Assembly (NCBI RefSeq): GCF_002220095.1
Contig: NZ_CP022372.1
Coordinates: 4,002,501 to 4,066,500 of the forward strand
Reading direction: 5' to 3'
Source of the DNA: Bosea sp. AS-1
Lineage (GTDB): Bacteria; Pseudomonadota; Alphaproteobacteria; Rhizobiales; Beijerinckiaceae
DNA: 64,000 nucleotides
Numbering within the stretch: the stretch's first letter is position 1; every line of letters starts with the position of its first letter. The notes under the pieces were generated by a model. That model had not been told where the DNA came from, ran no database searches, and was given only the letters and a program-made list of their open reading frames with translations. The translations under genes were made by a program, and so were the position numbers. Positions 1-64,000 of the stretch are shown here, in pieces.

Positions 1-392
1 TGGCCCGGCGGGCGGCGCAACAGTTCCTTGCGCACATCCGAGACGATCGGTGCCAGGTCGAGCCGCTGCAGGTAGGTCGCCGTGAAGTATTTGGCGGGAT
101 CACCCGGCCCGGAACCGGTGTCGGGCAGTTCGAGCTGGCCCGGCTTGTGGTCCCGCGGAACGGTGACGTCGAGCCGTGCGAAGGAGAGCTTCGGCCCTCT
201 CTCGCCGCTGAACCAGACCGGTTGGGCCGAGGGTTCGCGCGTGGTGGCGACATAAAGCTCGACGGTGCCGGCAATGTCCTGCTTCGGCGCCTGTGTCAGC
301 TCGAGGACGCGCGGCGTGCCGCACGCGGCCAGCAGCAAGGGCGCGAGCAACACCAGAACAAGCACCCGAAGCCGCATCGCCACGCCGATCAT
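1..392 (-). CDS. Alpha/beta hydrolase lipoprotein, DUF900-like (N-terminal part, runs off the window)
   Basis: Only about the first 130 residues are present; the gene continues past base 1. The protein begins with a short charged segment, a hydrophobic stretch and a lipobox LLAAC, so it is probably a lipoprotein exported by Sec and anchored after cysteine cleavage. The following text (VATTRE, then VWFSGERG and [11 protein letters not shown]) resembles the start of the DUF900 alpha/beta hydrolase family, whose substrates are unknown. The catalytic serine region would lie outside the window, so activity cannot be judged. The start could be ATG at 392 or the in-frame ATG at 377. It is transcribed away from meaB, with about 116 bp between the two starts. 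Confidence 0.72.
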
Positions 393-508
393 TATCCTGT
401 CGTCTCATCGAAACGGCGAATGTTCAAGATGCCGTTATGACAGGGGCACGACAGGCACCGCCGGCCGGGCGCCTTGCCGCCTGCTCCGTCCGCTTGCTAA
501 CTGACGTC

Positions 509-1495
509 ATGGTCGACACCGCCTTCCGCCACGAAACGCTGGCCGACGCCATCCTGGCCGGCGAACGCGCCGCGCTGGCACGGGCGATCACGCTGGCCGA
601 ATCGCGCCGGGCCGATCATCGCGAACAGGCCCGGACGCTGATCCAGCAATTGCTGCCCCGGACGGGCGGCGCGATCAGGGTCGGCATCACCGGCGTGCCC
701 GGCGTCGGCAAATCGACGACCATCGACGCGCTCGGCAGCCATCTGACGGCGAAGGGGCACAAGGTCGCCGTGCTGGCGGTCGACCCCTCCTCGACCCGCA
801 CCGGCGGCTCGATCCTCGGCGACAAGACGCGGATGGCGCGGCTCGCCGTCGATCCGCAAGCCTATATCCGCCCTTCTCCCTCCTCCGGCACCCTGGGTGG
901 CGTCGCCGCCAAGACGCGCGAGACGATGCTGCTCTGCGAGGCCGCCGGCTTCGACGTCATCCTGGTCGAGACGGTCGGCGTCGGCCAGTCGGAGACGGCG
1001 GTGGCCGATCTCACCGACTTCTTCCTCGTGCTGATGCTGCCCAATGCCGGAGACGAATTGCAGGGCATCAAGAAGGGCATCATCGAGCTTGCCGACATGA
1101 TCGCGGTCAACAAGGCCGACGGCGCCGGAGCGACCGCCGCGCGCGCGGCAGCGGCGCAATACCGGGCGGCCTTGCGGATCCTCGCCCCGACCGATTCGCT
1201 ATGGTCGACGCCGGTCGTCACAGTTTCCGGCCTGACGGGTGACGGGCTCGATGCGCTCTGGAACAAGGTCGAAGAGCACCACCGCCGTTTCGAAGCCAAA
1301 GGGCTGATCACGCAGAAGCGCCGCCAGCAGGATGTGAAATGGATGTGGGCGATGGTGCAGGACCGGTTGCAGGCAAAGCTCCGGAACGATCCGGGCCTGA
1401 AGGCGCGGACGCCAGCGCTCGAAGCCGCGGTGGCGGCCGGCTCGTTGGCGCCGACGCTCGCCGCCGACGAGATTGCCCAGGCCCTAGGCCTGTGA
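509..1495 (+). CDS. meaB: Methylmalonyl-CoA mutase-associated GTPase MeaB
   Basis: This 328-residue G3E-family GTPase is the chaperone that loads and protects adenosylcobalamin in methylmalonyl-CoA mutase, a propionyl-CoA pathway enzyme. The P-loop GVPGVGKST lies near residues 62-70, the [15 protein letters not shown] switch region near 92-109, the ETVGVGQSE segment near 154-162 and the base-specificity motif NKAD at 201-204. The reading frame stays open upstream to 293, but homology begins just after the ATG at 509 (MVDTAFRH), so I use that start; ATG 437 is the alternative. The mutase genes are not in the window. It is divergent from the lipoprotein hydrolase. Confidence 0.93.
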
Positions 1496-1576
1496 GCGTC
1501 GCGGGAGCGACGGATTATCCCGATCATGGACAATCGGGTTGGCCCGCAGCTTGATGGTGCCGGTGCAGGAGGCGCC

Positions 1577-2941
1577 ATGAACCTGTCCCGCCGTCACATC
1601 CTGACCACCGGCCTTCTCGGTGCGGTTTCGCTGCGCCTGCCGGTGCAGGCGCAATCACGCACGGCTGCGCCGCTCGGCCAGCTCGGCCTCGATGCGACGC
1701 AGCTCGGTTTGCGCCCCGGTGCCAGCGAGGACCAGTCGCAGCGTCTCCAGACCGCGCTTGGAGAGGCGGCCAAGCGCTCGGCGCCGCTGCTGTTGCCGCC
1801 CGGGCGCTACCGGATCGGCAAGGTCTCCCTGCCGGATGGCGCGCGCCTCATCGGCGTGCCGGGGGCAACCCGGCTGGTGACGGCCGATGGCGGGCCGATC
1901 CTGATCGCGCGCAATCTCGGGCGAGCCAGCCTGTCAGGCCTCGTTCTGGATGGGCTCGACATCCCCTCGCCGCAGCGCTCCGCCTTGCTCGAAGCCGATG
2001 CCGTCGGCGAGATCGCCATCGCCGACCTCGTCTTCGCCAATGCCGGCTCAGTCGGGCTAACGCTGAACCGCTGCGGCGGACGCATCGTGACGAGCAGCTT
2101 TCGCAAGATGCGGGACGCGGCGCTGTTCTCGCTGGATTCGCGCGAGCTAACGATCGAGCAGAACGCCGTCGAGGATTGCGGCAATAACGGCATCCAGGTC
2201 TGGCGCAGCGAGGCCGGGGACGACCGTTCGATCATCCGCGGCAACCGCGTCGACCGCATCCGCGCCGATGCCGGCGGCGACGGGCAGAACGGCAACGGCA
2301 TCAGCCTCTACCGGGCGGGCGGCGTCATCATCGAAGGCAATCAGCTGCGCGACTGCGCCATGACCTTCATCCGCAACAACTCCGGCTCCGGCGCGCAGAT
2401 CCTCGGCAATCAGGGCCGCCGCTGCGGCGAGGCCGGCCTCTATGCGGAATTCGCCTTCGAGGGCACGATCATGGCCAACAACGTGATCGAGGACTGCGCG
2501 CAAGGCGCCAACATCACCAATCTCGACCATGGCGGGCGGCTCGCCGTCTTCGCCAACAACATCATCCGCAACGCGCGCAAGGCCGTCGCCCCCAACGGCA
2601 AGGCCCCTGTCGGCGGCATCGGCGTGCATGTCGAGGCGGAAGCCGCCGTCACCGGCAACGTCATCGAGAACGCCAGCGAGATCGGCATCTCGCTGGGTTG
2701 GTCCTGGGGCATGCGCAACCTCGCCGCCACTGGCAACATCGTGCGTAAGGCGGGCATCGGCATTGCGGTCTCGCTGGTGCCGAAGGAACGCAACGCCCTG
2801 ATCGCCAACAACGTCATTGCCGAGGCACGCGGTGGCGCCGTGGTCGGCACCGAATACGGCAAGCTCGTCACCGGCGACCTGACGAAAGGCCCGGACGCGC
2901 GTGCAGCCGGCGTCCGGGTCGAGAACAACGCGGTCAGCTAG
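1577..2941 (+). CDS. Tat-exported parallel beta-helix repeat protein (TIGR03808-like)
   Basis: This 454-residue protein opens with a twin-arginine signal (SRRHILTTGLLGA) and an AQA-type cleavage region near residue 25, so it should be exported folded to the periplasm. The body has many short asparagine-rich turns (GNRVDRI, ANNVIED, ENNAVS), typical of right-handed parallel beta-helices of the pectate-lyase type. It matches what I know of the uncharacterised Tat-exported repeat family TIGR03808. No catalytic residues can be assigned. The start follows the ribosome site gcaggagg at 1565-1572. The 3' end overlaps the convergent asparaginase gene by 8 bp. Confidence 0.83.
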   Translation: MNLSRRHILTTGLLGAVSLRLPVQAQSRTAAPLGQLGLDATQLGLRPGASEDQSQRLQTALGEAAKRSAPLLLPPGRYRIGKVSLPDGARLIGVPGATRLVTADGGPILIARNLGRASLSGLVLDGLDIPSPQRSALLEADAVGEIAIADLVFANAGSVGLTLNRCGGRIVTSSFRKMRDAALFSLDSRELTIEQNAVEDCGNNGIQVWRSEAGDDRSIIRGNRVDRIRADAGGDGQNGNGISLYRAGGVIIEGNQLRDCAMTFIRNNSGSGAQILGNQGRRCGEAGLYAEFAFEGTIMANNVIEDCAQGANITNLDHGGRLAVFANNIIRNARKAVAPNGKAPVGGIGVHVEAEAAVTGNVIENASEIGISLGWSWGMRNLAATGNIVRKAGIGIAVSLVPKERNALIANNVIAEARGGAVVGTEYGKLVTGDLTKGPDARAAGVRVENNAVS

Positions 2942-3935
2942 CGGCCGGCGCCCGGACCCGCCCGACCTCGATGCCGTTCCAGTTCTTCAGCACGGCCTCG
3001 CGCAGCGGCGCGAAAGCGGCCTCGGTCGGCTCGTCCATCGGCAGGAAGCGGCCGACCAGCGCCGCCAATGCGACCTCGGAAGCGCGCCCGGCACCGTCGT
3101 CGCATTTGAGCGCGAGGCCGTAGCCCAGCTCCGGCAAGGCGGCACAATAGACGCCTTCGGCACCGGTCTTGGTGAAGGCGCGGGCGCCGAGCAGGCTCAT
3201 CAACCGGGTATCGAACCGGCCGGTGCCGGCCACCATGAAGGGGTGCGCGGCCGCTGCAGCGCGGATGCGGGCCGCGGCCTTGGCGCGCTCGGGACCGAAG
3301 CCATGGCCGGTTCCGAGCCGGGCGAAACCGAGCGCCAGTGCCTTCAACGGCACCGCATAGGAGGGGATCGAGCAGCCGTCGATGCCCATGCGATCGCTGG
3401 AATGTGCAGCGCCTGTCACCGATTCGAGCGCGCCACGCACCGCCTGCTGGACGGCATGGTCCGGCTTGACGTAGCCGGTCGGATCCACGTCGAGCGAACA
3501 GGAGAGGCAGACGAAGCCGGCATGCTTGCCGGAGCAGTTGTTGTTGAGCGCGGTCGGTTCCGCCCCGGAGCGCGCCAGCGCCCGCGCCGCCGCCTCGTTC
3601 GACGGCCAATGCGCGCCGCATTCGAGGCAGCCGCCATCGCGCCCGGCCTTGCGCAGCATGCCGAGCGAGGTCTCGGCGTGAAGCGGCTCACCGGAATGCG
3701 AGGAGACGGCGAGCGCGATCTCGGCCTCGGTCAGCCCATAGCGGTCGGCGGCACCGCTCTCGAGGAGCGGCAGGGCCTGGATCGCCTTCACGGCCGAGCG
3801 CGGGAAGACCGGGCGCTCGACATCGCCGACGGAGATGACCACCCCGCCATCGGCGTCGACGACGATCGCCGCGCCGCGATGGCGCGACTCGACGGTGTTG
3901 CCGCGCGTGACTTCGGCAAGGACAGGATTTTCCAT
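2934..3935 (-). CDS. Asparaginase (type II, thermolabile/AnsA-like family)
   Basis: The 333-residue product resembles the PF06089 asparaginase family, seen in rhizobial thermolabile asparaginase, which would hydrolyse L-asparagine to aspartate and ammonia. Recognisable blocks are VTRGNTVESRHRG at the N-terminus, FPRSAVKAIQALPL, SSHSGEP, the NNCSGKHAGF block and a C-terminal GDCDDGAGR-like segment (KCDDGAGR). The frame is open to 4043, but the family start is MENPVLAE at 3935. No signal peptide is visible, so it is probably cytoplasmic. Its stop overlaps the stop of the upstream convergent gene. Substrate is inferred from family only. Confidence 0.85.
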   Translation of the reverse strand: MENPVLAEVTRGNTVESRHRGAAIVVDADGGVVISVGDVERPVFPRSAVKAIQALPLLESGAADRYGLTEAEIALAVSSHSGEPLHAETSLGMLRKAGRDGGCLECGAHWPSNEAAARALARSGAEPTALNNNCSGKHAGFVCLSCSLDVDPTGYVKPDHAVQQAVRGALESVTGAAHSSDRMGIDGCSIPSYAVPLKALALGFARLGTGHGFGPERAKAAARIRAAAAAHPFMVAGTGRFDTRLMSLLGARAFTKTGAEGVYCAALPELGYGLALKCDDGAGRASEVALAALVGRFLPMDEPTEAAFAPLREAVLKNWNGIEVGRVRAPAAS

Positions 3936-4041
3936 GGTGGCCTCCACTGCCCGGTCGATGGGCGCATCGCTTTTGCTGCCGGGCGCCGGGGTTGTCAAAA
4001 GCACTGGCGGAAAACCTTCGTGGCTGCCACGGTGCGCCGCC

Positions 4042-4881
4042 ATGGACCAGATCGCGATGCCGCCGGACTACGAAGCCGAATACAACAACCGCGCCCGCGT
4101 GCCGGAGCATCCCGGCATCATCGCCGGCTGGCAGGCCGATGCCGCCGCCTATCGCGCAACCGCGCTGTGCGAGCTCGGCCTTTCCTATGGTGAGGGCGAG
4201 CGCCAGCGCTACGACCTGTTCAAGCCCGAGACGGCGCAGGGCAACGCGCTCGTCATGTTCATCCACGGCGGCTACTGGCAGGCGCTCGACCGCAGCTTTT
4301 TCTCGCATATGGCGCGCGGACTGAACCGGCTCGGCCTCCCCGTCGCCGTGGTCGGCTACGATCTCAGCCCGCAAGTCCATCTCGGCCATATCGTCTGGGA
4401 ACTGCAGCAGGCGGCGGCGGCGCTGTGGCGACGCTACGGCTTGCCAGTCGTGGCGACGGGACACTCCGCCGGCGGGCACCTCTCGGCCTGCACGCTGGCG
4501 ACCAACTGGCACAATGTCGATCCCGACCTGCCCGACCGGCTCGTGCCGGCGGCCTATGGCATCTCGGGCCTCTACAATCTCAAGCCCCTGACCGAGACGA
4601 GCATCAACAAGGCGCTCGGGCTCAGCCTGGAGGCCGCCGAGCGGGAGAGCCCGCTGTTCTGGCCGGCGCCGTCACGACTCATCATGGATGCGGTCGTGGG
4701 CGGGGCGGAAAGCGAGGAATACCATCGGCAGAGCCGCCGCCTCGTCGATGTCTGGGGGCTGGAAGGCGTGCAGACGCGCTATGAGGAGATCGCGGACGCC
4801 AACCATTTCACCGTGATCGCCGGCCTGACCGACCCCGACAATCCGATGACGCGACGGATTGCGGCACTCGCCGGTGCTTGA
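4042..4881 (+). CDS. Alpha/beta hydrolase, kynurenine formamidase-like
   Basis: This 279-residue cytoplasmic alpha/beta hydrolase has the oxyanion motif HGGYW (around residue 75), the nucleophile elbow GHSAGGH (around 140) and a late DANHFTVI segment that should supply the catalytic histidine. This set matches the esterase/arylformamidase branch related to kynurenine formamidase, which hydrolyses N-formyl-kynurenine. No other tryptophan-degradation gene is nearby, so the substrate is open; a general carboxylesterase is possible. The frame is open from 3835, but the ATG at 4042 just precedes the conserved DYEAEYNNR text. It is divergent from the asparaginase gene, with 106 bp between starts. 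Confidence 0.82.
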   Translation: MDQIAMPPDYEAEYNNRARVPEHPGIIAGWQADAAAYRATALCELGLSYGEGERQRYDLFKPETAQGNALVMFIHGGYWQALDRSFFSHMARGLNRLGLPVAVVGYDLSPQVHLGHIVWELQQAAAALWRRYGLPVVATGHSAGGHLSACTLATNWHNVDPDLPDRLVPAAYGISGLYNLKPLTETSINKALGLSLEAAERESPLFWPAPSRLIMDAVVGGAESEEYHRQSRRLVDVWGLEGVQTRYEEIADANHFTVIAGLTDPDNPMTRRIAALAGA

Positions 4882-4990
4882 TCTTCGGGCACCGGGGATT
4901 CTATCCAGACTTCAGAGCCGGATCCGGCAAGGCTGAACGGCCTGGCCGGTGAATCCGTCTCCCATGCTCGAGAGAGTTTCGGAGCGCGCG

Positions 4991-5227
4991 ATGCAGACCT
5001 TCTTCGTCGAGATCAAATGCAAGCTCGGCAAGACCTACGAGGTCGCCAGCGAACTGGCCGATCGCGAGATCGCCTCCGAGATCTATTCGACAGCCGGCAA
5101 CTACGACATCCTGGCCAAGTTCCACGTCGCGGCCGATGTCGATATCGGCCATTTCGTCGCGCAGAAGGTGCAGTCGATCCCCGAGATCGCCGATACGCAT
5201 ACGATCATCACCTTCAAGGCATTCTGA
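4991..5227 (+). CDS. Stand-alone Lrp/AsnC ligand-binding (RAM) domain protein
   Basis: The 78-residue protein consists only of the C-terminal RAM (ligand-binding, ACT-like) fold of Lrp/AsnC regulators. It has the strand-rich IKCKLGKTYEVA start, a central TAGNYDILAKFHV block and a terminal DTHTIITFKAF. There is no helix-turn-helix, so it cannot bind DNA by itself; such proteins are thought to bind amino acids or to modulate full-length Lrp proteins. The start at 4991 has a GGAG ribosome site six bases upstream. It sits alone upstream of maeB. Confidence 0.88.
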   Translation: MQTFFVEIKCKLGKTYEVASELADREIASEIYSTAGNYDILAKFHVAADVDIGHFVAQKVQSIPEIADTHTIITFKAF

Positions 5228-5504
5228 GCGGCCGCCATTGGTTCAGCGGCGGCAGGCTCTGATTCAGCAAAGCGTTCGCTGAATCACTTCAGCAGCTTGC
5301 GCGCCGTTCTTCGCGCAGCGATTCAACCACTTGCCAAACTGATTCAAGAATCTGTTGCTCGCGTTCGAGCGGCCTTCCCACTGACAGATCGACGCGGCAA
5401 CCTTCTTTCCGCCGCGGCAAAACTGCCAACGACATCCCGACGGCTTGACGGCATGGGGGCTTTCGCGCGACCAGCATCCTTCGGACTGCAGGGACCATCG
5501 CGCC
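5228..5504. promoter_or_regulatory. maeB upstream region with hairpin and repeated GATTCA words
   Basis: This 277-bp gap holds no gene that I can support. A 9-bp perfect stem (TGATTCAGC pairing with GCTGAATCA) spans 5260-5286 and could end the upstream RAM-domain transcript, although no T-run follows. The word GATTCA appears at 5261, 5320 and 5341 on the plus strand, and its complement lies within 5279-5285. Such clustering could be binding sites for a regulator of maeB. That is an inference from spacing only, and no promoter boxes are convincing. Confidence 0.35.
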
Positions 5505-7805
5505 ATGAAAAGCACGCTCTCCACCGATCTGCGCTCGGGCGCCCTCGTCTATCATCGGCAGCCCCGGCCCGGTAAGCTCGAGATCCAGGCGACCAAGCCA
5601 CTCGGCAACCAGCGCGACCTGGCGCTGGCCTATTCGCCCGGCGTCGCTGCCGCCTGCGAGGCGATCGTCGACGACCCCGCGGAAGCGGCCGAGCTCACCT
5701 CGCGGCAGAACCTCGTCGCCGTCGTCACCAACGGCACGGCCGTGCTCGGCCTCGGCGATATCGGCCCGCTGGCCTCGAAGCCGGTGATGGAAGGCAAGGC
5801 CGTCCTCTTCAAGAAATTCGCCGGCATCGACTGCTTCGACATCGAGGTCGAGCAGAAGAACATCGAGAAGTTCGTCGACGTGGTCGCTGCGCTGGAGCCG
5901 ACCTTCGGCGGCATCAATCTCGAGGACATCAAGGGCCCGGAATGCTTCGAGATCGAGGAGCAACTCAAGGCCCGGATGAAGATCCCGGTCTTCCATGACG
6001 ACCAGCACGGCACGGCGATCATCGTCGGCGCGGCCGTCCTGAACGGCCTCGACCTCGCGGGCAAGAAGATCGCCGACGTCAAAATCGTCGTCTCTGGCGC
6101 CGGCGCGGCTGCCATCGCCTGCATCAACCTGCTGGTCGAGCTCGGCGCCCAGCGCAAGAACATCTGGGTCTCGGACATCGACGGCGTGGTCTACAAGGGC
6201 CGCAACACGCTGATGGACCGCTGGAAGGAGGTCTATGCGCAGGAGACCGAGGCCCGCACGCTGAACGACATCATCGGCGATGCCGACATCTTTCTCGGCG
6301 TCTCCGCGGCCGGCGTGCTGAAGCCGGAGATGGCCAAGCGCATGGCGCCGAAGCCCCTGATCCTGGCGCTCGCCAATCCGAGCCCGGAGATCACGCCCGA
6401 GGATGCGCTCGCCGTCCGCCCCGACGCGATGATCTGCACCGGCCGCTCGGACTATCCGAACCAGGTCAACAACGTCCTGTGCTTCCCCTACATCTTCCGC
6501 GGCGCGCTCGACGTGCAGGCGACCACGATCAACGAGGCGATGAAGCTCGCCGCCGTGCGTGCCATCGCGTCGCTCGCCCGCGAAGCGACCTCGGACGTCG
6601 CCGCCCGCGCCTATGGCGGCGAAGCCTCGACCTTCGGCGCGACCTCGCTGATCCCGAATCCCTTCGACCCGCGCCTGATCATGCGTATCGCGCCGGCCGT
6701 GGCCGAGGCTGCCATGGTGACGGGCGTCGCCCGCAAACCGCTGGTCGACGTCGAAGCCTATCGCGAGCAGCTCTCGCGCTTCGTCTTCCGCTCCGGCTTC
6801 ATCATGAAGCCGCTGTTCCAGCAGGCGAAGGCCGATCCCAAGCGCGTGATCTACGCCGAGGGCGAGGATGAGCGCGTGCTGCGCGCCGCCCAGGTCGCGC
6901 TGGAGGAAGGCCTCGCCATCCCGATCCTGATCGGCCGTCCAAGCGTGATCGAGACCCGTATCCAGCGCTTCGGCCTCACGCTCAAGCCCGGCATCGACTT
7001 CCAGGTGGTCAATCCCGAGGACGATCCGCGCTATCGCGACTACGTCCAGACCTATCTCGACATCGCCGGCCGGCGCGGCATCACGCCCGAGGCGGCACGC
7101 GCGCTGGTGCGCACCAACAACACCGTGATCGCGGCGCTCGCCGTGGCGCGCGGCGAGGCGGATGCGATGATCTCCGGGCTCGAAGGCCGCTTCATGTCGC
7201 GCCTGCGGCACATCAAGGACATCATCGGCCTGGCGCCCGGCGTCTGCGACCTCGCGGCAATGACCCTGATCATCACCAACAAGGGCGCGTTCTTCCTCTC
7301 GGACACGCATGTGAAGGCGGATCCGACGGCAGAAGAGATCGCGGACATGACGGTGCTGGCCGCGAGCCATGTCCAGCGCTTCGGCCTCGAGCCGAAGATC
7401 GCGCTGCTTTCGCACTCCGATTTCGGCGCCGCCGATACGCCGAGCTCGCTGAAGATGCGCAAGGCGCTGAAGCTGATCCGCGAACGCGCGCCCAACCTCG
7501 AATGCGACGGCGAGATGGAGGCCGACACCGCCCTCGTGCCGATGATCCGCGAGCGCGTGCTGCCCTCCTCGACGCTGAAGGACATGGCGAACGTCCTGAT
7601 CTTCCCCAATCTCGACGCCGCCAACATCTCCTATCAGTTCGCCAAGGTGATGGCCGATGCGCTCCCCGTCGGGCCGATCCTGATCGGCACGGCGAAGCCC
7701 GCCCATATCCTGACCGGTTCGGTCACGGCGCGCGGCGTGGTCAACATGACGGCGGTCGCGGTGGTCGAGGCGCAGGAGAGCGCAGCCGTGGCGGCGGGCA
7801 AATAG
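5505..7805 (+). CDS. maeB: NADP-dependent malic enzyme (malic enzyme-phosphotransacetylase fusion)
   Basis: The 766-residue protein has the length and layout of the large bacterial malic enzymes. An N-terminal malic domain (YSPGVA near 43, HDDQHGTA at 164-171) and a Rossmann fold (VSGAGAAA near 196-203) are followed by a C-terminal phosphotransacetylase-like domain from about residue 443. It oxidatively decarboxylates malate to pyruvate with NADP, supplying NADPH and pyruvate during growth on C4 acids. In this family the PTA-like part is regulatory rather than catalytic. The open frame extends upstream to 5445, but [10 protein letters not shown] at 5505 is the natural start. Confidence 0.94.
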
Positions 7806-7949
7806 GCCTGCCGCCAGCTGCTGACAGTGCCGCCTCCGAAACCTTAGTTGGCACAGGCTTTTTCCGGCTTGGCAGACTCAATCTGCCGGGTTCTACTTCC
7901 TTGAGTCGGGCAACGCTCGCGCCGGTGCCCGGCGCAAGGAGTGGTTGCC

Positions 7950-9551
7950 ATGCTCGACGTTACCCGCCGCTGCGCACCCCTGGCATTCGCTGCCCTGCTC
8001 GCGACGTTCCGAGGTGCTGCGGCGCAAGGTGCAGCCATCTTCCACCGGGGCAATGACGGCGAGCCGGAAACGCTCGACCCGCACCGAACCTCCACCGTCG
8101 CGGAGGCCCATCTCCTGCGCGACCTGCGCGAGGGCCTCGTCATCCACAACATGAAGGGCGAGGTCGTTCCGGGCGTCGCGGAAAGCTGGACGACGAGCGA
8201 CGACGGTAAGCTCTGGCGCTTCCGGCTGCGCAGCGATGCCAAATGGTCGAACGGGGAACCGTTCAGAGCGAGCGACTTCGTCTATTCCTTCAGGCGGATC
8301 ATCAATCCGGAAACCGGAGCGAAATACGCGAATCTGCTGTTTCCGATCCGTGGGGCCGAAGCGATCCACAAGGCTACCACCGGTTCCTCGCTCGACCATC
8401 TCGGCGTGCAAGCGCCGGACGAACGAACACTCGAGATCGCGCTTGAGCGGCCGACGCCCTACCTGCTGGAGCTGCTGACCCATCAGAGCGCGCTGCCGGT
8501 CCACCCCGCGAGCGCGGCGAAAGCGCGCCTCGACCCGGGCAGCACCGAAAGCTGGATCACCAACGGGGCCTACAAGCTCAAGGAATTCGTACCGAACTCG
8601 CATATCCGGCTCGACCGGAACCCGCATTTCCATGCTGCGCCCGCCGTGAAGATCGATACCGTGATCTTCTATCCGACGCCTGACCTCGCTGCCGCGGCAC
8701 GTCGCTTCCAGGCCGGCGAGCTACAGCTGACGACCGACATTCCGGCCGATCAGTTCAAGGAACTGCAGCGCAAGCTTGGCGACCAAGTGCGGATCGGTCC
8801 TTATCTCGCGACCTATTTCCTGATCATCAACACGGCCAAGCAGCCTTTCGACGATCCGCGCGTGCGGCGCGCGCTCTCCCTCCAGATCGACCGGGACTTC
8901 ATCGCCGATTCGATCTGGGGCGGCACGATGCTGCCGGCCTATGGCGTCATCCCGCCCCATATCGGCAATTACGGCGAGCGGGCGGAAATGGATTTCCGCT
9001 ACGAGTCGGTGCTGGAGCGCGAGGACGAGGCGCAGCAGCTCCTGGCCTCGGCCGGTTTCGGCAACGGCGTGCCGCTCAACATCGAGTTCCGCTTCAACAC
9101 CACCGACAACAACCGGAACACCGCCGTCGCCATCGCCGAGCAGTGGCGGGCGATCGGGGTCGAGACGCGCTTCGTCGAGACGGATTTCCGCACGCATTTC
9201 GCCTATCTGCGCGATGGCGGCGACTTCGACGTCGCCCGCTACGGCTGGATCGGCGACTATTCCGACCCGCAGAACTTCCTGTTCCTGTTCGAGAGCGACA
9301 ATCCTGGCTTCAACATCGGCAAATATGCCAATCCGCGCTTCGACGCGCTGATGAAGCTCGCCGATGACGAGCTCGACATCGCCAAGCGCGCCGCGATCCT
9401 GCGCGAGGCCGACAGCATCGTCACGACGGAGCAACCCTGGATCCCCGTGCTGCACTACTCGACCAAGAACCTCGTCTCGCAGAAGCTTGTCGGCTTCGAG
9501 CAGAATCTGCGCGGCGCCATTCCGACCCGATTCCTGAGCTTGACGGCCTGA
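7950..9551 (+). CDS. Oligopeptide ABC transporter substrate-binding protein (OppA-like, family 5)
   Basis: This 533-residue periplasmic binding protein has a Sec signal (hydrophobic core followed by GAAAQG) and family-5 hallmarks: GNDGEPETLDPH, GVAESWTTSDDGKLWRFRLR and a C-terminal PWIPVLHY. It should bind oligopeptides for ATP-driven import. No permease or ATPase gene lies beside it, so it is an orphan subunit that must dock to a transporter encoded elsewhere. The AAGGA ribosome site at 7936-7940 favours ATG 7950 over the in-frame GTG at 7941. Confidence 0.9.
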   Translation: MLDVTRRCAPLAFAALLATFRGAAAQGAAIFHRGNDGEPETLDPHRTSTVAEAHLLRDLREGLVIHNMKGEVVPGVAESWTTSDDGKLWRFRLRSDAKWSNGEPFRASDFVYSFRRIINPETGAKYANLLFPIRGAEAIHKATTGSSLDHLGVQAPDERTLEIALERPTPYLLELLTHQSALPVHPASAAKARLDPGSTESWITNGAYKLKEFVPNSHIRLDRNPHFHAAPAVKIDTVIFYPTPDLAAAARRFQAGELQLTTDIPADQFKELQRKLGDQVRIGPYLATYFLIINTAKQPFDDPRVRRALSLQIDRDFIADSIWGGTMLPAYGVIPPHIGNYGERAEMDFRYESVLEREDEAQQLLASAGFGNGVPLNIEFRFNTTDNNRNTAVAIAEQWRAIGVETRFVETDFRTHFAYLRDGGDFDVARYGWIGDYSDPQNFLFLFESDNPGFNIGKYANPRFDALMKLADDELDIAKRAAILREADSIVTTEQPWIPVLHYSTKNLVSQKLVGFEQNLRGAIPTRFLSLTA

Positions 9552-9589
9552 TCGGCGGACCGCAGGACGACGAGGCAGCCAGCTTCATA

Positions 9590-9642
9590 GCTCTGCGCCA
9601 GACGCCGGGCCGATTTCCCGGCTTGGCGCTCGCAAGCAGAGC
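9590..9642. terminator. Multi-arm hairpin between the OppA-like gene and the transaminase gene
   Basis: Three nested arms pair here: GCTCTGC (9590-9596) with GCAGAGC (9636-9642), GCGCCA (9595-9600) with TGGCGC (9624-9629), and GCCGGG (9604-9609) with CCCGGC (9617-9622). There is no T-run, so intrinsic termination is uncertain; it may be a 3'-end stabiliser or a dispersed palindrome. Confidence 0.45.
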
Positions 9643-9695
9643 CAAGCTTCGCTAGGAAGGAGGCGGTCTTCCTTCTCACAGCAGAGTCCGCATCC

Positions 9696-10553
9696 ATGAG
9701 CCGCATCGTCTATGTCAACGGCGCCTACCTCCCGGAGGAAGAGGCGAAGATTTCCGTCTTCGATCGCGGCTTCATCTTCGGCGACGGCATCTACGAGGTT
9801 TCGGCGGTGATCGGCGGCAAGCTCGTCGACTGCGAAGCGCATCTTGCCCGCCTCGAGCGCTCCTGCGGCGAGATCCGGCTGAACCTTCCCTGGTCGAAAG
9901 CCGAGCTGGTCGCGATCCATCAGGAGCTGATCAAGTGCAACAACCTCGACGAGGGCGGCATCTACCTGCAGGTCTCGCGCGGTGCCGCCGATCGCGACTT
10001 CCCCTTCCCGAAGGATATCGCTCCCACCCTGGTGATGTTCACCCAGGCCCGCAACTTCGTAAACGCGCCCGCGGCCAAGACCGGCATCAAAGTCGTGTCG
10101 ACGCCGGACCTGCGCTGGGCTCGCCGCGACATCAAGAGCGTCAACCTGCTTGCCCCCGTACTCGCCAAGCAGTTCGCGCTCGAAAGCGGTGCGCAGGAGG
10201 CCTGGCTGGTCGAGGACGGCGTGGTGACGGAGGGCGCCTCCTCCACCGCGTGGATCGTCAAGGGCAAGACGCTGATCTCGCGCCCGCTCTCGCACAAGGT
10301 GCTGCCCGGCATCACTCGCAAGGCGGTGCTCGCCTATCTCGCGGAATCCGGCTTCACCTTCGAGGAGCGCGAGTTCACGCTGGAAGAGGCGCTCGACGCC
10401 GAGGAGGCTTTCATCACCTCCGCGACCAGCCTCGTCATGCCGGTGACCACGATCGACGGCCACACGATCCACAACGGCGCGCCTGGCCCGACCGCGCAGC
10501 GCCTGCGCGAGATCTATATCGACTACGCCCGCAAGGGTGGCGTGCTGGGCTGA
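9696..10553 (+). CDS. dat: D-amino-acid transaminase (PLP fold class IV)
   Basis: The 285-residue enzyme is a class IV aminotransferase. FDRGFIFGDGIYE lies near residues 22-34 and the Schiff-base lysine is K147 in RRDIKSVNLL. A VTEGASST phosphate-binding segment and a late SATSLVMPVT block follow. It should interconvert D-alanine or D-glutamate with their 2-oxo acids, in D-glutamate supply for peptidoglycan or D-amino-acid catabolism. The carboxylate-binding loop reads RGAADRDFPFP; well-studied D-alanine transaminases carry a histidine where F102 stands, so substrate preference may differ. It lies alone after the orphan peptide-binding protein. Confidence 0.85.
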   Translation: MSRIVYVNGAYLPEEEAKISVFDRGFIFGDGIYEVSAVIGGKLVDCEAHLARLERSCGEIRLNLPWSKAELVAIHQELIKCNNLDEGGIYLQVSRGAADRDFPFPKDIAPTLVMFTQARNFVNAPAAKTGIKVVSTPDLRWARRDIKSVNLLAPVLAKQFALESGAQEAWLVEDGVVTEGASSTAWIVKGKTLISRPLSHKVLPGITRKAVLAYLAESGFTFEEREFTLEEALDAEEAFITSATSLVMPVTTIDGHTIHNGAPGPTAQRLREIYIDYARKGGVLG

Positions 10554-10564
10554 TCTCGACGCGG

Positions 10565-10664
10565 GTCATCCCGGACAAGCGGCGAAACCGCGCTGATCCG
10601 GGATCCATGCCTGAGCCGTTCCGGCATGGATCCCGGGTCTCTGCTTCGCTGCCCCCGGGATGAC
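10565..10664. repeat. 100-bp nested palindromic repeat (REP/BIME-like)
   Basis: The outer arms GTCATCCCGG (10565-10574) and CCGGGATGAC (10655-10664) are perfect complements. The inner arms at 10595-10611 and 10623-10639 (17 bp each) pair with one mismatch around an 11-base loop. It fills the gap between the convergent transaminase and guaD genes. The outline is typical of dispersed palindromes at gene ends in alphaproteobacterial genomes, and it could also terminate both transcripts. Confidence 0.8.
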
Positions 10665-10682
10665 GGCGTAACGAAAAGGTCG

Positions 10683-12005
10683 TTACGGCCCGGCCCGCTC
10701 CCCCATCACATAGGTCGCGGCGACATTGCGCTCGTCGCCGAGCGTGACGAGCACGAACAGCTCCTCCGCCAGATCGCGCACCGTCTCCATGCGGTGCGCC
10801 ATCGCCCGGGTCGCGCCCGTATCGAGCACGATGACGTCCGCCTCGCGGCCCGGTTCGAAGCTCCCGACCCATTGATCGAGGCCGAGCGCCATTGCGTTGC
10901 CGCGCGTGATCGCATGCAGCGCCGAGAAGGCCGAGAGCGACTGCCCCTGCAACTGCAGCACCTTGTAGGCCTCGGCCATCGTGCGGAGCATCGAATAGGA
11001 GGTGCCGCCGCCGATATCGGTGGCGACAGCGACCTTCACGCCGCGCTGCCGGGCGTGGGCCCAGTCGAACAGACCTGAGCCGAGGAAGAGGTTCGAGGTC
11101 GGGCAAAAGACCGCGACCGCCCCTGTCTCGGCGAAGGCCTGCCATTCATTATGGGTCATGTGGATGCAGTGGCCCATCAGACTCCTCGCCCCGAGCAGGC
11201 CGTAGCGCCGATAGATGTCGGCATAGTCGGCCGCTTCCGGGTAGAGTTCGCAGGCAAATGCGATCTCGGCCCGGTTTTCGTCGATGTGGGTCTGCACATG
11301 GCAGCCGGGATGTTCGGCCGCGAGGCGTCCAGCCGCCGCCATCTGCTCTGGCGTCGAGGTGATCGCGAAGCGCGGCGTGATGGCGTAGAGCTGCCGGCCC
11401 TTGCCGTGCCAGCGTGCGATCAGCGCCTTCGAATCGCGATAGCCGCTCTCGGCCGTATCGGTCAGAGCTTGCGGCGCATTGCGGTCCATCATCACCTTGC
11501 CGGCGATCATGCGCGTATTGCGCCGTTGCGATTCAGCAAAGAAGGCCTCGGCCGATTGCGGATGGACCGAGCAATAGACCGCCGCGGTGGTGGTGCCGTT
11601 GGCCAGAAGCTCGTCGAGGAAGAAGCGCGAAAGCTTTTCCGCATGGCCCTGTTGGGACAGCTTCTGCTCCTCGACGAAGGTGTATTTGTTCAGCCATTCC
11701 ATGAGCTGTGCGCCATAGGAGGCGACGACCTGGGTCTGCGGCATGTGGATATGGGCATCGATGAAGCCCGGCATGATCAGATGCGGGCGATGGTCGACGA
11801 TGTCGGCGTCCGCCGGCAGCGTCCGCAGCAGGTCCCGCGCCTCGCCGGCCGCCCTGACCAGCCCGTTCTCGATGACGAGCAGGCCGTCCTCGACATAGCG
11901 GTGAGCCGCATCGCCCGCGGCGTCCGGATCACCCACGAACCAGAGCAAGCGGCCGCGCAAGGCACGAATGGCGGAAGATGCGGTCACGATCAGCGGCTCC
12001 GGCAC
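10683..12005 (-). CDS. guaD: Guanine deaminase
   Basis: The 440-residue amidohydrolase deaminates guanine to xanthine. Metal and active-site motifs are all visible: HIH near residues 85-87 after GFIDA, QTHIDEN, GHCIHM and TDIGGGTS with the conserved aspartate. The C-terminal GLDQWVGSFEPGREADVIVLD is the usual amidohydrolase closing strand. The start is GTG at 12005; an in-frame stop (TGA) four codons upstream rules out a longer form. It is divergent from xdhA with only 68 bp between them, and its product xanthine is the substrate of the facing operon, so shared control is likely. Confidence 0.95.
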   Translation of the reverse strand: MPEPLIVTASSAIRALRGRLLWFVGDPDAAGDAAHRYVEDGLLVIENGLVRAAGEARDLLRTLPADADIVDHRPHLIMPGFIDAHIHMPQTQVVASYGAQLMEWLNKYTFVEEQKLSQQGHAEKLSRFFLDELLANGTTTAAVYCSVHPQSAEAFFAESQRRNTRMIAGKVMMDRNAPQALTDTAESGYRDSKALIARWHGKGRQLYAITPRFAITSTPEQMAAAGRLAAEHPGCHVQTHIDENRAEIAFACELYPEAADYADIYRRYGLLGARSLMGHCIHMTHNEWQAFAETGAVAVFCPTSNLFLGSGLFDWAHARQRGVKVAVATDIGGGTSYSMLRTMAEAYKVLQLQGQSLSAFSALHAITRGNAMALGLDQWVGSFEPGREADVIVLDTGATRAMAHRMETVRDLAEELFVLVTLGDERNVAATYVMGERAGP

Positions 12006-12073
12006 AAATCCACATCACATCTGCACCAAATCAAAGCTTCCGGCCAAGCGCGGATCATGCCTAATCTGCGGGC

Positions 12074-13594
12074 ATGACTGGGATTGCGAGCGGAACAGGG
12101 GGAATGCGGAAACGGCTGCGCTTCCTCCTGGGCGACGAGTTCATCGAGATCGACCGCTGCGAGCCGACGCTGACAGTGCTCGACTGGCTGCGTCTCGAGA
12201 AGCGCATGACGGGCAGCAAGGAAGGTTGTGCCGAGGGCGATTGCGGCGCCTGCACCGTCGTCGTTGGCCGGCTCGACCGCGAGCGGCTGCGCTATGAGGC
12301 GATCAACGCCTGTATCCGCTTCCTGCCGACACTCGACGGTTGCCAGCTTCTCACCGTCGAGCACCTGAAAGGCGCAGACGGCAGCCTGCATCCGGTCCAG
12401 CAGGCGATGGTGGATTGCCACGGCTCGCAATGCGGCTTCTGCACGCCGGGGTTCGTGATGTCCCTTTTCGCGCTCCGGCTGAACGAAGCTGAGCCGGACA
12501 TCGCACGCATCGAGGATGCGCTCGCGGGCAATCTCTGCCGCTGCACCGGCTACGAGCCGATCATCGCCGCGGGCCATCGCATGGATGAAGTCGCGCCGCG
12601 GGAGGCCGACCGATTTTTCCGCGCACGGGACACCGTAGCAGCTCGGCTTGCCGCCTTGAACGATGCCGAAACTCTGGCGCTGGAGGGCAATCGCGGCCGC
12701 TTCTATGCCCCAGCGAACCTCGAAGCGCTGGCAGATCTCGTCGCGGCGCATCCGCAGGCAACGCTGGTGGCGGGCGCGACCGATGTCGGGCTCTGGGTCA
12801 CCAAGGCGATGAGACAGCTCGATCCGGTGGTTTACCTCGGGCGGGTCGAGGCGCTGCGCGCCATTGTAGATGCAGGCGACCATCTGCGCTTGGGCGCCAT
12901 GGCGAGCCATGTCGATGTGCGCGATGCGCTTGCCGCCTTGTCGCCGCAGCTCGACGAGCTGATGCGGCGCTTCGGTGGCGAGCAGGTCCGCAATGCTGGC
13001 ACGATCGGCGGCAACATCGCCAACGGCTCGCCGATCGGCGATTTGCCTCCGGCCCTGATCGCGCTCGATGCGACGTTGGTGCTGGCACGCCACTCCGGCA
13101 CGAGGCTCGAACGCCGGAGCATCCCGCTCGAAAGCTTCTTCATCGAATACCGCAAGCAGGACCGACACCCCGGCGAATTTGTCGAGGCCGTGCTGGTGCC
13201 GAAGCTCGCGGATGGCATGCTGTTTCACGCATCCAAGGTCTCGAAGCGCTTCGATGAGGACATCTCGGCTATTTGCGGCGCCTTCCGGCTGACGCTCGCC
13301 GATGATGGACGCATCAGCGAAGCCCGCCTCGCCTATGGCGGCATGGCCGGCATCCCGAAGCGCGCGGCGACGGCCGAAGCTGCACTGATCGGACGTCCCT
13401 GGAATGACGAGGCGGTCTCAGCCGCCATCGCGGCGCTGTCGCAGGATTTCAAGCCGCTCGACGATATGCGCGCCTCGGCGCATTATCGGCTCAAGGTCGC
13501 CGGCAACCTGCTGCGCCGTTTCCTGATCGAGACCACACAGTCCGATACAAGAACACGGGTTGCCGGCCTGCTGGCGGAGGCGGCCCATGGCTGA
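12074..13594 (+). CDS. xdhA: Xanthine dehydrogenase, small subunit (2Fe-2S and FAD)
   Basis: The 506-residue subunit carries the plant-type 2Fe-2S cluster ligands C52, C57, C60 and C80, then the second cluster in the CGFCTPGF and CRCTGYEPI motifs. An FAD-binding domain (LVAGATDVGLW; GGNIANGSPIGDLPPAL) and a CO dehydrogenase flavoprotein C-terminal domain follow. It passes electrons from the molybdenum site to NAD during xanthine to urate oxidation. ATG 12104 (MRKRLRF) is an alternative start, but the purine-rich run before it lies too close for a normal ribosome site. Its stop overlaps the xdhB start by 8 bp. Confidence 0.95.
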   Translation: MTGIASGTGGMRKRLRFLLGDEFIEIDRCEPTLTVLDWLRLEKRMTGSKEGCAEGDCGACTVVVGRLDRERLRYEAINACIRFLPTLDGCQLLTVEHLKGADGSLHPVQQAMVDCHGSQCGFCTPGFVMSLFALRLNEAEPDIARIEDALAGNLCRCTGYEPIIAAGHRMDEVAPREADRFFRARDTVAARLAALNDAETLALEGNRGRFYAPANLEALADLVAAHPQATLVAGATDVGLWVTKAMRQLDPVVYLGRVEALRAIVDAGDHLRLGAMASHVDVRDALAALSPQLDELMRRFGGEQVRNAGTIGGNIANGSPIGDLPPALIALDATLVLARHSGTRLERRSIPLESFFIEYRKQDRHPGEFVEAVLVPKLADGMLFHASKVSKRFDEDISAICGAFRLTLADDGRISEARLAYGGMAGIPKRAATAEAALIGRPWNDEAVSAAIAALSQDFKPLDDMRASAHYRLKVAGNLLRRFLIETTQSDTRTRVAGLLAEAAHG

Positions 13595-15929
13595 CGCACG
13601 GCGCAAGCTCGATATCGTCGCCGAGACCGGACCGGCCGGCTCCGCCCGCGCCCATGATTCCGCGCCCAAGCATGTCGCCGGCGAAGCGCTCTACATCGAC
13701 GACATCGCCGCGCCTGAAGGCCTGCTGCACGCCTATCTCGGCACGAGTGACATCGCCCGTGGCCGGCTGACCTCGCTCGATCTCGAAGCGGTCCGCGCGG
13801 CGCCGGGCGTCGTTATCGTGCTGACCGCTGACGATATTCCCGGCGCCAACGACATCTCCTCGACGCATCTGCATGACGAGCCGGTCTTCGCGACCGAGAG
13901 CATCCTGTTCCATGGCCAGCCGCTCTTCGCCGTCGTCGCCGAGACGCGCGAGCAGGCGCGGCATGCCGCGGCTCTGGCGAAGGCCGATTATGCCGAGGAA
14001 GCACCGCTGATCGACATCGCCGCGTCCCGCGACGCCGGCGGCAGGCTCGTCACCGAACCGCTGAAGCTGGAGCGCGGCGATATCGCGGCTGCGCTGGCCG
14101 GGAGCCCGCACCGGCTGAAGGGCTCGATGACGATCGGCGGGCAGGAGCATTTCTACCTCGAAAGCCAGATTGCATTGGCGATACCTGGCGAGGACGAGGA
14201 TATGGCCGTGCTGGTCTCGACCCAGCATCCGAGCGAGGTTCAGCATATGGTCGCGGCCGTGCTCGGCGTCGGCTCGCATGCGGTGACCGTCGAAGTGCGG
14301 CGCATGGGCGGCGGCTTCGGCGGCAAGGAGACGCAGGCCAATCTCTTCGCCTGCGTCGCCGCGCTCTGCGCCCGCAAGCTGAGGCGGCCGGTGAAGCTCC
14401 GGCCCGACCGTGACGACGACATGGCGATCACCGGAAAGCGCCACGATTTCGTCTGCGACTACGAGATCGGTTTCGACGACGAGGGCCGCATCCATGCGGT
14501 CGATGCCGTCTATGCGGCGCGCTGCGGCTGGAACGCCGACCTCTCGGGGCCGGTGACGGACCGCGCGCTCTTCCACATGGACAATTGCTATTTCTACCCG
14601 GCGGTGCGCGCCCGCTCGGAGCCGCTCTTCACCAACACCTGTTCGAACACGGCCTTCCGCGGCTTCGGCGGACCGCAGGGCATGGTCGGGGCCGAGCGCT
14701 TCATCGAGGAGGTCGCCTACGCCGCCGGGCTCGATCCGCTGGAGGTGCGTCGGCGCAATCTCTACGGCGGGGCCGAGCGCTGCGTGACGCCCTATCACCA
14801 GACGGTCGAGGACAATATCGCGGCCGAAGTGATCGCCGAGCTGGAACGACGCTCGGATTATCAGGCGCGCAAGGCCGCGATCCGCGAGGCCAACAGGACG
14901 AGCCCCATCGTCAAGCGCGGCATCGCGCTGACGCCGGTGAAGTTCGGCATCTCCTTCACCGCGACCTGGTTCAACCAGGCCGGCGCGCTGGTGCATGTCT
15001 ATACCGACGGCACGGTCGCGTTGAATCATGGCGGCACCGAGATGGGGCAAGGGCTCTACATCAAGGTGGCGCAGGTCGTGGCACATGCCTTCGGCATCGG
15101 GCTCGATCAGGTCAAGATCACCGCGACGACGACCGGCAAGGTGCCGAACACCTCGGCCACCGCCGCCTCCTCCGGCTCCGATCTCAACGGCATGGCCGCG
15201 CTCGATGCCTGCGAGGCGATCAAGCGGCGGCTCACCGAATTCGCGGCGAAGCACTGGCAGGAGCGGCCGGAGGACATCGCCTTCCTGCCCGGCCGCGTGA
15301 AAGTCGGCGCGCGCGAAATCCCCTTCAAGGAACTGATCGCGGCGGCCTATATGGCTCGCGTCCAGCTCTCGGCGACGGGCTTTTACGCCACGCCCAAGAT
15401 CCATTGGGACCGCAAGGCCGGGCGGGGCCATCCGTTCTATTATTTCGCCTACGGCGCGGCGGCGGCCGAAGTCGCGATCGATACGCTGACCGGCGAATAC
15501 AAGGTCGAGCGCGTCGATATCCTGCACGATTGCGGGCAGTCACTGAACCCAGCGATCGACAAGGGCCAGATCGAGGGCGGCTTCGTGCAGGGCATGGGCT
15601 GGCTGACGACCGAGGAACTGGTCTGGGACAAAAAAGGGCGGCTCTGGACCCATGCGCCCTCGACCTACAAGATCCCCGTCGCCTCGGACCGCCCGCGCAT
15701 CTTCAATGTGCACCTGCTGGAAAATGCGCCGAACCGCGAGCTGACGATCCATCGCTCCAAAGCAGTAGGCGAGCCGCCGCTGATGCTCGCCATCTCGGTG
15801 CTGCATGCGCTGTCAGATGCCGTGGCGAGTGTCGGTGATTACCGGATCTGTCCACGCCTCGACGCGCCGGCGACGCCGGAGCGGGTGCTGGATGCGGTCG
15901 AGCGCGTCAGGGTGGAGGCAGGCCGATGA
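13587..15929 (+). CDS. xdhB: Xanthine dehydrogenase, large (molybdopterin-binding) subunit
   Basis: The 780-residue subunit binds the molybdenum cofactor and hydroxylates hypoxanthine and xanthine. Visible motifs are GGGFGGKE, RGFGGPQGM, GTEMGQGL and ARVQLSATGFY. The late GEPPLML contains the glutamate expected to act as general base. Length and order match bacterial XdhB. ATG 13587 overlaps the xdhA stop, indicating translational coupling, and the 3' end overlaps xdhC in an ATGA. Confidence 0.95.
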   Translation: MADARRKLDIVAETGPAGSARAHDSAPKHVAGEALYIDDIAAPEGLLHAYLGTSDIARGRLTSLDLEAVRAAPGVVIVLTADDIPGANDISSTHLHDEPVFATESILFHGQPLFAVVAETREQARHAAALAKADYAEEAPLIDIAASRDAGGRLVTEPLKLERGDIAAALAGSPHRLKGSMTIGGQEHFYLESQIALAIPGEDEDMAVLVSTQHPSEVQHMVAAVLGVGSHAVTVEVRRMGGGFGGKETQANLFACVAALCARKLRRPVKLRPDRDDDMAITGKRHDFVCDYEIGFDDEGRIHAVDAVYAARCGWNADLSGPVTDRALFHMDNCYFYPAVRARSEPLFTNTCSNTAFRGFGGPQGMVGAERFIEEVAYAAGLDPLEVRRRNLYGGAERCVTPYHQTVEDNIAAEVIAELERRSDYQARKAAIREANRTSPIVKRGIALTPVKFGISFTATWFNQAGALVHVYTDGTVALNHGGTEMGQGLYIKVAQVVAHAFGIGLDQVKITATTTGKVPNTSATAASSGSDLNGMAALDACEAIKRRLTEFAAKHWQERPEDIAFLPGRVKVGAREIPFKELIAAAYMARVQLSATGFYATPKIHWDRKAGRGHPFYYFAYGAAAAEVAIDTLTGEYKVERVDILHDCGQSLNPAIDKGQIEGGFVQGMGWLTTEELVWDKKGRLWTHAPSTYKIPVASDRPRIFNVHLLENAPNRELTIHRSKAVGEPPLMLAISVLHALSDAVASVGDYRICPRLDAPATPERVLDAVERVRVEAGR

Positions 15930-16768
15930 GCCTCGCCGCCTTCCTGACAGCGCATCGGCACGACGGCATCGTGCTGGTGCGGATCGAGGGCACTACAGGC
16001 TCGACGCCACGCGAGGCGGGCGCCAGCATGGCGGTGACGGCCTATGCCATCGCCGGCACCATTGGCGGCGGCCAGCTCGAATTCCATTGCATCGATCTCG
16101 CCCGGCACATGCTGAGCGAGGGAGCGCCCGACCAGATCCTCGACATCCCGCTCGGGCCGCAAATGGGCCAGTGTTGCGGCGGACGCGTGCGCGTTTCGCT
16201 CAAGCATTGCTCCGCTCCGGAGGCGGCCATCTTGGCCGCGCGCGAGAAGGCGGAGACGGCCGCCCGTCCCTCGATCCTCGTTTTCGGGGCCGGCCATACC
16301 GGCCGAGCCCTGGCGAAAGCGCTCGCTGCCCTGCCCTTCACCGTCACGCTGATAGACGATCGCGACGACGTCATGAGCGGGCTGCCGCCGGCCGTCACCT
16401 GCATCCGCATGGCCGATCCCGTCGACGCTGTCGCGCATGCGCCTGCAAAAGCGGCCTTTGTGGTGCTGTCGCACAGCCATGCGCTCGACTATCGGCTCGC
16501 GGAAACGGCTTTGGCGCGCGGCGATGCAGCTTATGTCGGCATGATCGGCTCGGCCACCAAGCGCGCCCGCTTCGAAGCGAGCTTCCTGCGCAGCGGCGGG
16601 CGGCGCGAAACGCTTGCGCGCCTGACCTGTCCCATCGGCGGTTCGGATGTGGACGACAAGCGTCCCGAGGTGATCGCGGCCTTGACGACAGCCGAGCTGG
16701 TGCGTTGCTTGCTTGGCCGCCGAGAGCCGGCGCGAAGGAGAAAAGCGAGACATGAATCAGCCGCGTGA
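15926..16768 (+). CDS. xdhC: Xanthine dehydrogenase accessory protein XdhC
   Basis: The 280-residue protein has the XdhC N-terminal domain (TTGSTPREAGASM, then GTIGGGQLE and MGQCCGGRV) and a C-terminal Rossmann domain (FGAGHTGRALA). XdhC proteins bind sulfurated molybdenum cofactor and insert it into XdhB; they are not part of the final enzyme. It overlaps xdhB by 4 bp, and its last 17 bp overlap the start of the transporter ATPase gene, which ties the enzyme to the importer. Confidence 0.93.
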   Translation: MSLAAFLTAHRHDGIVLVRIEGTTGSTPREAGASMAVTAYAIAGTIGGGQLEFHCIDLARHMLSEGAPDQILDIPLGPQMGQCCGGRVRVSLKHCSAPEAAILAAREKAETAARPSILVFGAGHTGRALAKALAALPFTVTLIDDRDDVMSGLPPAVTCIRMADPVDAVAHAPAKAAFVVLSHSHALDYRLAETALARGDAAYVGMIGSATKRARFEASFLRSGGRRETLARLTCPIGGSDVDDKRPEVIAALTTAELVRCLLGRREPARRRKARHESAA

Positions 16769-18296
16769 GCAGGAAGTGCCGCCGCGGCTGGCGCTCGCCC
16801 ATATCTCCAAGAACTTTCCGGGCGTGAAGGCCAATGACGACATCAGCCTGAGCGTCAAACCAGGCGAAATCCACGCTCTGCTCGGCGAGAATGGTGCCGG
16901 CAAGTCGACACTGGTCAAGATCATCTACGGCGTGCAGCAGGCCGACGAGGGCACGATCTCCTGGAACGGCGAGGCCGTCGCGATCCCCTCTCCCAAGGCG
17001 GCGCGTAAGCTCGGCATCGGCATGGTCTTCCAGCACTTCTCGCTGTTCGACGCGATGACCGTGATCGAAAACATCGCGCTGGGTCTCGACGAGGCCGTCG
17101 ATCGCGAGGAGCTGAAGCAGCGCGTCGCGGCGATCCTGCAATCCTACTCGCTGCCGCTCGATCCGGAGCGCGAGGTGCATACGCTCTCGGTCGGAGAGCG
17201 CCAGCGCATCGAGATTGTGCGCTGCCTGCTGCAGAAGCCCAAGCTCCTGATCATGGACGAGCCGACCTCGGTGCTGACGCCGCAGGAGGTCGAACGCCTG
17301 TTCGCGACGCTGCGCCAGGTTGCGGCGGAGGGCTGCTCGATCCTCTACATTTCGCACAAGCTCTCCGAGATCAAAGCACTCTGCGACAGCGCCACCATCC
17401 TGCGCGGCGGCCGCGTCGTCGCCACATGCGATCCGAAAATCGAGACGACCAAGCGCATGGCCGAGCTGATGATCGGCGCGGAGCTGCGCAAGATCGAGCA
17501 TGGCCGCGCGAGCGAGGCCGGCGCGGTCAGGCTTGCTGTCAGCGGGCTTTCGTTGCCGGGGACGCCGCCTTTCGGGACGGATCTCAAGCAGATCTCCTTC
17601 GAGGCACGGGCCGGCGAGATCCTCGGTATCGCCGGTGTCGCCGGCAACGGGCAGGCCGAACTTCTGACCGCCCTGTCGGGCGAGCAGCTCGCTGCAGCAC
17701 CTGAAGCCATCAGGCTTGACGGCAAAGCGGTCGGTCTCGAAGGCGCGGGAGCGCGCCGGGCGCTCGGCCTCTCCTGCGTGCCGGAAGAGCGCAACGGCCA
17801 TGCCGCCGTCCCGGATTTTTCCCTGGCCGAGAATGGCGTCCTGACCGCGCGCCATCGCCTGCCGCTGGCGCCGCATGGCATCATCAGCCGCGGCGCCGTC
17901 CGGCGCTTTGCCGACGGCGTCATCAAGCTTTTCGACGTGCGCACCACCGGCAACGGTGCGCTCGCCCGCTCGCTCTCGGGCGGCAACCTGCAGAAGTTCA
18001 TCATGGGCCGCGAGATCGGCCAGCAGCCTGCCGTGCTCGTCGTCTCGCAGCCGACCTGGGGCGTCGATGCCGGCGCTGCCGCCGCGATCCGACAGGAGCT
18101 CGTAGACCTCGCCGCCAAGGGCTCGGCGGTGGTCGTGATCTCGCAGGACCTCGACGAACTGCTCGAGCTCGCCGACCGGCTCTGCGTCATCAACGAAGGC
18201 CGGTTGTCGACGCCGCGCCCGGTCGCGAGCCTCGGCATCGACGAGATCGGCCTGATGATGGGCGGGGTCCACGGCGCGGAGGCAATCCATGCTTGA
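16752..18296 (+). CDS. ABC transporter ATP-binding protein, BMP/nucleoside-type (double ATPase)
   Basis: The 514-residue protein has two tandem ABC domains. The first has a good P-loop (GENGAGKST, residues 45-53), the signature LSVGERQRIEI and Walker B LLIMDEPTS. The second has a degenerate P-loop (GVAGNGQAE), the signature LSGGNLQK and a Walker B reading VLVVSQPTW, a pattern usual for the second half of this family. It energises import by the two permeases that follow. The frame opens at 16713, but MNQPREQEV at 16752 is the likely start. Linkage to xdhABC and guaD suggests purine bases or nucleosides as cargo. Confidence 0.92.
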   Translation: MNQPREQEVPPRLALAHISKNFPGVKANDDISLSVKPGEIHALLGENGAGKSTLVKIIYGVQQADEGTISWNGEAVAIPSPKAARKLGIGMVFQHFSLFDAMTVIENIALGLDEAVDREELKQRVAAILQSYSLPLDPEREVHTLSVGERQRIEIVRCLLQKPKLLIMDEPTSVLTPQEVERLFATLRQVAAEGCSILYISHKLSEIKALCDSATILRGGRVVATCDPKIETTKRMAELMIGAELRKIEHGRASEAGAVRLAVSGLSLPGTPPFGTDLKQISFEARAGEILGIAGVAGNGQAELLTALSGEQLAAAPEAIRLDGKAVGLEGAGARRALGLSCVPEERNGHAAVPDFSLAENGVLTARHRLPLAPHGIISRGAVRRFADGVIKLFDVRTTGNGALARSLSGGNLQKFIMGREIGQQPAVLVVSQPTWGVDAGAAAAIRQELVDLAAKGSAVVVISQDLDELLELADRLCVINEGRLSTPRPVASLGIDEIGLMMGGVHGAEAIHA

Positions 18297-19353
18297 ATGG
18301 CGCCGCCGCCGCGAGCCGAGCATGCTGATGCTGTGGCTCAGTCCCCTGGTCGCGATCGGGCTGACCATGCTCACCGGCATGCTCCTCTTCACGGCCATGG
18401 GCTATGACGGCTTCCACGCCGTCGGCAGCATCTTCCTCACGCCTTTCATCGAGCCGCAGCGCTGGGCCGATATCGGCGTCAAGGCGGCGCCGCTGGTGAT
18501 GATCGCGCTCGGGCTCGCCATCGGGTTCCGCGCCAATGTCTGGAACATTGGTGCTGAAGGACAGTACGTCATGGGTGCCATCGCCGGAACCGGCGTTGCG
18601 CTCGCGACCTACGACATGACCGGCTGGTGGATTCTGCCCGCCATGGCCCTCGCCGGCATTCTCGGCGGCATGGCCTGGGCCGCGATCCCCGCCCTGCTGC
18701 GCGTAAAGCTGCAGGTCAGCGAAATCCTGACAAGCCTGATGCTGACCTATGTCGCGGTGCAGTTGCTCTATTACCTCGTGCGCGGGCCGTGGAAGGACCC
18801 GGGCGGCTTCAATTTCCCGCAGACGCGGATGTTCACTGCCGATCAGACGCTGCCGACCGTCATGGAGGGCTCGCTCGTCCACATCGGCATTCCCGCGGCC
18901 CTGCTACTCGCCATCGTCGCCTGGCTATTGATGGAAAAGACCACGGCCGGCTATGCGGTGAAGGTGGTGGGCCTTGCGCCCGCCGCTGCCCGCCATGGCG
19001 GCTTCAGCGCGGCGCGCACGACCTGGGCGACGATGCTGCTCAGCGGCGGGCTCGCAGGCCTCGCCGGGCTGTTCGAGGCAGCCGGCCCCTTTGGCCAGCT
19101 CACCCCGCAATTCCCCGTCGGCTACGGCTTCACCGCGATCATCGTCGCCTTTCTCGGGCGGCTCAGCCCGCTCGGCATCATCTTCGGCGGCATCGTGTTG
19201 GCGGGAACCTATGTCGGCGGCGAGATCGCGCAGTCGACGGTCCGGCTGCCGCAGGCCGCGACCGGCCTGTTCCAGGCGATGCTGCTGTTCATGCTGCTGG
19301 CGACCGACGTGCTGGTGCGCTGGCGCATCGTCTGGAAGCGGAGGGCGGCATGA
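18289..19353 (+). CDS. ABC transporter permease 1 (BMP/nucleoside-type)
   Basis: This 354-residue inner-membrane protein of the BPD_transp_2 fold has many hydrophobic helices and the family block GFRANVWNIGAEGQY after the second segment, plus QVSEILTSLMLTYVA. It pairs with the next permease to form the channel of the predicted purine or nucleoside importer. The start overlaps the ATPase gene by 8 bp and the stop overlaps the second permease gene by 4 bp (ATGA). Confidence 0.92.
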   Translation: MLEWRRRREPSMLMLWLSPLVAIGLTMLTGMLLFTAMGYDGFHAVGSIFLTPFIEPQRWADIGVKAAPLVMIALGLAIGFRANVWNIGAEGQYVMGAIAGTGVALATYDMTGWWILPAMALAGILGGMAWAAIPALLRVKLQVSEILTSLMLTYVAVQLLYYLVRGPWKDPGGFNFPQTRMFTADQTLPTVMEGSLVHIGIPAALLLAIVAWLLMEKTTAGYAVKVVGLAPAAARHGGFSAARTTWATMLLSGGLAGLAGLFEAAGPFGQLTPQFPVGYGFTAIIVAFLGRLSPLGIIFGGIVLAGTYVGGEIAQSTVRLPQAATGLFQAMLLFMLLATDVLVRWRIVWKRRAA

Positions 19354-20273
19354 GCAGCGCGATGGCCGTTTCCATCCTCATGACGCTGATCGCGGCCTCG
19401 ACGCCGCTTCTGCTCGCGGCGCTGGGCGAGCTCGTCGCCGAGAAGGCCGGCGTGCTCAATCTCGGCGTCGAGGGCATGATGCTCTGCGGCGCAGTCGCCG
19501 GTTTCGCCGTCGCCTTCGCGAGCGGCAGCACGACTCTGGGACTCGTCGCCGCCATGCTCGCCGGTGTCGCCGCCGCTATGATCTTCGCCGTGCTCGCACT
19601 CTCGCTCGGCGCCAACCAGGTGGCGACCGGCCTGGCACTCACCATCTTCGGCACCGGCGCCTCATCCCTGATCGGTGCCGGCTTCGTGGGTCGCACGGTG
19701 GAGCGGCTCGGTCCGGTCTTCCCCGCCGCGCTCTCGGAGCATCCCGTCCTGCGGATCGTCTTCGGGCAGGACATCCTGGTCTATCTCTCGCTCGTGCTGG
19801 TGGCGGCCGTCGGCTACTTCCTGCGCCGGACGCGGGCAGGACTGATCCTGCGTGCGGTCGGCGAGAACGATGCCTCGGCGCACGCTATCGGTTATCGCGT
19901 GATCGCGATCCGCTATGCGGCCGTCGCGTTCGGCGGCGCCCTCGCGGGACTCGGCGGCGCCTATTTCTCGCTGGCGCTGACACCGATGTGGGCCGACCGC
20001 CTCACCGCCGGGCGCGGCTGGATCGCGCTCGCGCTCGTCGTCTTCTCGGCCTGGAAACCGGGGCGCCTCCTGCTCGGTGCCTATCTCTTCGGCGCCGTGA
20101 TGACGCTGGAGCTGCAGGCCAAGGCAGCCGGCGTCAACTGGCTCGCGCCGGAGGTTCTGGCGATGGCCCCCTACCTTGCGACCATTGCGGTTCTGACCAT
20201 GATGTCGTTAGGACGAAAGACCGGCCGGCTCGACGCGCCAGCCTGCCTCGGCAAACCTTTCTCGGCGTCCTGA
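19350..20273 (+). CDS. ABC transporter permease 2 (BMP/nucleoside-type)
   Basis: The 307-residue membrane protein has an N-terminal ASTPLLLAALGELVAEKAG segment, then VLNLGVEGMML, the usual coupling region of this permease family, and about eight hydrophobic segments. It is the second half of the importer channel. The start ATG lies in an ATGA overlap with permease 1. A longer in-frame opening upstream to 18627 is only a shadow inside permease 1. Confidence 0.92.
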   Translation: MSSAMAVSILMTLIAASTPLLLAALGELVAEKAGVLNLGVEGMMLCGAVAGFAVAFASGSTTLGLVAAMLAGVAAAMIFAVLALSLGANQVATGLALTIFGTGASSLIGAGFVGRTVERLGPVFPAALSEHPVLRIVFGQDILVYLSLVLVAAVGYFLRRTRAGLILRAVGENDASAHAIGYRVIAIRYAAVAFGGALAGLGGAYFSLALTPMWADRLTAGRGWIALALVVFSAWKPGRLLLGAYLFGAVMTLELQAKAAGVNWLAPEVLAMAPYLATIAVLTMMSLGRKTGRLDAPACLGKPFSAS

Positions 20274-20305
20274 CGCCGCAACCGACAACGGGGAGTTTCG
20301 CAGAC

Positions 20306-21385
20306 ATGACCAGCATCATCACCCGCCGCAGGCTGACCTTCGGCGCGGCCGCCGCCTCGACGCTGCCAATCCTCGGCCGCGGCGCCTCGGCGCAGTCGCC
20401 GCTCGGCGTCGGCTTCATCTATGTCGGGCCGATCGGCGACCATGGCTATAGCTGGACGCACGACCAGGGCCGCCTCGCGCTGGAAAAGGAATACGGTGCG
20501 AAGGTCAAGACCAGCTTCATCGAGAACGTCGCGGAAGGCCCCGACACGGCGCGCGCGCTGCGCCAGCTCGCCCAGGCCGGAAACCAGCTGATCTTCGCGA
20601 CTTCCTTCGGCTTCATGAACCCGACGATCCAGGTCGCCAAGCAGTTCCCGAAGATCAAGTTCGAGCACGCCACCGGCTATATGCGCGCCGAGAACGTCGC
20701 CACCTACGATGCACGCTTCTACGAGGGCCGCGCGGTAATCGGCACCATCGCCGGCCATATGTCGAAGACCGGGCAGGCCGGCTATGTCGCCTCCTTCCCG
20801 ATCCCCGAAGTGGTAATGGGCATCAACGCCTTCCACCTCGCTGCCCGCAAGGTGAACCCGAACTTCAAGACCAAGGTCATCTGGTGCTCGACCTGGTATG
20901 ACCCCGCCAAGGAAGCCGATGCGGCCAAGGCGCTGATCGACCAGGGCGCCGACATGATCACGCAGCACACCGACTCCGCCGCTCCCCTGCAGGCGGCCGA
21001 GCAGCGCGGCGTCTTCGCGTTCGGCCAGGCTTCCGACATGAAGGCCTTTGCGCCGAAAGCCCATCTCACCGCGATCGTGGACGACTGGTCTGGCTACTAC
21101 ATCAAGCGCGTCAAGGACGTCATGGACGGCACCTGGAAGAGCGGCGCGGTCTGGGGCGGGCTCAAGGAGGGCATGGTCAAGATCGCGCCCTACAATGAAG
21201 CCGTCACGCCCGCGGCCCGTGCTGCCGCCGACGAGGTGATCAAGGGCATCAAGGAAGGCAAGCTCCACCCCTTCACCGGCGAGCTCAAGGACCAGAAGGG
21301 CGAAGTGCGCGTCAAGGCAGGCGAGCACGCCACCGACGAGATGCTCTCGAAGATGGACTGGTATGTCGACGGCGTACAGGCCTGA
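20306..21385 (+). CDS. BMP-family ABC transporter substrate-binding protein
   Basis: The 359-residue periplasmic protein begins with an arginine-rich export signal (TRRRLTFGAAAAS, ending GASAQ) and contains the BMP-family text FIYVGPIGDHGYSWTHDQG and FATSFGFMNPTIQVA. Family members bind nucleosides or purine derivatives. Its place as the last gene of the xdh-transporter run supports a purine ligand, though the exact ligand cannot be read from sequence. A GGGGAG ribosome site lies at 20290-20295. A strong hairpin follows the stop. Confidence 0.92.
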   Translation: MTSIITRRRLTFGAAAASTLPILGRGASAQSPLGVGFIYVGPIGDHGYSWTHDQGRLALEKEYGAKVKTSFIENVAEGPDTARALRQLAQAGNQLIFATSFGFMNPTIQVAKQFPKIKFEHATGYMRAENVATYDARFYEGRAVIGTIAGHMSKTGQAGYVASFPIPEVVMGINAFHLAARKVNPNFKTKVIWCSTWYDPAKEADAAKALIDQGADMITQHTDSAAPLQAAEQRGVFAFGQASDMKAFAPKAHLTAIVDDWSGYYIKRVKDVMDGTWKSGAVWGGLKEGMVKIAPYNEAVTPAARAAADEVIKGIKEGKLHPFTGELKDQKGEVRVKAGEHATDEMLSKMDWYVDGVQA

Positions 21386-21701
21386 GACGGATTTTTCGCG
21401 GCGGCTGGCGCGGTTTCGCGCCCCGCCGCGCTGGCCGAATCAGTGCGCGTTTTGTGAGCGCGCGCGCCCCTCTCGGCTCCCGCACCTGCGAAAACGCGCA
21501 AAAATCCGGCGTTTTCCGACGGAACGAAGCCGTTTCCTGTGCGTATCTAGCGCCGTGGGCATCGTCTTTCCGCAATAACCATGGCAACTGCCTGAGTTGC
21601 GCGCCGCGAATGTGTCTCCCACGGTCGCTCGTGACGGCAACGGACATGAACGACCACAGTCCAGTACGCGACGCCTACCACACCTTCTCAAGGAGGATTT
21701 C
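21386..21701. other. 316-bp intergenic region upstream of the HU gene
   Basis: No gene can be supported here. The left end contains the strong hairpin at 21397-21430. The rest should include the HU promoter, but I find no convincing -35/-10 pair. An unusually good ribosome site, AAGGAGGA, lies at 21690-21697 just before the HU start. Confidence 0.5.
21397..21430 (+). terminator. GC-rich hairpin after the BMP binding-protein gene
   Basis: CGCGGCGG (21397-21404) pairs with CCGCCGCG (21423-21430), and inside it GGCGCG (21407-21412) pairs with CGCGCC (21417-21422) around a GTTT loop; the only flaw is a two-base bulge. It starts 12 bp after the stop codon. There is no downstream T-run, so it may act with Rho or as a 3'-end stabiliser. 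Confidence 0.6.
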
Positions 21702-21974
21702 ATGACCAAGAACGAACTGATCGCCGCCATCGCGGAAGAGACCGGGAAGACCAAGGCCGACGTCTCGGCCATCCTGGCCTCTCTCGGCGCGACCGTCGCC
21801 AAGACCCTGAAGAAGGGCGACGACGTCACGCTCGGCGGCATCGGCAAGCTCTCCGCTGCCAAGCGCGAGGCCCGCGAGGCCCGCAACCCTTCGACCGGCG
21901 CCACCATCAAGGTCCCGGCCAAGACCGTCGTGAAGTTCAAGGTCACCAAGGACCTCGCCGACGCGGTGGCGTAA
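21702..21974 (+). CDS. hupB: HU family DNA-binding protein
   Basis: The 90-residue protein is a standard HU: TKNELIAAIAEETGKTKADV for the helical dimer body, then the DNA-binding arm region REAREARNPSTGATIKVPA with its conserved RNPxTG. It compacts and bends DNA as a dimer in the nucleoid. The start follows the strong ribosome site at 21690-21697, consistent with high expression. Confidence 0.95.
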   Translation: MTKNELIAAIAEETGKTKADVSAILASLGATVAKTLKKGDDVTLGGIGKLSAAKREAREARNPSTGATIKVPAKTVVKFKVTKDLADAVA

Positions 21975-22057
21975 AGCCAACCATCGGGATCAGGCGGTGT
22001 TCGCGCAGCTTCGCGGACATCGCTTGACCTCCGACCCCATGCCCTCACATTAGCGGC

Positions 22058-23233
22058 ATGTTCCTTCGCCTCTTCACCGATCTGCGCGCCGCCAAGGTCC
22101 CGGTGACCCTGCGGGAATATCTGACGCTGCTCGAAGGGGTGGAAGCCGATCTCGCCGAACACAGGGTCGACGAATTCTATTACCTCGCCCGCGCCACGCT
22201 GGTGAAGGACGAGCGCCATCTCGACAGGTTCGACCAGGTCTTCGCCCAGGTGTTCAAGGGCATGGAGACGCTGCAGCAGGCGATCGAGGAAGCCGGCATT
22301 CCCGAGGAATGGCTGCGCAAGCTCGCCGAGAAGTTCCTGACCGACGAAGAAAAGGCCCAGATCGAGGCGATGGGCTGGGACAAGCTCTGGGAGACGCTGA
22401 AACAGCGGCTCGAGGAGCAGAAGGGCCGCCACCAGGGCGGCAACAAATGGATCGGCACCGCCGGCACCTCGCCTTATGGCGCCTATGGCTACAATCCCGA
22501 AGGCGTCCGCATCGGCCAGGACAAGAACCGCAACTTCCGGGCCGTGAAGGTCTGGGACAAGCGCGACTTCAAGGATTTCGACGACACGCGCGAGCTCGGC
22601 GTGCGCAATCTACGCGTCGCGCTGAGGCGTCTGCGCCGCTTCGCCCGCACCGGCGCCGCCGAAGAACTCGACCTCGACAATACGATCACCGAGACCGCCA
22701 AACATGGCTATCTCGACGTGAAGCTCAGGCCCGAGCGCCGCAACGCGGTGAAGGTGCTGCTCTTCCTCGACGTCGGCGGCTCGATGGACTGGCATGTCGA
22801 GCTGGCCGAGGAGCTCTTCTCGGCGGCGCGAGCCGAGTTCAAGCATTTCGAGCATTTCTACTTCCACAACTGCCCCTATGAGCGCGTCTGGAAGGAGAAT
22901 CGTCGCCGCCACGAGCAGCAGATCCCGACCTGGGAGGTGCTGCGGACCTATCCCGCCGATTACCGGCTGGTTTTCGTCGGCGACGCGTCGATGAGCCCCT
23001 ACGAGATCGCCATGCCAGGCGGCTCTGTCGAGCACTGGAACGAGGAAGCGGGGCAGGTCTGGATGGAGCGGATGACGACGAAGTTCCCGAAATCGGTCTG
23101 GCTCAACCCCGTGCAGAAGCATCTGTGGGGCTATACCCAGTCGATCCTGCAGATCGGCGGACTGATGGGCGGGCGCATGTTCCCGCTGACGCTGGACGGG
23201 CTCGACGGTGCGATGAAGGTCCTGGCGCGGTGA
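22058..23233 (+). CDS. VWA domain-containing protein (CoxE-like)
   Basis: The 391-residue protein carries an N-terminal helical region and a C-terminal von Willebrand A-like domain with a metal-site sequence DVGGSMD near residue 246. This resembles the CoxE family, whose members often work with a MoxR-type AAA ATPase in cofactor assembly of metalloenzymes. No MoxR gene is adjacent, so the partner is elsewhere or absent. The function is not known. The start is the first ATG; no clear ribosome site precedes it. Confidence 0.85.
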   Translation: MFLRLFTDLRAAKVPVTLREYLTLLEGVEADLAEHRVDEFYYLARATLVKDERHLDRFDQVFAQVFKGMETLQQAIEEAGIPEEWLRKLAEKFLTDEEKAQIEAMGWDKLWETLKQRLEEQKGRHQGGNKWIGTAGTSPYGAYGYNPEGVRIGQDKNRNFRAVKVWDKRDFKDFDDTRELGVRNLRVALRRLRRFARTGAAEELDLDNTITETAKHGYLDVKLRPERRNAVKVLLFLDVGGSMDWHVELAEELFSAARAEFKHFEHFYFHNCPYERVWKENRRRHEQQIPTWEVLRTYPADYRLVFVGDASMSPYEIAMPGGSVEHWNEEAGQVWMERMTTKFPKSVWLNPVQKHLWGYTQSILQIGGLMGGRMFPLTLDGLDGAMKVLAR

Positions 23234-23288
23234 GCCGAGACGATCGGCCAGCTTTCCTTGAGCGGCCGGATTGCTCTAACTGCCGCCC

Positions 23289-23891
23289 ATGATCGACGAC
23301 CACGACGACACCCCTGCCCCAAGCTGGCGCCAGCGCCCGAAGCCCGTCGGCTTCGAGATTGCCTACAAGCTGGACGGCGACGTGCTGGAGATCGATCGCA
23401 CCCGCGCCGTCGACCGTGTCCGGCTGAGCGGCATCGAGCAGGTCCGGTTCGTCTTCGCGCCGGGCAACATCTCCGCGAAGGGCTACCGGACGCAGTTGCG
23501 CCTCAAGGACGGCAAGACCGTCACCTTCGGCAACCTCTCCTGGCGCTCGCTGACCGATCTCGATCGCGACGATGCGCGCTATCACCGCTTCGTCACGGCG
23601 CTGGCGCAAGCGATCGCGCGGGCCAACCCGCAGGCCCGCTTCATCGGCGGCCGGCCACGGCCGATCTGGCTCGGCATGGCCCTGGTAGGCGGGTTCTCGC
23701 TGGCAATGATCGTGTTCTTCGCGCTGCGCGCCTTCCAGCAGGGCCAGACCAATGCCGGCCTGCTCGCCATGCTCCTGCTCGCGGCCTCCTGGTGGCAGGT
23801 CTGGCCGCTGATCTCGCTCAACCGGCCGCGCGAACTCGCGACCGGCGAGGTGCCTGACGATCTCGTGCCGGGGCGTGCGACAAGCCGCTGA
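23289..23891 (+). CDS. Small membrane protein of unknown function
   Basis: I do not recognise the family. The 200-residue product has a soluble N-terminal half with alternating beta-like pattern (VLEIDRTRAVDRVRLSG; RTQLRLKDGKTVTFGNL), then two hydrophobic segments near residues 125-145 and 155-175, and a short charged tail. It may be a peripheral membrane sensor or scaffold, but nothing shows a role. It follows the VWA gene by 55 bp on the same strand and may be co-transcribed. Confidence 0.7.
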   Translation: MIDDHDDTPAPSWRQRPKPVGFEIAYKLDGDVLEIDRTRAVDRVRLSGIEQVRFVFAPGNISAKGYRTQLRLKDGKTVTFGNLSWRSLTDLDRDDARYHRFVTALAQAIARANPQARFIGGRPRPIWLGMALVGGFSLAMIVFFALRAFQQGQTNAGLLAMLLLAASWWQVWPLISLNRPRELATGEVPDDLVPGRATSR

Positions 23892-23904
23892 CCCCTGCCC
23901 CCAT

Positions 23905-24333
23905 TCAGGCGTGGCGCAGCACCATCACCGAGCATTTGGCGCGACGAACGATCGCCGAAGCGTTGGAGCCGATGACGTAAGCCAGCATGCCGGGCTCATG
24001 CGAGCCGATGACGATGAGGTCGGTACCGCTGGCATCGGCCTCGGCCAGCACCTCGCCATGCACGGACCCGATCAGAACCTTGGCGGAAACCTGCTCGGGC
24101 GGAAGATCGACCTTGGCGGCGATCTCGGCGAGCTTGGCCTCCGCGTCCTGCTGCTGCTCCGCGTCGAAATCGGCCGGCACGAACTCCATGTAGGTGACCG
24201 GTACGAGCGAGCGGACATAAACCAGCCGTACCGTGCCGCCGGAAACCTTGGCGAAGGAGACCGCATTGGCGATGGCCGGCTGGGCGAGCTCAGCCTCGGC
24301 CAGATCGACGGGAACCATGATCGACTTGAACAT
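23905..24333 (-). CDS. Universal stress protein (UspA family)
   Basis: The 142-residue single-domain Usp has the family start FKSIMVPVDL, a central GTDLIVIGSHEPG block and a closing SNASAIVRRAKCSVMVLR, corresponding to the ATP-binding G-x-H/G pattern of the class. It is a cytoplasmic stress-survival protein. The start at 24333 follows a GAGGAGGT ribosome site; the frame is open to 24399, but the extra residues do not match the family. Confidence 0.92.
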   Translation of the reverse strand: MFKSIMVPVDLAEAELAQPAIANAVSFAKVSGGTVRLVYVRSLVPVTYMEFVPADFDAEQQQDAEAKLAEIAAKVDLPPEQVSAKVLIGSVHGEVLAEADASGTDLIVIGSHEPGMLAYVIGSNASAIVRRAKCSVMVLRHA

Positions 24334-24467
24334 CACGACCTCCTCAAGGCTGGTTGCGACACCATCTTGAACTCTGCCCGACAAGACGCATTGATCCAAC
24401 GCAAATCGTGCATGCGATGCCGCGCCAGACGTGCGAACCGAAAGATCGCCTCAGGTCGAGAGCGATT

Positions 24468-24788
24468 TCAGCCCTGCCGCTCGGGCGTGCGGACCACGAG
24501 GCCGTCGAGATCCTCGCGGATGCGGATCTGGCAGGAGAGGCGCGAATTCGGCCGGACATCGAAGGCGAAGTCCAGCATGTCCTCCTCCATCGGCTCGGGC
24601 TGGCCTACCTTCTCCATCCAGGCCTCATCGACATAGACATGGCATGTCGCGCAGGCGCAGGCGCCGCCGCACTCGGCCTCGATGCCCGGAACCGCGTTGC
24701 GGATCGCCGTTTCCATCACGGTGGCGCCGACTTCGCCCTCGGCCGTGCGGCTCTCTCCATGGGCATCGATATAGGTGATATTCGGCAT
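24468..24788 (-). CDS. 2Fe-2S ferredoxin, adrenodoxin type
   Basis: The 106-residue ferredoxin has the cluster ligands C40, C46, C49 and C86, the CX5CX2C-X36-C spacing of adrenodoxin-like proteins (bacterial FdxB and terpredoxin class). It likely serves as an electron donor to a monooxygenase or to Fe-S cluster assembly. No reductase or P450 gene is nearby. It is upstream of, and on the same strand as, the universal stress gene. Confidence 0.93.
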
Positions 24789-24848
24789 TGCGGACTCCGG
24801 CGACGCGCTCGCACGCGGTTGCCCCGCGCGCAGGGTTTGCGGCTTCGC

Positions 24849-24877
24849 TTAGAGCATTTCCAGGCGGGGTGAAATGG
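24849..24877. repeat. Remnant of a dispersed intergenic repeat (tentative)
   Basis: The string starting TTAGAGCATTTCCAGGCG resembles the edge of a short palindromic element common between genes in rhizobial genomes. Only the left part is recognisable and no inverted partner is seen, so this is a recall-based suggestion. Confidence 0.3.
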
Positions 24878-24909
24878 CCGTGGTGCGCCGGCGGGTTGCG
24901 CAGGCGCGC

Positions 24910-25248
24910 TCAAGCCGCGCAGTCGGAGCGACAGATCACGGCGCGCGCCTCGGCGGCCGCGAGCGCCAGAGCATCCATCGCCGCTTCGGTCCGGTGCTGA
25001 TCCGCCTCGGCCAGGCCATGCTCGACGGCGTCGGCAGCCTCGGCCACCTGCCAGGCGCCGATGGCCCGGGCCGCGCCCTTCAGACTGTGAGCCGCATCGA
25101 GCCGCGCCTGCGTGTCGGCGCCGGCGTGGATGGTGCGCAGATGCTTGACGCATTGCTGGGCGAAGAGCGTGAGCAGCTCACGCTCGAGCGCATGGTCGCC
25201 GCCAGTCTGGCGGGAGAGATGCGCGGTATCGATAGCCGTCTGGGGCAT
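24910..25248 (-). CDS. Hpt (histidine phosphotransfer) domain protein
   Basis: The 112-residue protein is a single Hpt domain with the phosphoaccepting histidine in AHSLKGAARAIG (H54). It would relay a phosphoryl group between a hybrid kinase and a response regulator, neither of which is in the window. Start choice is weak: ATG 25248 gives the typical domain length, while ATG 25278 and 25368 would add residues without homology. It is divergent from the giant repeat-protein gene with about 270 bp between starts. Confidence 0.85.
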   Translation of the reverse strand: MPQTAIDTAHLSRQTGGDHALERELLTLFAQQCVKHLRTIHAGADTQARLDAAHSLKGAARAIGAWQVAEAADAVEHGLAEADQHRTEAAMDALALAAAEARAVICRSDCAA

Positions 25249-25515
25249 GGGGCGAACTCGGATAACGCTTGAACGCATGATATCGAGGGACCGCGGGAGC
25301 GGCCCGACCCACTCCAAGAAGCGCCTTGATGGTGAACGAGGCGTTAACGACGTTTGTGAATCAGGCACTCAAATGGGTTTCCAAGAGTCCGGTGCTTCAG
25401 TACCCTTCCAATTGGTAAATGATGGGCGCAGTGTCCCGTTTACCCGGCCAGAGGCGGCCGGGACAGCGGCGCATGTGTTCGCGACCATCTTCAGTAGCGT
25501 GGCGAGGCGGCAACC

Positions 25516-28500
25516 ATGAATCGACCCAAGAAGCTCCAGGACCCCACTGAAGCTGCGATGTCGGCGATCGAGGAGGCGCTTCGCCTCGAACAGCCGCAGG
25601 GCGAGACGGAGACGCCGGTCGCGGCCGAACCCCGCCTGCCTGCCACCAGCGAAAACGATCTGAAGCTCGAGCTGCCGCGCGTCGAGTCCGTCGCTGCGCC
25701 GGCGGCAGCCGCGCAGACCCAGCAGGCGCCGCAGCCTCCGCGTCCCGCGATCGCGCCCGACACCAGCCGCGTCGCCAATGACGACCGCCGCGATTCCAGC
25801 TCGCTCGTCCAGGCGTTTGCCGTGCGCCCGTCACGCAAGCCCTACTGGTTCGCTGCGCTGGCTTCGATAGCCTGGCTCGGCGGCGCTGCCTTCGTGCTGC
25901 TTCATCGCTTCGGTTCCTTCAGCAACGGTCTGCCCGAGCCCGTCGCCTCCTTCGGCATCGGCGAATGGACCCTGCTCGCTCTCTCGATCGGTGCGCCGGT
26001 CGTGTTCTTCTTCGTGCTCGCAGCACTCTATCGCCGCACGCAGGAAATGCGCCTGATCTCGCGCGCCATGACCGATGTCGCGCTGCGCCTGGCCGAGCCC
26101 GAGGTCGCCGGCGCCGATTCGGTGCTCTCGCTCAGCCAGACCATTCGCCGTGAAGTCGCCGCCATGGGCGACGGCATCGAACGCGCCGTAGCGCGCGCCG
26201 GCGAACTCGAAACCATCGTCCGCGGCGAGATCTCGACGCTGGAACGCGCCTATGCCGACAATGAAATCCGCCTGCGCTCGCTGATCGACGAACTCGTCAC
26301 CCAGCGCGAGGCGGTGGTCGGCAATGCCGAGCGCGTCAAGCTCGCCATCAGCGGCGCGCATGAAGGCATCGCCAAGGATCTCGACGGGGCCAGCCGCACC
26401 ATCGCCGAGGCGATCGCACAAGCGGGCGACCGCGTCACCGGTTCGCTCGGCGCCAAGGGCGACCAGATCACCCAGGCGCTCGGCCGCGCCGGAGAAAAGA
26501 TGATCGAGGAGATCAGCGGCCGCAGCCATGACCTCGTCGAGCGGCTGCAGGTCACCTCGGGTGAGGTCTCCGAGCGACTAGCCGGCGCCAGCGACAACCT
26601 TTCGACCATGCTCGACGGCCGCGCCAAGGAGATCGCCGGCTCGCTGGAGAAGACCGGCATCGCGCTGACCGAAGGCCTCACCACCGAGGCGCAGAACGTC
26701 ACCCGCGCCATCAGCGACACCGGCATGCAGGTCGCGGAGACACTGACTGCCCGCGTCGAGACCGTCAACGAGACGCTGAAGACCACCGGCGAGACGCTGG
26801 CGAAGGACATCTCCGCCCGCGGCGTCGAGGCGGCTGAACGCTTCGAGGTCAGCAGCCGCAGCATGGTCTCGCTGATCGAAAGCCAGAGCGAGGCCTTGCA
26901 GCAGCGCCTGGCGGAATCCGGCGAGGCGCTGCGCAACGCCCTCTCCAGCGAGGGCGAGAGCGTCACCGTCCGCCTCACCGAAGTCGGACGCGGCGTCAAC
27001 AACCTGCTCACCCGCCAGAACGAAGCCATCGCAGCGCGCCTCAACGAGGTCGGCGAGAACGTTCACAGCCTCATCGGCTCGCATGGCGACACACTGGTCA
27101 GCCGCCTCAACGAAACGGTCCAGTCCGTCGACGACGTGCTGCGCGAGCGCGGCGAGTCGATCGTCCTGCGGGTCAGCGATGCCGGCCAGACGCTCGGCTC
27201 GGCCGTCGACAAGCATGGCGAGACGCTGACCCACCGCATCACCGAGGTCGCCGACCGGGTGAACGGGCTCTTCAACGAGCATGGCGGCAAGCTCGTCATG
27301 CGCCTCAACGAGACCGGCGAGACCGTCCATGCCCTGCTCGACCAGCAGGCCAGCGCACTCGTCGGCCGCGTTTCCGGCGCCGGCCGCGATCTTGCGCAGC
27401 TCGTCGGCGAGCAGAGCGACAGCGTTGTCACCCGTGTCTCGGGCGCCGGCGCCGATGTCGCTCGCCTGCTCGAGGAGCGCAGCGAGGCACTGGTCTCCAG
27501 CGTCTCGGGTGCGGTCAATGCCGTCGAGACCCGCCTGCGCGACGAGAGCGAGGTCCTGGTCAGCCGCCTGACCCAGGCCGGCCACGACGTCAGCCGCGTC
27601 GTCGGCCATGAGAGCGAGCGCATGATCTCCGGCCTCTCGGAGACCGGCGAGCGCGTCAGCGCCCTGCTCGAGGAGCAGGCCGGCGCCATGACCGTGAAGG
27701 TTTCGCAGGCCGGGCTCGAGATCAAGGACCTGCTCGGCAACGAGAGCCAGGCCGTGGCCAGCCGCATCGCCGATGTCGGTCGCTCCGTGCACGGCATCCT
27801 GTCGGAGCGCAGCGGCGCCCTGATCAGCCGCCTCGCCGAAACCGGCGAGAGCATTGACCAGAAGCTCGATGAGCGCGGCCTGGCGCTCGCCTCCCGCATC
27901 ACCGATGCGGTCGAGGGCGCGCGCGCGGCGCTGGAACAGCAGCAGACCGGCTTCCTCGCCAGCGTCGGCGAGACCGGCGAGAAGGTCGGCCAGCTGCTGG
28001 GCGAGCATCGCGAGACGATGGTCCGCGATCTCGTCAACACCGGCCGCGAGGTCCACACCCTGCTCGGCGAGCAGAGCGAAGACCTGGCGCGCCGCATGAC
28101 GGAGGCGACCCGCACCCTCACCGAGACGATCAATGTCGACGGCCGCCATGTCGCCGACCGCGTCGTCGAAGCGACCCAGGGCCTGCGCGACACCTTCACC
28201 GTCCATGCCGAGGACGCGCGCACCATGCTCGCCGGCACCGGCCGCGAGATCGTGCTGGCACTGACTCAGCAGGGTGGCCGCGTCAACGAGGCGCTCACTG
28301 CCAATGCCCAGTCGATGCTGCGCTCGGTCGAGGACCGCGCCCAGGCGCTGACGGAGGCGCTGGCGACCCGCCACGACGCCCTGACCAAGCTCTTCGACGA
28401 GCGCGGCAACGAGCTCGTGCTCGCGCTGAGCGACCAGAGCGGCCGCGTCGGCCAGGTGCTGTCCGCCAATGCCGACACCATGCTCCGCTCGGTCGAGGAT

Positions 28501-31500
28501 CGCGCCCAGGCGCTCACCGATGCCCTCGCCAGCCGCCACGACGCGCTCAGCCGCCTCTTCGACGAGCGCGGCCACGAGATCGAGTCCGCGATCGGCATGC
28601 GCCTCGGGGCCCTGTCGCATCTGTTCGACAGCCAAGGCCGCCAGGTCGAGGAAAGCCTCGCTGCACGCCTCAACGCCTTCGAGGACCTCATCGTCCATCA
28701 GGGCGGCTCGCTCACGGCCAAGATCTCGGGCGATGCGCGCGAGCTCACCGAAGCGCTCAATGCCGGCATCGCGCAGGTCGAGAAGCTGATCTCGCAGGAT
28801 GGCGTTTCGCTGGCCGACAAGGTCGGCACCCGCGCGCTGGAAGCGGCCGAGTTGCTCGCCGACCGCACCCGCGAGGCCGCCGATGCGATGGAAGGCCAGA
28901 TCAAGCTGTTCGAGGAGCGCTCCGGCGCCAAGAGCGCCGAGATCGCCGGCTCGCTCGACAGCCTGATCGCCCGCATCGACGGCAGCCTGGGCTCGCGCGC
29001 TACCGCCCTCAACGAGGCGCTGGTGGAGCGCACGGTCGATATCGCCCGCGTGCTGGCGGAAGGCGGGCGCGAGGTCACGCGCGCCCTTGCCGCCAAGGCG
29101 GACGAGATCGGCGAGGTCGTCACCTCCAAGAGCGAGTCGCTCACCCGCACGCTCAGCGACAAGGCCGACAATATCAATGCGACGCTCGGCGGCCGCGCCC
29201 TGCAGATCGCGGACACGCTCGACCAGAGCGTGGCGCGCTTCGAGGAGCGCGTCGTCGGCAGGCTCGACACGGTCTCGCACACGCTCGACACCCGGGGCGA
29301 AGAGATCGCGACGACCCTGCAGGGCCGCTCCGAAGCCATCGCTGCTGCCCTCAGCGAGCGGGCACAGGAGCTGCGCGCCCTGTTCGAGCACAATGGCAGC
29401 GGCATGGTCTCGACGCTGGCCCAGCAGAGCGAAGCCATTGCCGCCGCGCTCAACGAGCGCGCCGAGCAGCTGCGCACCCTGTTCGACGACCGAGGTCTCG
29501 GCATCGTGGCGGCCCTCGGCCGCCGGGGCGACGCCATCTCGACCGCCCTCGACGCCCGGACCGAACAGCTGCGTACCCTGTTCGAGGACAAGGGCGGCGA
29601 CATGGTCGCGGCCCTCGGCCAGCAGGGAACGGCCATCTCCAGCGCCTTCGACGAGCGCACCGAGCAGCTGCGCAACCTCTTCGAAGGCAAGGGTGGCGTG
29701 ATCGCCGAGGAGCTCGGCCGGCAGGGCAGCGTCATCTCCAGCGCGCTCGACGCGCAGGCCGACACGCTGCGGGCGATCTTCGATAGCAAGGGCGCCATCA
29801 TCGTCGATGCGCTCGAGCGCCACGGCGAGACGGTCTCCGCCTCGCTCGACGAGCGGACCGAAGCGCTGCGCTCGCTCTTCGACGCCAAGGGCAGCGGCAT
29901 GCTCGACGCGCTCGGAGACCGTGGCGAAGCTCTTTCCGCCGCCTTCGCCGCTGCAGGCGAGGCCGTGGTGCGGGCTCTGGAAGCCCGTGGCAATGCCGTC
30001 GTCGCCGGGCTGCGCGACCGCGGTGCTGCGATCGCCAACGCAGTCGAGACCTCCTCGAACGCACTGCGCGAGACGCTGGAATCCGGTTCCCGCCAGTCGA
30101 TCGAGGCGCTGGTCGGCACCAACGAGCAGCTGCGCGAGGAGCTGGGCGGCATGCTCGGCCGCCTCGGCGAAGCCAACAAGCTCATGCAGCAGATCGTCAA
30201 CGGCGCGAACAAGAACCTCGCCGCCGTCGAGAACAGCCTGTCGACCCGCGTCGGCGAGCTGCAGACGGTGATCGGCACGGTGATGGCGGAGGCCAACAAC
30301 GCCTCGCAGCAGGTCACGGCGCAGATCGCCGATCTCAAGGGCTTCTCGGAAGGCACGCTGCGCGACGCCGCGGCCCTCATCGCCCAACTCGACGACAAGG
30401 GCACCTCGCTCAGCGAGGTCTCGCAGGCCAGCAGCGCGGCGCTCAACGCCGTGGTCGGCCGGCTGGAGCAGGTCGAGGCCCGCGTCGGCAAGGCGTTGGC
30501 CGAGCGGCGCGACTCGCTGGAGGAGCTGCATGGCCTCATCGCCAGCCGCACCGAGGATGTCGAGGCGATCACCCGCTCCTTCTCCTCGCTGATCGACGAA
30601 TCGCTCGGCACGGCGGAAGCGCGTGCCCGGCAGATCGGCGCCGTGCTCTCCGACTCGGCGGAGGCGACCACCAGCGCCATCGCCCAGCAGTTCGAGACGA
30701 TCCGCGCCACGACCGGCAAGGAGCGCGAGCGCACGGCGGAAGCCCTGCGCGCGGCCTATGCCGAGGTCACGGCCGAGATCGGCGGCGAGCTCTCGAAGGT
30801 CACCGAGCGCTTCCAGAAGGCCGCGCAGGACATGCGCGGCGTTACCGGCGACATCCAGCGCGAGCTGGAAGTCACACGCGCCGAGCTGAAGCGCGGCGTG
30901 CTGGAACTGCCGCAGGAGACGCAGGAATCGACTTCGGCCATGCGCCGGGTCGTGGCCGAGCAGATCAAGGCGCTGAATGATCTCACAGAGATCGTCACCC
31001 GCGCCGGCCGTCGCGGCGACGTCTCCCTGCCGATCGATCAGGGTGGCGCTCGCCGGACGACCGTCGCCGCCAGCGCGGCCCCGGCCGCGGCGCAGCCGGC
31101 TCCTGTCTATGCGCCGGCGCCGCAGCAGCCCAAGCCCGCTGCAGCCGAAAGCCCAGCCCTGCGCCCTTCGCTTGACGCGGCGTCCGAGCCTGCTCGCAGC
31201 GAGCCGACGGCGCGGACCGAGACGAAGCCAGCGCCCCGCCCTGCCCCGGCCCAGGAAGCTCCGCGACGGACGTCCGAGCCGCAGCAGCCGGCGAAGTCCG
31301 GCTGGCTCTCGGACCTGCTGGTGCGCGCCTCGCGCGACGACAAGGCGCCGGAGGCGAGCAAACCGACGACGCATTCGATCGAGAAGCTCGACTCACTCTC
31401 GGTCGACATCGCGCGGATGATCGACCATGACGCCGCCGTCGAGCTGTGGGATCGCTACAAGCGCGGCGAGCGGAACGTCTTCACCCGCCGGCTCTACACG

Positions 31501-31716
31501 CTGCAGGGCCAGCAGACCTTCGACGAGATCCGCCGCAAGTACCGGCGCGACAACGAGTTCCGCGAGACCGTCGATCGCTATATCGACGAGTTCGAGCGGT
31601 TGCTCGGCGAGGCGTCGAAGGACGATCGCGACTCGATGGTGGCGAAGACCTACCTCACCTCGGAGACCGGCAAGGTCTATACGATGCTGGCCCACGCCAG
31701 CGGGCGCTTCGAGTAA
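25516..31716 (+). CDS. Giant hendecad-repeat membrane protein, GPR/RgsE-like polar growth protein
   Basis: The 2066-residue protein has a Pro/Ala-rich cytoplasmic head, two membrane helices (about 111-130 and 152-172) and a huge helical region. Repeats are visible by eye: about 21 tandem 22-mers from 425 to 886, a 55-residue direct repeat (916-970 and 971-1025) and six 33-mers from 1284 to 1481. All are multiples of 11, the apolipoprotein/hendecad period. A Pro/Ala-rich linker (about 1855-1945) leads to a globular C-terminus of about 110 residues. Size, topology and apolipoprotein-like repeats match GPR of Agrobacterium tumefaciens and RgsE of Sinorhizobium meliloti, which organise the growth pole. 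Orthology is inferred, not tested. A strong terminator follows. Confidence 0.85.
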   Translation: MNRPKKLQDPTEAAMSAIEEALRLEQPQGETETPVAAEPRLPATSENDLKLELPRVESVAAPAAAAQTQQAPQPPRPAIAPDTSRVANDDRRDSSSLVQAFAVRPSRKPYWFAALASIAWLGGAAFVLLHRFGSFSNGLPEPVASFGIGEWTLLALSIGAPVVFFFVLAALYRRTQEMRLISRAMTDVALRLAEPEVAGADSVLSLSQTIRREVAAMGDGIERAVARAGELETIVRGEISTLERAYADNEIRLRSLIDELVTQREAVVGNAERVKLAISGAHEGIAKDLDGASRTIAEAIAQAGDRVTGSLGAKGDQITQALGRAGEKMIEEISGRSHDLVERLQVTSGEVSERLAGASDNLSTMLDGRAKEIAGSLEKTGIALTEGLTTEAQNVTRAISDTGMQVAETLTARVETVNETLKTTGETLAKDISARGVEAAERFEVSSRSMVSLIESQSEALQQRLAESGEALRNALSSEGESVTVRLTEVGRGVNNLLTRQNEAIAARLNEVGENVHSLIGSHGDTLVSRLNETVQSVDDVLRERGESIVLRVSDAGQTLGSAVDKHGETLTHRITEVADRVNGLFNEHGGKLVMRLNETGETVHALLDQQASALVGRVSGAGRDLAQLVGEQSDSVVTRVSGAGADVARLLEERSEALVSSVSGAVNAVETRLRDESEVLVSRLTQAGHDVSRVVGHESERMISGLSETGERVSALLEEQAGAMTVKVSQAGLEIKDLLGNESQAVASRIADVGRSVHGILSERSGALISRLAETGESIDQKLDERGLALASRITDAVEGARAALEQQQTGFLASVGETGEKVGQLLGEHRETMVRDLVNTGREVHTLLGEQSEDLARRMTEATRTLTETINVDGRHVADRVVEATQGLRDTFTVHAEDARTMLAGTGREIVLALTQQGGRVNEALTANAQSMLRSVEDRAQALTEALATRHDALTKLFDERGNELVLALSDQSGRVGQVLSANADTMLRSVEDRAQALTDALASRHDALSRLFDERGHEIESAIGMRLGALSHLFDSQGRQVEESLAARLNAFEDLIVHQGGSLTAKISGDARELTEALNAGIAQVEKLISQDGVSLADKVGTRALEAAELLADRTREAADAMEGQIKLFEERSGAKSAEIAGSLDSLIARIDGSLGSRATALNEALVERTVDIARVLAEGGREVTRALAAKADEIGEVVTSKSESLTRTLSDKADNINATLGGRALQIADTLDQSVARFEERVVGRLDTVSHTLDTRGEEIATTLQGRSEAIAAALSERAQELRALFEHNGSGMVSTLAQQSEAIAAALNERAEQLRTLFDDRGLGIVAALGRRGDAISTALDARTEQLRTLFEDKGGDMVAALGQQGTAISSAFDERTEQLRNLFEGKGGVIAEELGRQGSVISSALDAQADTLRAIFDSKGAIIVDALERHGETVSASLDERTEALRSLFDAKGSGMLDALGDRGEALSAAFAAAGEAVVRALEARGNAVVAGLRDRGAAIANAVETSSNALRETLESGSRQSIEALVGTNEQLREELGGMLGRLGEANKLMQQIVNGANKNLAAVENSLSTRVGELQTVIGTVMAEANNASQQVTAQIADLKGFSEGTLRDAAALIAQLDDKGTSLSEVSQASSAALNAVVGRLEQVEARVGKALAERRDSLEELHGLIASRTEDVEAITRSFSSLIDESLGTAEARARQIGAVLSDSAEATTSAIAQQFETIRATTGKERERTAEALRAAYAEVTAEIGGELSKVTERFQKAAQDMRGVTGDIQRELEVTRAELKRGVLELPQETQESTSAMRRVVAEQIKALNDLTEIVTRAGRRGDVSLPIDQGGARRTTVAASAAPAAAQPAPVYAPAPQQPKPAAAESPALRPSLDAASEPARSEPTARTETKPAPRPAPAQEAPRRTSEPQQPAKSGWLSDLLVRASRDDKAPEASKPTTHSIEKLDSLSVDIARMIDHDAAVELWDRYKRGERNVFTRRLYTLQGQQTFDEIRRKYRRDNEFRETVDRYIDEFERLLGEASKDDRDSMVAKTYLTSETGKVYTMLAHASGRFE
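28261..28590 (+). repeat. 165-bp tandem direct repeat inside the giant gene
   Basis: Two in-frame copies, 28261-28425 and 28426-28590, encode 55-residue units sharing text such as MLRSVEDRAQALT and LFDERG. The DNA is close to identical over long stretches, indicating a fairly recent duplication within the array. Confidence 0.85.
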
Positions 31717-31741
31717 GCGCCGCGCATCTCGCGAGAACATC

Positions 31742-31772
31742 GAAGGCCGCCTTTGGGCGGCCTTCTCTTTTT
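31742..31772 (+). terminator. Rho-independent terminator after the giant repeat-protein gene
   Basis: A perfect 10-bp stem, GAAGGCCGCC (31742-31751) with GGCGGCCTTC (31756-31765), has a TTTG loop and is followed by TCTTTTT. This is the best intrinsic terminator in the window. It lies 26 bp after the stop codon, just before the convergent helicase-like gene. Confidence 0.92.
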
Positions 31773-31783
31773 GATCCTGCAGG

Positions 31784-32497
31784 TCAGGCCGCGATCTCGA
31801 ACCGGATATCGCCGCCGTTCAGGAAGCACATCTTGTCGAAAAGCCGCAGATCGACAGGGTTGGGCAAGCGGATATCCGTCCTGTCCGGAAACGGTTCGGC
31901 GGCGGGATCGTAGGAGCGGTCGACCTGCGAGAGCAGGACGATGATCAATCCACGTTCACGGGCCAGCGCCTTGAGGTCACGTACCTGCCGCGACAATTCC
32001 GGCGTGTCGCGGCGCTGGTCGAGCAGTTGCAGATAGTCGATCACGGCGAGCGTACCGGTGGAAGCGGTCGCCAGCGCGGTTCCGATATAATCGGCGTTGA
32101 TCGCATCGGAGCAATCGAGATCGAAGAAGCCTTCCAGCTCGCCCTTATCGAAACCGAGGGCGCGCAGACGCTCGACCACGTCGCCAGGCGTGTATTCCAG
32201 CGAGAAGTAGGCGCTTCGCCCCCCTGCCCTGGCCGCCTCGGCGGCGAGCGCGAGGCTGACAAGCGTCTTGCCCTGTCCGGGGCGCCCTGCGACGAGCACC
32301 AGATCGCCCGGTTCGAGCCGGCGATAGAGAGCCATCGCCGCGCTGGCTACGGGTTGCCTCGCCGCAAGCAGATTCCAGCTGCGATAACCTTCGGCCGCGG
32401 CGATGCGGTCGAGCGCGGCGTGGAGCGGGATCCGTTCGCGACGATGCAGGAGCTTGGCCCTGCGCTTGAGATGATGGATCGGCACCGAGAGCTTCAT
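31784..32497 (-). CDS. Stand-alone DnaB-like RecA-fold ATPase
   Basis: The 237-residue protein carries a DnaB C-terminal-type RecA core: Walker A AGRPGQGKT near residues 68-76, Walker B LAVIDYLQLLD and the sensor segment IIVLLSQVDRS. It lacks the N-terminal primase-binding domain of replicative DnaB and is about half its length. The first 45 residues form a separate helical region (HHLKRRAKLLHRRE; EGYRSWNLLAA) unlike DnaB. The start at 32497 has an AGGAGGT ribosome site. Role unknown; DNA-dependent ATPase activity is possible. Confidence 0.8.
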   Translation of the reverse strand: MKLSVPIHHLKRRAKLLHRRERIPLHAALDRIAAAEGYRSWNLLAARQPVASAAMALYRRLEPGDLVLVAGRPGQGKTLVSLALAAEAARAGGRSAYFSLEYTPGDVVERLRALGFDKGELEGFFDLDCSDAINADYIGTALATASTGTLAVIDYLQLLDQRRDTPELSRQVRDLKALARERGLIIVLLSQVDRSYDPAAEPFPDRTDIRLPNPVDLRLFDKMCFLNGGDIRFEIAA

Positions 32498-32693
32498 GCG
32501 GAGACCTCCTATTGCGGGCCGACGGCGCAATCCCTCCTCATGCGTGTGCCCGAACAGTCGGTCGGAACGTCTCGAAAGCCCCACATGCTGATGCTTCCCC
32601 GCGGGAGGGGGGCGGGCTCGGGCCAAGCCGGGCCCGCAGCCTAGATCGATTCGCCGCGCCGGAACATCGCTGGTCGAGCCGGCGGACCGCCGG

Positions 32694-33293
32694 TCAGCGT
32701 GCCCAGCGAACGATCTCGATCAGCACTTGCGACAGGGCGCGGTCGAGCGCCTGCGCCGCACCCGGCCCATCCACCGCAGCAGCCGGCACCCGGGCCGAGA
32801 ACAGCCTGGCGCGCTGAATCTTGCCGCTGGTGTCGCCGACGATCTTGGCGGTGATCTCAACCACGGCCGCACCGGAAGCGGCATCGATATTGAAGCTGCG
32901 GATATCGGTCACGAGCTGGAGGCTCGGCGTGATGCCCTGCCCCGGCGCCGAGACCGAGCCGATGCGGCTGGCGTTCTCGAAGGTCTGGATCAGCCGGGTC
33001 TGCACCAGCGCCGGCACCTGATCCGCCCACTGCGCCCCACCGAGGAAGGAGAGCGCACCACTCGAATCCTTGACGATGACACGGTCGGAATCGAGCGTCT
33101 GCACGGCGGTCGGACGGGCCACGACCATCGTGGCGCGCGAGCCGCCGACGCGCCCGAAGCCGCTCGGGGCCGTCAGGTCGAAGGTCGTCGGCGTCGGGCC
33201 GCCGCCGCACCCGGCCAGAGCGAACCCGGCTGACAGCACCAGCGCGCGAAGGCCACGACGGACCATGACAGTCTGGGGGGCTTCGATCGTCAT
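32694..33293 (-). CDS. ABC-type transport auxiliary lipoprotein (Mla/PqiC-like)
   Basis: The 199-residue lipoprotein has a signal with lipobox ALAGC and then the auxiliary-lipoprotein fold (TFDLTAP; VVARPTAVQTLDSDRVIVK). It is the last gene of the Mla-type operon, three bases after mlaD, and would act on the periplasmic side in phospholipid movement between the membranes. It takes the position that mlaC often holds; no MlaC is encoded here. The alternative start MVRRGLRA lies nine codons in. Confidence 0.87.
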   Translation of the reverse strand: MTIEAPQTVMVRRGLRALVLSAGFALAGCGGGPTPTTFDLTAPSGFGRVGGSRATMVVARPTAVQTLDSDRVIVKDSSGALSFLGGAQWADQVPALVQTRLIQTFENASRIGSVSAPGQGITPSLQLVTDIRSFNIDAASGAAVVEITAKIVGDTSGKIQRARLFSARVPAAAVDGPGAAQALDRALSQVLIEIVRWAR

Positions 33294-33296
33294 CGG

Positions 33297-34439
33297 TTAG
33301 CGGGATCCGTTGTATTGCGGGAGCGGCGGCTTGCCGCCGAAGATGAATTGCTGCGGGTTGCGTTCGAAATTCCGGAGCGTGCGATTCAGTTCCGTCAGCA
33401 CCCGTTTCGCCTCCGAGACGGTGGAATCGACATTGCGCAGCCCCGAGCCGGTAAAGCGGTTGATCCCGATGCTGATCTCGGCCGTGCGCTTGTCGAGATT
33501 GTCGGCCAGGACGCGGATCGACTTCGCCGCGTCGGCGACCTCGGTCAGAGCCGTGCGGCCATCGGGGCCGGAGGCCGTGTTCAGGAAAGCCTGCGCGCCC
33601 TTCAACACGCCTTCGACCTGATCGGCCGCGCGGTTGAGCTTCTCGGTGATCGAGGCGACGTCCTTGACCGCCTTGCTGACATCCTGGCTGGAACCGCCGA
33701 GCGCGCCGGTGAACTTGTCGACATTCTCGACGATGTTGCTGACCTTCTGCCGGTCGACCGACTTGACCACGGCCGTCAATTCTTCGCTCAACCCTTGCAG
33801 CTTCTGCGAGAGCGGCTGGATCGTATCGGCGATGTTGCCGAAGCCAGCCATCAGCTTGTCGAGCCCGTCGGAGTTCTTGCCGAGAGCCTCGGAGAATTTC
33901 TCGACGTTGCGGACGGTGTTGTTGATCGGCTCGCGGTTCTGCTTGATCAGCCCGTCGAGGGAGCCCAGCACCGTGTCGGCCCGCTGCGCGACGTTGCGGA
34001 CGGTCTCGATGATGTCCTGCAGCTCGGAACGCTCGGCGATGATCGTCGGCATCGGCTCACCGGGCTTGGCCGTCAGCACCGGCGCGTCGGGCGCGCCGCC
34101 GATAAGCTGGAGGGCGACGACGCCGGCCAGGCCCTGCGCCTCGATGCGCGCGCGGGTGTCTTCGCGGATCGGCGTGGTCGAGGCGACCTGGATGACGGCG
34201 TAGATGCGGCGCGGATCGTCCGGCTGGAGCTCGATGCTCGTCACTTCGCCGACGCGCAGGCCGTTGAACAGCACGCTCGAACCGCGGCCGAGGCCGGTCA
34301 CCGAGCCGGTGAAGATGACGCGGATGTTGTCCCTGCGTCCGGCGGCGCCGCTGTTGAACCAGTAGACGAAGCCGAAGGCGGCTGCGAGCACCGCCAGGGT
34401 AAACAGGCCGACGAGAGCGTAATTGGCACGCGATTCCAT
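33297..34439 (-). CDS. mlaD: MlaD-family MCE protein
   Basis: The 380-residue protein has one N-terminal membrane helix (about residues 9-28), an MCE domain (about 38-115; GSVTGLGRGSSVLFNGLRVG) and a long helical tail to about residue 350. MCE proteins form hexameric rings in the periplasm that bind lipids between the permease and the outer membrane. The tail is longer than in Escherichia coli MlaD and may form a tube or coiled coil. It sits between mlaF and the lipoprotein gene. Confidence 0.92.
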   Translation of the reverse strand: MESRANYALVGLFTLAVLAAAFGFVYWFNSGAAGRRDNIRVIFTGSVTGLGRGSSVLFNGLRVGEVTSIELQPDDPRRIYAVIQVASTTPIREDTRARIEAQGLAGVVALQLIGGAPDAPVLTAKPGEPMPTIIAERSELQDIIETVRNVAQRADTVLGSLDGLIKQNREPINNTVRNVEKFSEALGKNSDGLDKLMAGFGNIADTIQPLSQKLQGLSEELTAVVKSVDRQKVSNIVENVDKFTGALGGSSQDVSKAVKDVASITEKLNRAADQVEGVLKGAQAFLNTASGPDGRTALTEVADAAKSIRVLADNLDKRTAEISIGINRFTGSGLRNVDSTVSEAKRVLTELNRTLRNFERNPQQFIFGGKPPLPQYNGSR

Positions 34440-34442
34440 GGT

Positions 34443-35279
34443 CTAGCCGTTCTGCTCCCGCTTCCCGGCCGGCTGCCGGGCCATGGCGCGCTCTCCGCCG
34501 AAATAGGCTTTCAACCACGGATGGTCGGATGCCAGCATCGTTGCCAGCGGACCGACGGCGATGACTTTCTTGTCCGCCAATGCGGCGATTCGGTCGCAGG
34601 CATCATACAGGCTGTCGAGATCGTGGGTCACCATGAACACGGTCAGCCCCAGCGTCTCCTTGAGCGTGACGATGAGATCGTCGAACTCGGCCGCGCCAAT
34701 CGGGTCCAGCCCCGAGGTCGGCTCGTCGAGGAAGACGATCTCCGGGTCGAGCGCCAGCGCGCGTGCCAGCGCCGCACGCTTGATCATGCCGCCTGACAGT
34801 TCGGAGGGAGCCTTGTCCGCCGCGTCCTGGGGCAGGCCGACGAGATCGAGCTTCACCATTGCCAGCTCATCGAGCAGGTCCGGCGGCAGGTTGAGATATT
34901 CCCGCATCGGTACCTGGATGTTCTGCTTCACGGTCAGCGCCGAGAACAGCGCGCCCTGCTGGAACATCACGCCGATGCGCCGCTCCAGTCGGCGTCGCTG
35001 CTGAGGATTGAGCCTGTCGACATCCTCACCGAAGATCTCGATCGTGCCGCGCTGCTTGCGCACCAGCCCGAGGATCGTCCGGGTCAGCACCGACTTGCCC
35101 TGCCCGGAGCCGCCGACGAAACCGAGGATCTCGCCGCGCAGCACGTCGAGGTTCAGGCCATCCATGATGACCTTGTCGCCGAAGGCGACCTTGAGGTTGC
35201 GTACGCGGATGATGGCGTCGGGCTCGCCCTCGCCCCTGTGTCGTGCCGCCTCCGCGAGCCGGTTGTCATGCTCGCCCAT
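34443..35279 (-). CDS. mlaF: Mla-type ABC transporter ATP-binding protein
   Basis: The 278-residue ATPase has Walker A GGSGQGKS, the signature LSGGMIKRAALARA and Walker B IVFLDEPTSGLDP, with the family-typical GxAE after it. It powers the lipid transport complex with the permease encoded immediately upstream (2-bp gap). The C-terminus is rich in charged residues. Confidence 0.93.
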   Translation of the reverse strand: MGEHDNRLAEAARHRGEGEPDAIIRVRNLKVAFGDKVIMDGLNLDVLRGEILGFVGGSGQGKSVLTRTILGLVRKQRGTIEIFGEDVDRLNPQQRRRLERRIGVMFQQGALFSALTVKQNIQVPMREYLNLPPDLLDELAMVKLDLVGLPQDAADKAPSELSGGMIKRAALARALALDPEIVFLDEPTSGLDPIGAAEFDDLIVTLKETLGLTVFMVTHDLDSLYDACDRIAALADKKVIAVGPLATMLASDHPWLKAYFGGERAMARQPAGKREQNG

Positions 35280-35281
35280 CG

Positions 35282-36427
35282 TCAGAACTCGATCGACGCG
35301 AAGAACATGGCGAAGAGGCCGTCGACGACGATGACCATGAAGATCGCCTTCACCACCGAGGCTGTGACCTGACGGCCGAGCGATTCGGCCGAGCCCTTGA
35401 CCGCAAGACCCTCGATCGAGGCGATCAGCCCGATCACGAAGGCCATGAACGGCGCCTTGATCAGGCCGACGGCGAAGTGCTTCCAGGTGATGACCGATTG
35501 CAGCCGGGCGAGGAAGGTGTCGACGCCGATACCACCATAGAGCCAGGCGACGAGGCCGGCGCCGGTCAATCCGGCCATCGAGGAGATGAAGGTCAGGATC
35601 GGCAGCGAGATGATCAGCGCGAGGATGCGCGGCACCACCAGAACCTCGATCGGGTCGAGGCCCATCACCCGCAGCGCGTCGATCTCCTCGCGCATCTTCA
35701 TCGAGCCGATCTCGGCGGTGAAGGCCGAGCCCGAGCGACCGGCGATCATGATCGAGGTCAGCAGCACGGAAAGCTCGCGCAGGACGAGGATGCCGACGAG
35801 GTTCACCACGAAGGCGGACGCGCCGAACTGCTGGAGCTGGAAGATGCCCTGCTGGGCGACGATGCAGCCGACCAGGAAGGAGATCAGCATGATGATCGGC
35901 GCGCCGTTGAAGGCGATCAGCTCGATCTGGTTGACGAGGGACGGCCCGCGGAACTTGCGGGGACCGAGCACGACCGCGGCGGAGCCCACCACGACCTCGC
36001 CGAGGAACATCGCGCCCCCGACCATGTCGCGGCCGAAGCGCACGACAGCCTCGCCGATATTGGCGAGCACACTGACCACGCTGAAATGATCGGGCGAGCG
36101 AGGCTTGTCCTCATCGTGGACCTTGACCTCGGCGAGCAGGATGCCGTGCTCCGGCCGGCGGCTGACGATCTCGACCGAAGTCCCGTCCCTCTCCTGCCGT
36201 GCCTTGAGCCGGTTGAGGACATAGGCGCCGAGCGTATCCAGCCGCGTGACGTCCGAGAGATCGAGGCGCGCGCGCGCGCCGTTCCGCAGGCGTCCGGTGA
36301 TCTCGCCGACCAGCTTCTCGAGCCGCGGCGCGCGGTCCGCGCTCCAGGAGCCCGCCAGCGTGACGGCCAAGGTTCCTGCATCGTCGCGGAAGATCGCCTG
36401 AGGTTCGGCGGTGTCAACGCTCGGCAT
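35282..36427 (-). CDS. mlaE: MlaE-type permease with fused N-terminal STAS domain
   Basis: The 381-residue protein joins a STAS (MlaB-like) domain at about residues 10-100 (LDLSDVTRLDTLGAYVLNRL) to an MlaE permease with five or so hydrophobic segments (GRSGSAFTAEIGSMKMREE is the cytoplasmic coupling loop). Fusion explains the absence of a separate mlaB. It is the first gene of the lipid-transport operon. The open frame extends to 36652, but MPSVDTAEP at 36427 is the sensible start. Confidence 0.93.
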   Translation of the reverse strand: MPSVDTAEPQAIFRDDAGTLAVTLAGSWSADRAPRLEKLVGEITGRLRNGARARLDLSDVTRLDTLGAYVLNRLKARQERDGTSVEIVSRRPEHGILLAEVKVHDEDKPRSPDHFSVVSVLANIGEAVVRFGRDMVGGAMFLGEVVVGSAAVVLGPRKFRGPSLVNQIELIAFNGAPIIMLISFLVGCIVAQQGIFQLQQFGASAFVVNLVGILVLRELSVLLTSIMIAGRSGSAFTAEIGSMKMREEIDALRVMGLDPIEVLVVPRILALIISLPILTFISSMAGLTGAGLVAWLYGGIGVDTFLARLQSVITWKHFAVGLIKAPFMAFVIGLIASIEGLAVKGSAESLGRQVTASVVKAIFMVIVVDGLFAMFFASIEF

Positions 36428-36727
36428 CTGCCCGTGATGTCCCTCACCTGGCCGAACGGCATCTGCGGCCGCCTCGGCACCACCCAGCGCCGGAATCCAC
36501 CCCTGTTCCCTGTATTGCCGTGAGAATGCCGCTTGGCAAGCCGAGTGGCGCCTCCGGCGGCCTCCTGCACACCGACCGTTGCCGAAGCGCCATAGAAGAC
36601 GGGAGAACCGCAGAGGTTGCCCCTGGGGCAGCAGCAGCAATTCCTTAAGCAATCGTCGCGCAGGCTTTCCGAACCGTCATCTTCGGCCGTCATTGATTCG
36701 GCCCATCTGATCGAAGGCAGACCGGTC

Positions 36728-37597
36728 ATGAGCGACGCCCGCTCCCTGACACCGCTGAGCCAGGCCGATTACGACGCCATCGAAGCGGCCGTCATGGAAA
36801 CCGCCCGCGGGCGCTGGTTCATGGCCGAATACGCCAAGCGCAACCGGCAGGCCGATACGCTCCAGTTGCTCGGCGCCATCGGACGGATCGAGCGCGTCGT
36901 CGGGCTGGGCGTCCAGGAAACCAGCCGGGACAGCAGTCTGATCGAAGCCGCCGCGTTGATCAGCGACCTGCGCGTCGATCTCGAACGGATCAGCGGCAAG
37001 ACGCAGGAACGCTCCTCCGGCCTCGCAGCCCAGATCGAACGGGCAGCGGGCTCCATCCTCGGCGCAACGGAAAGCATCCAGGAGGTCGCCTGGAACCTGC
37101 GCGAGAGCGGCTCCGACACGACGCTCTGCGATCGGCTCGATCGGCACGCGGCCGAAGCCTCGCAGGCCGTAGGCCTCGTCGACAGTGTCGTCCAGCGCAT
37201 CGACAAGATCGCGGACACGATCGCCATGCTCGATTCGAGCCTACGCGCCTTCGGCGAGATCGCGCGCGATCCGAGCCCGCACTACCTCACGGCGACGGAG
37301 CTCGCCGGATTGACCCCGCGTGCGGCGCCCGCGACGGACAGCGATTTCGCGGAGAACGGCTTCGACAATCCGGCCGCCCCAGCCACCCGCGAAGCGCAGC
37401 AGGCGCATCGGCTCGACGATCTGCCGAATGGCGAGCCACGGATCGGAACGATCGAACTGCTCGATGACGACCTCGTCTTCAGCGAGCCGGCCGCCCTGGC
37501 GACGGCACAGGCAGCAACCATCCCCAGCTCGTCTGAAATCGGCTTGCGCGAGATCGATGCGCTGCCGGCCGAGCGCAAACTCGCCTTTTTCGCCTGA
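36728..37597 (+). CDS. Uncharacterised helical protein divergent from the mla operon
   Basis: I do not recognise the function. The 289-residue product has an N-terminal block (LSQADYDAIEAAVMETARG, RGRWFMAEYAKRN) that looks conserved, then predicted helices with heptad-like spacing to about residue 180 (QRIDKIADTIAMLDSSLRAF), an acidic, Pro/Ala-rich linker and a short tail ending KLAFFA. The helical layout recalls CheZ-like phosphatases, but I see no decisive residues. No membrane segments. Start ATG 36728; the frame is open from 36617. Confidence 0.72.
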   Translation: MSDARSLTPLSQADYDAIEAAVMETARGRWFMAEYAKRNRQADTLQLLGAIGRIERVVGLGVQETSRDSSLIEAAALISDLRVDLERISGKTQERSSGLAAQIERAAGSILGATESIQEVAWNLRESGSDTTLCDRLDRHAAEASQAVGLVDSVVQRIDKIADTIAMLDSSLRAFGEIARDPSPHYLTATELAGLTPRAAPATDSDFAENGFDNPAAPATREAQQAHRLDDLPNGEPRIGTIELLDDDLVFSEPAALATAQAATIPSSSEIGLREIDALPAERKLAFFA

Positions 37598-37631
37598 GCC
37601 TTTCGCCCGAAAGGCCCGGACGTTCGCCGGA

Positions 37632-38504
37632 TCAGTTCTCCCGCCGGATCGCGCTTTCGTGCCAGCGGCGCAGCAGCAGGTGCGAGACCAGGCTCGTCGC
37701 CAGGAAGATCGCGACCCCGGAAAGCGAGATCATCGCCAAGGCCGCAAAGACGCGCGGAATCTTGAGCTGGTAGCCGGCCTCCAGGATGCGATAGGCCAGC
37801 CCGGAGGCGTTGCCGCCGGTTCCAGCGACGAATTCGGCTACCACCGCGCCGATCAGCGCCAATCCGCCGGAGACCTTCAGCCCCGCCAGGAAATAGGGCA
37901 GTGCCGCCGGCAATCTGAGATAGCGCAGGGTCTGCCAGCGGCTCGCGCCATAGAGCTCGAACAGGTTGACGAGGTTGTGGTCCGCGGCGCTCAAGCCGAG
38001 GATCGTGTTCGACAGGATCGGAAAGAAGGCGACGATCCAGGCACAGATCAGCAACGACAGGTCGATGTCGTTGGCCCAGATGATGATCAGCGGGGCGATC
38101 GCGACGATCGGCGTCACCTGCAACACGATGGCATAGGGCAGCAGCGCCATTTCCAACCATTTCGACTGGCTGAACAGCACCGCCAGCGCCACGCCGACGA
38201 CCACCGCCGCCGCCAGCGCCAGGAAGGTGATGCGCAGCGTCACCCAGAGCGAACCGGACAGCGTCGCCCAGTCCGCGACCAGGGTCTGGCCGACTAGCAC
38301 CGGTCCAGGCAGCACATAGGAGGGGATCTCGTTCCAGCGGACCGCGAACTCCCAGAGCGCCAGGACCAGCGCGCCGATGACGAGCGGCGCGAAGATGCGC
38401 GGCCAAACGCTGGCAGGCAGGCCAAGAAACCGGGGCTCGACCGGAACAGGCAAGGCTTCGGCCGCGGCGGAGGCGCGCGCCATGGTATCCTCGGGCGCGC
38501 TCAT
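37632..38504 (-). CDS. ABC transporter permease (SsuC/TauC-type)
   Basis: The 290-residue inner-membrane protein has the BPD_transp_1 fold with about six helices and the EAA-like loop ELYGASRWQTLRYLRLPAAL. This class moves nitrate, sulfonates, taurine or pyrimidines. It overlaps the ATPase gene in an ATGA and forms an importer with it and the binding protein upstream. Confidence 0.9.
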   Translation of the reverse strand: MSAPEDTMARASAAAEALPVPVEPRFLGLPASVWPRIFAPLVIGALVLALWEFAVRWNEIPSYVLPGPVLVGQTLVADWATLSGSLWVTLRITFLALAAAVVVGVALAVLFSQSKWLEMALLPYAIVLQVTPIVAIAPLIIIWANDIDLSLLICAWIVAFFPILSNTILGLSAADHNLVNLFELYGASRWQTLRYLRLPAALPYFLAGLKVSGGLALIGAVVAEFVAGTGGNASGLAYRILEAGYQLKIPRVFAALAMISLSGVAIFLATSLVSHLLLRRWHESAIRREN

Positions 38505-39277
38505 GAGCCAATCGCTTCCTCGAGCTTGCCCGAAGCGATCCGGCAGAGATGGGCGTATTCTCCGGAGGTGCGGAAAAGCTCGTTGCGCGGATAGGGCGCG
38601 TCGACCGGCAGATCGGCCATGACGCGGCCAGGGCGCGCCGCCATCACCACGATGCGCTGCGAGAGATAGACCGACTCGAAGACCGAATGGGTGACGAAGA
38701 CGGCGGTGAAGCGCTCATGCGTCCACAGCTCCAGCAGATCGTTGTTCAGGCGATGGCGCGTGATCTCGTCGAGCGCGGCGAAAGGCTCGTCCATCAGCAG
38801 GATGCGCGGCCGCATCACCAGCGCCCGCGCAATCGAAACGCGCATCTTCATGCCGCCCGACAGTTCGCGCGGATAGGATTTCTCAAAGCCGGCAAGGCCG
38901 ACGAGGGCCAGCATCTCCGCCGCCCGCGCCTCGGCCTCGCTCCGGGAGACCTTCTTCAGCGTCAGCGGCAGCATGACGTTGGACAAGGCACTCGCCCAGG
39001 GCATCAGCGTCGGATCCTGAAAGACGAAGCCGAGCTCGCGCCCCTGCCCCGCCGCGCCTTCGTCACGGCCAGGCCAGGCGATCATGCCCGCCGAGGGAGC
39101 GCCGAGGCCTGCGATCATGCGCAGCAAGGTCGATTTCCCGCAGCCGGAGGGACCGAGCAGGCTGACGAACTCGCCCGCCGCGAGGTCGAGATCGACATCG
39201 CGAACCGCGAGCGTGCCGTTGCCGAAGCGCTTCGAGACGCCGCGCAGGGCGACAAGCGGTGTAGCGTCGGGCGACAC
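38501..39277 (-). CDS. ABC transporter ATP-binding protein (SsuB/TauB-type)
   Basis: The 258-residue ATPase has Walker A GPSGCGKST, the signature LSGGMKMRVSIARA and Walker B ILLMDEPFAALDE. The frame stays open into the binding-protein gene, so the start is uncertain. GTG 39277 (VSPDATPLVALRG) gives the normal family length; TTG 39316 is an alternative just after the upstream stop. Confidence 0.9.
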   Translation of the reverse strand: MSPDATPLVALRGVSKRFGNGTLAVRDVDLDLAAGEFVSLLGPSGCGKSTLLRMIAGLGAPSAGMIAWPGRDEGAAGQGRELGFVFQDPTLMPWASALSNVMLPLTLKKVSRSEAEARAAEMLALVGLAGFEKSYPRELSGGMKMRVSIARALVMRPRILLMDEPFAALDEITRHRLNNDLLELWTHERFTAVFVTHSVFESVYLSQRIVVMAARPGRVMADLPVDAPYPRNELFRTSGEYAHLCRIASGKLEEAIGS

Positions 39278-39330
39278 GGGGTCGCCCCCGCCCGGAACTG
39301 TAACAGCCGTGTTCAAAACTGGTCGATCCG

Positions 39331-40362
39331 TCAGGCCTTGCCCACGCCCTTGTTCACGAAATCGAGCGTGTAGGCCTTCTTCACGTCGACGCCCGCCGGG
39401 AAGACCCCGACCTCGCTCATGGTCTTGTAGAAATTCGCCCAACGCGCATCGCTCATGGTGCCGATGCCGAGCGTCAGTGCGTCGCCCGAGCGCACGATGC
39501 CATTCTCGTTCATGACCTTGATGGCGTAGTCGATCTTCTCCTGATCCATGTCGGGGTTGTCCTTCAGGATCAGGGCGTTGGCGGCAGCAGCCTCGGGGCC
39601 GGCCTTCATGTATTGGTCCCAGCCTTCCAGCGTGGCGGTGATGAAGCGCTGGATGAGGTCCTTCTTCGCGTCCATCAGCTTGCGCGAGACATTGATCGTC
39701 GTGTTGTAGGCGTCGAAGCCGTTATCGGCGAGGAGATGCACGACCGGGTTCACGCCCGCCTTCTGGATGGCGAAGGGCTCGGAGGAGAGGAAGCCCTGCT
39801 GGGAGAGCTTCTTGTCCGCCAGGAAGGGCGCCATGTTGTAGGTATAGGGCCGGATCTGCTCGTCGGTGTAGCCGAACTTGGCGCGCAGGAAGGGCCAAAA
39901 GGCGGTGCGGGCCTCGGCGCCGATCAGGATCGGCTTGCCCTTCAGAGCGGCAAGCGAATCATTGCCCTGGTTCGGATGAGAGATGATGACCTGCGGATCC
40001 TTCTGGAAGATGGAGGCGATCGCCAGAAAGGGGATGTTCTCCTGCGCGAAACGGATCGCCTCGAAGCTCGTCGACATCGTCATGTCGACGCGTCCGCCGA
40101 GCAGGAGCTGGGACGGATTCTGCTGCGGGCCGCCCGGCCGGATCTCCGCGTCGATGCCGTATTTCTTGTAGATGCCGTTGGCGAGGGCGAGGTAGAAGCC
40201 GCCATGTTCGGCCTGCGCGCGCCAATTGGTCTGGAAGCTCAGCTTGTCCAGTGTCTGCGCATTCACCCGCGCGCCGGGCATCGGCACGAGCGCGGAGGCG
40301 GCAGTGCCACCGAGAAGGCCGAGCGCGGCGCGGCGGTTCAGGCGATATTTCATCATCGTCAT
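39331..40362 (-). CDS. ABC transporter substrate-binding protein (NMT1/THI5-like)
   Basis: The 343-residue periplasmic protein starts with an RR-containing export signal (LNRRAALGLLGGTAAS) and then shows the NMT1/SsuA pattern: WRAQAEHGGFYLALANGIYKK followed by IRPGGPQQNP. Ligands of such proteins include pyrimidine precursors, riboflavin and sulfonates; none can be chosen here. It is divergent from the creatininase-family gene across an inverted repeat, which suggests that the imported compound feeds that enzyme. Confidence 0.9.
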   Translation of the reverse strand: MTMMKYRLNRRAALGLLGGTAASALVPMPGARVNAQTLDKLSFQTNWRAQAEHGGFYLALANGIYKKYGIDAEIRPGGPQQNPSQLLLGGRVDMTMSTSFEAIRFAQENIPFLAIASIFQKDPQVIISHPNQGNDSLAALKGKPILIGAEARTAFWPFLRAKFGYTDEQIRPYTYNMAPFLADKKLSQQGFLSSEPFAIQKAGVNPVVHLLADNGFDAYNTTINVSRKLMDAKKDLIQRFITATLEGWDQYMKAGPEAAAANALILKDNPDMDQEKIDYAIKVMNENGIVRSGDALTLGIGTMSDARWANFYKTMSEVGVFPAGVDVKKAYTLDFVNKGVGKA

Positions 40363-40410
40363 GTCAGACTCTCCCCCGCATCAGGACCGGCGACCACTGG
40401 CCTTATATCC

Positions 40411-40436
40411 TTATGCCATGCGATAGCGTGGCATAA
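40411..40436. promoter_or_regulatory. Inverted-repeat operator in the ABC importer/creatininase divergent promoter
   Basis: Perfect 8-bp arms TTATGCCA (40411-40418) and TGGCATAA (40429-40436) with a 10-bp spacer lie in the 140-bp gap between two divergent starts. The layout suits a dimeric repressor controlling both directions. No regulator gene is adjacent. Confidence 0.65.
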
Positions 40437-40502
40437 ATCGCAACGCCGACCTGCCGCATGCACAGCTGCGACAGTCGCAACCCGCCATCGACAGGCCCGA
40501 TC

Positions 40503-41303
40503 ATGACCGCACGCTTCTGGGGCGACCTCAAGAGCTCCGATTTCGCGGCCCTTCCGCGCGAAACCACCGTCGCCGTCCTGCCGCTGGCCGCGATCGAGCA
40601 GCATGGTCCTCATCTGCCCGTTTCGACCGACACCACCATCATGAACGGCATGCTGGCCGAGGCGATGCCGTTGGTCAGCGCCGATCTCGACGTGCTGGTG
40701 CTGCCGACGCTGGCCGTCTGCAAATCGAACGAGCACCTGCATTCGCCGGGCACGCTGACGATCGGCTGGGAGAGCGCGATCCGCTCCTGGATCGAGATCG
40801 GCCAAAGCGTGAAGCGCGCCGGCTTCCGCAAGCTCGTGCTGCTGACCTCGCATGGCGGCAATGTCGATCCGATGAAGATCGCTGCGCGCGAACTGCGCGT
40901 CGACCATGGCATGCTCGCGGTGACGAGCGCCTGGATGTCCTTCGGCCTGCCGGACGGGCTCTATGCCGATCTCGACATCCGCCACGGCATCCATGGCGGC
41001 GATGTCGAGACGGCGTTGATGCTGCATTTCCGCCCCGACCTCGTCGATATGGGCCAGGCCGAGCGCTTCGAGCCGCTGATGCTGCCGATGGCTGACGAAG
41101 GCTATCGCTGGCTGAGGCCCACGGGCCCGCATGCCTTCGCCTGGATGGCGCAGGACGTGCACCCGGCCGGCGTCGCCGGCGATGCCGGCCTCGCCACGGC
41201 CGAGAAGGGCAAGGCGACCGCCGCGCTGCAGGCGAAGGGCTTTGCAGAGCTGATGACCGATGTCGCCCGCTTCCCACTGACGAAGCTGCACAAGGCCGGC
41301 TGA
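40503..41303 (+). CDS. Creatininase-family amidohydrolase
   Basis: The 266-residue enzyme has the creatininase metal ligands: E32 and H34 in EQHGPHLP, an aspartate in STDT near 43, the HGGN motif and a later GGDVET glutamate. Family members hydrolyse cyclic amides (creatinine) or act in cofactor pathways. Substrate unknown here; the divergent importer may deliver it. The start ATG 40503 is preferred over 40458 because homology begins there. Confidence 0.88.
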   Translation: MTARFWGDLKSSDFAALPRETTVAVLPLAAIEQHGPHLPVSTDTTIMNGMLAEAMPLVSADLDVLVLPTLAVCKSNEHLHSPGTLTIGWESAIRSWIEIGQSVKRAGFRKLVLLTSHGGNVDPMKIAARELRVDHGMLAVTSAWMSFGLPDGLYADLDIRHGIHGGDVETALMLHFRPDLVDMGQAERFEPLMLPMADEGYRWLRPTGPHAFAWMAQDVHPAGVAGDAGLATAEKGKATAALQAKGFAELMTDVARFPLTKLHKAG

Positions 41304-41304
41304 C

Positions 41305-41760
41305 TCAGTCGGGGTCGAGCAGGCGCGCGCCGGTCCCCTCCTCCGCCAGCCGATCCCAGGGGTTGCGCAGCGGGCAGTCTCTCACCGACAGGCAGCCGCA
41401 ACCGATGCAGCCTGTCAGGTGGTCGCGCAGATGCGTCAGCCGCTCGATGCGGCGGTCAAGCTCCAGCTTCCAGGCCGAGGACAGGCGCGTCCAGTCGGCC
41501 ACCGTCGGCGTGCGCTCCTGCGGCAGCGCCTTGAAGGCCTCGCGGATCGTCTTCAGCGGGATGCCGGCGCGTTGCGCCACCTTGATGATCGCGACCCGGC
41601 GCAGCACCTCGCGCGCATAGCGACGCTGGTTGCCTGCCGTGCGATGGCTGCGGATCAGTCCCTCCGCCTCGTAGAAATGCAAGGCGGAGACCGCGATCCC
41701 GCTGCGGCGCGCAACATCGCCGACGCTCAGTTCCATGGGCAAGCGCTGCGCGACGGCCAT
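41305..41760 (-). CDS. soxR: Redox-sensitive transcriptional activator SoxR
   Basis: The 151-residue MerR-family regulator has the winged helix at the N-terminus ([19 protein letters not shown]) and the 2Fe-2S ligands C118, C121, C123 and C129 in [12 protein letters not shown], which identify SoxR. Oxidation of the cluster by redox-cycling compounds activates transcription from promoters with a long 19-bp spacer; exactly such a promoter lies upstream, facing the flavin reductase gene. The start ATG at 41760 is used; the frame opens to 41835 inside that promoter. Confidence 0.95.
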
Positions 41761-41785
41761 GCCGGATCCTTCCGCTTTTCGGCTC

Positions 41786-41816
41786 TTGACCTTAACCTTA
41801 CTTGAGGTTCTATAAG
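41786..41816 (+). promoter_or_regulatory. SoxR-controlled promoter with SoxR box in a 19-bp spacer
   Basis: The -35 TTGACC (41786-41791) and -10 TATAAG (41811-41816) are 19 bp apart, the unusual spacing required by MerR-family activators. The 18-mer at 41790-41807 matches the enterobacterial SoxR box at 14 of 18 positions, including CTTGAGG. It points toward the flavin reductase gene at 41850. Confidence 0.88.
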
Positions 41817-41849
41817 CCCAGCTCCCGTGATGCAAACCGGAGCGTTTTC

Positions 41850-42443
41850 ATGCTCAAGAAGCTCGACACCCGGATCAAGCTGGCGCTGATCTACGGCAGC
41901 GGCCGCGAAGGCCGCTTCTGCGACAAGGTCGCCGGCTGGGCGATCTCGCAGATCGAGGGCGACGGCCCGTTCGAGCTTGCGATCATCGATCCCGGCGAGC
42001 TGGAATTGCCACCGCGTCATGTCGGCAGTGGCCACCCGGCGATCGAGGAAGTCCGGCAGGTCATCGACTGGGCCGACGGCTTCATCGTGGTGACGCCGGA
42101 ATACAACCGCGCCTATCCGGCGATCCTGAAGTTCCTGATCGACTCGATCGGCCCTGAATGGCGCGGCAAGCCGGTCGGCTTCGTTTCCTATGGCGGCATC
42201 TCTGGGGGACTGCGCGCGGTCGAGCAGCTCCGGCTCGTCTTCGGCGAGTTGCATGCCGCGGCGATCCGCGACGGCGTCGCCTTCTCCGATGTCTGGAGCC
42301 GCTTCGATTCCGAAGGCAGGCTGCTGGATGCCGACCGGGCCGAACAGGCGATGGCGACGATGCTGGCGCAACTCCATTGGTGGGCGAGCGCACTGCGAAG
42401 CGCCCGCCAGAGCGTGCCCTACGGCCAGTTCGCGCCGGCCTGA
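41850..42443 (+). CDS. NADPH-dependent FMN reductase
   Basis: The 197-residue flavodoxin-like protein has the phosphate-binding start IYGSGREGR and the TPEYNRAYPAILKFLIDSI block, with SYGGISGG later, matching the NADPH:FMN reductase / azoreductase family. Its promoter carries the SoxR box, so it should be induced by redox-cycling agents, where it could reduce quinones or flavins. ATG 41850 follows the predicted -10 by 34 bp. Confidence 0.93.
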   Translation: MLKKLDTRIKLALIYGSGREGRFCDKVAGWAISQIEGDGPFELAIIDPGELELPPRHVGSGHPAIEEVRQVIDWADGFIVVTPEYNRAYPAILKFLIDSIGPEWRGKPVGFVSYGGISGGLRAVEQLRLVFGELHAAAIRDGVAFSDVWSRFDSEGRLLDADRAEQAMATMLAQLHWWASALRSARQSVPYGQFAPA

Positions 42444-42543
42444 TACCTCACGCGAACGTGGGGGAGTGCTTCACAAATCCGAACTGGAGTCCGTGCTTGC
42501 GGGGCTGAACAATGCCCTGCCAAGCAAAGGAGCCGGAACGGAT

Positions 42544-43308
42544 ATGAAGCTCACACTTCTCCGCAACGCGACGCTGAAACTCGAATACGGCGGCAGGACC
42601 TTCCTGATCGACCCGGATTTCGGGGTGCCGCTCACTCGCCGCTCCTTCACCGGCCGTTCGCAGAATCCGATGGTGCCGCTGCCCGAACCCATCGAGGACA
42701 TCGTCGCCGGCGTGGATACGGTGATCGTCTCCCATCTCCATGCCGATCATTTCGACGACATCGCCAAGGCCCGCGTGCCGAAGACCCTGCCGGTGATCTG
42801 CCAGCCCGGCCAGGAGCAGGCGATCGCCGAGGCCGGCTTCGCCGCCGTCACGGCGGTCGATTGCTATGTCAGGCTCGGCCCGATCGTGCTCAAGCGTCAC
42901 CCGGCCCAGCACGGTACCGGCGCCGTGGTCGAGACGATGGGACCGGTGATGGGGCTGAGCTTCGAGGCACCGGGCGAGCCGACGCTCTACTGGTGCGGGG
43001 ACAGCGTGCTCTACCCGCCGCTGCGCGACGCCGTCACCGCGACCGGCCCGGACGTCATCGTCAGCCATTCTGGCGGAGCGATGTGGGACGGCACGCCGAT
43101 CATCATGGACGCCGCGCAGACACTCGCCCTCGCCGAGGCCTTCCCGCACGCCACGGTGATCGCGACCCATATGGAGGCGCTGGACCACTGCACCGTGAGC
43201 CGTGCCGCCCTGCGCAAGGCGGCAAAGGAACGCGGCATCGACAGCGAGCGGCTGCGCATTCCGGCCGATGGCGAAACGCTGGTCATCCCCGCGCCGGCAA
43301 TGGCGTGA
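42544..43308 (+). CDS. MBL-fold metal-dependent hydrolase (UlaG-like)
   Basis: The 254-residue protein has the beta-lactamase-fold metal motif SHLHADHFDD and downstream H and D ligands (KRHPAQHGTG; YWCGDSVL; THMEALDH). It resembles the UlaG/L-ascorbate-6-phosphate lactonase-like group, but without ascorbate genes nearby the substrate is open. It is 100 bp after the flavin reductase on the same strand and could be in the SoxR-controlled transcript. Confidence 0.85.
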   Translation: MKLTLLRNATLKLEYGGRTFLIDPDFGVPLTRRSFTGRSQNPMVPLPEPIEDIVAGVDTVIVSHLHADHFDDIAKARVPKTLPVICQPGQEQAIAEAGFAAVTAVDCYVRLGPIVLKRHPAQHGTGAVVETMGPVMGLSFEAPGEPTLYWCGDSVLYPPLRDAVTATGPDVIVSHSGGAMWDGTPIIMDAAQTLALAEAFPHATVIATHMEALDHCTVSRAALRKAAKERGIDSERLRIPADGETLVIPAPAMA

Positions 43309-43366
43309 ACGCGCAGGTCATCCCGGACCTGCACCTCATATCGCCGGATATACGCACCAGCCCCGG

Positions 43367-44701
43367 TCAGGGATTGGCCGGGCGCAGCAGCTTGCGCACC
43401 GCCGAGGAGGCCACCACCGTATTGCGCGTGGCGAAGGCCTCATGGTTGATCTCGATATCGTCGAGATCGTAGCGGTAATTCACCATCACGCCATGCGACT
43501 CACGCAGGCCCCGGGCCGAGAGGTTACCGCCGACATTGATGCGCTCCAGCCGCGCGCCGTTGCCGAGATGGAAGCGCGCGACCGGGTCGATAACGCGGCC
43601 CGAGGCAGCGCGCGCCCTGAGGAGGTATTGCGCCATCATCTGACCGAGCAGCTTATCGCGCGCCGCCCGTGTGACATCATCAAGCGAAATCGTCTCGCCG
43701 GCCGGGCGGGCGAGTTCCGAGCGCTCCTCGTTGGTCAGGTGGAAATCGCCCGGCTCAGCCGAGACGGCGGTGAGCCAACGGGCAAAACCCGGGACCGGTG
43801 AAAGCGTGACGAAGGTATCGAGGCCCGGCAATTCGCGCTTCAGATCCTCCGCGACTTGCTTGATCAGGAAATTGCCGAAGGAGATGCCGCGCAGCCCCTC
43901 CTGGCAGTTCGAGATCGAATAGAACACCGCCGTCGATGCCTGCTGTGCCGGCAGAACCTCGCGCTCGGGCTCCAGCAGCTCATCGATGGAGCGTGGAATC
44001 CCGGTGGTCAGCGCCACCTCGACGAAGATCAGCGGCTCGTCGACGAGTTGCGGATGGAAGAAGGCGAAGCAGCGCCGATCGGCCGGCTCGAGCCGGCGGC
44101 GCAGATCGTCCCAGCCCTGGATCTCGTGCACCGCCTCGTAGCGGATGATCTTCTCCAGCACGTTGGCCGGGGTGCGCCAGTCGATGCGGCGCAGCACGAG
44201 GAAGCCGCGATTGAACCAGGAACCGAAGAGATGCCGGAAATCGACATCGACAGCCTTGAGCTCGGGTTCGGCCTCGATCGCCTCGAACAGGGCCTCGCGC
44301 ATCTGGACCAGCACATGCGTGCCCTCGGGGGCGAGGTTGAGACGACGCAGCAATTCTTGTCGGCGCGGCTCCGAGGCCAGGTGCAGCGCCGCAATGGCAG
44401 CGGCATCCGGCGCCTCGCGGTAGCGCTCGATCGCCTTGTCGAGCGCCTCCGGGTTCGGCCCGAAGCGCTCCTTCAGCAGATTGAAGAAGGCGAGCCGCCC
44501 CGGCTTGTCGAGGTGCTGCCAGGCTTCGAGCACCGCCTGGGCCAGCGCCATGCCGGAAGCCTCGCCCCGCCCCGAGAGCAGATCCTCGCAGAGCCGGTCG
44601 ATCGGCCGGGCGCCCTTGCCAAGGAAGCGCTCGAAACCGATCAGCGCGCGGCCGCGATCGGCGACATTCGTGAGGAGTTCGCCGAGAAACGCCATGTCCA
44701 T
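43367..44701 (-). CDS. Malonyl-CoA decarboxylase
   Basis: The 444-residue protein matches the MCD family: an N-terminal helical domain (about 1-150) and a GNAT-like catalytic domain containing TFVTLSPVPGFARWL and HLGNGARLERINV with the conserved histidine. It releases acetyl-CoA and CO2 from malonyl-CoA during malonate use or fatty acid control. The start at 44701 follows an AAAGGAG ribosome site; 44725 is a weaker option. No malonate transporter lies nearby. Confidence 0.93.
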   Translation of the reverse strand: MDMAFLGELLTNVADRGRALIGFERFLGKGARPIDRLCEDLLSGRGEASGMALAQAVLEAWQHLDKPGRLAFFNLLKERFGPNPEALDKAIERYREAPDAAAIAALHLASEPRRQELLRRLNLAPEGTHVLVQMREALFEAIEAEPELKAVDVDFRHLFGSWFNRGFLVLRRIDWRTPANVLEKIIRYEAVHEIQGWDDLRRRLEPADRRCFAFFHPQLVDEPLIFVEVALTTGIPRSIDELLEPEREVLPAQQASTAVFYSISNCQEGLRGISFGNFLIKQVAEDLKRELPGLDTFVTLSPVPGFARWLTAVSAEPGDFHLTNEERSELARPAGETISLDDVTRAARDKLLGQMMAQYLLRARAASGRVIDPVARFHLGNGARLERINVGGNLSARGLRESHGVMVNYRYDLDDIEINHEAFATRNTVVASSAVRKLLRPANP

Positions 44702-44759
44702 GCGGGCTCCTTTGTTGCACCGCAACCTTACACGAGTTCCGTCAGCGACAAACCGCGTC

Positions 44760-46025
44760 TCAGCGCAGCAGGTTCCAGGCCTTCAGGAAGAAATCGGGCG
44801 CACCGAAATTGCCGGATTTGAGGGCGACGACCATGTCCGGACCGTCGACGACGCGCGTCCAGGGCACGCCGGGATCGATCTCGGGGCCGATTTCCAGCGT
44901 GCGGACGCCGAGGCCGAGCACGGTCGCGCCCGACGTCTCGCCGCCGGCGACCAGCAGCCGCGTGACGCCGCCCTCCGAGAGTCGCCGCGCCACCTCGGCG
45001 AAGGCGTGCTCGACGATGCTGCCCGCCTTCTCGCGGCCGAGCTTGTCCTGAACTGCCGCGACCTCGGCCGGATCGTCGCTCGAATAGAGCAGGAACGGCT
45101 TGTCCGCCGGCTGCGCCAACGCCCAGGCTGCGAGCCCTGCCGCATCCTGCCGCCCCTCGACCAAGGCGAAGGGATCGACTTTGAGCGCCGGATACCCCGC
45201 CTCCAGCGCCGCCTTGATCTGCCCGCGCGTCGCGGTCGAGCAGCTGCCGGAGATGATGCCGGCGCGGCCAGAAGGGGCCTTGATGTCCTGCGGCCCCGGG
45301 CGCTCCGGCAGCAAGCCGGCGCGGCGGAAATTCTGCGGCAGCCCCATCGCGATGCCCGACCCGCCGGTCAGCAGGACATGTTCGGACACCGCATGGCCGA
45401 GCGTCATCAGATCTTCGTTGGTCAGGGCGTCGGTCACCGCGTAGCGGACGCCGTCGACCTCGAGTTTGGCAAGGCGGGCCTTCACCGCGCTGGGGCCGGC
45501 AAGCACGGTGGCATAGTCGACGAGGCCGACATCCGTCCTCGCCTGTGCCGCCATCAGCCGCATCAGGTTCGAATCCCGCATCGGCGTCAGCGGGTGATCT
45601 TTCATCGAGCTTTCGTGCAGCGGCACCGCGCCGACGAAGAGATAGCCCTGATAGATCGAACGGCCATTCGCCGGGAAAGCCGGGCAGACGATGGCTAGCT
45701 TCGCGCCGAGCCGCTGCATCAGCGCATTCGCGACGGGACCGATATTGCCTTCGGCGGTGGAATCGAAGGTCGAGCAGTATTTGAACAGGATCTGGCGCGC
45801 GCCGGCCGCCAGCAGCGCCTCGCAAGCGGCGAGCGAATCGGCGACCGCCTCGGCCACCGGATTCGTCCGCGATTTCAGTGCGACGACCACGGCATCGGCT
45901 TCCGGCAGGGCCACGCCCTGAGCCGGCACACCAATAACCTGCACCGTGCGCATCCCGGCCCGGTTCAGCATCAGTGCCACATCCGTCGCGCCGGTCATGT
46001 CGTCGGCGATCACACCCAGAAGCAC
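44760..46025 (-). CDS. otnK: Four-carbon acid sugar kinase, OtnK type (DUF1537)
   Basis: The 421-residue kinase has the N-terminal DDMTGATDVA motif, TFDSTAEGNIG, AFPANGRS and a C-terminal nucleotide domain with GGETSG. OtnK phosphorylates 3-oxo-tetronate. The partner genes of that pathway (dehydrogenase, decarboxylase or aldolase, isomerase) are absent here, so the pathway is incomplete in the window. The start is GTG at 46025 with a GGGAGGG ribosome site. It lies upstream of the decarboxylase gene on the same strand (58-bp gap). Confidence 0.88.
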   Translation of the reverse strand: MLLGVIADDMTGATDVALMLNRAGMRTVQVIGVPAQGVALPEADAVVVALKSRTNPVAEAVADSLAACEALLAAGARQILFKYCSTFDSTAEGNIGPVANALMQRLGAKLAIVCPAFPANGRSIYQGYLFVGAVPLHESSMKDHPLTPMRDSNLMRLMAAQARTDVGLVDYATVLAGPSAVKARLAKLEVDGVRYAVTDALTNEDLMTLGHAVSEHVLLTGGSGIAMGLPQNFRRAGLLPERPGPQDIKAPSGRAGIISGSCSTATRGQIKAALEAGYPALKVDPFALVEGRQDAAGLAAWALAQPADKPFLLYSSDDPAEVAAVQDKLGREKAGSIVEHAFAEVARRLSEGGVTRLLVAGGETSGATVLGLGVRTLEIGPEIDPGVPWTRVVDGPDMVVALKSGNFGAPDFFLKAWNLLR

Positions 46026-46309
46026 GGACTACCCTCCCTTTGAATTCCCTTGAGCTGTTCTAGCCGCCGTCCGCGAGCGGCGCGAGCGCCATCGCCGCAT
46101 CGCCTGTCCGCCTGCCCGACATGCCGGCAGCCTCCGCCCAAGAATCGGGCGGCAGCGCCCACGAATTGATGCGCCGCAGCGTCGACGGCGCCGCAGTTCT
46201 GAGTCAACTTGGTCCCGGAAGGAACAAGTTCGCGAATATGGAGCCGGTCGGGGGCGCTGGGCGACCTTTCGAAACGCTCCGAAACACGACGTCCTCGGAG
46301 GGGAAAAGC

Positions 46310-47827
46310 ATGAAGCTTCTGAACAGCCTGGTCGCCGCTTCCGCCCTCGTATTGGCCGCCTGGCCCAGCCTGCAACCGGCATCGGCGCAAGCGCCCTCGA
46401 TATTGCGGATCGGGCTTCAGGAAGACCCGGACATGCTCGATCCGCACAAGGCGCGCACCTTCGTCGGGCGCATCGTCTTCATGGGCCTGTGCGACCGCCT
46501 GCTCGACATCACGCCGGACCTGAAGTTGGTGCCGCGCCTCGCGACATCGTGGGAATTCTCCGCCGACGGGCTGACGCTGACGATGAAGCTGCGCAGCGAC
46601 GCCAAGTTCCACGATGGCGAAGCCTTCAACGCCGCCGCCGCGAAAGCCAATCTCGAACGGGCAATGACCCTGCCCGAATCGCTGCGCAAATCGGAACTAG
46701 CCTCGGTGGCCTCGGTCGAGGCGCCCGATCCCGCGACGCTGGTCCTCAAGCTCAAGCGGCCCGACGCGACGCTCCTCTCCCAGCTCACCGACCGCGCCGG
46801 CATGATGCTGGCGCCGAAGAGCCTCTCCGGCGATGTCGCGGCCAAGCCGATCTGCTCCGGCCCCTATAAATTCGTCGAGCGCGTCCAGAACGACCGCATC
46901 GTGCTGGAGAAATTCAAGGAGCACTGGGAGGCGGAGAAGTACAGTTTCGACCGCATCATCTATCGCGCGATCCCCGATACCACCGTCAGGCTCGCCAATC
47001 TGCGCGCCGGCGAACTCGACATGCTGGAGCGGCTGGCGCCGACCGACGTGAAATCCGCCAAGGCCGACACCGCGCTCAAGGTGATGAGCATCGCCAATCT
47101 CGGCTACCAGGGCATCACCATCAACACAAGCAACGGCGACGCCGCCAAGCAGCCGATGGGGCAGGACAAGCGCGTGCGCCAGGCGCTCTCGCTCGCCATC
47201 GACCGGAAAGTCCTGAGCCAGGTGGTGTTCGAAGGGCTCTATGAGCCGATGAACCAGCCCTTCAACCCGGGCAATTTCTATCTCAGCAGCGATTTTCCGG
47301 TGCCGGAGCGTGACGTCGCGAAGGCAAAGGCGCTCCTCAAGGAAGCAGGCCAGCCTAAGGTCACAGCCGAACTCTTCGTCACCAACAATCCGGTCGACAC
47401 CCAGCTCGGCCAGGTGATCCAGGCGATGGCTCAGGAGGCCGGCATCGACGTCCAGCTGCGCGCGACCGAATTCGCCAGCCAGTTGCGCGACCAGCAGCAG
47501 GGCAAGTTCCAGATGAGCCGGATCGGCTGGTCCGGGCGGATCGACCCCGACGGCAACATCCACCCCTTCGTGACGACGGGCGGCGGCCAGAACGACGGCA
47601 AATATTCCAACCCGGAGGTCGATCGCCTGCTCAACGAGGCCCGCACGATCTACGATCCGGCCGAGCGCAAGAAGCGTTACGACGCGGCGCAGAAGATCCT
47701 GCAGGACGAGCTGCCGATCGTCTATCTCTACAACCAGACGGTGTTCTTCGCGCTGCGCAAGAATATCGAGGGCTTCGTGATCAACCCGGACGGCATGATC
47801 CGGCTGGCGGGGCTGAAGCGCTCGTGA
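46310..47827 (+). CDS. Dipeptide/oligopeptide ABC substrate-binding protein (family 5)
   Basis: The 505-residue periplasmic protein has a Sec signal (LLNSLVAASALVLAAW, ending ASAQA) and the family-5 blocks LQEDPDMLDPHKA and RLATSWEFSADGLTLTMKLR. The ribosome site GGAGGGG at 46297-46303 fixes the start at 46310; the frame is open upstream from 46121. It leads an operon with two permeases, gamma-glutamyltransferase and DUF1028. Confidence 0.93.
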   Translation: MKLLNSLVAASALVLAAWPSLQPASAQAPSILRIGLQEDPDMLDPHKARTFVGRIVFMGLCDRLLDITPDLKLVPRLATSWEFSADGLTLTMKLRSDAKFHDGEAFNAAAAKANLERAMTLPESLRKSELASVASVEAPDPATLVLKLKRPDATLLSQLTDRAGMMLAPKSLSGDVAAKPICSGPYKFVERVQNDRIVLEKFKEHWEAEKYSFDRIIYRAIPDTTVRLANLRAGELDMLERLAPTDVKSAKADTALKVMSIANLGYQGITINTSNGDAAKQPMGQDKRVRQALSLAIDRKVLSQVVFEGLYEPMNQPFNPGNFYLSSDFPVPERDVAKAKALLKEAGQPKVTAELFVTNNPVDTQLGQVIQAMAQEAGIDVQLRATEFASQLRDQQQGKFQMSRIGWSGRIDPDGNIHPFVTTGGGQNDGKYSNPEVDRLLNEARTIYDPAERKKRYDAAQKILQDELPIVYLYNQTVFFALRKNIEGFVINPDGMIRLAGLKRS

Positions 47828-47850
47828 CCACACCGGCGATGTGACGGCCG

Positions 47851-48795
47851 ATGGTCACGCTCATCCTCCGGCGGGTCCTGATCGCGATCCCGACGCTGTT
47901 CCTGGTGTCGCTCTTCGTCTTCGCCCTGCAGCGCGCGCTGCCGGGCGATCCCTTCCTCGTCCTCGCTGGCGAGGAGCGCGATCCCGAGGCGATCGCCCGG
48001 CTGCGCGAAATCTACCGGATGAACGATCCGGTCTTCGTGCAGTTCTTTGCCTGGCTCGGACAGGTGATACAGGGGGATTTCGGCCGGTCGCTACGCACCG
48101 GCGAGCCGGTTCTGGGGCTCATCCTGCAGAAACTGCCGGTGACGCTCCAGCTCGCCGTCGCCTCGATGCTGGTCGCGGTCGCGATCGGCATCCCCATCGG
48201 CATCCTGGCGGCGCGACGCAAGGGCACGGTGGCCGACTATTCGGCCAGCGCGGTCGCGCTCTCCGGCCTGTCGATCCCGAACTTCTGGCTCGGCATCATG
48301 CTGATCCTGCTGGTCTCGGTGCATCTCAAATGGCTGCCCGCCTCGGGCTACGAATCGATTTTCGTCGATCCCAAGGCCGCGATCGAGCGCCTGATCATGC
48401 CGGCCTTCGTGCTCGGAAACGGGCTTGCCGCCTTTCTGATGCGCCATACCCGCTCGGCCATGCTGGAGGTGCTGCGCTCCGACTATGTCCGCACCGCCCG
48501 GGCCAAGGGGCTGGACGAGGACACCGTCGTGCACCGCCATGCCCTGCGCAACGCGCTGGTGCCGATCATCACGCTGACGACACTCCTCTTCGGCGAATTG
48601 CTGGCCGGCGCGGTGCTGACAGAGCAGGTCTTCACAATCCCCGGCTTCGGCAAGCTCATCGTCGATGCCGTGTTCAACCGCGACTACGGCGTGGTGCAGG
48701 GTGTGGTGCTGTGTACCGCGATCGGCTTCATCCTGATGAACCTGCTGGCCGACATCCTCTACATCCTCGTCAACCCGCGGTTGAGGGCGGCCTGA
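47851..48795 (+). CDS. Dipeptide ABC permease (DppB-like)
   Basis: The 314-residue inner-membrane permease has six hydrophobic helices and the EAA loop (YVRTARAKGLDEDTVVHRHALRN in part). It follows the binding-protein gene by 23 bp. Its stop overlaps the DppC-like start in TGATG. Confidence 0.93.
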   Translation: MVTLILRRVLIAIPTLFLVSLFVFALQRALPGDPFLVLAGEERDPEAIARLREIYRMNDPVFVQFFAWLGQVIQGDFGRSLRTGEPVLGLILQKLPVTLQLAVASMLVAVAIGIPIGILAARRKGTVADYSASAVALSGLSIPNFWLGIMLILLVSVHLKWLPASGYESIFVDPKAAIERLIMPAFVLGNGLAAFLMRHTRSAMLEVLRSDYVRTARAKGLDEDTVVHRHALRNALVPIITLTTLLFGELLAGAVLTEQVFTIPGFGKLIVDAVFNRDYGVVQGVVLCTAIGFILMNLLADILYILVNPRLRAA

Positions 48796-49679
48796 TGGCC
48801 TCGATGGATTCGCTTTCCGCGGGCACCGGCGCGGCTAACGGGATGACGACGCGGCCCGGCGTGCTGGCCCGCCTGCTGCGCAACCCCTCGGCACTGATCG
48901 GCGGGGGGCTCGTGCTGCTCTTCGTGCTGATGGCGGTGCTGGCACCGATCCTGCCGCTGGCGGACCCGTTCAAGTCGAATTTCCTGGCCATCCGCAAGCC
49001 GCCTTCGGAGCTCTACTGGTTCGGCACCGACGAGCTCGGACGCGACCAGGTCTCGCGGCTGTTCTTCGGCGCGCAGGCCTCGCTGCTCGCCGGAATCGTG
49101 TCGGTGCTGATTGCGGTCGCCATCGGCCTGCCCTTCGGGCTGCTGGCCGGCTGGTATGGCGGCTGGGTCGACATCGTGATCTCGCGGATCACCGAGGCCC
49201 TGCTCGCCTGCCCCTTCCTGATCCTCGCCATCGCCTTCGCGGCAGTGCTCGGCCCGTCGTTGACCAATGCGATGATCGCGATCGGCCTCTCGGCCGTGCC
49301 GATCTTCATCCGGCTGGTGCGGGGCCAGGTGATGAGCGTCAAGGTCGAGGATTTCGTCGAAGGTGCGCGGGCGGTCGGGGCGCGGGACCTGCGTTTGATG
49401 TTCCGACATGTGCTGCCGAACACGCTCTCGCCGATCATCGTGCAGTCGACATTGTTCATGGCGCGGGCGATCATCCTGGAAGCCGCCCTGTCCTTCCTCG
49501 GGCTGGGCCAGCAGCCGCCGGCGCCGTCCTGGGGCCAGATGCTCAACGTCGCCAAGAACTTCATGGAGCAGGCACCCTGGATGTCGGTGGCGCCGGGCAT
49601 CTGCATCTTCCTGGCCGTGCTCGGTTTCAACCTGCTGGGCGACGGCTTGCGCGATGCGCTCGATCCCAGGGAGACTTAG
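48795..49679 (+). CDS. Dipeptide ABC permease (DppC-like)
   Basis: The 294-residue permease has an N-terminal extension then the DppC block YWFGTDELGRDQVSRLFFG and coupling loop VEGARAVGARDLRLMFRH. It completes the channel with the DppB-like protein. No DppD or DppF ATPase gene follows, so the system must borrow ATPases encoded elsewhere. The start lies in a TGATG overlap. Confidence 0.93.
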   Translation: MASMDSLSAGTGAANGMTTRPGVLARLLRNPSALIGGGLVLLFVLMAVLAPILPLADPFKSNFLAIRKPPSELYWFGTDELGRDQVSRLFFGAQASLLAGIVSVLIAVAIGLPFGLLAGWYGGWVDIVISRITEALLACPFLILAIAFAAVLGPSLTNAMIAIGLSAVPIFIRLVRGQVMSVKVEDFVEGARAVGARDLRLMFRHVLPNTLSPIIVQSTLFMARAIILEAALSFLGLGQQPPAPSWGQMLNVAKNFMEQAPWMSVAPGICIFLAVLGFNLLGDGLRDALDPRET

Positions 49680-49748
49680 ATGACACCGGCCGCTTTCGAC
49701 CTTCACCGCTGACACCGTTTCGACCCTTTTCCACGACTGGATAGGCCC

Positions 49749-51548
49749 ATGTTCACCACCCGCCCCGAAATCCTCGGCACCTTCGGCGTCGTCACCTCGA
49801 CCCACTGGCTCGCCACCGCCTCCGGCATGGCGATGCTGGAAAAGGGCGGCAACGCCTTCGACGCCTGCGCCGCCGCCGCCCTCGTGCTGCAGGTGGTGGA
49901 GCCGCATCTCGTCGGCCCGGCCGGCGACATGCCGGCGGTGTTTTATTCCACCGAGACGAAGAAGGTCGAAGTGCTCTGCGCCCAGGGCAGCGCCCCGCAG
50001 GCCGCGACCATCGCCGCCTACAAGGCACTCGGCCTCGACATGATTCCGGGCTCGGGCCTGCTGGCGACCGTGGTGCCGGGCGCTTTCGGTGGCTGGATGA
50101 CGCTGCTGCGCGATCATGGCCGCCTCAAGCTTCGCGATGTTCTGGAGCCGGCGATCGGCTATTTCGAGAACGGCCACCCGATGCTGCCGCGCGTCTCCGA
50201 TTCGATCCGGGAGCTGACCGACCTCTTCACCCATGAATGGCCGACTTCGGGCGCAGTCTATCTGCCGGGCGGCAACGTGCCGGAAGCGCGCAAGCTCTTT
50301 GCCAACAAGGCGGCGGCGGCCACCTACAAGCGCATCCTCTCCGAGGCGGAAGCCGCCGGCTCGGACCGGCAGGAGCAGATCCAGGCCGCTTACGACGCCT
50401 GGTACAAGGGCTTCGTCGCGGAGGCGATGGACCGGTTCTGCCGCGCCACCGAGGTCATGGATTCCTCGGGCCGGCGCAACAAGGGCCTGCTCACTGCCGA
50501 CGACATGGCGCGCTGGCAACCCACCTATGAGACACCGGCCTCGGCGACCTATCACGACTGGGAGGTCTTCAAGATCGGCCCCTGGGGCCAGGGCCCGGTC
50601 TTCCTGCAGACGCTGAAGATCCTCGAAGGCATCGACCTTGCCGGAATGGGCCCGGCAAGCCCGGAGTTCGTGCACCATGTCGTCGAGGCGATGAAGCTCG
50701 CCTTCGCCGACCGCGAGGCCTATTACGGCGACCCGGACTTCGTGAAGGTGCCGCTCGCCACGCTGCTTTCCGAGGACTATGCCGCCGGGCGGCGCAACCT
50801 GATCGGCGAGCGCGCCTCGCTGGAGCTGCGTCCCGGCGTCGTGCCCGGCTTCGAGGACCAGGTCGCGCATGCATTGAGGGCGCTCGGCGACATTGCCCAG
50901 CCGGGCTCGACCAGCGCCGCCGTCGGTGAGCCGACCATGGCCTCGATGGTCGCTGCCGGGCGCAAGGGCGACACCGTCCATATCGACGTCATCGACAAGT
51001 GGGGCAACATGATCGCGGCGACGCCTTCGGGCGGCTGGCTGCAATCCTCGCCCGTCATCCCGGAACTCGGCTTCCCGCTCAACTCGCGGGCGCAGATGTT
51101 CTGGCTGGAGGAAGGCTTGCCGTCCTCGCTCGCGCCCGGCAAACGGCCGCGCACGACGCTGACGCCGTCGCTCGCCTTCGAGCGGGGCCAGCCGCGCCTC
51201 GCCTTCGGCACGCCGGGCGGCGACCAGCAGGAGCAGTGGCAACTCGGCCTGTTCCTGCGCCGGGTCCATCACGGGCTCAACCTGCAGGAGGCGATCGACC
51301 TGCCGCTGTTCCACACCCAGCACTTCCCCTCCTCCTTCTACCCGCGCGCCTCGCGGCCGGGCCACATGATGATCGAGGAGAGCATCGGCGCCGCCGCCCT
51401 GGCGGAGTTGGCGCGGCGCGGCCATGTCATCGAGAAGGCCCCGGCCTGGACCGTCGGGCGGCTCACCGCGGCGGAACGCAGCAGCGACGGGCTCTTGCGC
51501 GCCGCCGCGACGCCGCGTCTGATGCAGGCCTATGCCGCCGGCCGCTAA
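49749..51548 (+). CDS. ggt: Gamma-glutamyltransferase family protein
   Basis: The 599-residue Ntn hydrolase is a GGT proenzyme. The self-processing threonine is T409 in GDTVHIDVID, aligned with the TTHYSVVD site of Escherichia coli GGT, which yields a large and a small subunit. It transfers or hydrolyses gamma-glutamyl groups of glutathione and related peptides. No signal peptide is seen, so unlike the periplasmic E. coli enzyme it may be cytoplasmic. Placement directly after a peptide importer suggests imported gamma-glutamyl peptides as substrates. Confidence 0.9.
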   Translation: MFTTRPEILGTFGVVTSTHWLATASGMAMLEKGGNAFDACAAAALVLQVVEPHLVGPAGDMPAVFYSTETKKVEVLCAQGSAPQAATIAAYKALGLDMIPGSGLLATVVPGAFGGWMTLLRDHGRLKLRDVLEPAIGYFENGHPMLPRVSDSIRELTDLFTHEWPTSGAVYLPGGNVPEARKLFANKAAAATYKRILSEAEAAGSDRQEQIQAAYDAWYKGFVAEAMDRFCRATEVMDSSGRRNKGLLTADDMARWQPTYETPASATYHDWEVFKIGPWGQGPVFLQTLKILEGIDLAGMGPASPEFVHHVVEAMKLAFADREAYYGDPDFVKVPLATLLSEDYAAGRRNLIGERASLELRPGVVPGFEDQVAHALRALGDIAQPGSTSAAVGEPTMASMVAAGRKGDTVHIDVIDKWGNMIAATPSGGWLQSSPVIPELGFPLNSRAQMFWLEEGLPSSLAPGKRPRTTLTPSLAFERGQPRLAFGTPGGDQQEQWQLGLFLRRVHHGLNLQEAIDLPLFHTQHFPSSFYPRASRPGHMMIEESIGAAALAELARRGHVIEKAPAWTVGRLTAAERSSDGLLRAAATPRLMQAYAAGR

Positions 51549-51568
51549 GCATCGGACCAACAATGAGA

Positions 51569-51610
51569 TAGATCATCGTTATCGCGTCCGAATGGACGCG
51601 CGATGATCTA
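51569..51610. repeat. Composite palindrome between ggt and the DUF1028 gene
   Basis: The 10-bp arms TAGATCATCG (51569-51578) and CGATGATCTA (51601-51610) pair perfectly. Inside, CGCGTCC (51583-51589) and GGACGCG (51594-51600) pair around a GAAT loop, leaving only a TTAT bulge: 17 base pairs in all. The right arm touches the AGGGAG ribosome site of the next gene. Confidence 0.75.
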
Positions 51611-51623
51611 GGGAGCTGACCGC

Positions 51624-52349
51624 ATGACCTGGTCCATCGTCGCCCGTGACGCCGCGACTGGCGCCTATGGCGTCGCCGTCTCGACCTGCGCCTTCGCCGT
51701 CGGCGCGCGCGTGCCTTATGGCGGCGGGCGCACCGGCGCCATCGCAACCCAGGCCTTCGTCAACCCGCTCTACGGGATCGACGGCCTACGCCTCCTGCAG
51801 GAAGGGCGTTCCGCCGTCGAGATCGTCGCGACCCTGACCGCCGCCGATGAAGGCCGCGCCCACCGGCAGCTCCACGTCATCGACCGCGACGGCAAGATCG
51901 CCGCCCATACGGGCGCGGCCTGCATCGACTGGTGCGGGGCGGTGGACGGCCCGCAGGTCTCGGTCGCCGGGAACATGCTGGCAGGGCCCGAGGTCGTGCA
52001 GGAAACGCTCAAGGCCTATATCGCCGCCTCGGCACTCGATTTCGACGAGCGCCTGCTGGTCGCGCTCGAGGCCGGCGAGAAGGCTGGCGGCGACAAGCGC
52101 GGCAAGCAATCCGCCGCGATCCGGATCTGGAGCAGCGAGCCGATGCCGAGCCTCGACATCCGCGTCGACGATCATGCCGATCCACTCAAGGAGCTGCGCC
52201 GTCTCTGGCGCGTCGCGCATCAGCGCTCGGTGCCATTCCAGCAGGCCTCGCCGTCGCGCAGCCGCCCCGCCGGCGTCACCGACCGGGCCGAGCTCGACCG
52301 GCTCTGCACGGAATACGCCGCGAACTGGAACGCGCGGCATCCGGAGTGA
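51624..52349 (+). CDS. DUF1028 family Ntn-hydrolase-like protein
   Basis: The 241-residue protein opens with the DUF1028 pattern TWSIVARDAATGAYGVAVST, with GAIATQAF, VSVAGNMLAG and a GKQSAAIRIW block. The family has an Ntn-hydrolase fold and often sits beside gamma-glutamyltransferase, as here, but the reaction is not established. The AGGGAG ribosome site lies close to the end of the palindrome. Confidence 0.9.
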   Translation: MTWSIVARDAATGAYGVAVSTCAFAVGARVPYGGGRTGAIATQAFVNPLYGIDGLRLLQEGRSAVEIVATLTAADEGRAHRQLHVIDRDGKIAAHTGAACIDWCGAVDGPQVSVAGNMLAGPEVVQETLKAYIAASALDFDERLLVALEAGEKAGGDKRGKQSAAIRIWSSEPMPSLDIRVDDHADPLKELRRLWRVAHQRSVPFQQASPSRSRPAGVTDRAELDRLCTEYAANWNARHPE

Positions 52350-52351
52350 GC

Positions 52352-52378
52352 GGAGAACCCTCTCCCGGAGGGTTCTCC
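52352..52378. terminator. Bidirectional hairpin between convergent genes
   Basis: GGAGAACCCTC (52352-52362) pairs perfectly with GAGGGTTCTCC (52368-52378) around a five-base loop. It sits three bases after the DUF1028 stop and before the stop of the convergent D-threonine-aldolase-like gene. There is no T-run on either side. Confidence 0.65.
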
Positions 52379-52385
52379 GAACACT

Positions 52386-53507
52386 TCAGGACAGTTTGCC
52401 GCGCGCCGCGACCGGCAATTCGCCGATGAGCTTGTCGCCGCGCACGGTGATGAGCCGGTCGACCATGTTGACGACGACGCAGACATGGTTCGGCACGATG
52501 CGAACCACCTCGCCCACCACCGGTCGCTCGTTCGTGCCCGACAGGTCGAGGAAGCCGTGCTCCTCGGCGAACTGCGCGATCCGCGCCTGCGGGTATTCGA
52601 GGATCAGCCCGTGGCCGTCGAGATTGCCCTTGTCACTGGTCAGCGTCTTGGAGCCGGAATCGAGGATGCCCCGCTCGGGCGCCGCCCGGCTCACCACGGT
52701 GGCGTAGACATTGAGCGCGCAATCATCGAGCGTGGCGACACCGGCCGCCATCTGCATGCGATCATTGAAGATCGAGGTGCCGGAGCGGTGCTCGGTCGAG
52801 CCCTTCAGCTTGCCGATATGGGGGAGATTGGGAGAGCCGCCGGTGGAGACGATATCGGCCTTGAGACCGGCATCGTGCAGGCCGGCATTGGCGGTGTCGA
52901 GGAACACCTGTGTCCGCTCCCAGCCATCCTCCGGCGGGTACATCAGGAAGCCGGCGAAGCGCAGGCCGGGCGAAGCGGCAACCATCTTCGCAAGCTCGAC
53001 CGCCTCGCCGGGCGTCTCGACGCCGGCGCGCTTGCGCCCGGTATCGCATTCGATCACCACCTCAAGATCACGGCCTGCAATCTCGCCGGCGCGGGGCAGT
53101 CCGGAGATCGTGACGGGATTGTCGGCGGCGACGATCATCCGGACGCGACGCTGGAGTGCGCCGAGGCGGCCCAGCTTTTCCTCGCCGAGGATGTTGTAGC
53201 TGATCATGATGTCGTCGATGCCGCCATCGGCCATGACCTCGGCTTCGCCGAGCTTCTGGCAGGTGATGCCGCGCGCGCCGGCCTCGATCTGGAGGCGGGC
53301 CAGCACCGGCGACTTATGCGTCTTGATATGCGGGCGGTTGGCGAGGCCGGCTGCGTCGCAGGTCGCCTGGAGACGGGCGATGTTGGCATCGACCTTGTCG
53401 AGATCGATCACCACCGCCGGCGTGCCGTAGATACGGGCGATCTCGGCGGCGAGCGAGGTCGCGGCCGGCTGGTTGAGCGACGCGGAGGTGGTAGCGGTCA
53501 CGCTCAT
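52386..53507 (-). CDS. D-threonine aldolase / D-serine dehydratase-like PLP enzyme
   Basis: The 373-residue enzyme has the alanine-racemase-type barrel N-terminal domain with the RPHIKTHKSP motif that carries the Schiff-base lysine, and a C-terminal domain with the NHVCVVVN motif (the HxC pair that binds the divalent metal in this family). It should cleave or deaminate D-3-hydroxy amino acids such as D-threonine or D-serine. It overlaps the RidA gene in ATGA, and a RidA enzyme would remove the reactive enamine product, which favours dehydratase chemistry. Confidence 0.87.
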   Translation of the reverse strand: MSVTATTSASLNQPAATSLAAEIARIYGTPAVVIDLDKVDANIARLQATCDAAGLANRPHIKTHKSPVLARLQIEAGARGITCQKLGEAEVMADGGIDDIMISYNILGEEKLGRLGALQRRVRMIVAADNPVTISGLPRAGEIAGRDLEVVIECDTGRKRAGVETPGEAVELAKMVAASPGLRFAGFLMYPPEDGWERTQVFLDTANAGLHDAGLKADIVSTGGSPNLPHIGKLKGSTEHRSGTSIFNDRMQMAAGVATLDDCALNVYATVVSRAAPERGILDSGSKTLTSDKGNLDGHGLILEYPQARIAQFAEEHGFLDLSGTNERPVVGEVVRIVPNHVCVVVNMVDRLITVRGDKLIGELPVAARGKLS

Positions 53508-53962
53508 GGCAGCACCTTCACGATCACCTCGATCTCGACGGTCATACGGTTCGGCAGCGAGCCCATGCCGACAGCCGAGCGGGCATGGCGACCGCGATCC
53601 CCCAGCACGGCGACGAAGAGGTCTGAGCAGCCGTTGATGACCTTGGGATGATCGGAGAAGTCCGGCGCGGCATTGACCATGCCGAGCAGCTTGACGATCT
53701 CGATCTTGTCGAGCGAGCCGGCAGCCTTCTTCATCGCGGCGAGCAGGCCGAGGCCGGTCTGCTTCGCGTGCTCATAAGCCTGCTCGATGGTGACGTCGGC
53801 GCCGACCTTACCGGTCGGATAGGTGCCGTCGGCGCGCTTGGGCCCCTGCCCCGAGAGATAGATCATGTCACCGACTTGCTTGAAGCTGACATAGGTCGCG
53901 ACCGGGCTCGGCACCTCCGGCAAGGTCAACCCCAGTTCCTTCAGCTTGTCATCGGCACTCAT
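53504..53962 (-). CDS. RidA/YjgF family protein
   Basis: The 152-residue protein has the YjgF fold pattern (YLSGQGPKRADG; LGMVNAAPDFSDHPKVINGCSD) and the ARSAVGMGSLP block with the arginine used by RidA to bind 2-aminoacrylate-type enamines. It is slightly longer than the usual 125-130 residues, with an N-terminal extension. Overlap with the PLP enzyme gene points to joint detoxification of enamines from D-serine or D-threonine deamination. Confidence 0.9.
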   Translation of the reverse strand: MSADDKLKELGLTLPEVPSPVATYVSFKQVGDMIYLSGQGPKRADGTYPTGKVGADVTIEQAYEHAKQTGLGLLAAMKKAAGSLDKIEIVKLLGMVNAAPDFSDHPKVINGCSDLFVAVLGDRGRHARSAVGMGSLPNRMTVEIEVIVKVLP

Positions 53963-53998
53963 GGTCTTCTCCTCGAACGCTCTCGATGCAAGGTCGTC

Positions 53999-54508
53999 TC
54001 AACCTTGCAAATCACGGCGCATGTAGCGGGCGGCATCGTCGTAGCTTGCGAGCTTGCGATCAAGCGCGGGGTCATGCACCGCGTGAAAACCCTGCCGCTG
54101 CCAGAAGCCGGTCGAATCGTTGACCGCAACCAGCGCCAGGCTGGAACAACCTCTCCGCACAGCCTCGCCGGCAATCCAGGCAATGATGTGCCCGGCTGAA
54201 CCTGTGCCCCTGCCCTGCGGCAGCAGCGCGAGGTCATGGATGTACCAGTTCACGGTGCCGGGCGGGATGGCGCCGAGCAGCGAATTCAGGGCCGGGACCG
54301 CTCCCGCCGGCCAGGGATGGCTGACGAGATAGCCGAGCAGCGCGCCCGCCAGATCTGCCAGCACATGGCAGCCGGCTGGCGCGAGGCGCAGCCTTTCGGC
54401 GAAGACGGCCTCGTCTTCCGGGTAGTCGGGATGCACGACGGCCGCGATCTCCATCACGGCCGGAAGATCGGCCGGCGCCATCCGGCGCCAGGCCATTTCA
54501 CGCGTCAT
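53999..54508 (-). CDS. GNAT family N-acetyltransferase
   Basis: The 169-residue protein has the GNAT acetyl-CoA loop in LLPQGRGTGSAGHII (QxxGxG type) and the closing VNDSTGFWQRQGF pattern. It could acetylate an amino acid or amine handled by the operon; the substrate is unknown. It starts 7 bp after the amidohydrolase stop and precedes the RidA gene by 36 bp. Confidence 0.88.
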   Translation of the reverse strand: MTREMAWRRMAPADLPAVMEIAAVVHPDYPEDEAVFAERLRLAPAGCHVLADLAGALLGYLVSHPWPAGAVPALNSLLGAIPPGTVNWYIHDLALLPQGRGTGSAGHIIAWIAGEAVRRGCSSLALVAVNDSTGFWQRQGFHAVHDPALDRKLASYDDAARYMRRDLQG

Positions 54509-54515
54509 GAAGCGC

Positions 54516-55679
54516 TCAAGCCGCGACCTTCGGGAACTTGCTGGTCCGCTTCGGATGCCACCACTTGCCCTTGAGCACGACGCCCTCGGAGACGAACTTC
54601 CTGTCGCCGATCAGATGCTCGCCGACGACGTCGACATAGTCGAACTTGCCTTCCTTGACCGTCAGGATCGTCGCGTCGCCGAGCGAACCGACCTTGAGCG
54701 AGCCGTATTCCGGACGCTTCAGCGCCATGGCGGCGTTCACCGTCGAGGCGGCGATGACGTTGTTCAGGCTCATGCCCATGCACAGGAACTTCGACATGGT
54801 GGTGACCTGATCGAAGGCGGGGCCGTCGATGCAGAGCTTGTGCACGTCCGAGGAGATCACGTCCGGCTCGAAGCCGTTGGCCAGCATGGCGCGGGTGGTC
54901 TTGAAGGAGAACGAGCCCTTGCCGTGGCCGATGTCGAAGATCACGCCCCGCTTGCGGGCGGCGAGCACCTCCGGCTTCACCGTGCCCTGCGCGGTCGCCG
55001 GCGCATTCGGGAAGGGGCGGAAGGCGTGCGTCAGCACGTCGCCCGGCCGCAGCATGCCGATGACTTCCTCATAGGACGGTGGCGGGTGGTCGATATGGCA
55101 CATCAGAGGCATGCCGACCTCGTCGGCGACCTGCAGCGCGATGTTGAGCGGCTTGGTGCCCTGATCGCCCGAGGCGTGCAGGCCGACGCGGACCTTGATG
55201 CCGACGATGTAATCGCGGTTCTTGTCGGCGACCTCGGCGCAGTCGATCGGGTTCATCATGCGCATATCGCCGCTCTCGCCGACCATGACGCGATGATCGA
55301 AGCCATAGATGCCGGCATGCGAGACATGGAGATAGGCGAGGATGCGTGCCTGGCTCGGCTCGATGACGTGCTTGCGGAAGCCCGCCCAGTTGCCGGGGCC
55401 GGCCGAGCCGGTATCGACCGAGGTGGTGACGCCGGAGAGCCGGCAGAACTCGTCGGCGTCGATGCCGAGCGAGGTGCCGCCCCAGTAGACATGGGTGTGC
55501 AGGTCGATCAGGCCGGGCGTGACGATATAGCCGGAGACATCCCGGATCTCCTTGGCGCCCTTCAGGTCCTTGCCGAAGCCGGAGACCTTGCCGTCGGTAA
55601 AGGCGACATCGATGACGCCGTCGTGCTTCTGGGACGGGTCGATGACGCGTCCGCCTTTGAGGATGATGTCGTGGGTCAT
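54516..55679 (-). CDS. Amidohydrolase/deacetylase family metallohydrolase
   Basis: The 387-residue protein is a dinuclear amidohydrolase: DLHTHVYWG gives the HxH pair, IVGIKVRVG the lysine expected to be carboxylated, MCHIDHPP and LTHAFRPF the next histidines, and ISSDVHKLC the late aspartate. It resembles the group that deacetylates or dehydrates N-acyl amino acids, alongside dihydroorotases. Neighbouring D-carbamoylase and D-amino-acid enzymes suggest an N-substituted amino acid as substrate. Confidence 0.88.
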   Translation of the reverse strand: MTHDIILKGGRVIDPSQKHDGVIDVAFTDGKVSGFGKDLKGAKEIRDVSGYIVTPGLIDLHTHVYWGGTSLGIDADEFCRLSGVTTSVDTGSAGPGNWAGFRKHVIEPSQARILAYLHVSHAGIYGFDHRVMVGESGDMRMMNPIDCAEVADKNRDYIVGIKVRVGLHASGDQGTKPLNIALQVADEVGMPLMCHIDHPPPSYEEVIGMLRPGDVLTHAFRPFPNAPATAQGTVKPEVLAARKRGVIFDIGHGKGSFSFKTTRAMLANGFEPDVISSDVHKLCIDGPAFDQVTTMSKFLCMGMSLNNVIAASTVNAAMALKRPEYGSLKVGSLGDATILTVKEGKFDYVDVVGEHLIGDRKFVSEGVVLKGKWWHPKRTSKFPKVAA

Positions 55680-55729
55680 CGAAAACTACTCCGCAGGCCA
55701 ATCAGCAAGACGACGGCGGCGCCGCTCAG

Positions 55730-56308
55730 TCAGAAGGAGGAAGCCGGCCCCTGTCGCACGATAGAGAAGGCGCGCCCGAAATACAGATGCAATTCGGGAA
55801 TGAAGAGTTGCGAAATCGTCGGGTCCTGGATCGGCGTGTATTTCGCGCTGCCGTCGCGATCGTCATGCTTCTTGTTCTTGAGATAGGCCGTCAGCCCGCG
55901 CCCGCGGAAGGCGTCGAGCCGGTCGATGAGCTGGGCGACCACGACCACGCCGCAATCGCCCCATTCATAAGGGATCGCGAGATAGAGCTTGGCCGCATAG
56001 CTTAGCGGCGCCTCGCCGATGTTGCGTGCATAGCGCGTCATGGTCGCCGAGGCGCTGGCGGTCGTCCGAACCTTGGTGAAAACCTCGTGATCCGTCCACC
56101 AGCCGCCGGCGGAGGCGCGCTGCGGATCCTGGGCGAAGCGGTTCGAATCGCAGAATCGATAATAGTTCTGGCCGACGCTGAGATGCACCCGCTGGACATG
56201 AGACATCCCGCCGTTCTGCCCACGCGCGGAGAAGCCGCGGGCCTCCTGCTCGCAGGCCGTAAGCTTCGGCGGGAAAAAGCAATTCACATTCAACGGATCG
56301 GGCGACAC
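55730..56308 (-). CDS. Unknown protein embedded in the D-carbamoylase operon
   Basis: I do not recognise this 192-residue protein. It has an unusual N-terminus (SPDPLNVNCFFPPKLTACEQ) and a tyrosine/tryptophan-rich centre (GQNYYRFCDSNRFA; GGWWTDHEVFTK). A soluble C-terminal half includes IPYEWGDCGVVVVAQLIDRL. There is no signal or membrane segment. The start is GTG at 56308, with the ribosome site GGAAGGA formed by the last codons of the nitrilase gene four bases upstream, so the two are translationally linked. It is probably a real gene because it has an open frame, a good ribosome site and an operon position. ATG 56206 is an alternative start. Confidence 0.7.
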   Translation of the reverse strand: MSPDPLNVNCFFPPKLTACEQEARGFSARGQNGGMSHVQRVHLSVGQNYYRFCDSNRFAQDPQRASAGGWWTDHEVFTKVRTTASASATMTRYARNIGEAPLSYAAKLYLAIPYEWGDCGVVVVAQLIDRLDAFRGRGLTAYLKNKKHDDRDGSAKYTPIQDPTISQLFIPELHLYFGRAFSIVRQGPASSF

Positions 56309-56312
56309 GGGC

Positions 56313-57254
56313 TTATCCTTCCAAGAGTGGCCCTGCCCCCTTGCGCTCGACGATCAGCCCATAGGCCTGCGGCTCGCGATGTTTCGCGAAGTTGAAGGTC
56401 GAGGCCTTGTAGCTCTTGCCGAGGTCCATGTCGCAACGGGCGATGATGAGTTCATCGCCTTCCGTCACAGCCTGCGCCACGACCTCGCCGGTCGGGGCGA
56501 TGATGCAGGAGCCGCCGATCTGGTCGACCCCGGCCTCCGGCCCCGCCTTGGCGACGCCGACGACCCAGGTGGCGTTCTGATAGGCGCCGGCCTGCATCAC
56601 GAGCTGATTATGGAAGTTTCCGAGGCGGTCATGGTCGGGCGCGGGCGGGTTGTGCTTCGGCGTGTTGTAGCCAAGCACGATCAGCTCCACGTCCTGCAAA
56701 CCCATGACGCGGTAACTTTCGGGCCAGCGCCGGTCATTGCAGATCATCATGCCGATATTGGCGTCCATCGTACGCCAGACCGGCCAGCCGAGATTGCCAG
56801 TCTCGAAATAGCGCTTCTCGAGATTCTGGAACGGTGCGTCGGGCCGGTGCTCGGGATGGCCGGGCAGATGGATCTTGCGATACTTGCCGACGATCGTGCC
56901 GCTCTTGTCCACCAGGATCGCGGTGTTGAAGCGGCGCTTGCGCCCCTCCTCATGGGCGAGTTCGCAAAAGCCCAGATGAAAGCCGATGCCGAGGCGCCTG
57001 CTCTCCTCGAAAAGCGGCGCTGTCTCGTTCGAGGGCATCGCAGCCTCGAAGTAGGAGTCGATCTCGGCCTCGTCGTCGATCCACCAATGCGGGAAGAAGG
57101 CGGTCAGCGCCGCCTCCGGATAGACCACGAGATCGACGCCGTGCTCCTTGGCCTGTCGCATCAGCGCGATCATCCGCGCCACGGCCGAAGCCCGGTTCTC
57201 GCTGCGCTGGATCGGACCGAGCTGGGCGGCGGCGACGGTCAGGATTCGGCTCAC
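56313..57254 (-). CDS. N-carbamoyl-D-amino acid hydrolase (nitrilase family)
   Basis: The 313-residue enzyme carries the nitrilase triad E47 (YPEAAL), K127 (KYRKIHLPG) and C172 (ICNDRRWPE), with numbering and text matching the Agrobacterium D-carbamoylase. It hydrolyses N-carbamoyl-D-amino acids to D-amino acids, CO2 and ammonia, the second step of hydantoin breakdown. It is cytoplasmic and follows the DppC-like gene. No hydantoinase is seen in the window. Confidence 0.92.
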   Translation of the reverse strand: MSRILTVAAAQLGPIQRSENRASAVARMIALMRQAKEHGVDLVVYPEAALTAFFPHWWIDDEAEIDSYFEAAMPSNETAPLFEESRRLGIGFHLGFCELAHEEGRKRRFNTAILVDKSGTIVGKYRKIHLPGHPEHRPDAPFQNLEKRYFETGNLGWPVWRTMDANIGMMICNDRRWPESYRVMGLQDVELIVLGYNTPKHNPPAPDHDRLGNFHNQLVMQAGAYQNATWVVGVAKAGPEAGVDQIGGSCIIAPTGEVVAQAVTEGDELIIARCDMDLGKSYKASTFNFAKHREPQAYGLIVERKGAGPLLEG

Positions 57255-57335
57255 GGCGGGATGCTCCGGGGAAGATTCGAGATGGAAGGACGGGCCGGCA
57301 CCTCAGACGCCGGCCCGGATGTGCGAGCGCTGGCG

Positions 57336-58241
57336 TCAGAGCCGCTTGGCGACGCGCGGGTCGAGCGAGTCGCGCAGGCCGTCGCCGAGCAGGTTCACCG
57401 CCAGGACGGTGATCGAGAGGAACACCGCCGGGAACAGGATGATGTGCGGCTTCACCTGCCAGAGCGCCCGCCCCTCGGCCATGATGTTGCCCCAGGACGG
57501 AGTCGCAGGCGGCACACCGGCGCCGATGAAGGAGAGGATCGCCTCGACGATCATGGCGCTGGCGCAGATGTAGGTCGCCTGCACGCTCATCGGTGCAAAA
57601 GTGTTGGGCAGGATATGCCGCCAGATGATGCGCGGCGCCTTTGCGCCATTGGCCACCGCCGCCTCGACATAGGGCTGCTCGCGCAGGGACAGCACGACAC
57701 CGCGGACGAGCCGCGCGACGCGGGGGATTTCGGCGATGGTGATGGCGACGATGACGTTGCCGATCGAGCCGCGGGTCAGCGCCATCAGGGCGATGGCGAG
57801 CAGGATCGGCGGAATCGACATCCATCCGTCGATGATGCGCATGATAATCCCGTCGGCCCAGCGCATGAAGCCGGCGAACAGGCCGATGGCGAGCCCGATG
57901 GCCGAGGACAGGATCGCCACGCTGAAGCCGACGAGCAGCGAGACGCGCGCGCCGTAGATCACACGCGAATAGACGTCACGGCCGAGCATGTCGGTGCCGA
58001 ACCAGTAGAGCTCGGAGGGCACCCGCGTGCGCCGTGCCGGCGAGATCGCCGTCGGGTCGACCGTGCCGAGGAACCCGGCGAAGACCGCGATCAGCCCCAT
58101 GAGGACGAGCAGGCCGCCGCCGATCGCGACGGAGGGGTGGCGGCGCAGATAGCGGCCGAAGCGGACGAGCCGGCTGGCTTCGACGGCCTGTGCGGAAGCG
58201 GCTGGGGCGGCAGCCGCCGCGATGGAGGGTTGAGCGGTCAA
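57336..58241 (-). CDS. Dipeptide-type ABC permease (DppC-like)
   Basis: The 301-residue permease has the DppC block YWFGTDMLGRDVYSRVIYG and coupling loop VEAAVANGAKAPRIIWRH. The start is TTG at 58241, overlapping the stop of the upstream permease gene (TTGA), with a GAGGAT ribosome site. No downstream ATG would preserve the N-terminal membrane segment. It is partner to the DppB-like protein below. Confidence 0.9.
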   Translation of the reverse strand: MTAQPSIAAAAAPAASAQAVEASRLVRFGRYLRRHPSVAIGGGLLVLMGLIAVFAGFLGTVDPTAISPARRTRVPSELYWFGTDMLGRDVYSRVIYGARVSLLVGFSVAILSSAIGLAIGLFAGFMRWADGIIMRIIDGWMSIPPILLAIALMALTRGSIGNVIVAITIAEIPRVARLVRGVVLSLREQPYVEAAVANGAKAPRIIWRHILPNTFAPMSVQATYICASAMIVEAILSFIGAGVPPATPSWGNIMAEGRALWQVKPHIILFPAVFLSITVLAVNLLGDGLRDSLDPRVAKRL

Positions 58242-59179
58242 TAGCGGATCCTCGGGTCGACGAGCGTGTAGGTCAGGTCGATCAGCAGGTTCACCAGCAC
58301 GTAGACCAGGCTGAACATCAGCACGACGCCCTGGATGACGGGGTAGTCGCGCCGCAGGATGGCATCGACGGTGAGCCGGCCGAGGCCGGGAATCGCGAAG
58401 ACGCTCTCGGTGACGACGGCGCCGCCGATCAGCAGTGCGATGCCGATGCCGATGATAGTAACGATCGGCACGGCCGCGTTCTTGAGCGAATGCAGGAAGA
58501 GCACGTCCTTCTGCGTCACGCCCTTGGCATTGGCGGTGCGAACGTAATCCTGCTGCAGCACCTCGAGCATGGTGGCGCGGGTGATGCGCGCGATCAGCGC
58601 GACATAGACCAGCCCCAGCGTCACTGTCGGCAGGATCAGGTTCCTGAACCAGGGCCAGATGCCGTCTGCGAGCGGCGTGTAGCCCTGGACCGGCAGCCAG
58701 TCGAGCTTCAGCGCGAAGATCCAGGCGAGGAGGTAGCCGACGACGAAGACCGGCACGGAAAAGCCGAGCACGGCGAAGGCCATCGCGCTCTTGTCGACCC
58801 AGGTGCCGGCCTTCCAGGCTGCGATCACGCCCATGGGCACGGCGATCACCACCGCGAAGATCAGAGTCAGCACCATCAGCGACACGGTCGGCTCGATGCG
58901 TTGGGCGATGAGCTGCGTCACCGGCAGGTTGGTGAAGATCGAGGTTCCGAGGTCACCCTGCAGGATCCGCCACGACCATTCGCCGAAGCGGATGAGGTAG
59001 GGCCGGTCGAGCCCCAGGCTCTCGCGAATACGCAGCACATCGGCCGGCGAGGCCTGGTCGCCGGCGATGATCGCCGCCGGGTCGCCCGGGGCGATGTAGA
59101 GCAGGGAGAACACGAACAGCGCAACGAGCGCCATCACCGGGATGGTCGCGACGATGCGTCTGACGATGAATGCAAGCAT
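58238..59179 (-). CDS. Dipeptide-type ABC permease (DppB-like)
   Basis: The 313-residue permease has six helices, an N-terminal FIVRRIVATIPVMALVALFV segment and the coupling loop YVRTANAKGVTQKDVLFLH. The start at 59179 (MLAFIVRR) is clear; the frame is open to 59308 without homology. The 136-bp gap to the binding-protein gene contains no obvious terminator, so one transcript is likely. Confidence 0.93.
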   Translation of the reverse strand: MLAFIVRRIVATIPVMALVALFVFSLLYIAPGDPAAIIAGDQASPADVLRIRESLGLDRPYLIRFGEWSWRILQGDLGTSIFTNLPVTQLIAQRIEPTVSLMVLTLIFAVVIAVPMGVIAAWKAGTWVDKSAMAFAVLGFSVPVFVVGYLLAWIFALKLDWLPVQGYTPLADGIWPWFRNLILPTVTLGLVYVALIARITRATMLEVLQQDYVRTANAKGVTQKDVLFLHSLKNAAVPIVTIIGIGIALLIGGAVVTESVFAIPGLGRLTVDAILRRDYPVIQGVVLMFSLVYVLVNLLIDLTYTLVDPRIRY

Positions 59180-59315
59180 GGAGCCGTCCGAACCTCGTTC
59201 AAATCTGAGCGGGTGCCGCGGCCGAAGCAGATATTCCGGTCGCGGCAATGCGAAGTGCCGGAGCCAATGGCTCCGCGGGCGCGGGAGCAGCCGAGCCGCC
59301 CCGTGCAATCATCGG

Positions 59316-60914
59316 TCAGGCTTTCGAAACTCCCCAGAAGAACGGCAACGGGCCGGACACCACGCCGGTGACGTTCTTCCGCCAGGCCTGATAGTTGAGA
59401 TAGAAGCCGGTCGGCGCATAGACGACGTTCTCGACCGCAGCCTTGTTGAGCCGCCCGAGCGCGGCCTTTTCCTCGGCAAGGTCCTTGGCGGCGAACCAGT
59501 TCGTCACCTCGGTCTCGACCGCCGGCACGTCCGGCCAGCCGAACCACGCCTTGTCGCCATTGGCGCGGATCGCGGTGTAGGCGGCCGGATTGATGCAGTC
59601 GGCACCGGCGTGCCAGGTGTGGAACATGCTCCAGCCCCCCTGCCCCGGCGGGGTCTTCTGGGCGCGGCGCGCGCCGACCGTGCCCCAGTCGGTGGCGACG
59701 AAATCGACATTCATGCCGATGCTCTTCAGCAATTCGGCGGTGACGTCGCCCATCGACTTGGTCGCCGCCATGTCCTGCGCCACCACGCAGACGACCGGCT
59801 CGCCCTTGTAGCCGGATTCGGCGAGGAGCTTCTTGGCGGCGGCGACGTTGTGCGCCTTCATCATGGCGCCGCCCTCTTCCGTGTAGAGCGGGGTGCCGGG
59901 AGTGAAGAAGCCACCGAGCTGCTTCCAGAGCTTGTCGTCGTCGCCGACGACGGCGCGCATGTAGTCCTCCTGGTTCAGCGCGGTCATCACCGCCTGACGC
60001 ACCTTCACATTGTTGAAGGGCGGGAAGAGGTGGTTCATGCGGAAGGCGCCGATATTGCCGAGCGGATCGCCGATATCGACGTTGATACTGGCATTGCCCT
60101 TGAGCACGGGAATGAGGTCGGCGAGCGGCGTCTCCCACCAGTCGACCTCGCCGTTCTGCAAGGCCGCCGCCGCCGTCGCGGGATCGGGCATGATCACCCA
60201 TTCGACCCGGTCGAGCAGGATGTTCTTGCCGCCGGCGAGCCAGTCCGCCTTCTCCGAGCGCGGAACATAGTCGGCGAACTTCTCGAACACCGCCTTGGCG
60301 CCGGGCACCCATTCGCTCTTGGCGAATTTCATCGGGCCGGAGCCGACATATTCGGTGATCTGCTGGAAGGGATCGGTCTTGGCGATGCGCTCCGGCATGA
60401 TGAAGGAGCAGGGCGCGTTGTTCTTGGCGAGCGCCAGCAGCATCTTCGGGAAGGGCTGCTTGAGCTGCCATTTCCAGCTGCGATCGTCGATCGCCGAGAG
60501 CTCGTTCTCGATCGCCTTGATCATCAGGCCCATCGGGTCGCGGGCCTGCCAGCGCTTCAGGCTCTGGACCACGTCCTTGGCGAGCACCGGGGTGCCGTCA
60601 TGGAATTTCAGGCCCTGCCGCAGCTTGAAGGTCCAGGTCAAACCGTCGGCGGAGACCTCCTCGGCCTCGACCATCTGGCGCTGCGGCTGGAACTTCGAGT
60701 CGATCCCGTAAAGCGTGTCCCAGACCAGCGCCGCGGCATTGCGGACAACATATTGCGTGCCCCAGATGGGGTCGAAATTGGCGAGATTGGCTTGCGGCAC
60801 GAAGCGCAAGGTCTTGGCCGAGCCCTGCGCAATGGCCGGCATCGCCAGCCCCCCGGCCGCGGCGACGACGCCGGCACCGGTCGCGGATTTCAAAAACGTC
60901 CTGCGATCCATCAT
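59316..60914 (-). CDS. ABC transporter substrate-binding protein, family 5 (Tat-exported)
   Basis: The 532-residue periplasmic protein begins with a twin-arginine signal (DRRTFLKSATGAG) ending AIAQG, then the family-5 blocks NLANFDPIWGTQYV and GLTWTFKLRQGLKFHDG. It leads the nine-gene run with two permeases and D-carbamoylase, so it may bind N-carbamoyl amino acids or dipeptide-like compounds. ATPase subunits are not encoded nearby. The start may be the second ATG (MDRRTF). Confidence 0.92.
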   Translation of the reverse strand: MMDRRTFLKSATGAGVVAAAGGLAMPAIAQGSAKTLRFVPQANLANFDPIWGTQYVVRNAAALVWDTLYGIDSKFQPQRQMVEAEEVSADGLTWTFKLRQGLKFHDGTPVLAKDVVQSLKRWQARDPMGLMIKAIENELSAIDDRSWKWQLKQPFPKMLLALAKNNAPCSFIMPERIAKTDPFQQITEYVGSGPMKFAKSEWVPGAKAVFEKFADYVPRSEKADWLAGGKNILLDRVEWVIMPDPATAAAALQNGEVDWWETPLADLIPVLKGNASINVDIGDPLGNIGAFRMNHLFPPFNNVKVRQAVMTALNQEDYMRAVVGDDDKLWKQLGGFFTPGTPLYTEEGGAMMKAHNVAAAKKLLAESGYKGEPVVCVVAQDMAATKSMGDVTAELLKSIGMNVDFVATDWGTVGARRAQKTPPGQGGWSMFHTWHAGADCINPAAYTAIRANGDKAWFGWPDVPAVETEVTNWFAAKDLAEEKAALGRLNKAAVENVVYAPTGFYLNYQAWRKNVTGVVSGPLPFFWGVSKA

Positions 60915-61054
60915 TCACTCCCCTGAAGCGGCAGCCTCTGACGTGCGGCCTTGGCGCGAGTTTGGGCAGAAAAACCGTCCCTGACAACACGCCGAAACCG
61001 AGGATCCGAGGCGGCACAGAGGCCTGCAGAGTTCGTGCCAGTTCGCGCCGAAGC

Positions 61055-61081
61055 AAAAAAGGGCCGGAATATCCGACCCTT
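61055..61081 (-). terminator. Rho-independent terminator after the amidase gene (minus strand)
   Basis: On the minus transcript, positions 61081-61072 (AAGGGTCGGA) pair with 61068-61059 (TCCGGCCCTT) around a TAT loop, with one G-U pair, followed by six T residues (61060-61055). It lies 48 bp after the amidase stop and before the start region of the binding-protein gene, separating two operons. Confidence 0.82.
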
Positions 61082-61128
61082 GGCAGATCCCAACGCAACG
61101 GATGGGCCAGCGCTTAAAAAATCGGCGG

Positions 61129-62541
61129 CTAAATCGGTTTGACTGGCTGGTCGACACGCGCGAACGGTCTCGCCTGCTCGAAGGCGGCAGCGGCCCGCAA
61201 CACCAGCGCGTCGCGTCCGAAGGCTCCGACGATCTGCAGCCCTGCCGGCAAGCCGGCAGCGGTCAGCCCGCAGGGCACGGAGACGGCCGGCTGCTGGGTG
61301 ATGTTGAAGGGGTAGGTGAACGGCGTCCAGCGGGTCCAATCCTCACCGTAGGCGCCATGCTCGGGCGTGTTGCGGCCAACCGAAAACGCCGGCAACGGCA
61401 GGGCCGGCGTCAACAACAGGTCGTACCGGGCATGAAAGCGCGCCATCCGCAGCGCCAGCGCATTGCGCTGGTTGAGCAGCGCGTCGACATAGGTCGAAGC
61501 GGGAATGCGCTCGCCCTGCTCCGCCACCGCGACGAGGCCAGGGTCCATCCGCGCGCGACCGGCGGCATCGACATCACGCAAGGCCAGTGCCGCCCCCGAC
61601 GACCACAGCGTCATCAGCGTCTCGATCGGATCGGCGAAGCCGGGTTCGGCTTCCTCGACCGTCGCGCCGAGTTCGGCGAAGACCTGCGCCGCCGCGCTCG
61701 TCAATGCGGCAATCTCCGGATCGACAGGCACGTCGAGCCCGAGCTTCGGCGACCAGGCGACACGCAGCCCCTTCACGCCCCCTTTCAGGCCGTCGACATA
61801 ATCGGGCGGCCGGCTCGTCATCGCGGTCATGTCACGCTCATCGGGCTGGCCGATCACCTGCATCGCCAGCGCCGTATCGGTCACGGTGCGGGTCAGCGGG
61901 CCGAGATGGGCGAGGAAGCCCATGGTCGAGATCGGCCAGGCCGGCACGCGGCCATAGCTCGGCTTCAAGCCCACGACGCCGGTGAAGGCAGCCGGAATGC
62001 GGACCGAGCCGGCGCCGTCCGTGCCGATGTGAATGCAGCCGAGGTTGAGCGCAGCGCAGGACGCCGCACCCGACGACGAGCCCCCCGGCCCGGTGCCGAT
62101 GTTCCAGGGGTTGCGGGTGATGCCGCTGAGCGGCGAGTCGCCGACGCCCTTCCAGCCATATTCCGGCATGGCGGTCTTGCCGAGGAAGACGGTCCCGGCC
62201 TCGCGCAGGCGTGCTGTGGCCGGCGCATCGTCGGGAAAGGGCTCGTCGGAGGCGAGAGAGGTTCCGCGCCGCATCGGCCAGCCGGCGACGGCGATGTTGT
62301 CCTTGATCGTGACCGGCACACCGTCGAGCGGGCCGGTCGCTTCTCCCTTCAGCCAGCGTGCCTGCGAGGCCTCGGCCATGGCGAGCGTCGCCGCCTCGTC
62401 GCGATGGACGAAGGCGTTGATCTCGGGCTCGAAGCGTTCAATGCGAGCGAGCGCATCCTTCGTGACCTCGACGGGGGACAACGCCTTGCTGGCGTAGAGC
62501 GGGCCGAGTTCGGCGGCCGAGAGCGAAGCGATGGTCGTCAT
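61129..62541 (-). CDS. Amidase (amidase signature family)
   Basis: The 470-residue enzyme has the Ser-cisSer-Lys triad of the amidase signature family: K80 in TIKDNIA, S155 in GPGGSSSG and S179 in GTDGAGSVRIPA, the same S-S spacing of 24 residues as malonamidase E2. It hydrolyses a small amide or aryl acylamide; indole-acetamide or carbamoyl compounds are possible. It follows the M20 hydrolase by 9 bp and is probably co-transcribed. Confidence 0.92.
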   Translation of the reverse strand: MTTIASLSAAELGPLYASKALSPVEVTKDALARIERFEPEINAFVHRDEAATLAMAEASQARWLKGEATGPLDGVPVTIKDNIAVAGWPMRRGTSLASDEPFPDDAPATARLREAGTVFLGKTAMPEYGWKGVGDSPLSGITRNPWNIGTGPGGSSSGAASCAALNLGCIHIGTDGAGSVRIPAAFTGVVGLKPSYGRVPAWPISTMGFLAHLGPLTRTVTDTALAMQVIGQPDERDMTAMTSRPPDYVDGLKGGVKGLRVAWSPKLGLDVPVDPEIAALTSAAAQVFAELGATVEEAEPGFADPIETLMTLWSSGAALALRDVDAAGRARMDPGLVAVAEQGERIPASTYVDALLNQRNALALRMARFHARYDLLLTPALPLPAFSVGRNTPEHGAYGEDWTRWTPFTYPFNITQQPAVSVPCGLTAAGLPAGLQIVGAFGRDALVLRAAAAFEQARPFARVDQPVKPI

Positions 62542-62550
62542 GGCAGGTCC

Positions 62551-63780
62551 TCAGGCGTTGGCGACGCGCCAGGCGGTGGCGAGCAGCACGTTGGCGCCGG
62601 CGACCATGTCCTCGTCGGTGCTGAATTCGGCAGGGTTGTGGGAGAGGCCGCCGATGGAGGGAATGAACACCATGGCCGTCGGACAGAGCCGCGCCATCAT
62701 CTGGGCGTCGTGGCCGGCGCCCGAGATCATGCGCCGGATCGGCAGATCGAACTCCCGCGCGCTGCGCTCGACCTCGACGATCAGTTCCTCCGCGAAAGGC
62801 GTCGCCGGGAAGCGAGCAAGGTCCCGGAAGGCGATGTGGATGTCGTCGCGCGCGGAGAGCTCGGCGCAGAAGCGGCGTACGGCTTCCTCGGCCTGGGCGA
62901 GCGGCGCGTCCTGCGGATTGCGCAGGTCGAGCGTCATCACCACCGTTTCCGGCACAACATTGACGTTGGCGGGCGTCACCCGGATGACGCCCATATTGGC
63001 GAGTTGATGCGGAATGGTCTTGGTCAGCTCGTTGGCAAAGATGTTGACGCGCGCCGCAGCAAGTCCCGGGTCCTTGCGATAGGCCATCGGCGTCGTGCCG
63101 GCATGGCTCGGCCTGCCCTTCAGCGTCAGTTCCAGCCAGGTGATCGCCTGGATGCCGGTGACAGCACCGAGCCCGCCGCCCTCGTTCTCGAGCACCGGCC
63201 CCTGCTCGATATGCATCTCCAGGTAGGCGTGCGCCGGCAGGAAGCCCGGCTTCTCGACGCCCTCATAGCCGATGCGCTTCAGCTCGGCACCGAGGCCCAC
63301 GCCTTCGGCATCGACCTCCGCATGGGCAGCTTCGACGCTCATCCCGCCCGCCCAGACATAGGAGCCGAGCATGTCGGGATGGAAGCGCGCGCCCTCCTCG
63401 TTGGTGAAGGCGATGACGGCCATGTCGCGCTTCGGCGTCAGTCCGGCATCGCGCAGCGCCGCCAGCACCTCGACCCCGGCAACGACGCCGAGCGCGCCGT
63501 CGAAACGCCCGCCCGTACCGACCGTATCGATATGCGAGCCCATGACGAGGGCCGGGCCGTCCTCCAGCCCCTTGAGAATGCCGACGATGTTGCCGATCGC
63601 GTCGACGCGGACGTCGAGCCCGAGCGCCTTGAGCTGGCCGACGAGCCAGTCGCGCCCCTGCTTGTCCTCGTCGCTCAAGGCAAGTCGACGGCAGCCGCCT
63701 TCGGGCGTCGCGCCGATGCGCGCCAGCTCCGCCAGCCGCGACGTCAGCCGCGCGCCATCGATCCGCAGATTGGTGCTCAT
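62551..63780 (-). CDS. Zn-dependent N-carbamoyl-L-amino acid hydrolase / allantoate amidohydrolase family
   Basis: The 409-residue M20-family enzyme has the metal ligands H83 (GSHIDTV), D94 (GRFDGALG), E128/E129 (TNEEGARF), a later HIEQGP histidine and LSHNPAE near the C-terminus. Known members remove carbamoyl groups from L-amino acids or act on allantoate or ureidoglycine. With D-carbamoylase nearby, a carbamoyl amino acid role is favoured, but allantoate cannot be excluded. The start at 63780 has a GAGGAGG ribosome site; the frame opens to 63951. Confidence 0.9.
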   Translation of the reverse strand: MSTNLRIDGARLTSRLAELARIGATPEGGCRRLALSDEDKQGRDWLVGQLKALGLDVRVDAIGNIVGILKGLEDGPALVMGSHIDTVGTGGRFDGALGVVAGVEVLAALRDAGLTPKRDMAVIAFTNEEGARFHPDMLGSYVWAGGMSVEAAHAEVDAEGVGLGAELKRIGYEGVEKPGFLPAHAYLEMHIEQGPVLENEGGGLGAVTGIQAITWLELTLKGRPSHAGTTPMAYRKDPGLAAARVNIFANELTKTIPHQLANMGVIRVTPANVNVVPETVVMTLDLRNPQDAPLAQAEEAVRRFCAELSARDDIHIAFRDLARFPATPFAEELIVEVERSAREFDLPIRRMISGAGHDAQMMARLCPTAMVFIPSIGGLSHNPAEFSTDEDMVAGANVLLATAWRVANA

Positions 63781-63915
63781 GGTCGGCAGCCCTCCTCGTT
63801 CGGCCGAGGCAAGATGCAGGCCGCGTTGCGGCTTGTCGACCCGCCCGGCATGCATCCGCCCCCCTTCAGCGAGTGGCTGTCTGTGCCCTGCAATCGCGGG
63901 TAGAAGCGGGATCCC

Positions 63916-64000
63916 ATGTCCACAGCTGCCGTGATCCCCGCCTCGCCCCATTCCTGGCTCGCCGAAGCCCGGGCCATGCTCGCCCTGAGCTGGCCGATGG
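63916..64000 (+). CDS. MATE-type efflux transporter (N-terminal fragment, runs off the window)
   Basis: Only 28 residues are present, ending in ARAMLALSWPM, a text that resembles the first helix of MATE family multidrug exporters (usually followed by VLTNL). The start ATG 63916 is divergent from the M20 hydrolase gene with 135 bp between. The rest lies outside the window, so the assignment is tentative. Confidence 0.55.
   Translation, partial: MSTAAVIPASPHSWLAEARAMLALSWPM

Follow-up and report, generated by a model that had tools for sequence, protein, structure and literature searches.

The window, a 64,000-nucleotide stretch of the Bosea sp. AS-1 genome, carries a gene for a 2066-residue protein that is preceded by divergent genes for a histidine phosphotransfer (Hpt) protein and a 2Fe-2S ferredoxin and followed by a convergent MCE lipid transport operon (Table 1). 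The long gene had been predicted from its letters to encode a membrane protein with two N-terminal membrane helices, a repetitive rod and an end segment of roughly 110 residues, and this layout was recovered, with an exact open reading frame, two hydrophobic segments and a conserved C-terminal domain that is all-helical in an AF2 model of the end domain alone (mean pLDDT 84, pTM 0.80). Basic residues ahead of the first membrane helix suggest, by the positive-inside rule, a cytoplasmic N-terminus, and the QEMR...RLAEPE stretch behind the second helix is partly common to Sinorhizobium meliloti RgsE and locus L141. The terminator-like hairpin directly 3′ of the gene compares with 0.5 such consensus matches expected in shuffles, and a promoter scan of the gap between the Hpt gene and the long gene found none. 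The Hpt protein contains a candidate phosphorylatable His within an AHSLKG motif, and its true start probably lies inside the open frame. An antisense ORF of 1598 aa (26578-31374) was rejected as a gene and is regarded as a by-product of codon usage, since in 35 homologues of Bosea type, of which two are truncated 5′, the open length of this frame varies from 763 to 2183 codons.

Table 1. Features of the putative gpr/rgsE locus, with positions in the window.
Feature	Position	Strand	Basis or remark
2Fe-2S ferredoxin beside Hpt	24468..24788	-	PF00111, 46 bits
Hpt (histidine phosphotransfer) gene, divergent from gpr	24910..25368	-	PF01627, 35.3 bits (cut-off 24.6)
Putative gpr/rgsE orthologue, 2066 aa	25516..31716	+	ATG start, one terminal stop
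First membrane helix, ~residues 110-130	25843..25905	+	Hydropathy
Second membrane helix, ~residues 148-173, then QEMR...RLAEPE stretch	25957..26034	+	Hydropathy
Pro-free hendecad (11/3) helical rod, residues 196-1798	26101..30909	+	Periodicity; PF01442, 225 bits
99-bp (33-residue) tandem array within rod	29331..29900	+	Tandem Repeats Finder
Pro-rich linker, residues 1799-1952	30910..31371	+	Indels here not multiples of 11
Conserved helical C-terminal domain, residues 1953-2066	31372..31713	+	Homologue comparison; AF2 model
Terminator-like hairpin, 10 pairs (8 G-C), T run	31742..31765	+	Consensus match
PqiC-like lipoprotein (MpcA-like), last gene of convergent MCE operon	32694..33293	-	PF03886, 78 bits
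MCE protein with long coiled-coil-like tail (MpcD-like, 380 aa)	33297..34439	-	PF02470, 54 bits; TIGR00996, 72.5 (below cut-off)
ABC ATPase (MpcF/MlaF-like)	34443..35279	-	Best match NF008809 MlaF, 182.6 bits (below cut-off 441)
MlaE permease with N-terminal STAS domain (MpcE-like), start uncertain	35282..36652	-	PF02405, 237 bits

Periodicity analysis of the rod gave a strong 11/3 signal. In the hydrophobicity spectrum of residues 201-1760 the strongest period is 3.665 residues per turn (11/3), with a power of 27.0, whereas 200 shuffles, for which a coarser period grid was used than for the real sequence, never exceeded 2.6. In self-identity over lags 1-139, the top 12 places are taken by the multiples of 11 from 11 to 132 and by no other lag (21% at lag 66, 20% at lag 22 and 19% at lag 33), while the best lag that is not a multiple of 11, lag 15, reaches 11%, close to the shuffled maximum of 11% taken over five lags. 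Tandem Repeats Finder places a 99-bp array of 3.6-3.9 copies with 70-73% matches within the rod. By spectrum, self-identity and tandem array, the 22-, 33- and 55-residue units of the original prediction, all multiples of 11, are real and far above chance. Throughout residues 316-1525 the 11/3 component keeps a local phase of 126-188 degrees. Within the 11-mer, positions 2 and 6 are hydrophobic in 90% and 89% of cases, and two strongly hydrophobic positions with one Gly/Ala/Ser position make up a narrow hydrophobic stripe.

Comparison with S. meliloti strengthens the assignment of the gene. By tblastn, the C-terminus of the window protein matched a single place in the record of strain Ak57 (one replicon searched), inside a 2089-aa gene annotated as a kinesin, which was taken to be rgsE because its length equals the published RgsE length of 2089 aa (PMC7327166). 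The C-terminal segment aligns to this protein at 60% identity over 149 aa (E 3.5e-58) and the N-terminal segment weakly, at 32% over 148 aa (E 3e-17); a single alignment spans window residues 74-2065 at 27% identity over 2154 positions (E 4e-152). Searched in turn against the Bosea genome, RgsE gave five matches at E ≤0.001, all inside the 25516-31716 gene. The predicted GPR/RgsE identity is upheld by best matches in both directions within the records searched, with RgsE rather than GPR as the reference. From there we infer kinship to Agrobacterium tumefaciens GPR by way of RgsE and not by direct alignment, RgsE being described as 42% identical to GPR (PMC7327166). On sequence grounds the gene is almost certainly a member of the GPR/RgsE family.

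The two proteins share more than their ends. RgsE (SMc00190) also has two N-terminal membrane helices, a PF01442 rod of period 3.66, a Pro-rich linker and annotated divergent Hpt and 2Fe-2S neighbours, however overall identity is only about 27%, and downstream lie an IS110 transposase and cytochrome bc1 genes in Ak57 where the Bosea lineage has the convergent MCE lipid operon. TipN of Caulobacter combines two membrane helices with a coiled coil as well; a partial literature search found no link that would make it a relative of GPR/RgsE. A. tumefaciens GPR (Atu1348, 2115 aa) is described as having two membrane helices, a near-continuous helix with PF01442 domains, and a Pro-rich region before an essential C-terminus, the helix being presented, in contrast to the hendecad rod, as apolipoprotein domains and 21-residue coiled coils; the words hendecad and Hpt are absent from that account (PMC8262873). 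In the published descriptions, GPR/RgsE is a protein at the growth pole with two membrane helices and its bulk in the cytoplasm, forms a hexameric ring, needs its last 10 residues for normal cell shape and on depletion leaves misshapen or round cells (PMC8262873, PMC7327166). Branching on overproduction is a further mark of the family. The gene is accordingly read, with a probability of about 0.87, as the GPR/RgsE orthologue of Bosea, encoding a growing-pole scaffold anchored in the membrane whose polar role is predicted. By extension, we infer that Bosea may grow by unipolar tip extension.

As a scaffold, the protein would be pinned to the inner membrane by its two helices, and the rod would form a long cytoplasmic coiled coil of approximately 1600 residues, as judged from its sequence, which at 0.15 nm per residue would measure about 240 nm when completely stretched out. 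Beyond the linker, the C-terminal domain would serve as a docking site for partners from the machinery that builds the envelope. Such a model does not readily account for the C-terminal truncations published for GPR, as loss of 221 residues abolished foci and function on complementation whereas loss of 332 residues did not abolish foci, and the same authors ask who the partners of GPR are and whether it is placed by lipids or by protein contacts (PMC8262873).

The rod could instead be an apolipoprotein-like, lipid-binding element, its repeats serving to wrap polar lipid. It scores 225 bits against the PF01442 (Apolipoprotein A1/A4/E) profile, where the cut-off is 90, and at E ≤0.001 its only PDB matches are two apolipoprotein A-IV sequences; lipid sorting is the option favoured by the GPR authors (PMC8262873), and an MCE lipid transporter adjoins the gene. 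Counting against the GPR/RgsE reading itself, coiled-coil profile matches, including that to PF01442, are partly compositional, and ZorA and SpiroCoCo models score too. Apolipoprotein 22-mers are usually punctuated by proline and present a broad lipid face, whereas the repeat unit here is 11, residues 206-1755 contain no proline, the hydrophobic stripe is narrow, and a coiled coil is the better match for a register that stays nearly constant across more than 1000 residues. An apolipoprotein classification was therefore not adopted, and lipid wrapping at the pole is kept as a rival that we consider unlikely.

The rod changes length in steps of its own repeat. Among 34 proteins, including that of the window and excluding seven loci that lack the end domain as well as the 5′-truncated L035 and L038, 39 of 52 distinct rod indels of at least 6 residues are multiples of 11, as against 0/12 in the segment leading up to the end domain; events were counted as distinct by kind, size and place, pairwise counts being non-independent. 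Relative to L001 and L002, the window protein shows a 33-residue difference that falls in the 29331..29900 tandem array. The proposal of a rapidly duplicating scaffold is in this sense borne out, as quantised length change. Repeat-driven unequal recombination would be a source of such steps, and selection for an unbroken hydrophobic stripe would retain these steps alone; both are proposed, and the data do not separate them. A second indel set drew on the 49 of 120 proteins in which both anchors were present, and in the short Sphingomonadales form the commonest indel sizes are 69, 29, 40 and 51.

The end domain is widespread, being found in 59 of 60 genomes of the family, 284 of 297 of the order and 119 of 121 in the family of genome G192, nearly always as one match per genome, and in 106 of 289 sampled alphaproteobacterial genomes, usually once and, outside the order, mostly in shorter proteins. 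These short relatives include Parvibaculum Plav_2516 and proteins of Sphingomonas and of Altererythrobacter and Aurantiacibacter type named as ATPases. They share the helical rod, the C-terminal domain and in some cases the divergent Hpt, with two N-terminal membrane helices in 14/20 by a simple hydropathy cut-off, but 18/20 measure 662-1216 aa, the rod period is about 3.57 rather than 3.66, and their genomes usually encode MreB.

MreB was looked for in the Bosea genome and is absent, as expected. One proposal is that the rod is long because a long GPR replaces MreB. Within the order, among the matches listed, frames of more than 1500 aa occur in 129 of 176 MreB-less and 0 of 32 MreB-bearing genomes, and one sister group is suggestive, with MreB and 1210-1383 aa in L172-174 and 1962 aa without MreB in L211, although L211 is a long branch of unsure placement. 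Many MreB-less members are nevertheless short (for example f31, f34 and f51), and G111, G196 and G287, short and MreB-less, sit in families whose other members have MreB. Of the 102 genomes outside the order with the end domain, 95 encode MreB, and there long forms occur beside it in some cases (L153, L159). The genomes are moreover non-independent and the gene tree is poorly resolved: the end-domain alignment has too few columns for the order of lineages, and 11 of the 43 rows labelled MreB-less are genomes or records not tested for MreB. Replacement of MreB is an unlikely explanation of rod length, and the spread of the domain points to a family that predates MreB-less growth.

The neighbouring genes are also recurrent. 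The four genes at 32694-36652 have the Mpc layout, with a STAS-MlaE permease (PF13466 STAS_2 at 32 bits, TIGR00056 over its cut-off), a MlaF ATPase, an extended MCE protein and a PqiC-like lipoprotein in order. Brucella abortus MpcEFDA likewise joins a STAS-MlaE permease, a MlaF ATPase, a helical-tailed MCE protein and a PqiC-like lipoprotein in one operon, but the Bosea operon adjoins gpr, and RgsE/GPR is absent from the Brucella account, in which an MpcA pull-down specifically recovered MpcE, MpcF and MpcD and mpc deletion strains were viable (PMC12436622). Brucella RgsE, by contrast, is described as essential (PMC9938171). The GPR/RgsE gene type is already known; its linkage to Hpt and Mpc looks new. 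This neighbourhood connects the scaffold with a signalling protein and with a lipid pump and suggests possible control of tip growth, where the Hpt would be the best candidate signal input and the lipid transporter a candidate client or co-working system. The link of gpr to the transporter is purely genetic, and the Brucella results, like the separation of the operon from rgsE in S. meliloti, count against a closer one.

Hpt and Mpc could also be bystanders in an old gene order without functional meaning, a reading to which we would give somewhat less than even odds. The order has indeed been lost in some lineages: in four sets of 20 loci, hand-picked from listings and non-random, an upstream Hpt was not found in 5/20 (L120-139) and 7/20 (L192-211) loci of the order and in 13/20 outside it, and although a convergent MpcEFDA-like operon often lies downstream of the scaffold gene, no Mpc adjoins rgsE in the two Sinorhizobium records examined. 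Some Hpts have also lost the catalytic His, three at Sphingomonadales-type loci and two inside the order. This His is retained, however, in 93 of 98 Hpts, that of the window included, and wherever an Hpt was detected it is divergent and upstream of the scaffold gene, with all 65 Hpt genes found by profile over 86 loci (1.47 Mb) directly so placed. Outside the order, Hpt persists in 7/20 loci and a convergent MlaE-MlaF-MlaD set in 7/20, two further loci showing nothing beyond a 29-33% ABC-ATPase match, whereas other window neighbours are almost lost from the same 20 loci (Usp 0, DnaB-like helicase 0, VWA gene 1, ferredoxin 1).

A broader and much more speculative view, which we regard as improbable in full, is that Hpt, scaffold and Mpc form an old alphaproteobacterial envelope module predating the loss of MreB, of which GPR would be the expanded form. 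Hpt would bind the scaffold and couple a phosphorelay to the site of envelope building, and the C-terminal domain would gather lipid and wall machinery; after MreB loss in parts of Rhizobiales, register-keeping steps of 11 residues would have produced a long cytoplasmic ruler setting the geometry of the growth ring.

How the Rhizobiales growth pole is built and signalled is an open question, for which this gene order offers two removable candidates, Hpt and the lipid transporter. The quantised rods provide a natural length series that allows rod length to be tested against pole geometry, and relatives that carry MreB, Parvibaculum for one, would be suited to a study of the original job of the family.

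The gene gpr encodes a protein whose two hydrophobic segments (residues 110-130 and 148-173) are followed by its longest proline-free run (residues 196-1798), a linker rich in proline and an end domain of 114 residues (1953-2066) that is all-helical in an AF2 model (pLDDT 84, pTM 0.80) and matched no Pfam model in the searches made here. The original prediction of repeats in multiples of 11 is borne out by a spectrum that peaks, with a power of 27.0, at 3.665 residues per turn (shuffle maximum 2.6, n = 200, on a coarser grid) and by self-identity, the top 12 lags of which are exactly the series 11, 22, 33 and so on to 132. The hendecad pattern is a hydrophobic spacing of 3-4-4. When the rod is folded on 11, hydrophobic residues occupy position 2 in 90% and position 6 in 89% of repeats, Gly, Ala or Ser occupies position 10 in 73%, and the local phase stays within 126-188 degrees across residues 316-1525. 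An antisense open frame of 1598 aa was not taken as a gene; it is open over 763-2183 codons among 35 Bosea-type homologues and is therefore regarded as a by-product of codon usage.

Features of the gpr region (window coordinates)
Feature	Coordinates	Strand	Remarks
Xanthine/CO-dehydrogenase-type genes with XdhC-like gene	12074-16765	+	
VWA/CoxE-like gene	22058-23233		
2Fe-2S ferredoxin gene	24468-24788		adjoins Hpt
Hpt gene	24910-25368		divergent, upstream of gpr
gpr	25516-31716	+	2066 aa
Antisense open frame	26578-31374	-	1598 aa; rejected as a gene
Terminator-like hairpin	31742-31765		just after gpr
DnaB-C/KaiC-like ATPase gene	31784-32626	-	between gpr and Mpc-like operon; PRK05973 above NCBIfam cut-off
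STAS-MlaE, MlaF, MCE protein, PqiC-like lipoprotein operon	36652-32694		convergent, downstream of gpr

An end-domain search of a plasmid collection matched six records, four of them Sinorhizobium, including a 2089-aa gene annotated as 'kinesin' in S. meliloti Ak57 (CP090106.1, 3.72 Mb); the length published for RgsE is 2089 aa (PMC7327166). Residues 74-2065 of the Bosea protein align with this protein at 27% identity over 2154 positions (E 4e-152), the C-terminal segment being the best-matching part (60% over 149 aa, E 3.5e-58) and the N-terminal segment reaching 32% over 148 aa (E 3e-17). The reverse search of the Bosea assembly (5.84 Mb, three contigs) with RgsE gave five matches, all inside gpr. 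Divergently upstream of the S. meliloti gene lie an Hpt gene and one for a (2Fe-2S)-binding protein, their order and orientation matching those at Bosea gpr. On sequence grounds the orthology of gpr with S. meliloti RgsE is taken as established, and gpr is a known kind of gene, GPR/RgsE, as had been proposed from the sequence alone. The CP090106.1 record is labelled pSymB; it contains rgsE, folP and genes for cytochrome bc1 and appears to be the chromosome; three further Sinorhizobium 'plasmids' of 3.52 Mb with an end-domain match resemble it in this respect.

A profile built from gpr-adjacent Hpts, the training set overlapping in part with the loci searched, found one Hpt alone in the whole window, the gpr neighbour. 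Across 86 loci (1.47 Mb) it picked up 65 genes, every one divergent and directly upstream of the scaffold gene. Hpt is upstream in 39 of the 42 Bosea-type loci, which came from a genome-contig scan and are mostly titled Bosea; the other three have no upstream sequence. It holds the same place in 15/20 loci of the order (L120-139), in 19/20 MreB-bearing order loci (L172-191; the exception, L182, has just 4.2 kb), in 13/20 order loci of a further set (L192-211), and in all three Rhizobiaceae records examined of the five matched in the plasmid collection. Beyond the order it was found in 7/20 loci (L140-144, L156 and L157) and in Sphingomonas locus L162. The catalytic His is retained in 93 of 98 Hpts, the exceptions being L193, L209 and the Sphingomonadales-type L156, L157 and L162. 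In the last three, Hpt stands next to a short GPR relative despite replacement of the His (by W, M and L), a hint of a role in binding that involves no phosphotransfer.

As far as the accessible text gives it (PMC12436622), the downstream operon has the same gene make-up as Mpc, a lipid transporter reported from Brucella in 2025. A downstream MlaF gene on the opposite strand is present in 34/42 Bosea-type loci, most of the other eight ending early, and in 12/20 order loci and 7/20 loci outside the order. The second order set gave 8/20 (L172-191) and 2/20 (L192-211), with MlaF on the same strand as the scaffold gene in two more loci. Other window neighbours were scarce in the 20 outside-order loci (Usp 0, DnaB-like helicase 0, VWA gene 1, ferredoxin 1). 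The DnaB-C/KaiC-like ATPase occurs near gpr in 12/42 Bosea-type loci and 0/44 other loci.

The end domain is present in 59/60 genomes of the family, 284/297 of the order and 106/289 of the class sample (four of the 106 belong to the order), as well as in 119/121 genomes of the family of G192, rows of which group with named Sinorhizobium and Shinella in the end-domain tree. Part of this spread was already known, since Krol et al. report that every family of Rhizobiales has homologues and that more distant ones occur in Emcibacterales and Rhodospirillales (available text of PMC7327166). Named carriers outside the order are Parvibaculum, Alteraurantiacibacter and kin, and Sphingomonas. Outside-order proteins measure 662-1216 aa in 18 of 20 cases (the remaining two 2014 and 2416 aa), and their median rod period is 3.575 (3.552-3.620; 20 loci), compared with 3.663 (3.601-3.667) in 20 order loci, the ranges overlapping slightly. 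All 55 order rows of the tree fall on one side of one branch (support 100/99); nearest to them are f61 (Parvibaculum-like), f172 and the group f174, f55 and f167, whose branch (92/92) is not starred. The end domain matched twice in seven genomes (G061, G266 and G304 of the order sample; G369, G446, G500 and G577 of the class sample), the second match in some being weaker and on another contig.

MreB (PF06723) was not found in the Bosea genome, the three matches being two Hsp70 proteins and FtsA; this agrees with the description of Rhizobiales as lacking MreB or the Rod complex in the available passages of PMC10259793 and PMC8546619, and is not in itself proof of polar growth. Strong MreB matches (E 6.8e-76 or better) occur in 33/297 genomes placed in this order, which is usually described as without MreB, and a fragment in one more. 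The end domain is present in 32 of these 33, in frames of 170-1498 aa with none above 1500, some ended by the contig; frames were measured stop to stop and may be longer than the protein. Among the matches listed, frames exceed 1500 in 129/176 MreB-less order genomes, a part of all such genomes made up of the best end-domain matches and 31 chosen distant rows. Exceptions run in one direction, with short forms in many MreB-less order genomes. Outside the order, MreB (E <1e-50) is found in 95/102 genomes with the end domain, and a short form together with MreB is a common combination. Within the order long rods go with MreB loss, an association and not a cause, among genomes that are not independent.

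Rod length changes in steps of 11 residues. In 293 pairs at ≥70% identity among 34 Bosea-type proteins, 841/905 rod gaps of at least 6 residues are multiples of 11, against 15/219 within the 260 residues that precede the end domain. Counted as distinct events, once per kind, size and place relative to the window protein, the figures are 39/52 in the rod (p 5e-30 against a chance expectation of 1 in 11) and 0/12 in that 260-residue stretch. A further set, drawn from the protein database (49/120 proteins usable), gave 86/117 rod gaps versus 12/157 within the last 300 residues, and the commonest rod step is 22 residues in both sets. A 33-residue difference from the nearest Bosea-type loci, L001 and L002 (90-91% identical in the best segment), maps to a 99-bp array at 29331-29900. 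Unequal recombination between repeats of 33-nt period would alone give 11-residue steps, so these counts do not separate mutation from selection.

The most likely picture of GPR is a coiled-coil rod, pinned to the membrane and locked in register, that would carry its docking domain on a flexible linker. According to the accessible text of PMC8262873, normal shape requires the final 10 residues of GPR, which are dispensable for paired foci, and removal of 332 C-terminal residues keeps foci and loses function, both of which fit this model. Removal of 221 residues, which abolishes foci and function on complementation, and C-terminal GFP, which blocks paired foci, do not fit it simply. Gene order suggests that Hpt may be a regulator, and Mpc a client, of the scaffold.

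Hpt is not mentioned in the available text of two GPR/RgsE papers (PMC8262873, PMC7327166), nor RgsE/GPR in that of the Mpc paper (PMC12436622). Searches pairing Hpt or MCE/MlaE with polar growth, and searches by locus tag, gave no report of the linkage among the matches listed, which mostly exclude subscription journals; this is not proof that the Hpt-GPR-Mpc linkage is new. The interest of the locus lies in the conserved Hpt-GPR-Mpc arrangement, in the spread of the family beyond MreB-less bacteria, and in the 11-residue steps by which the scaffold differs in length.
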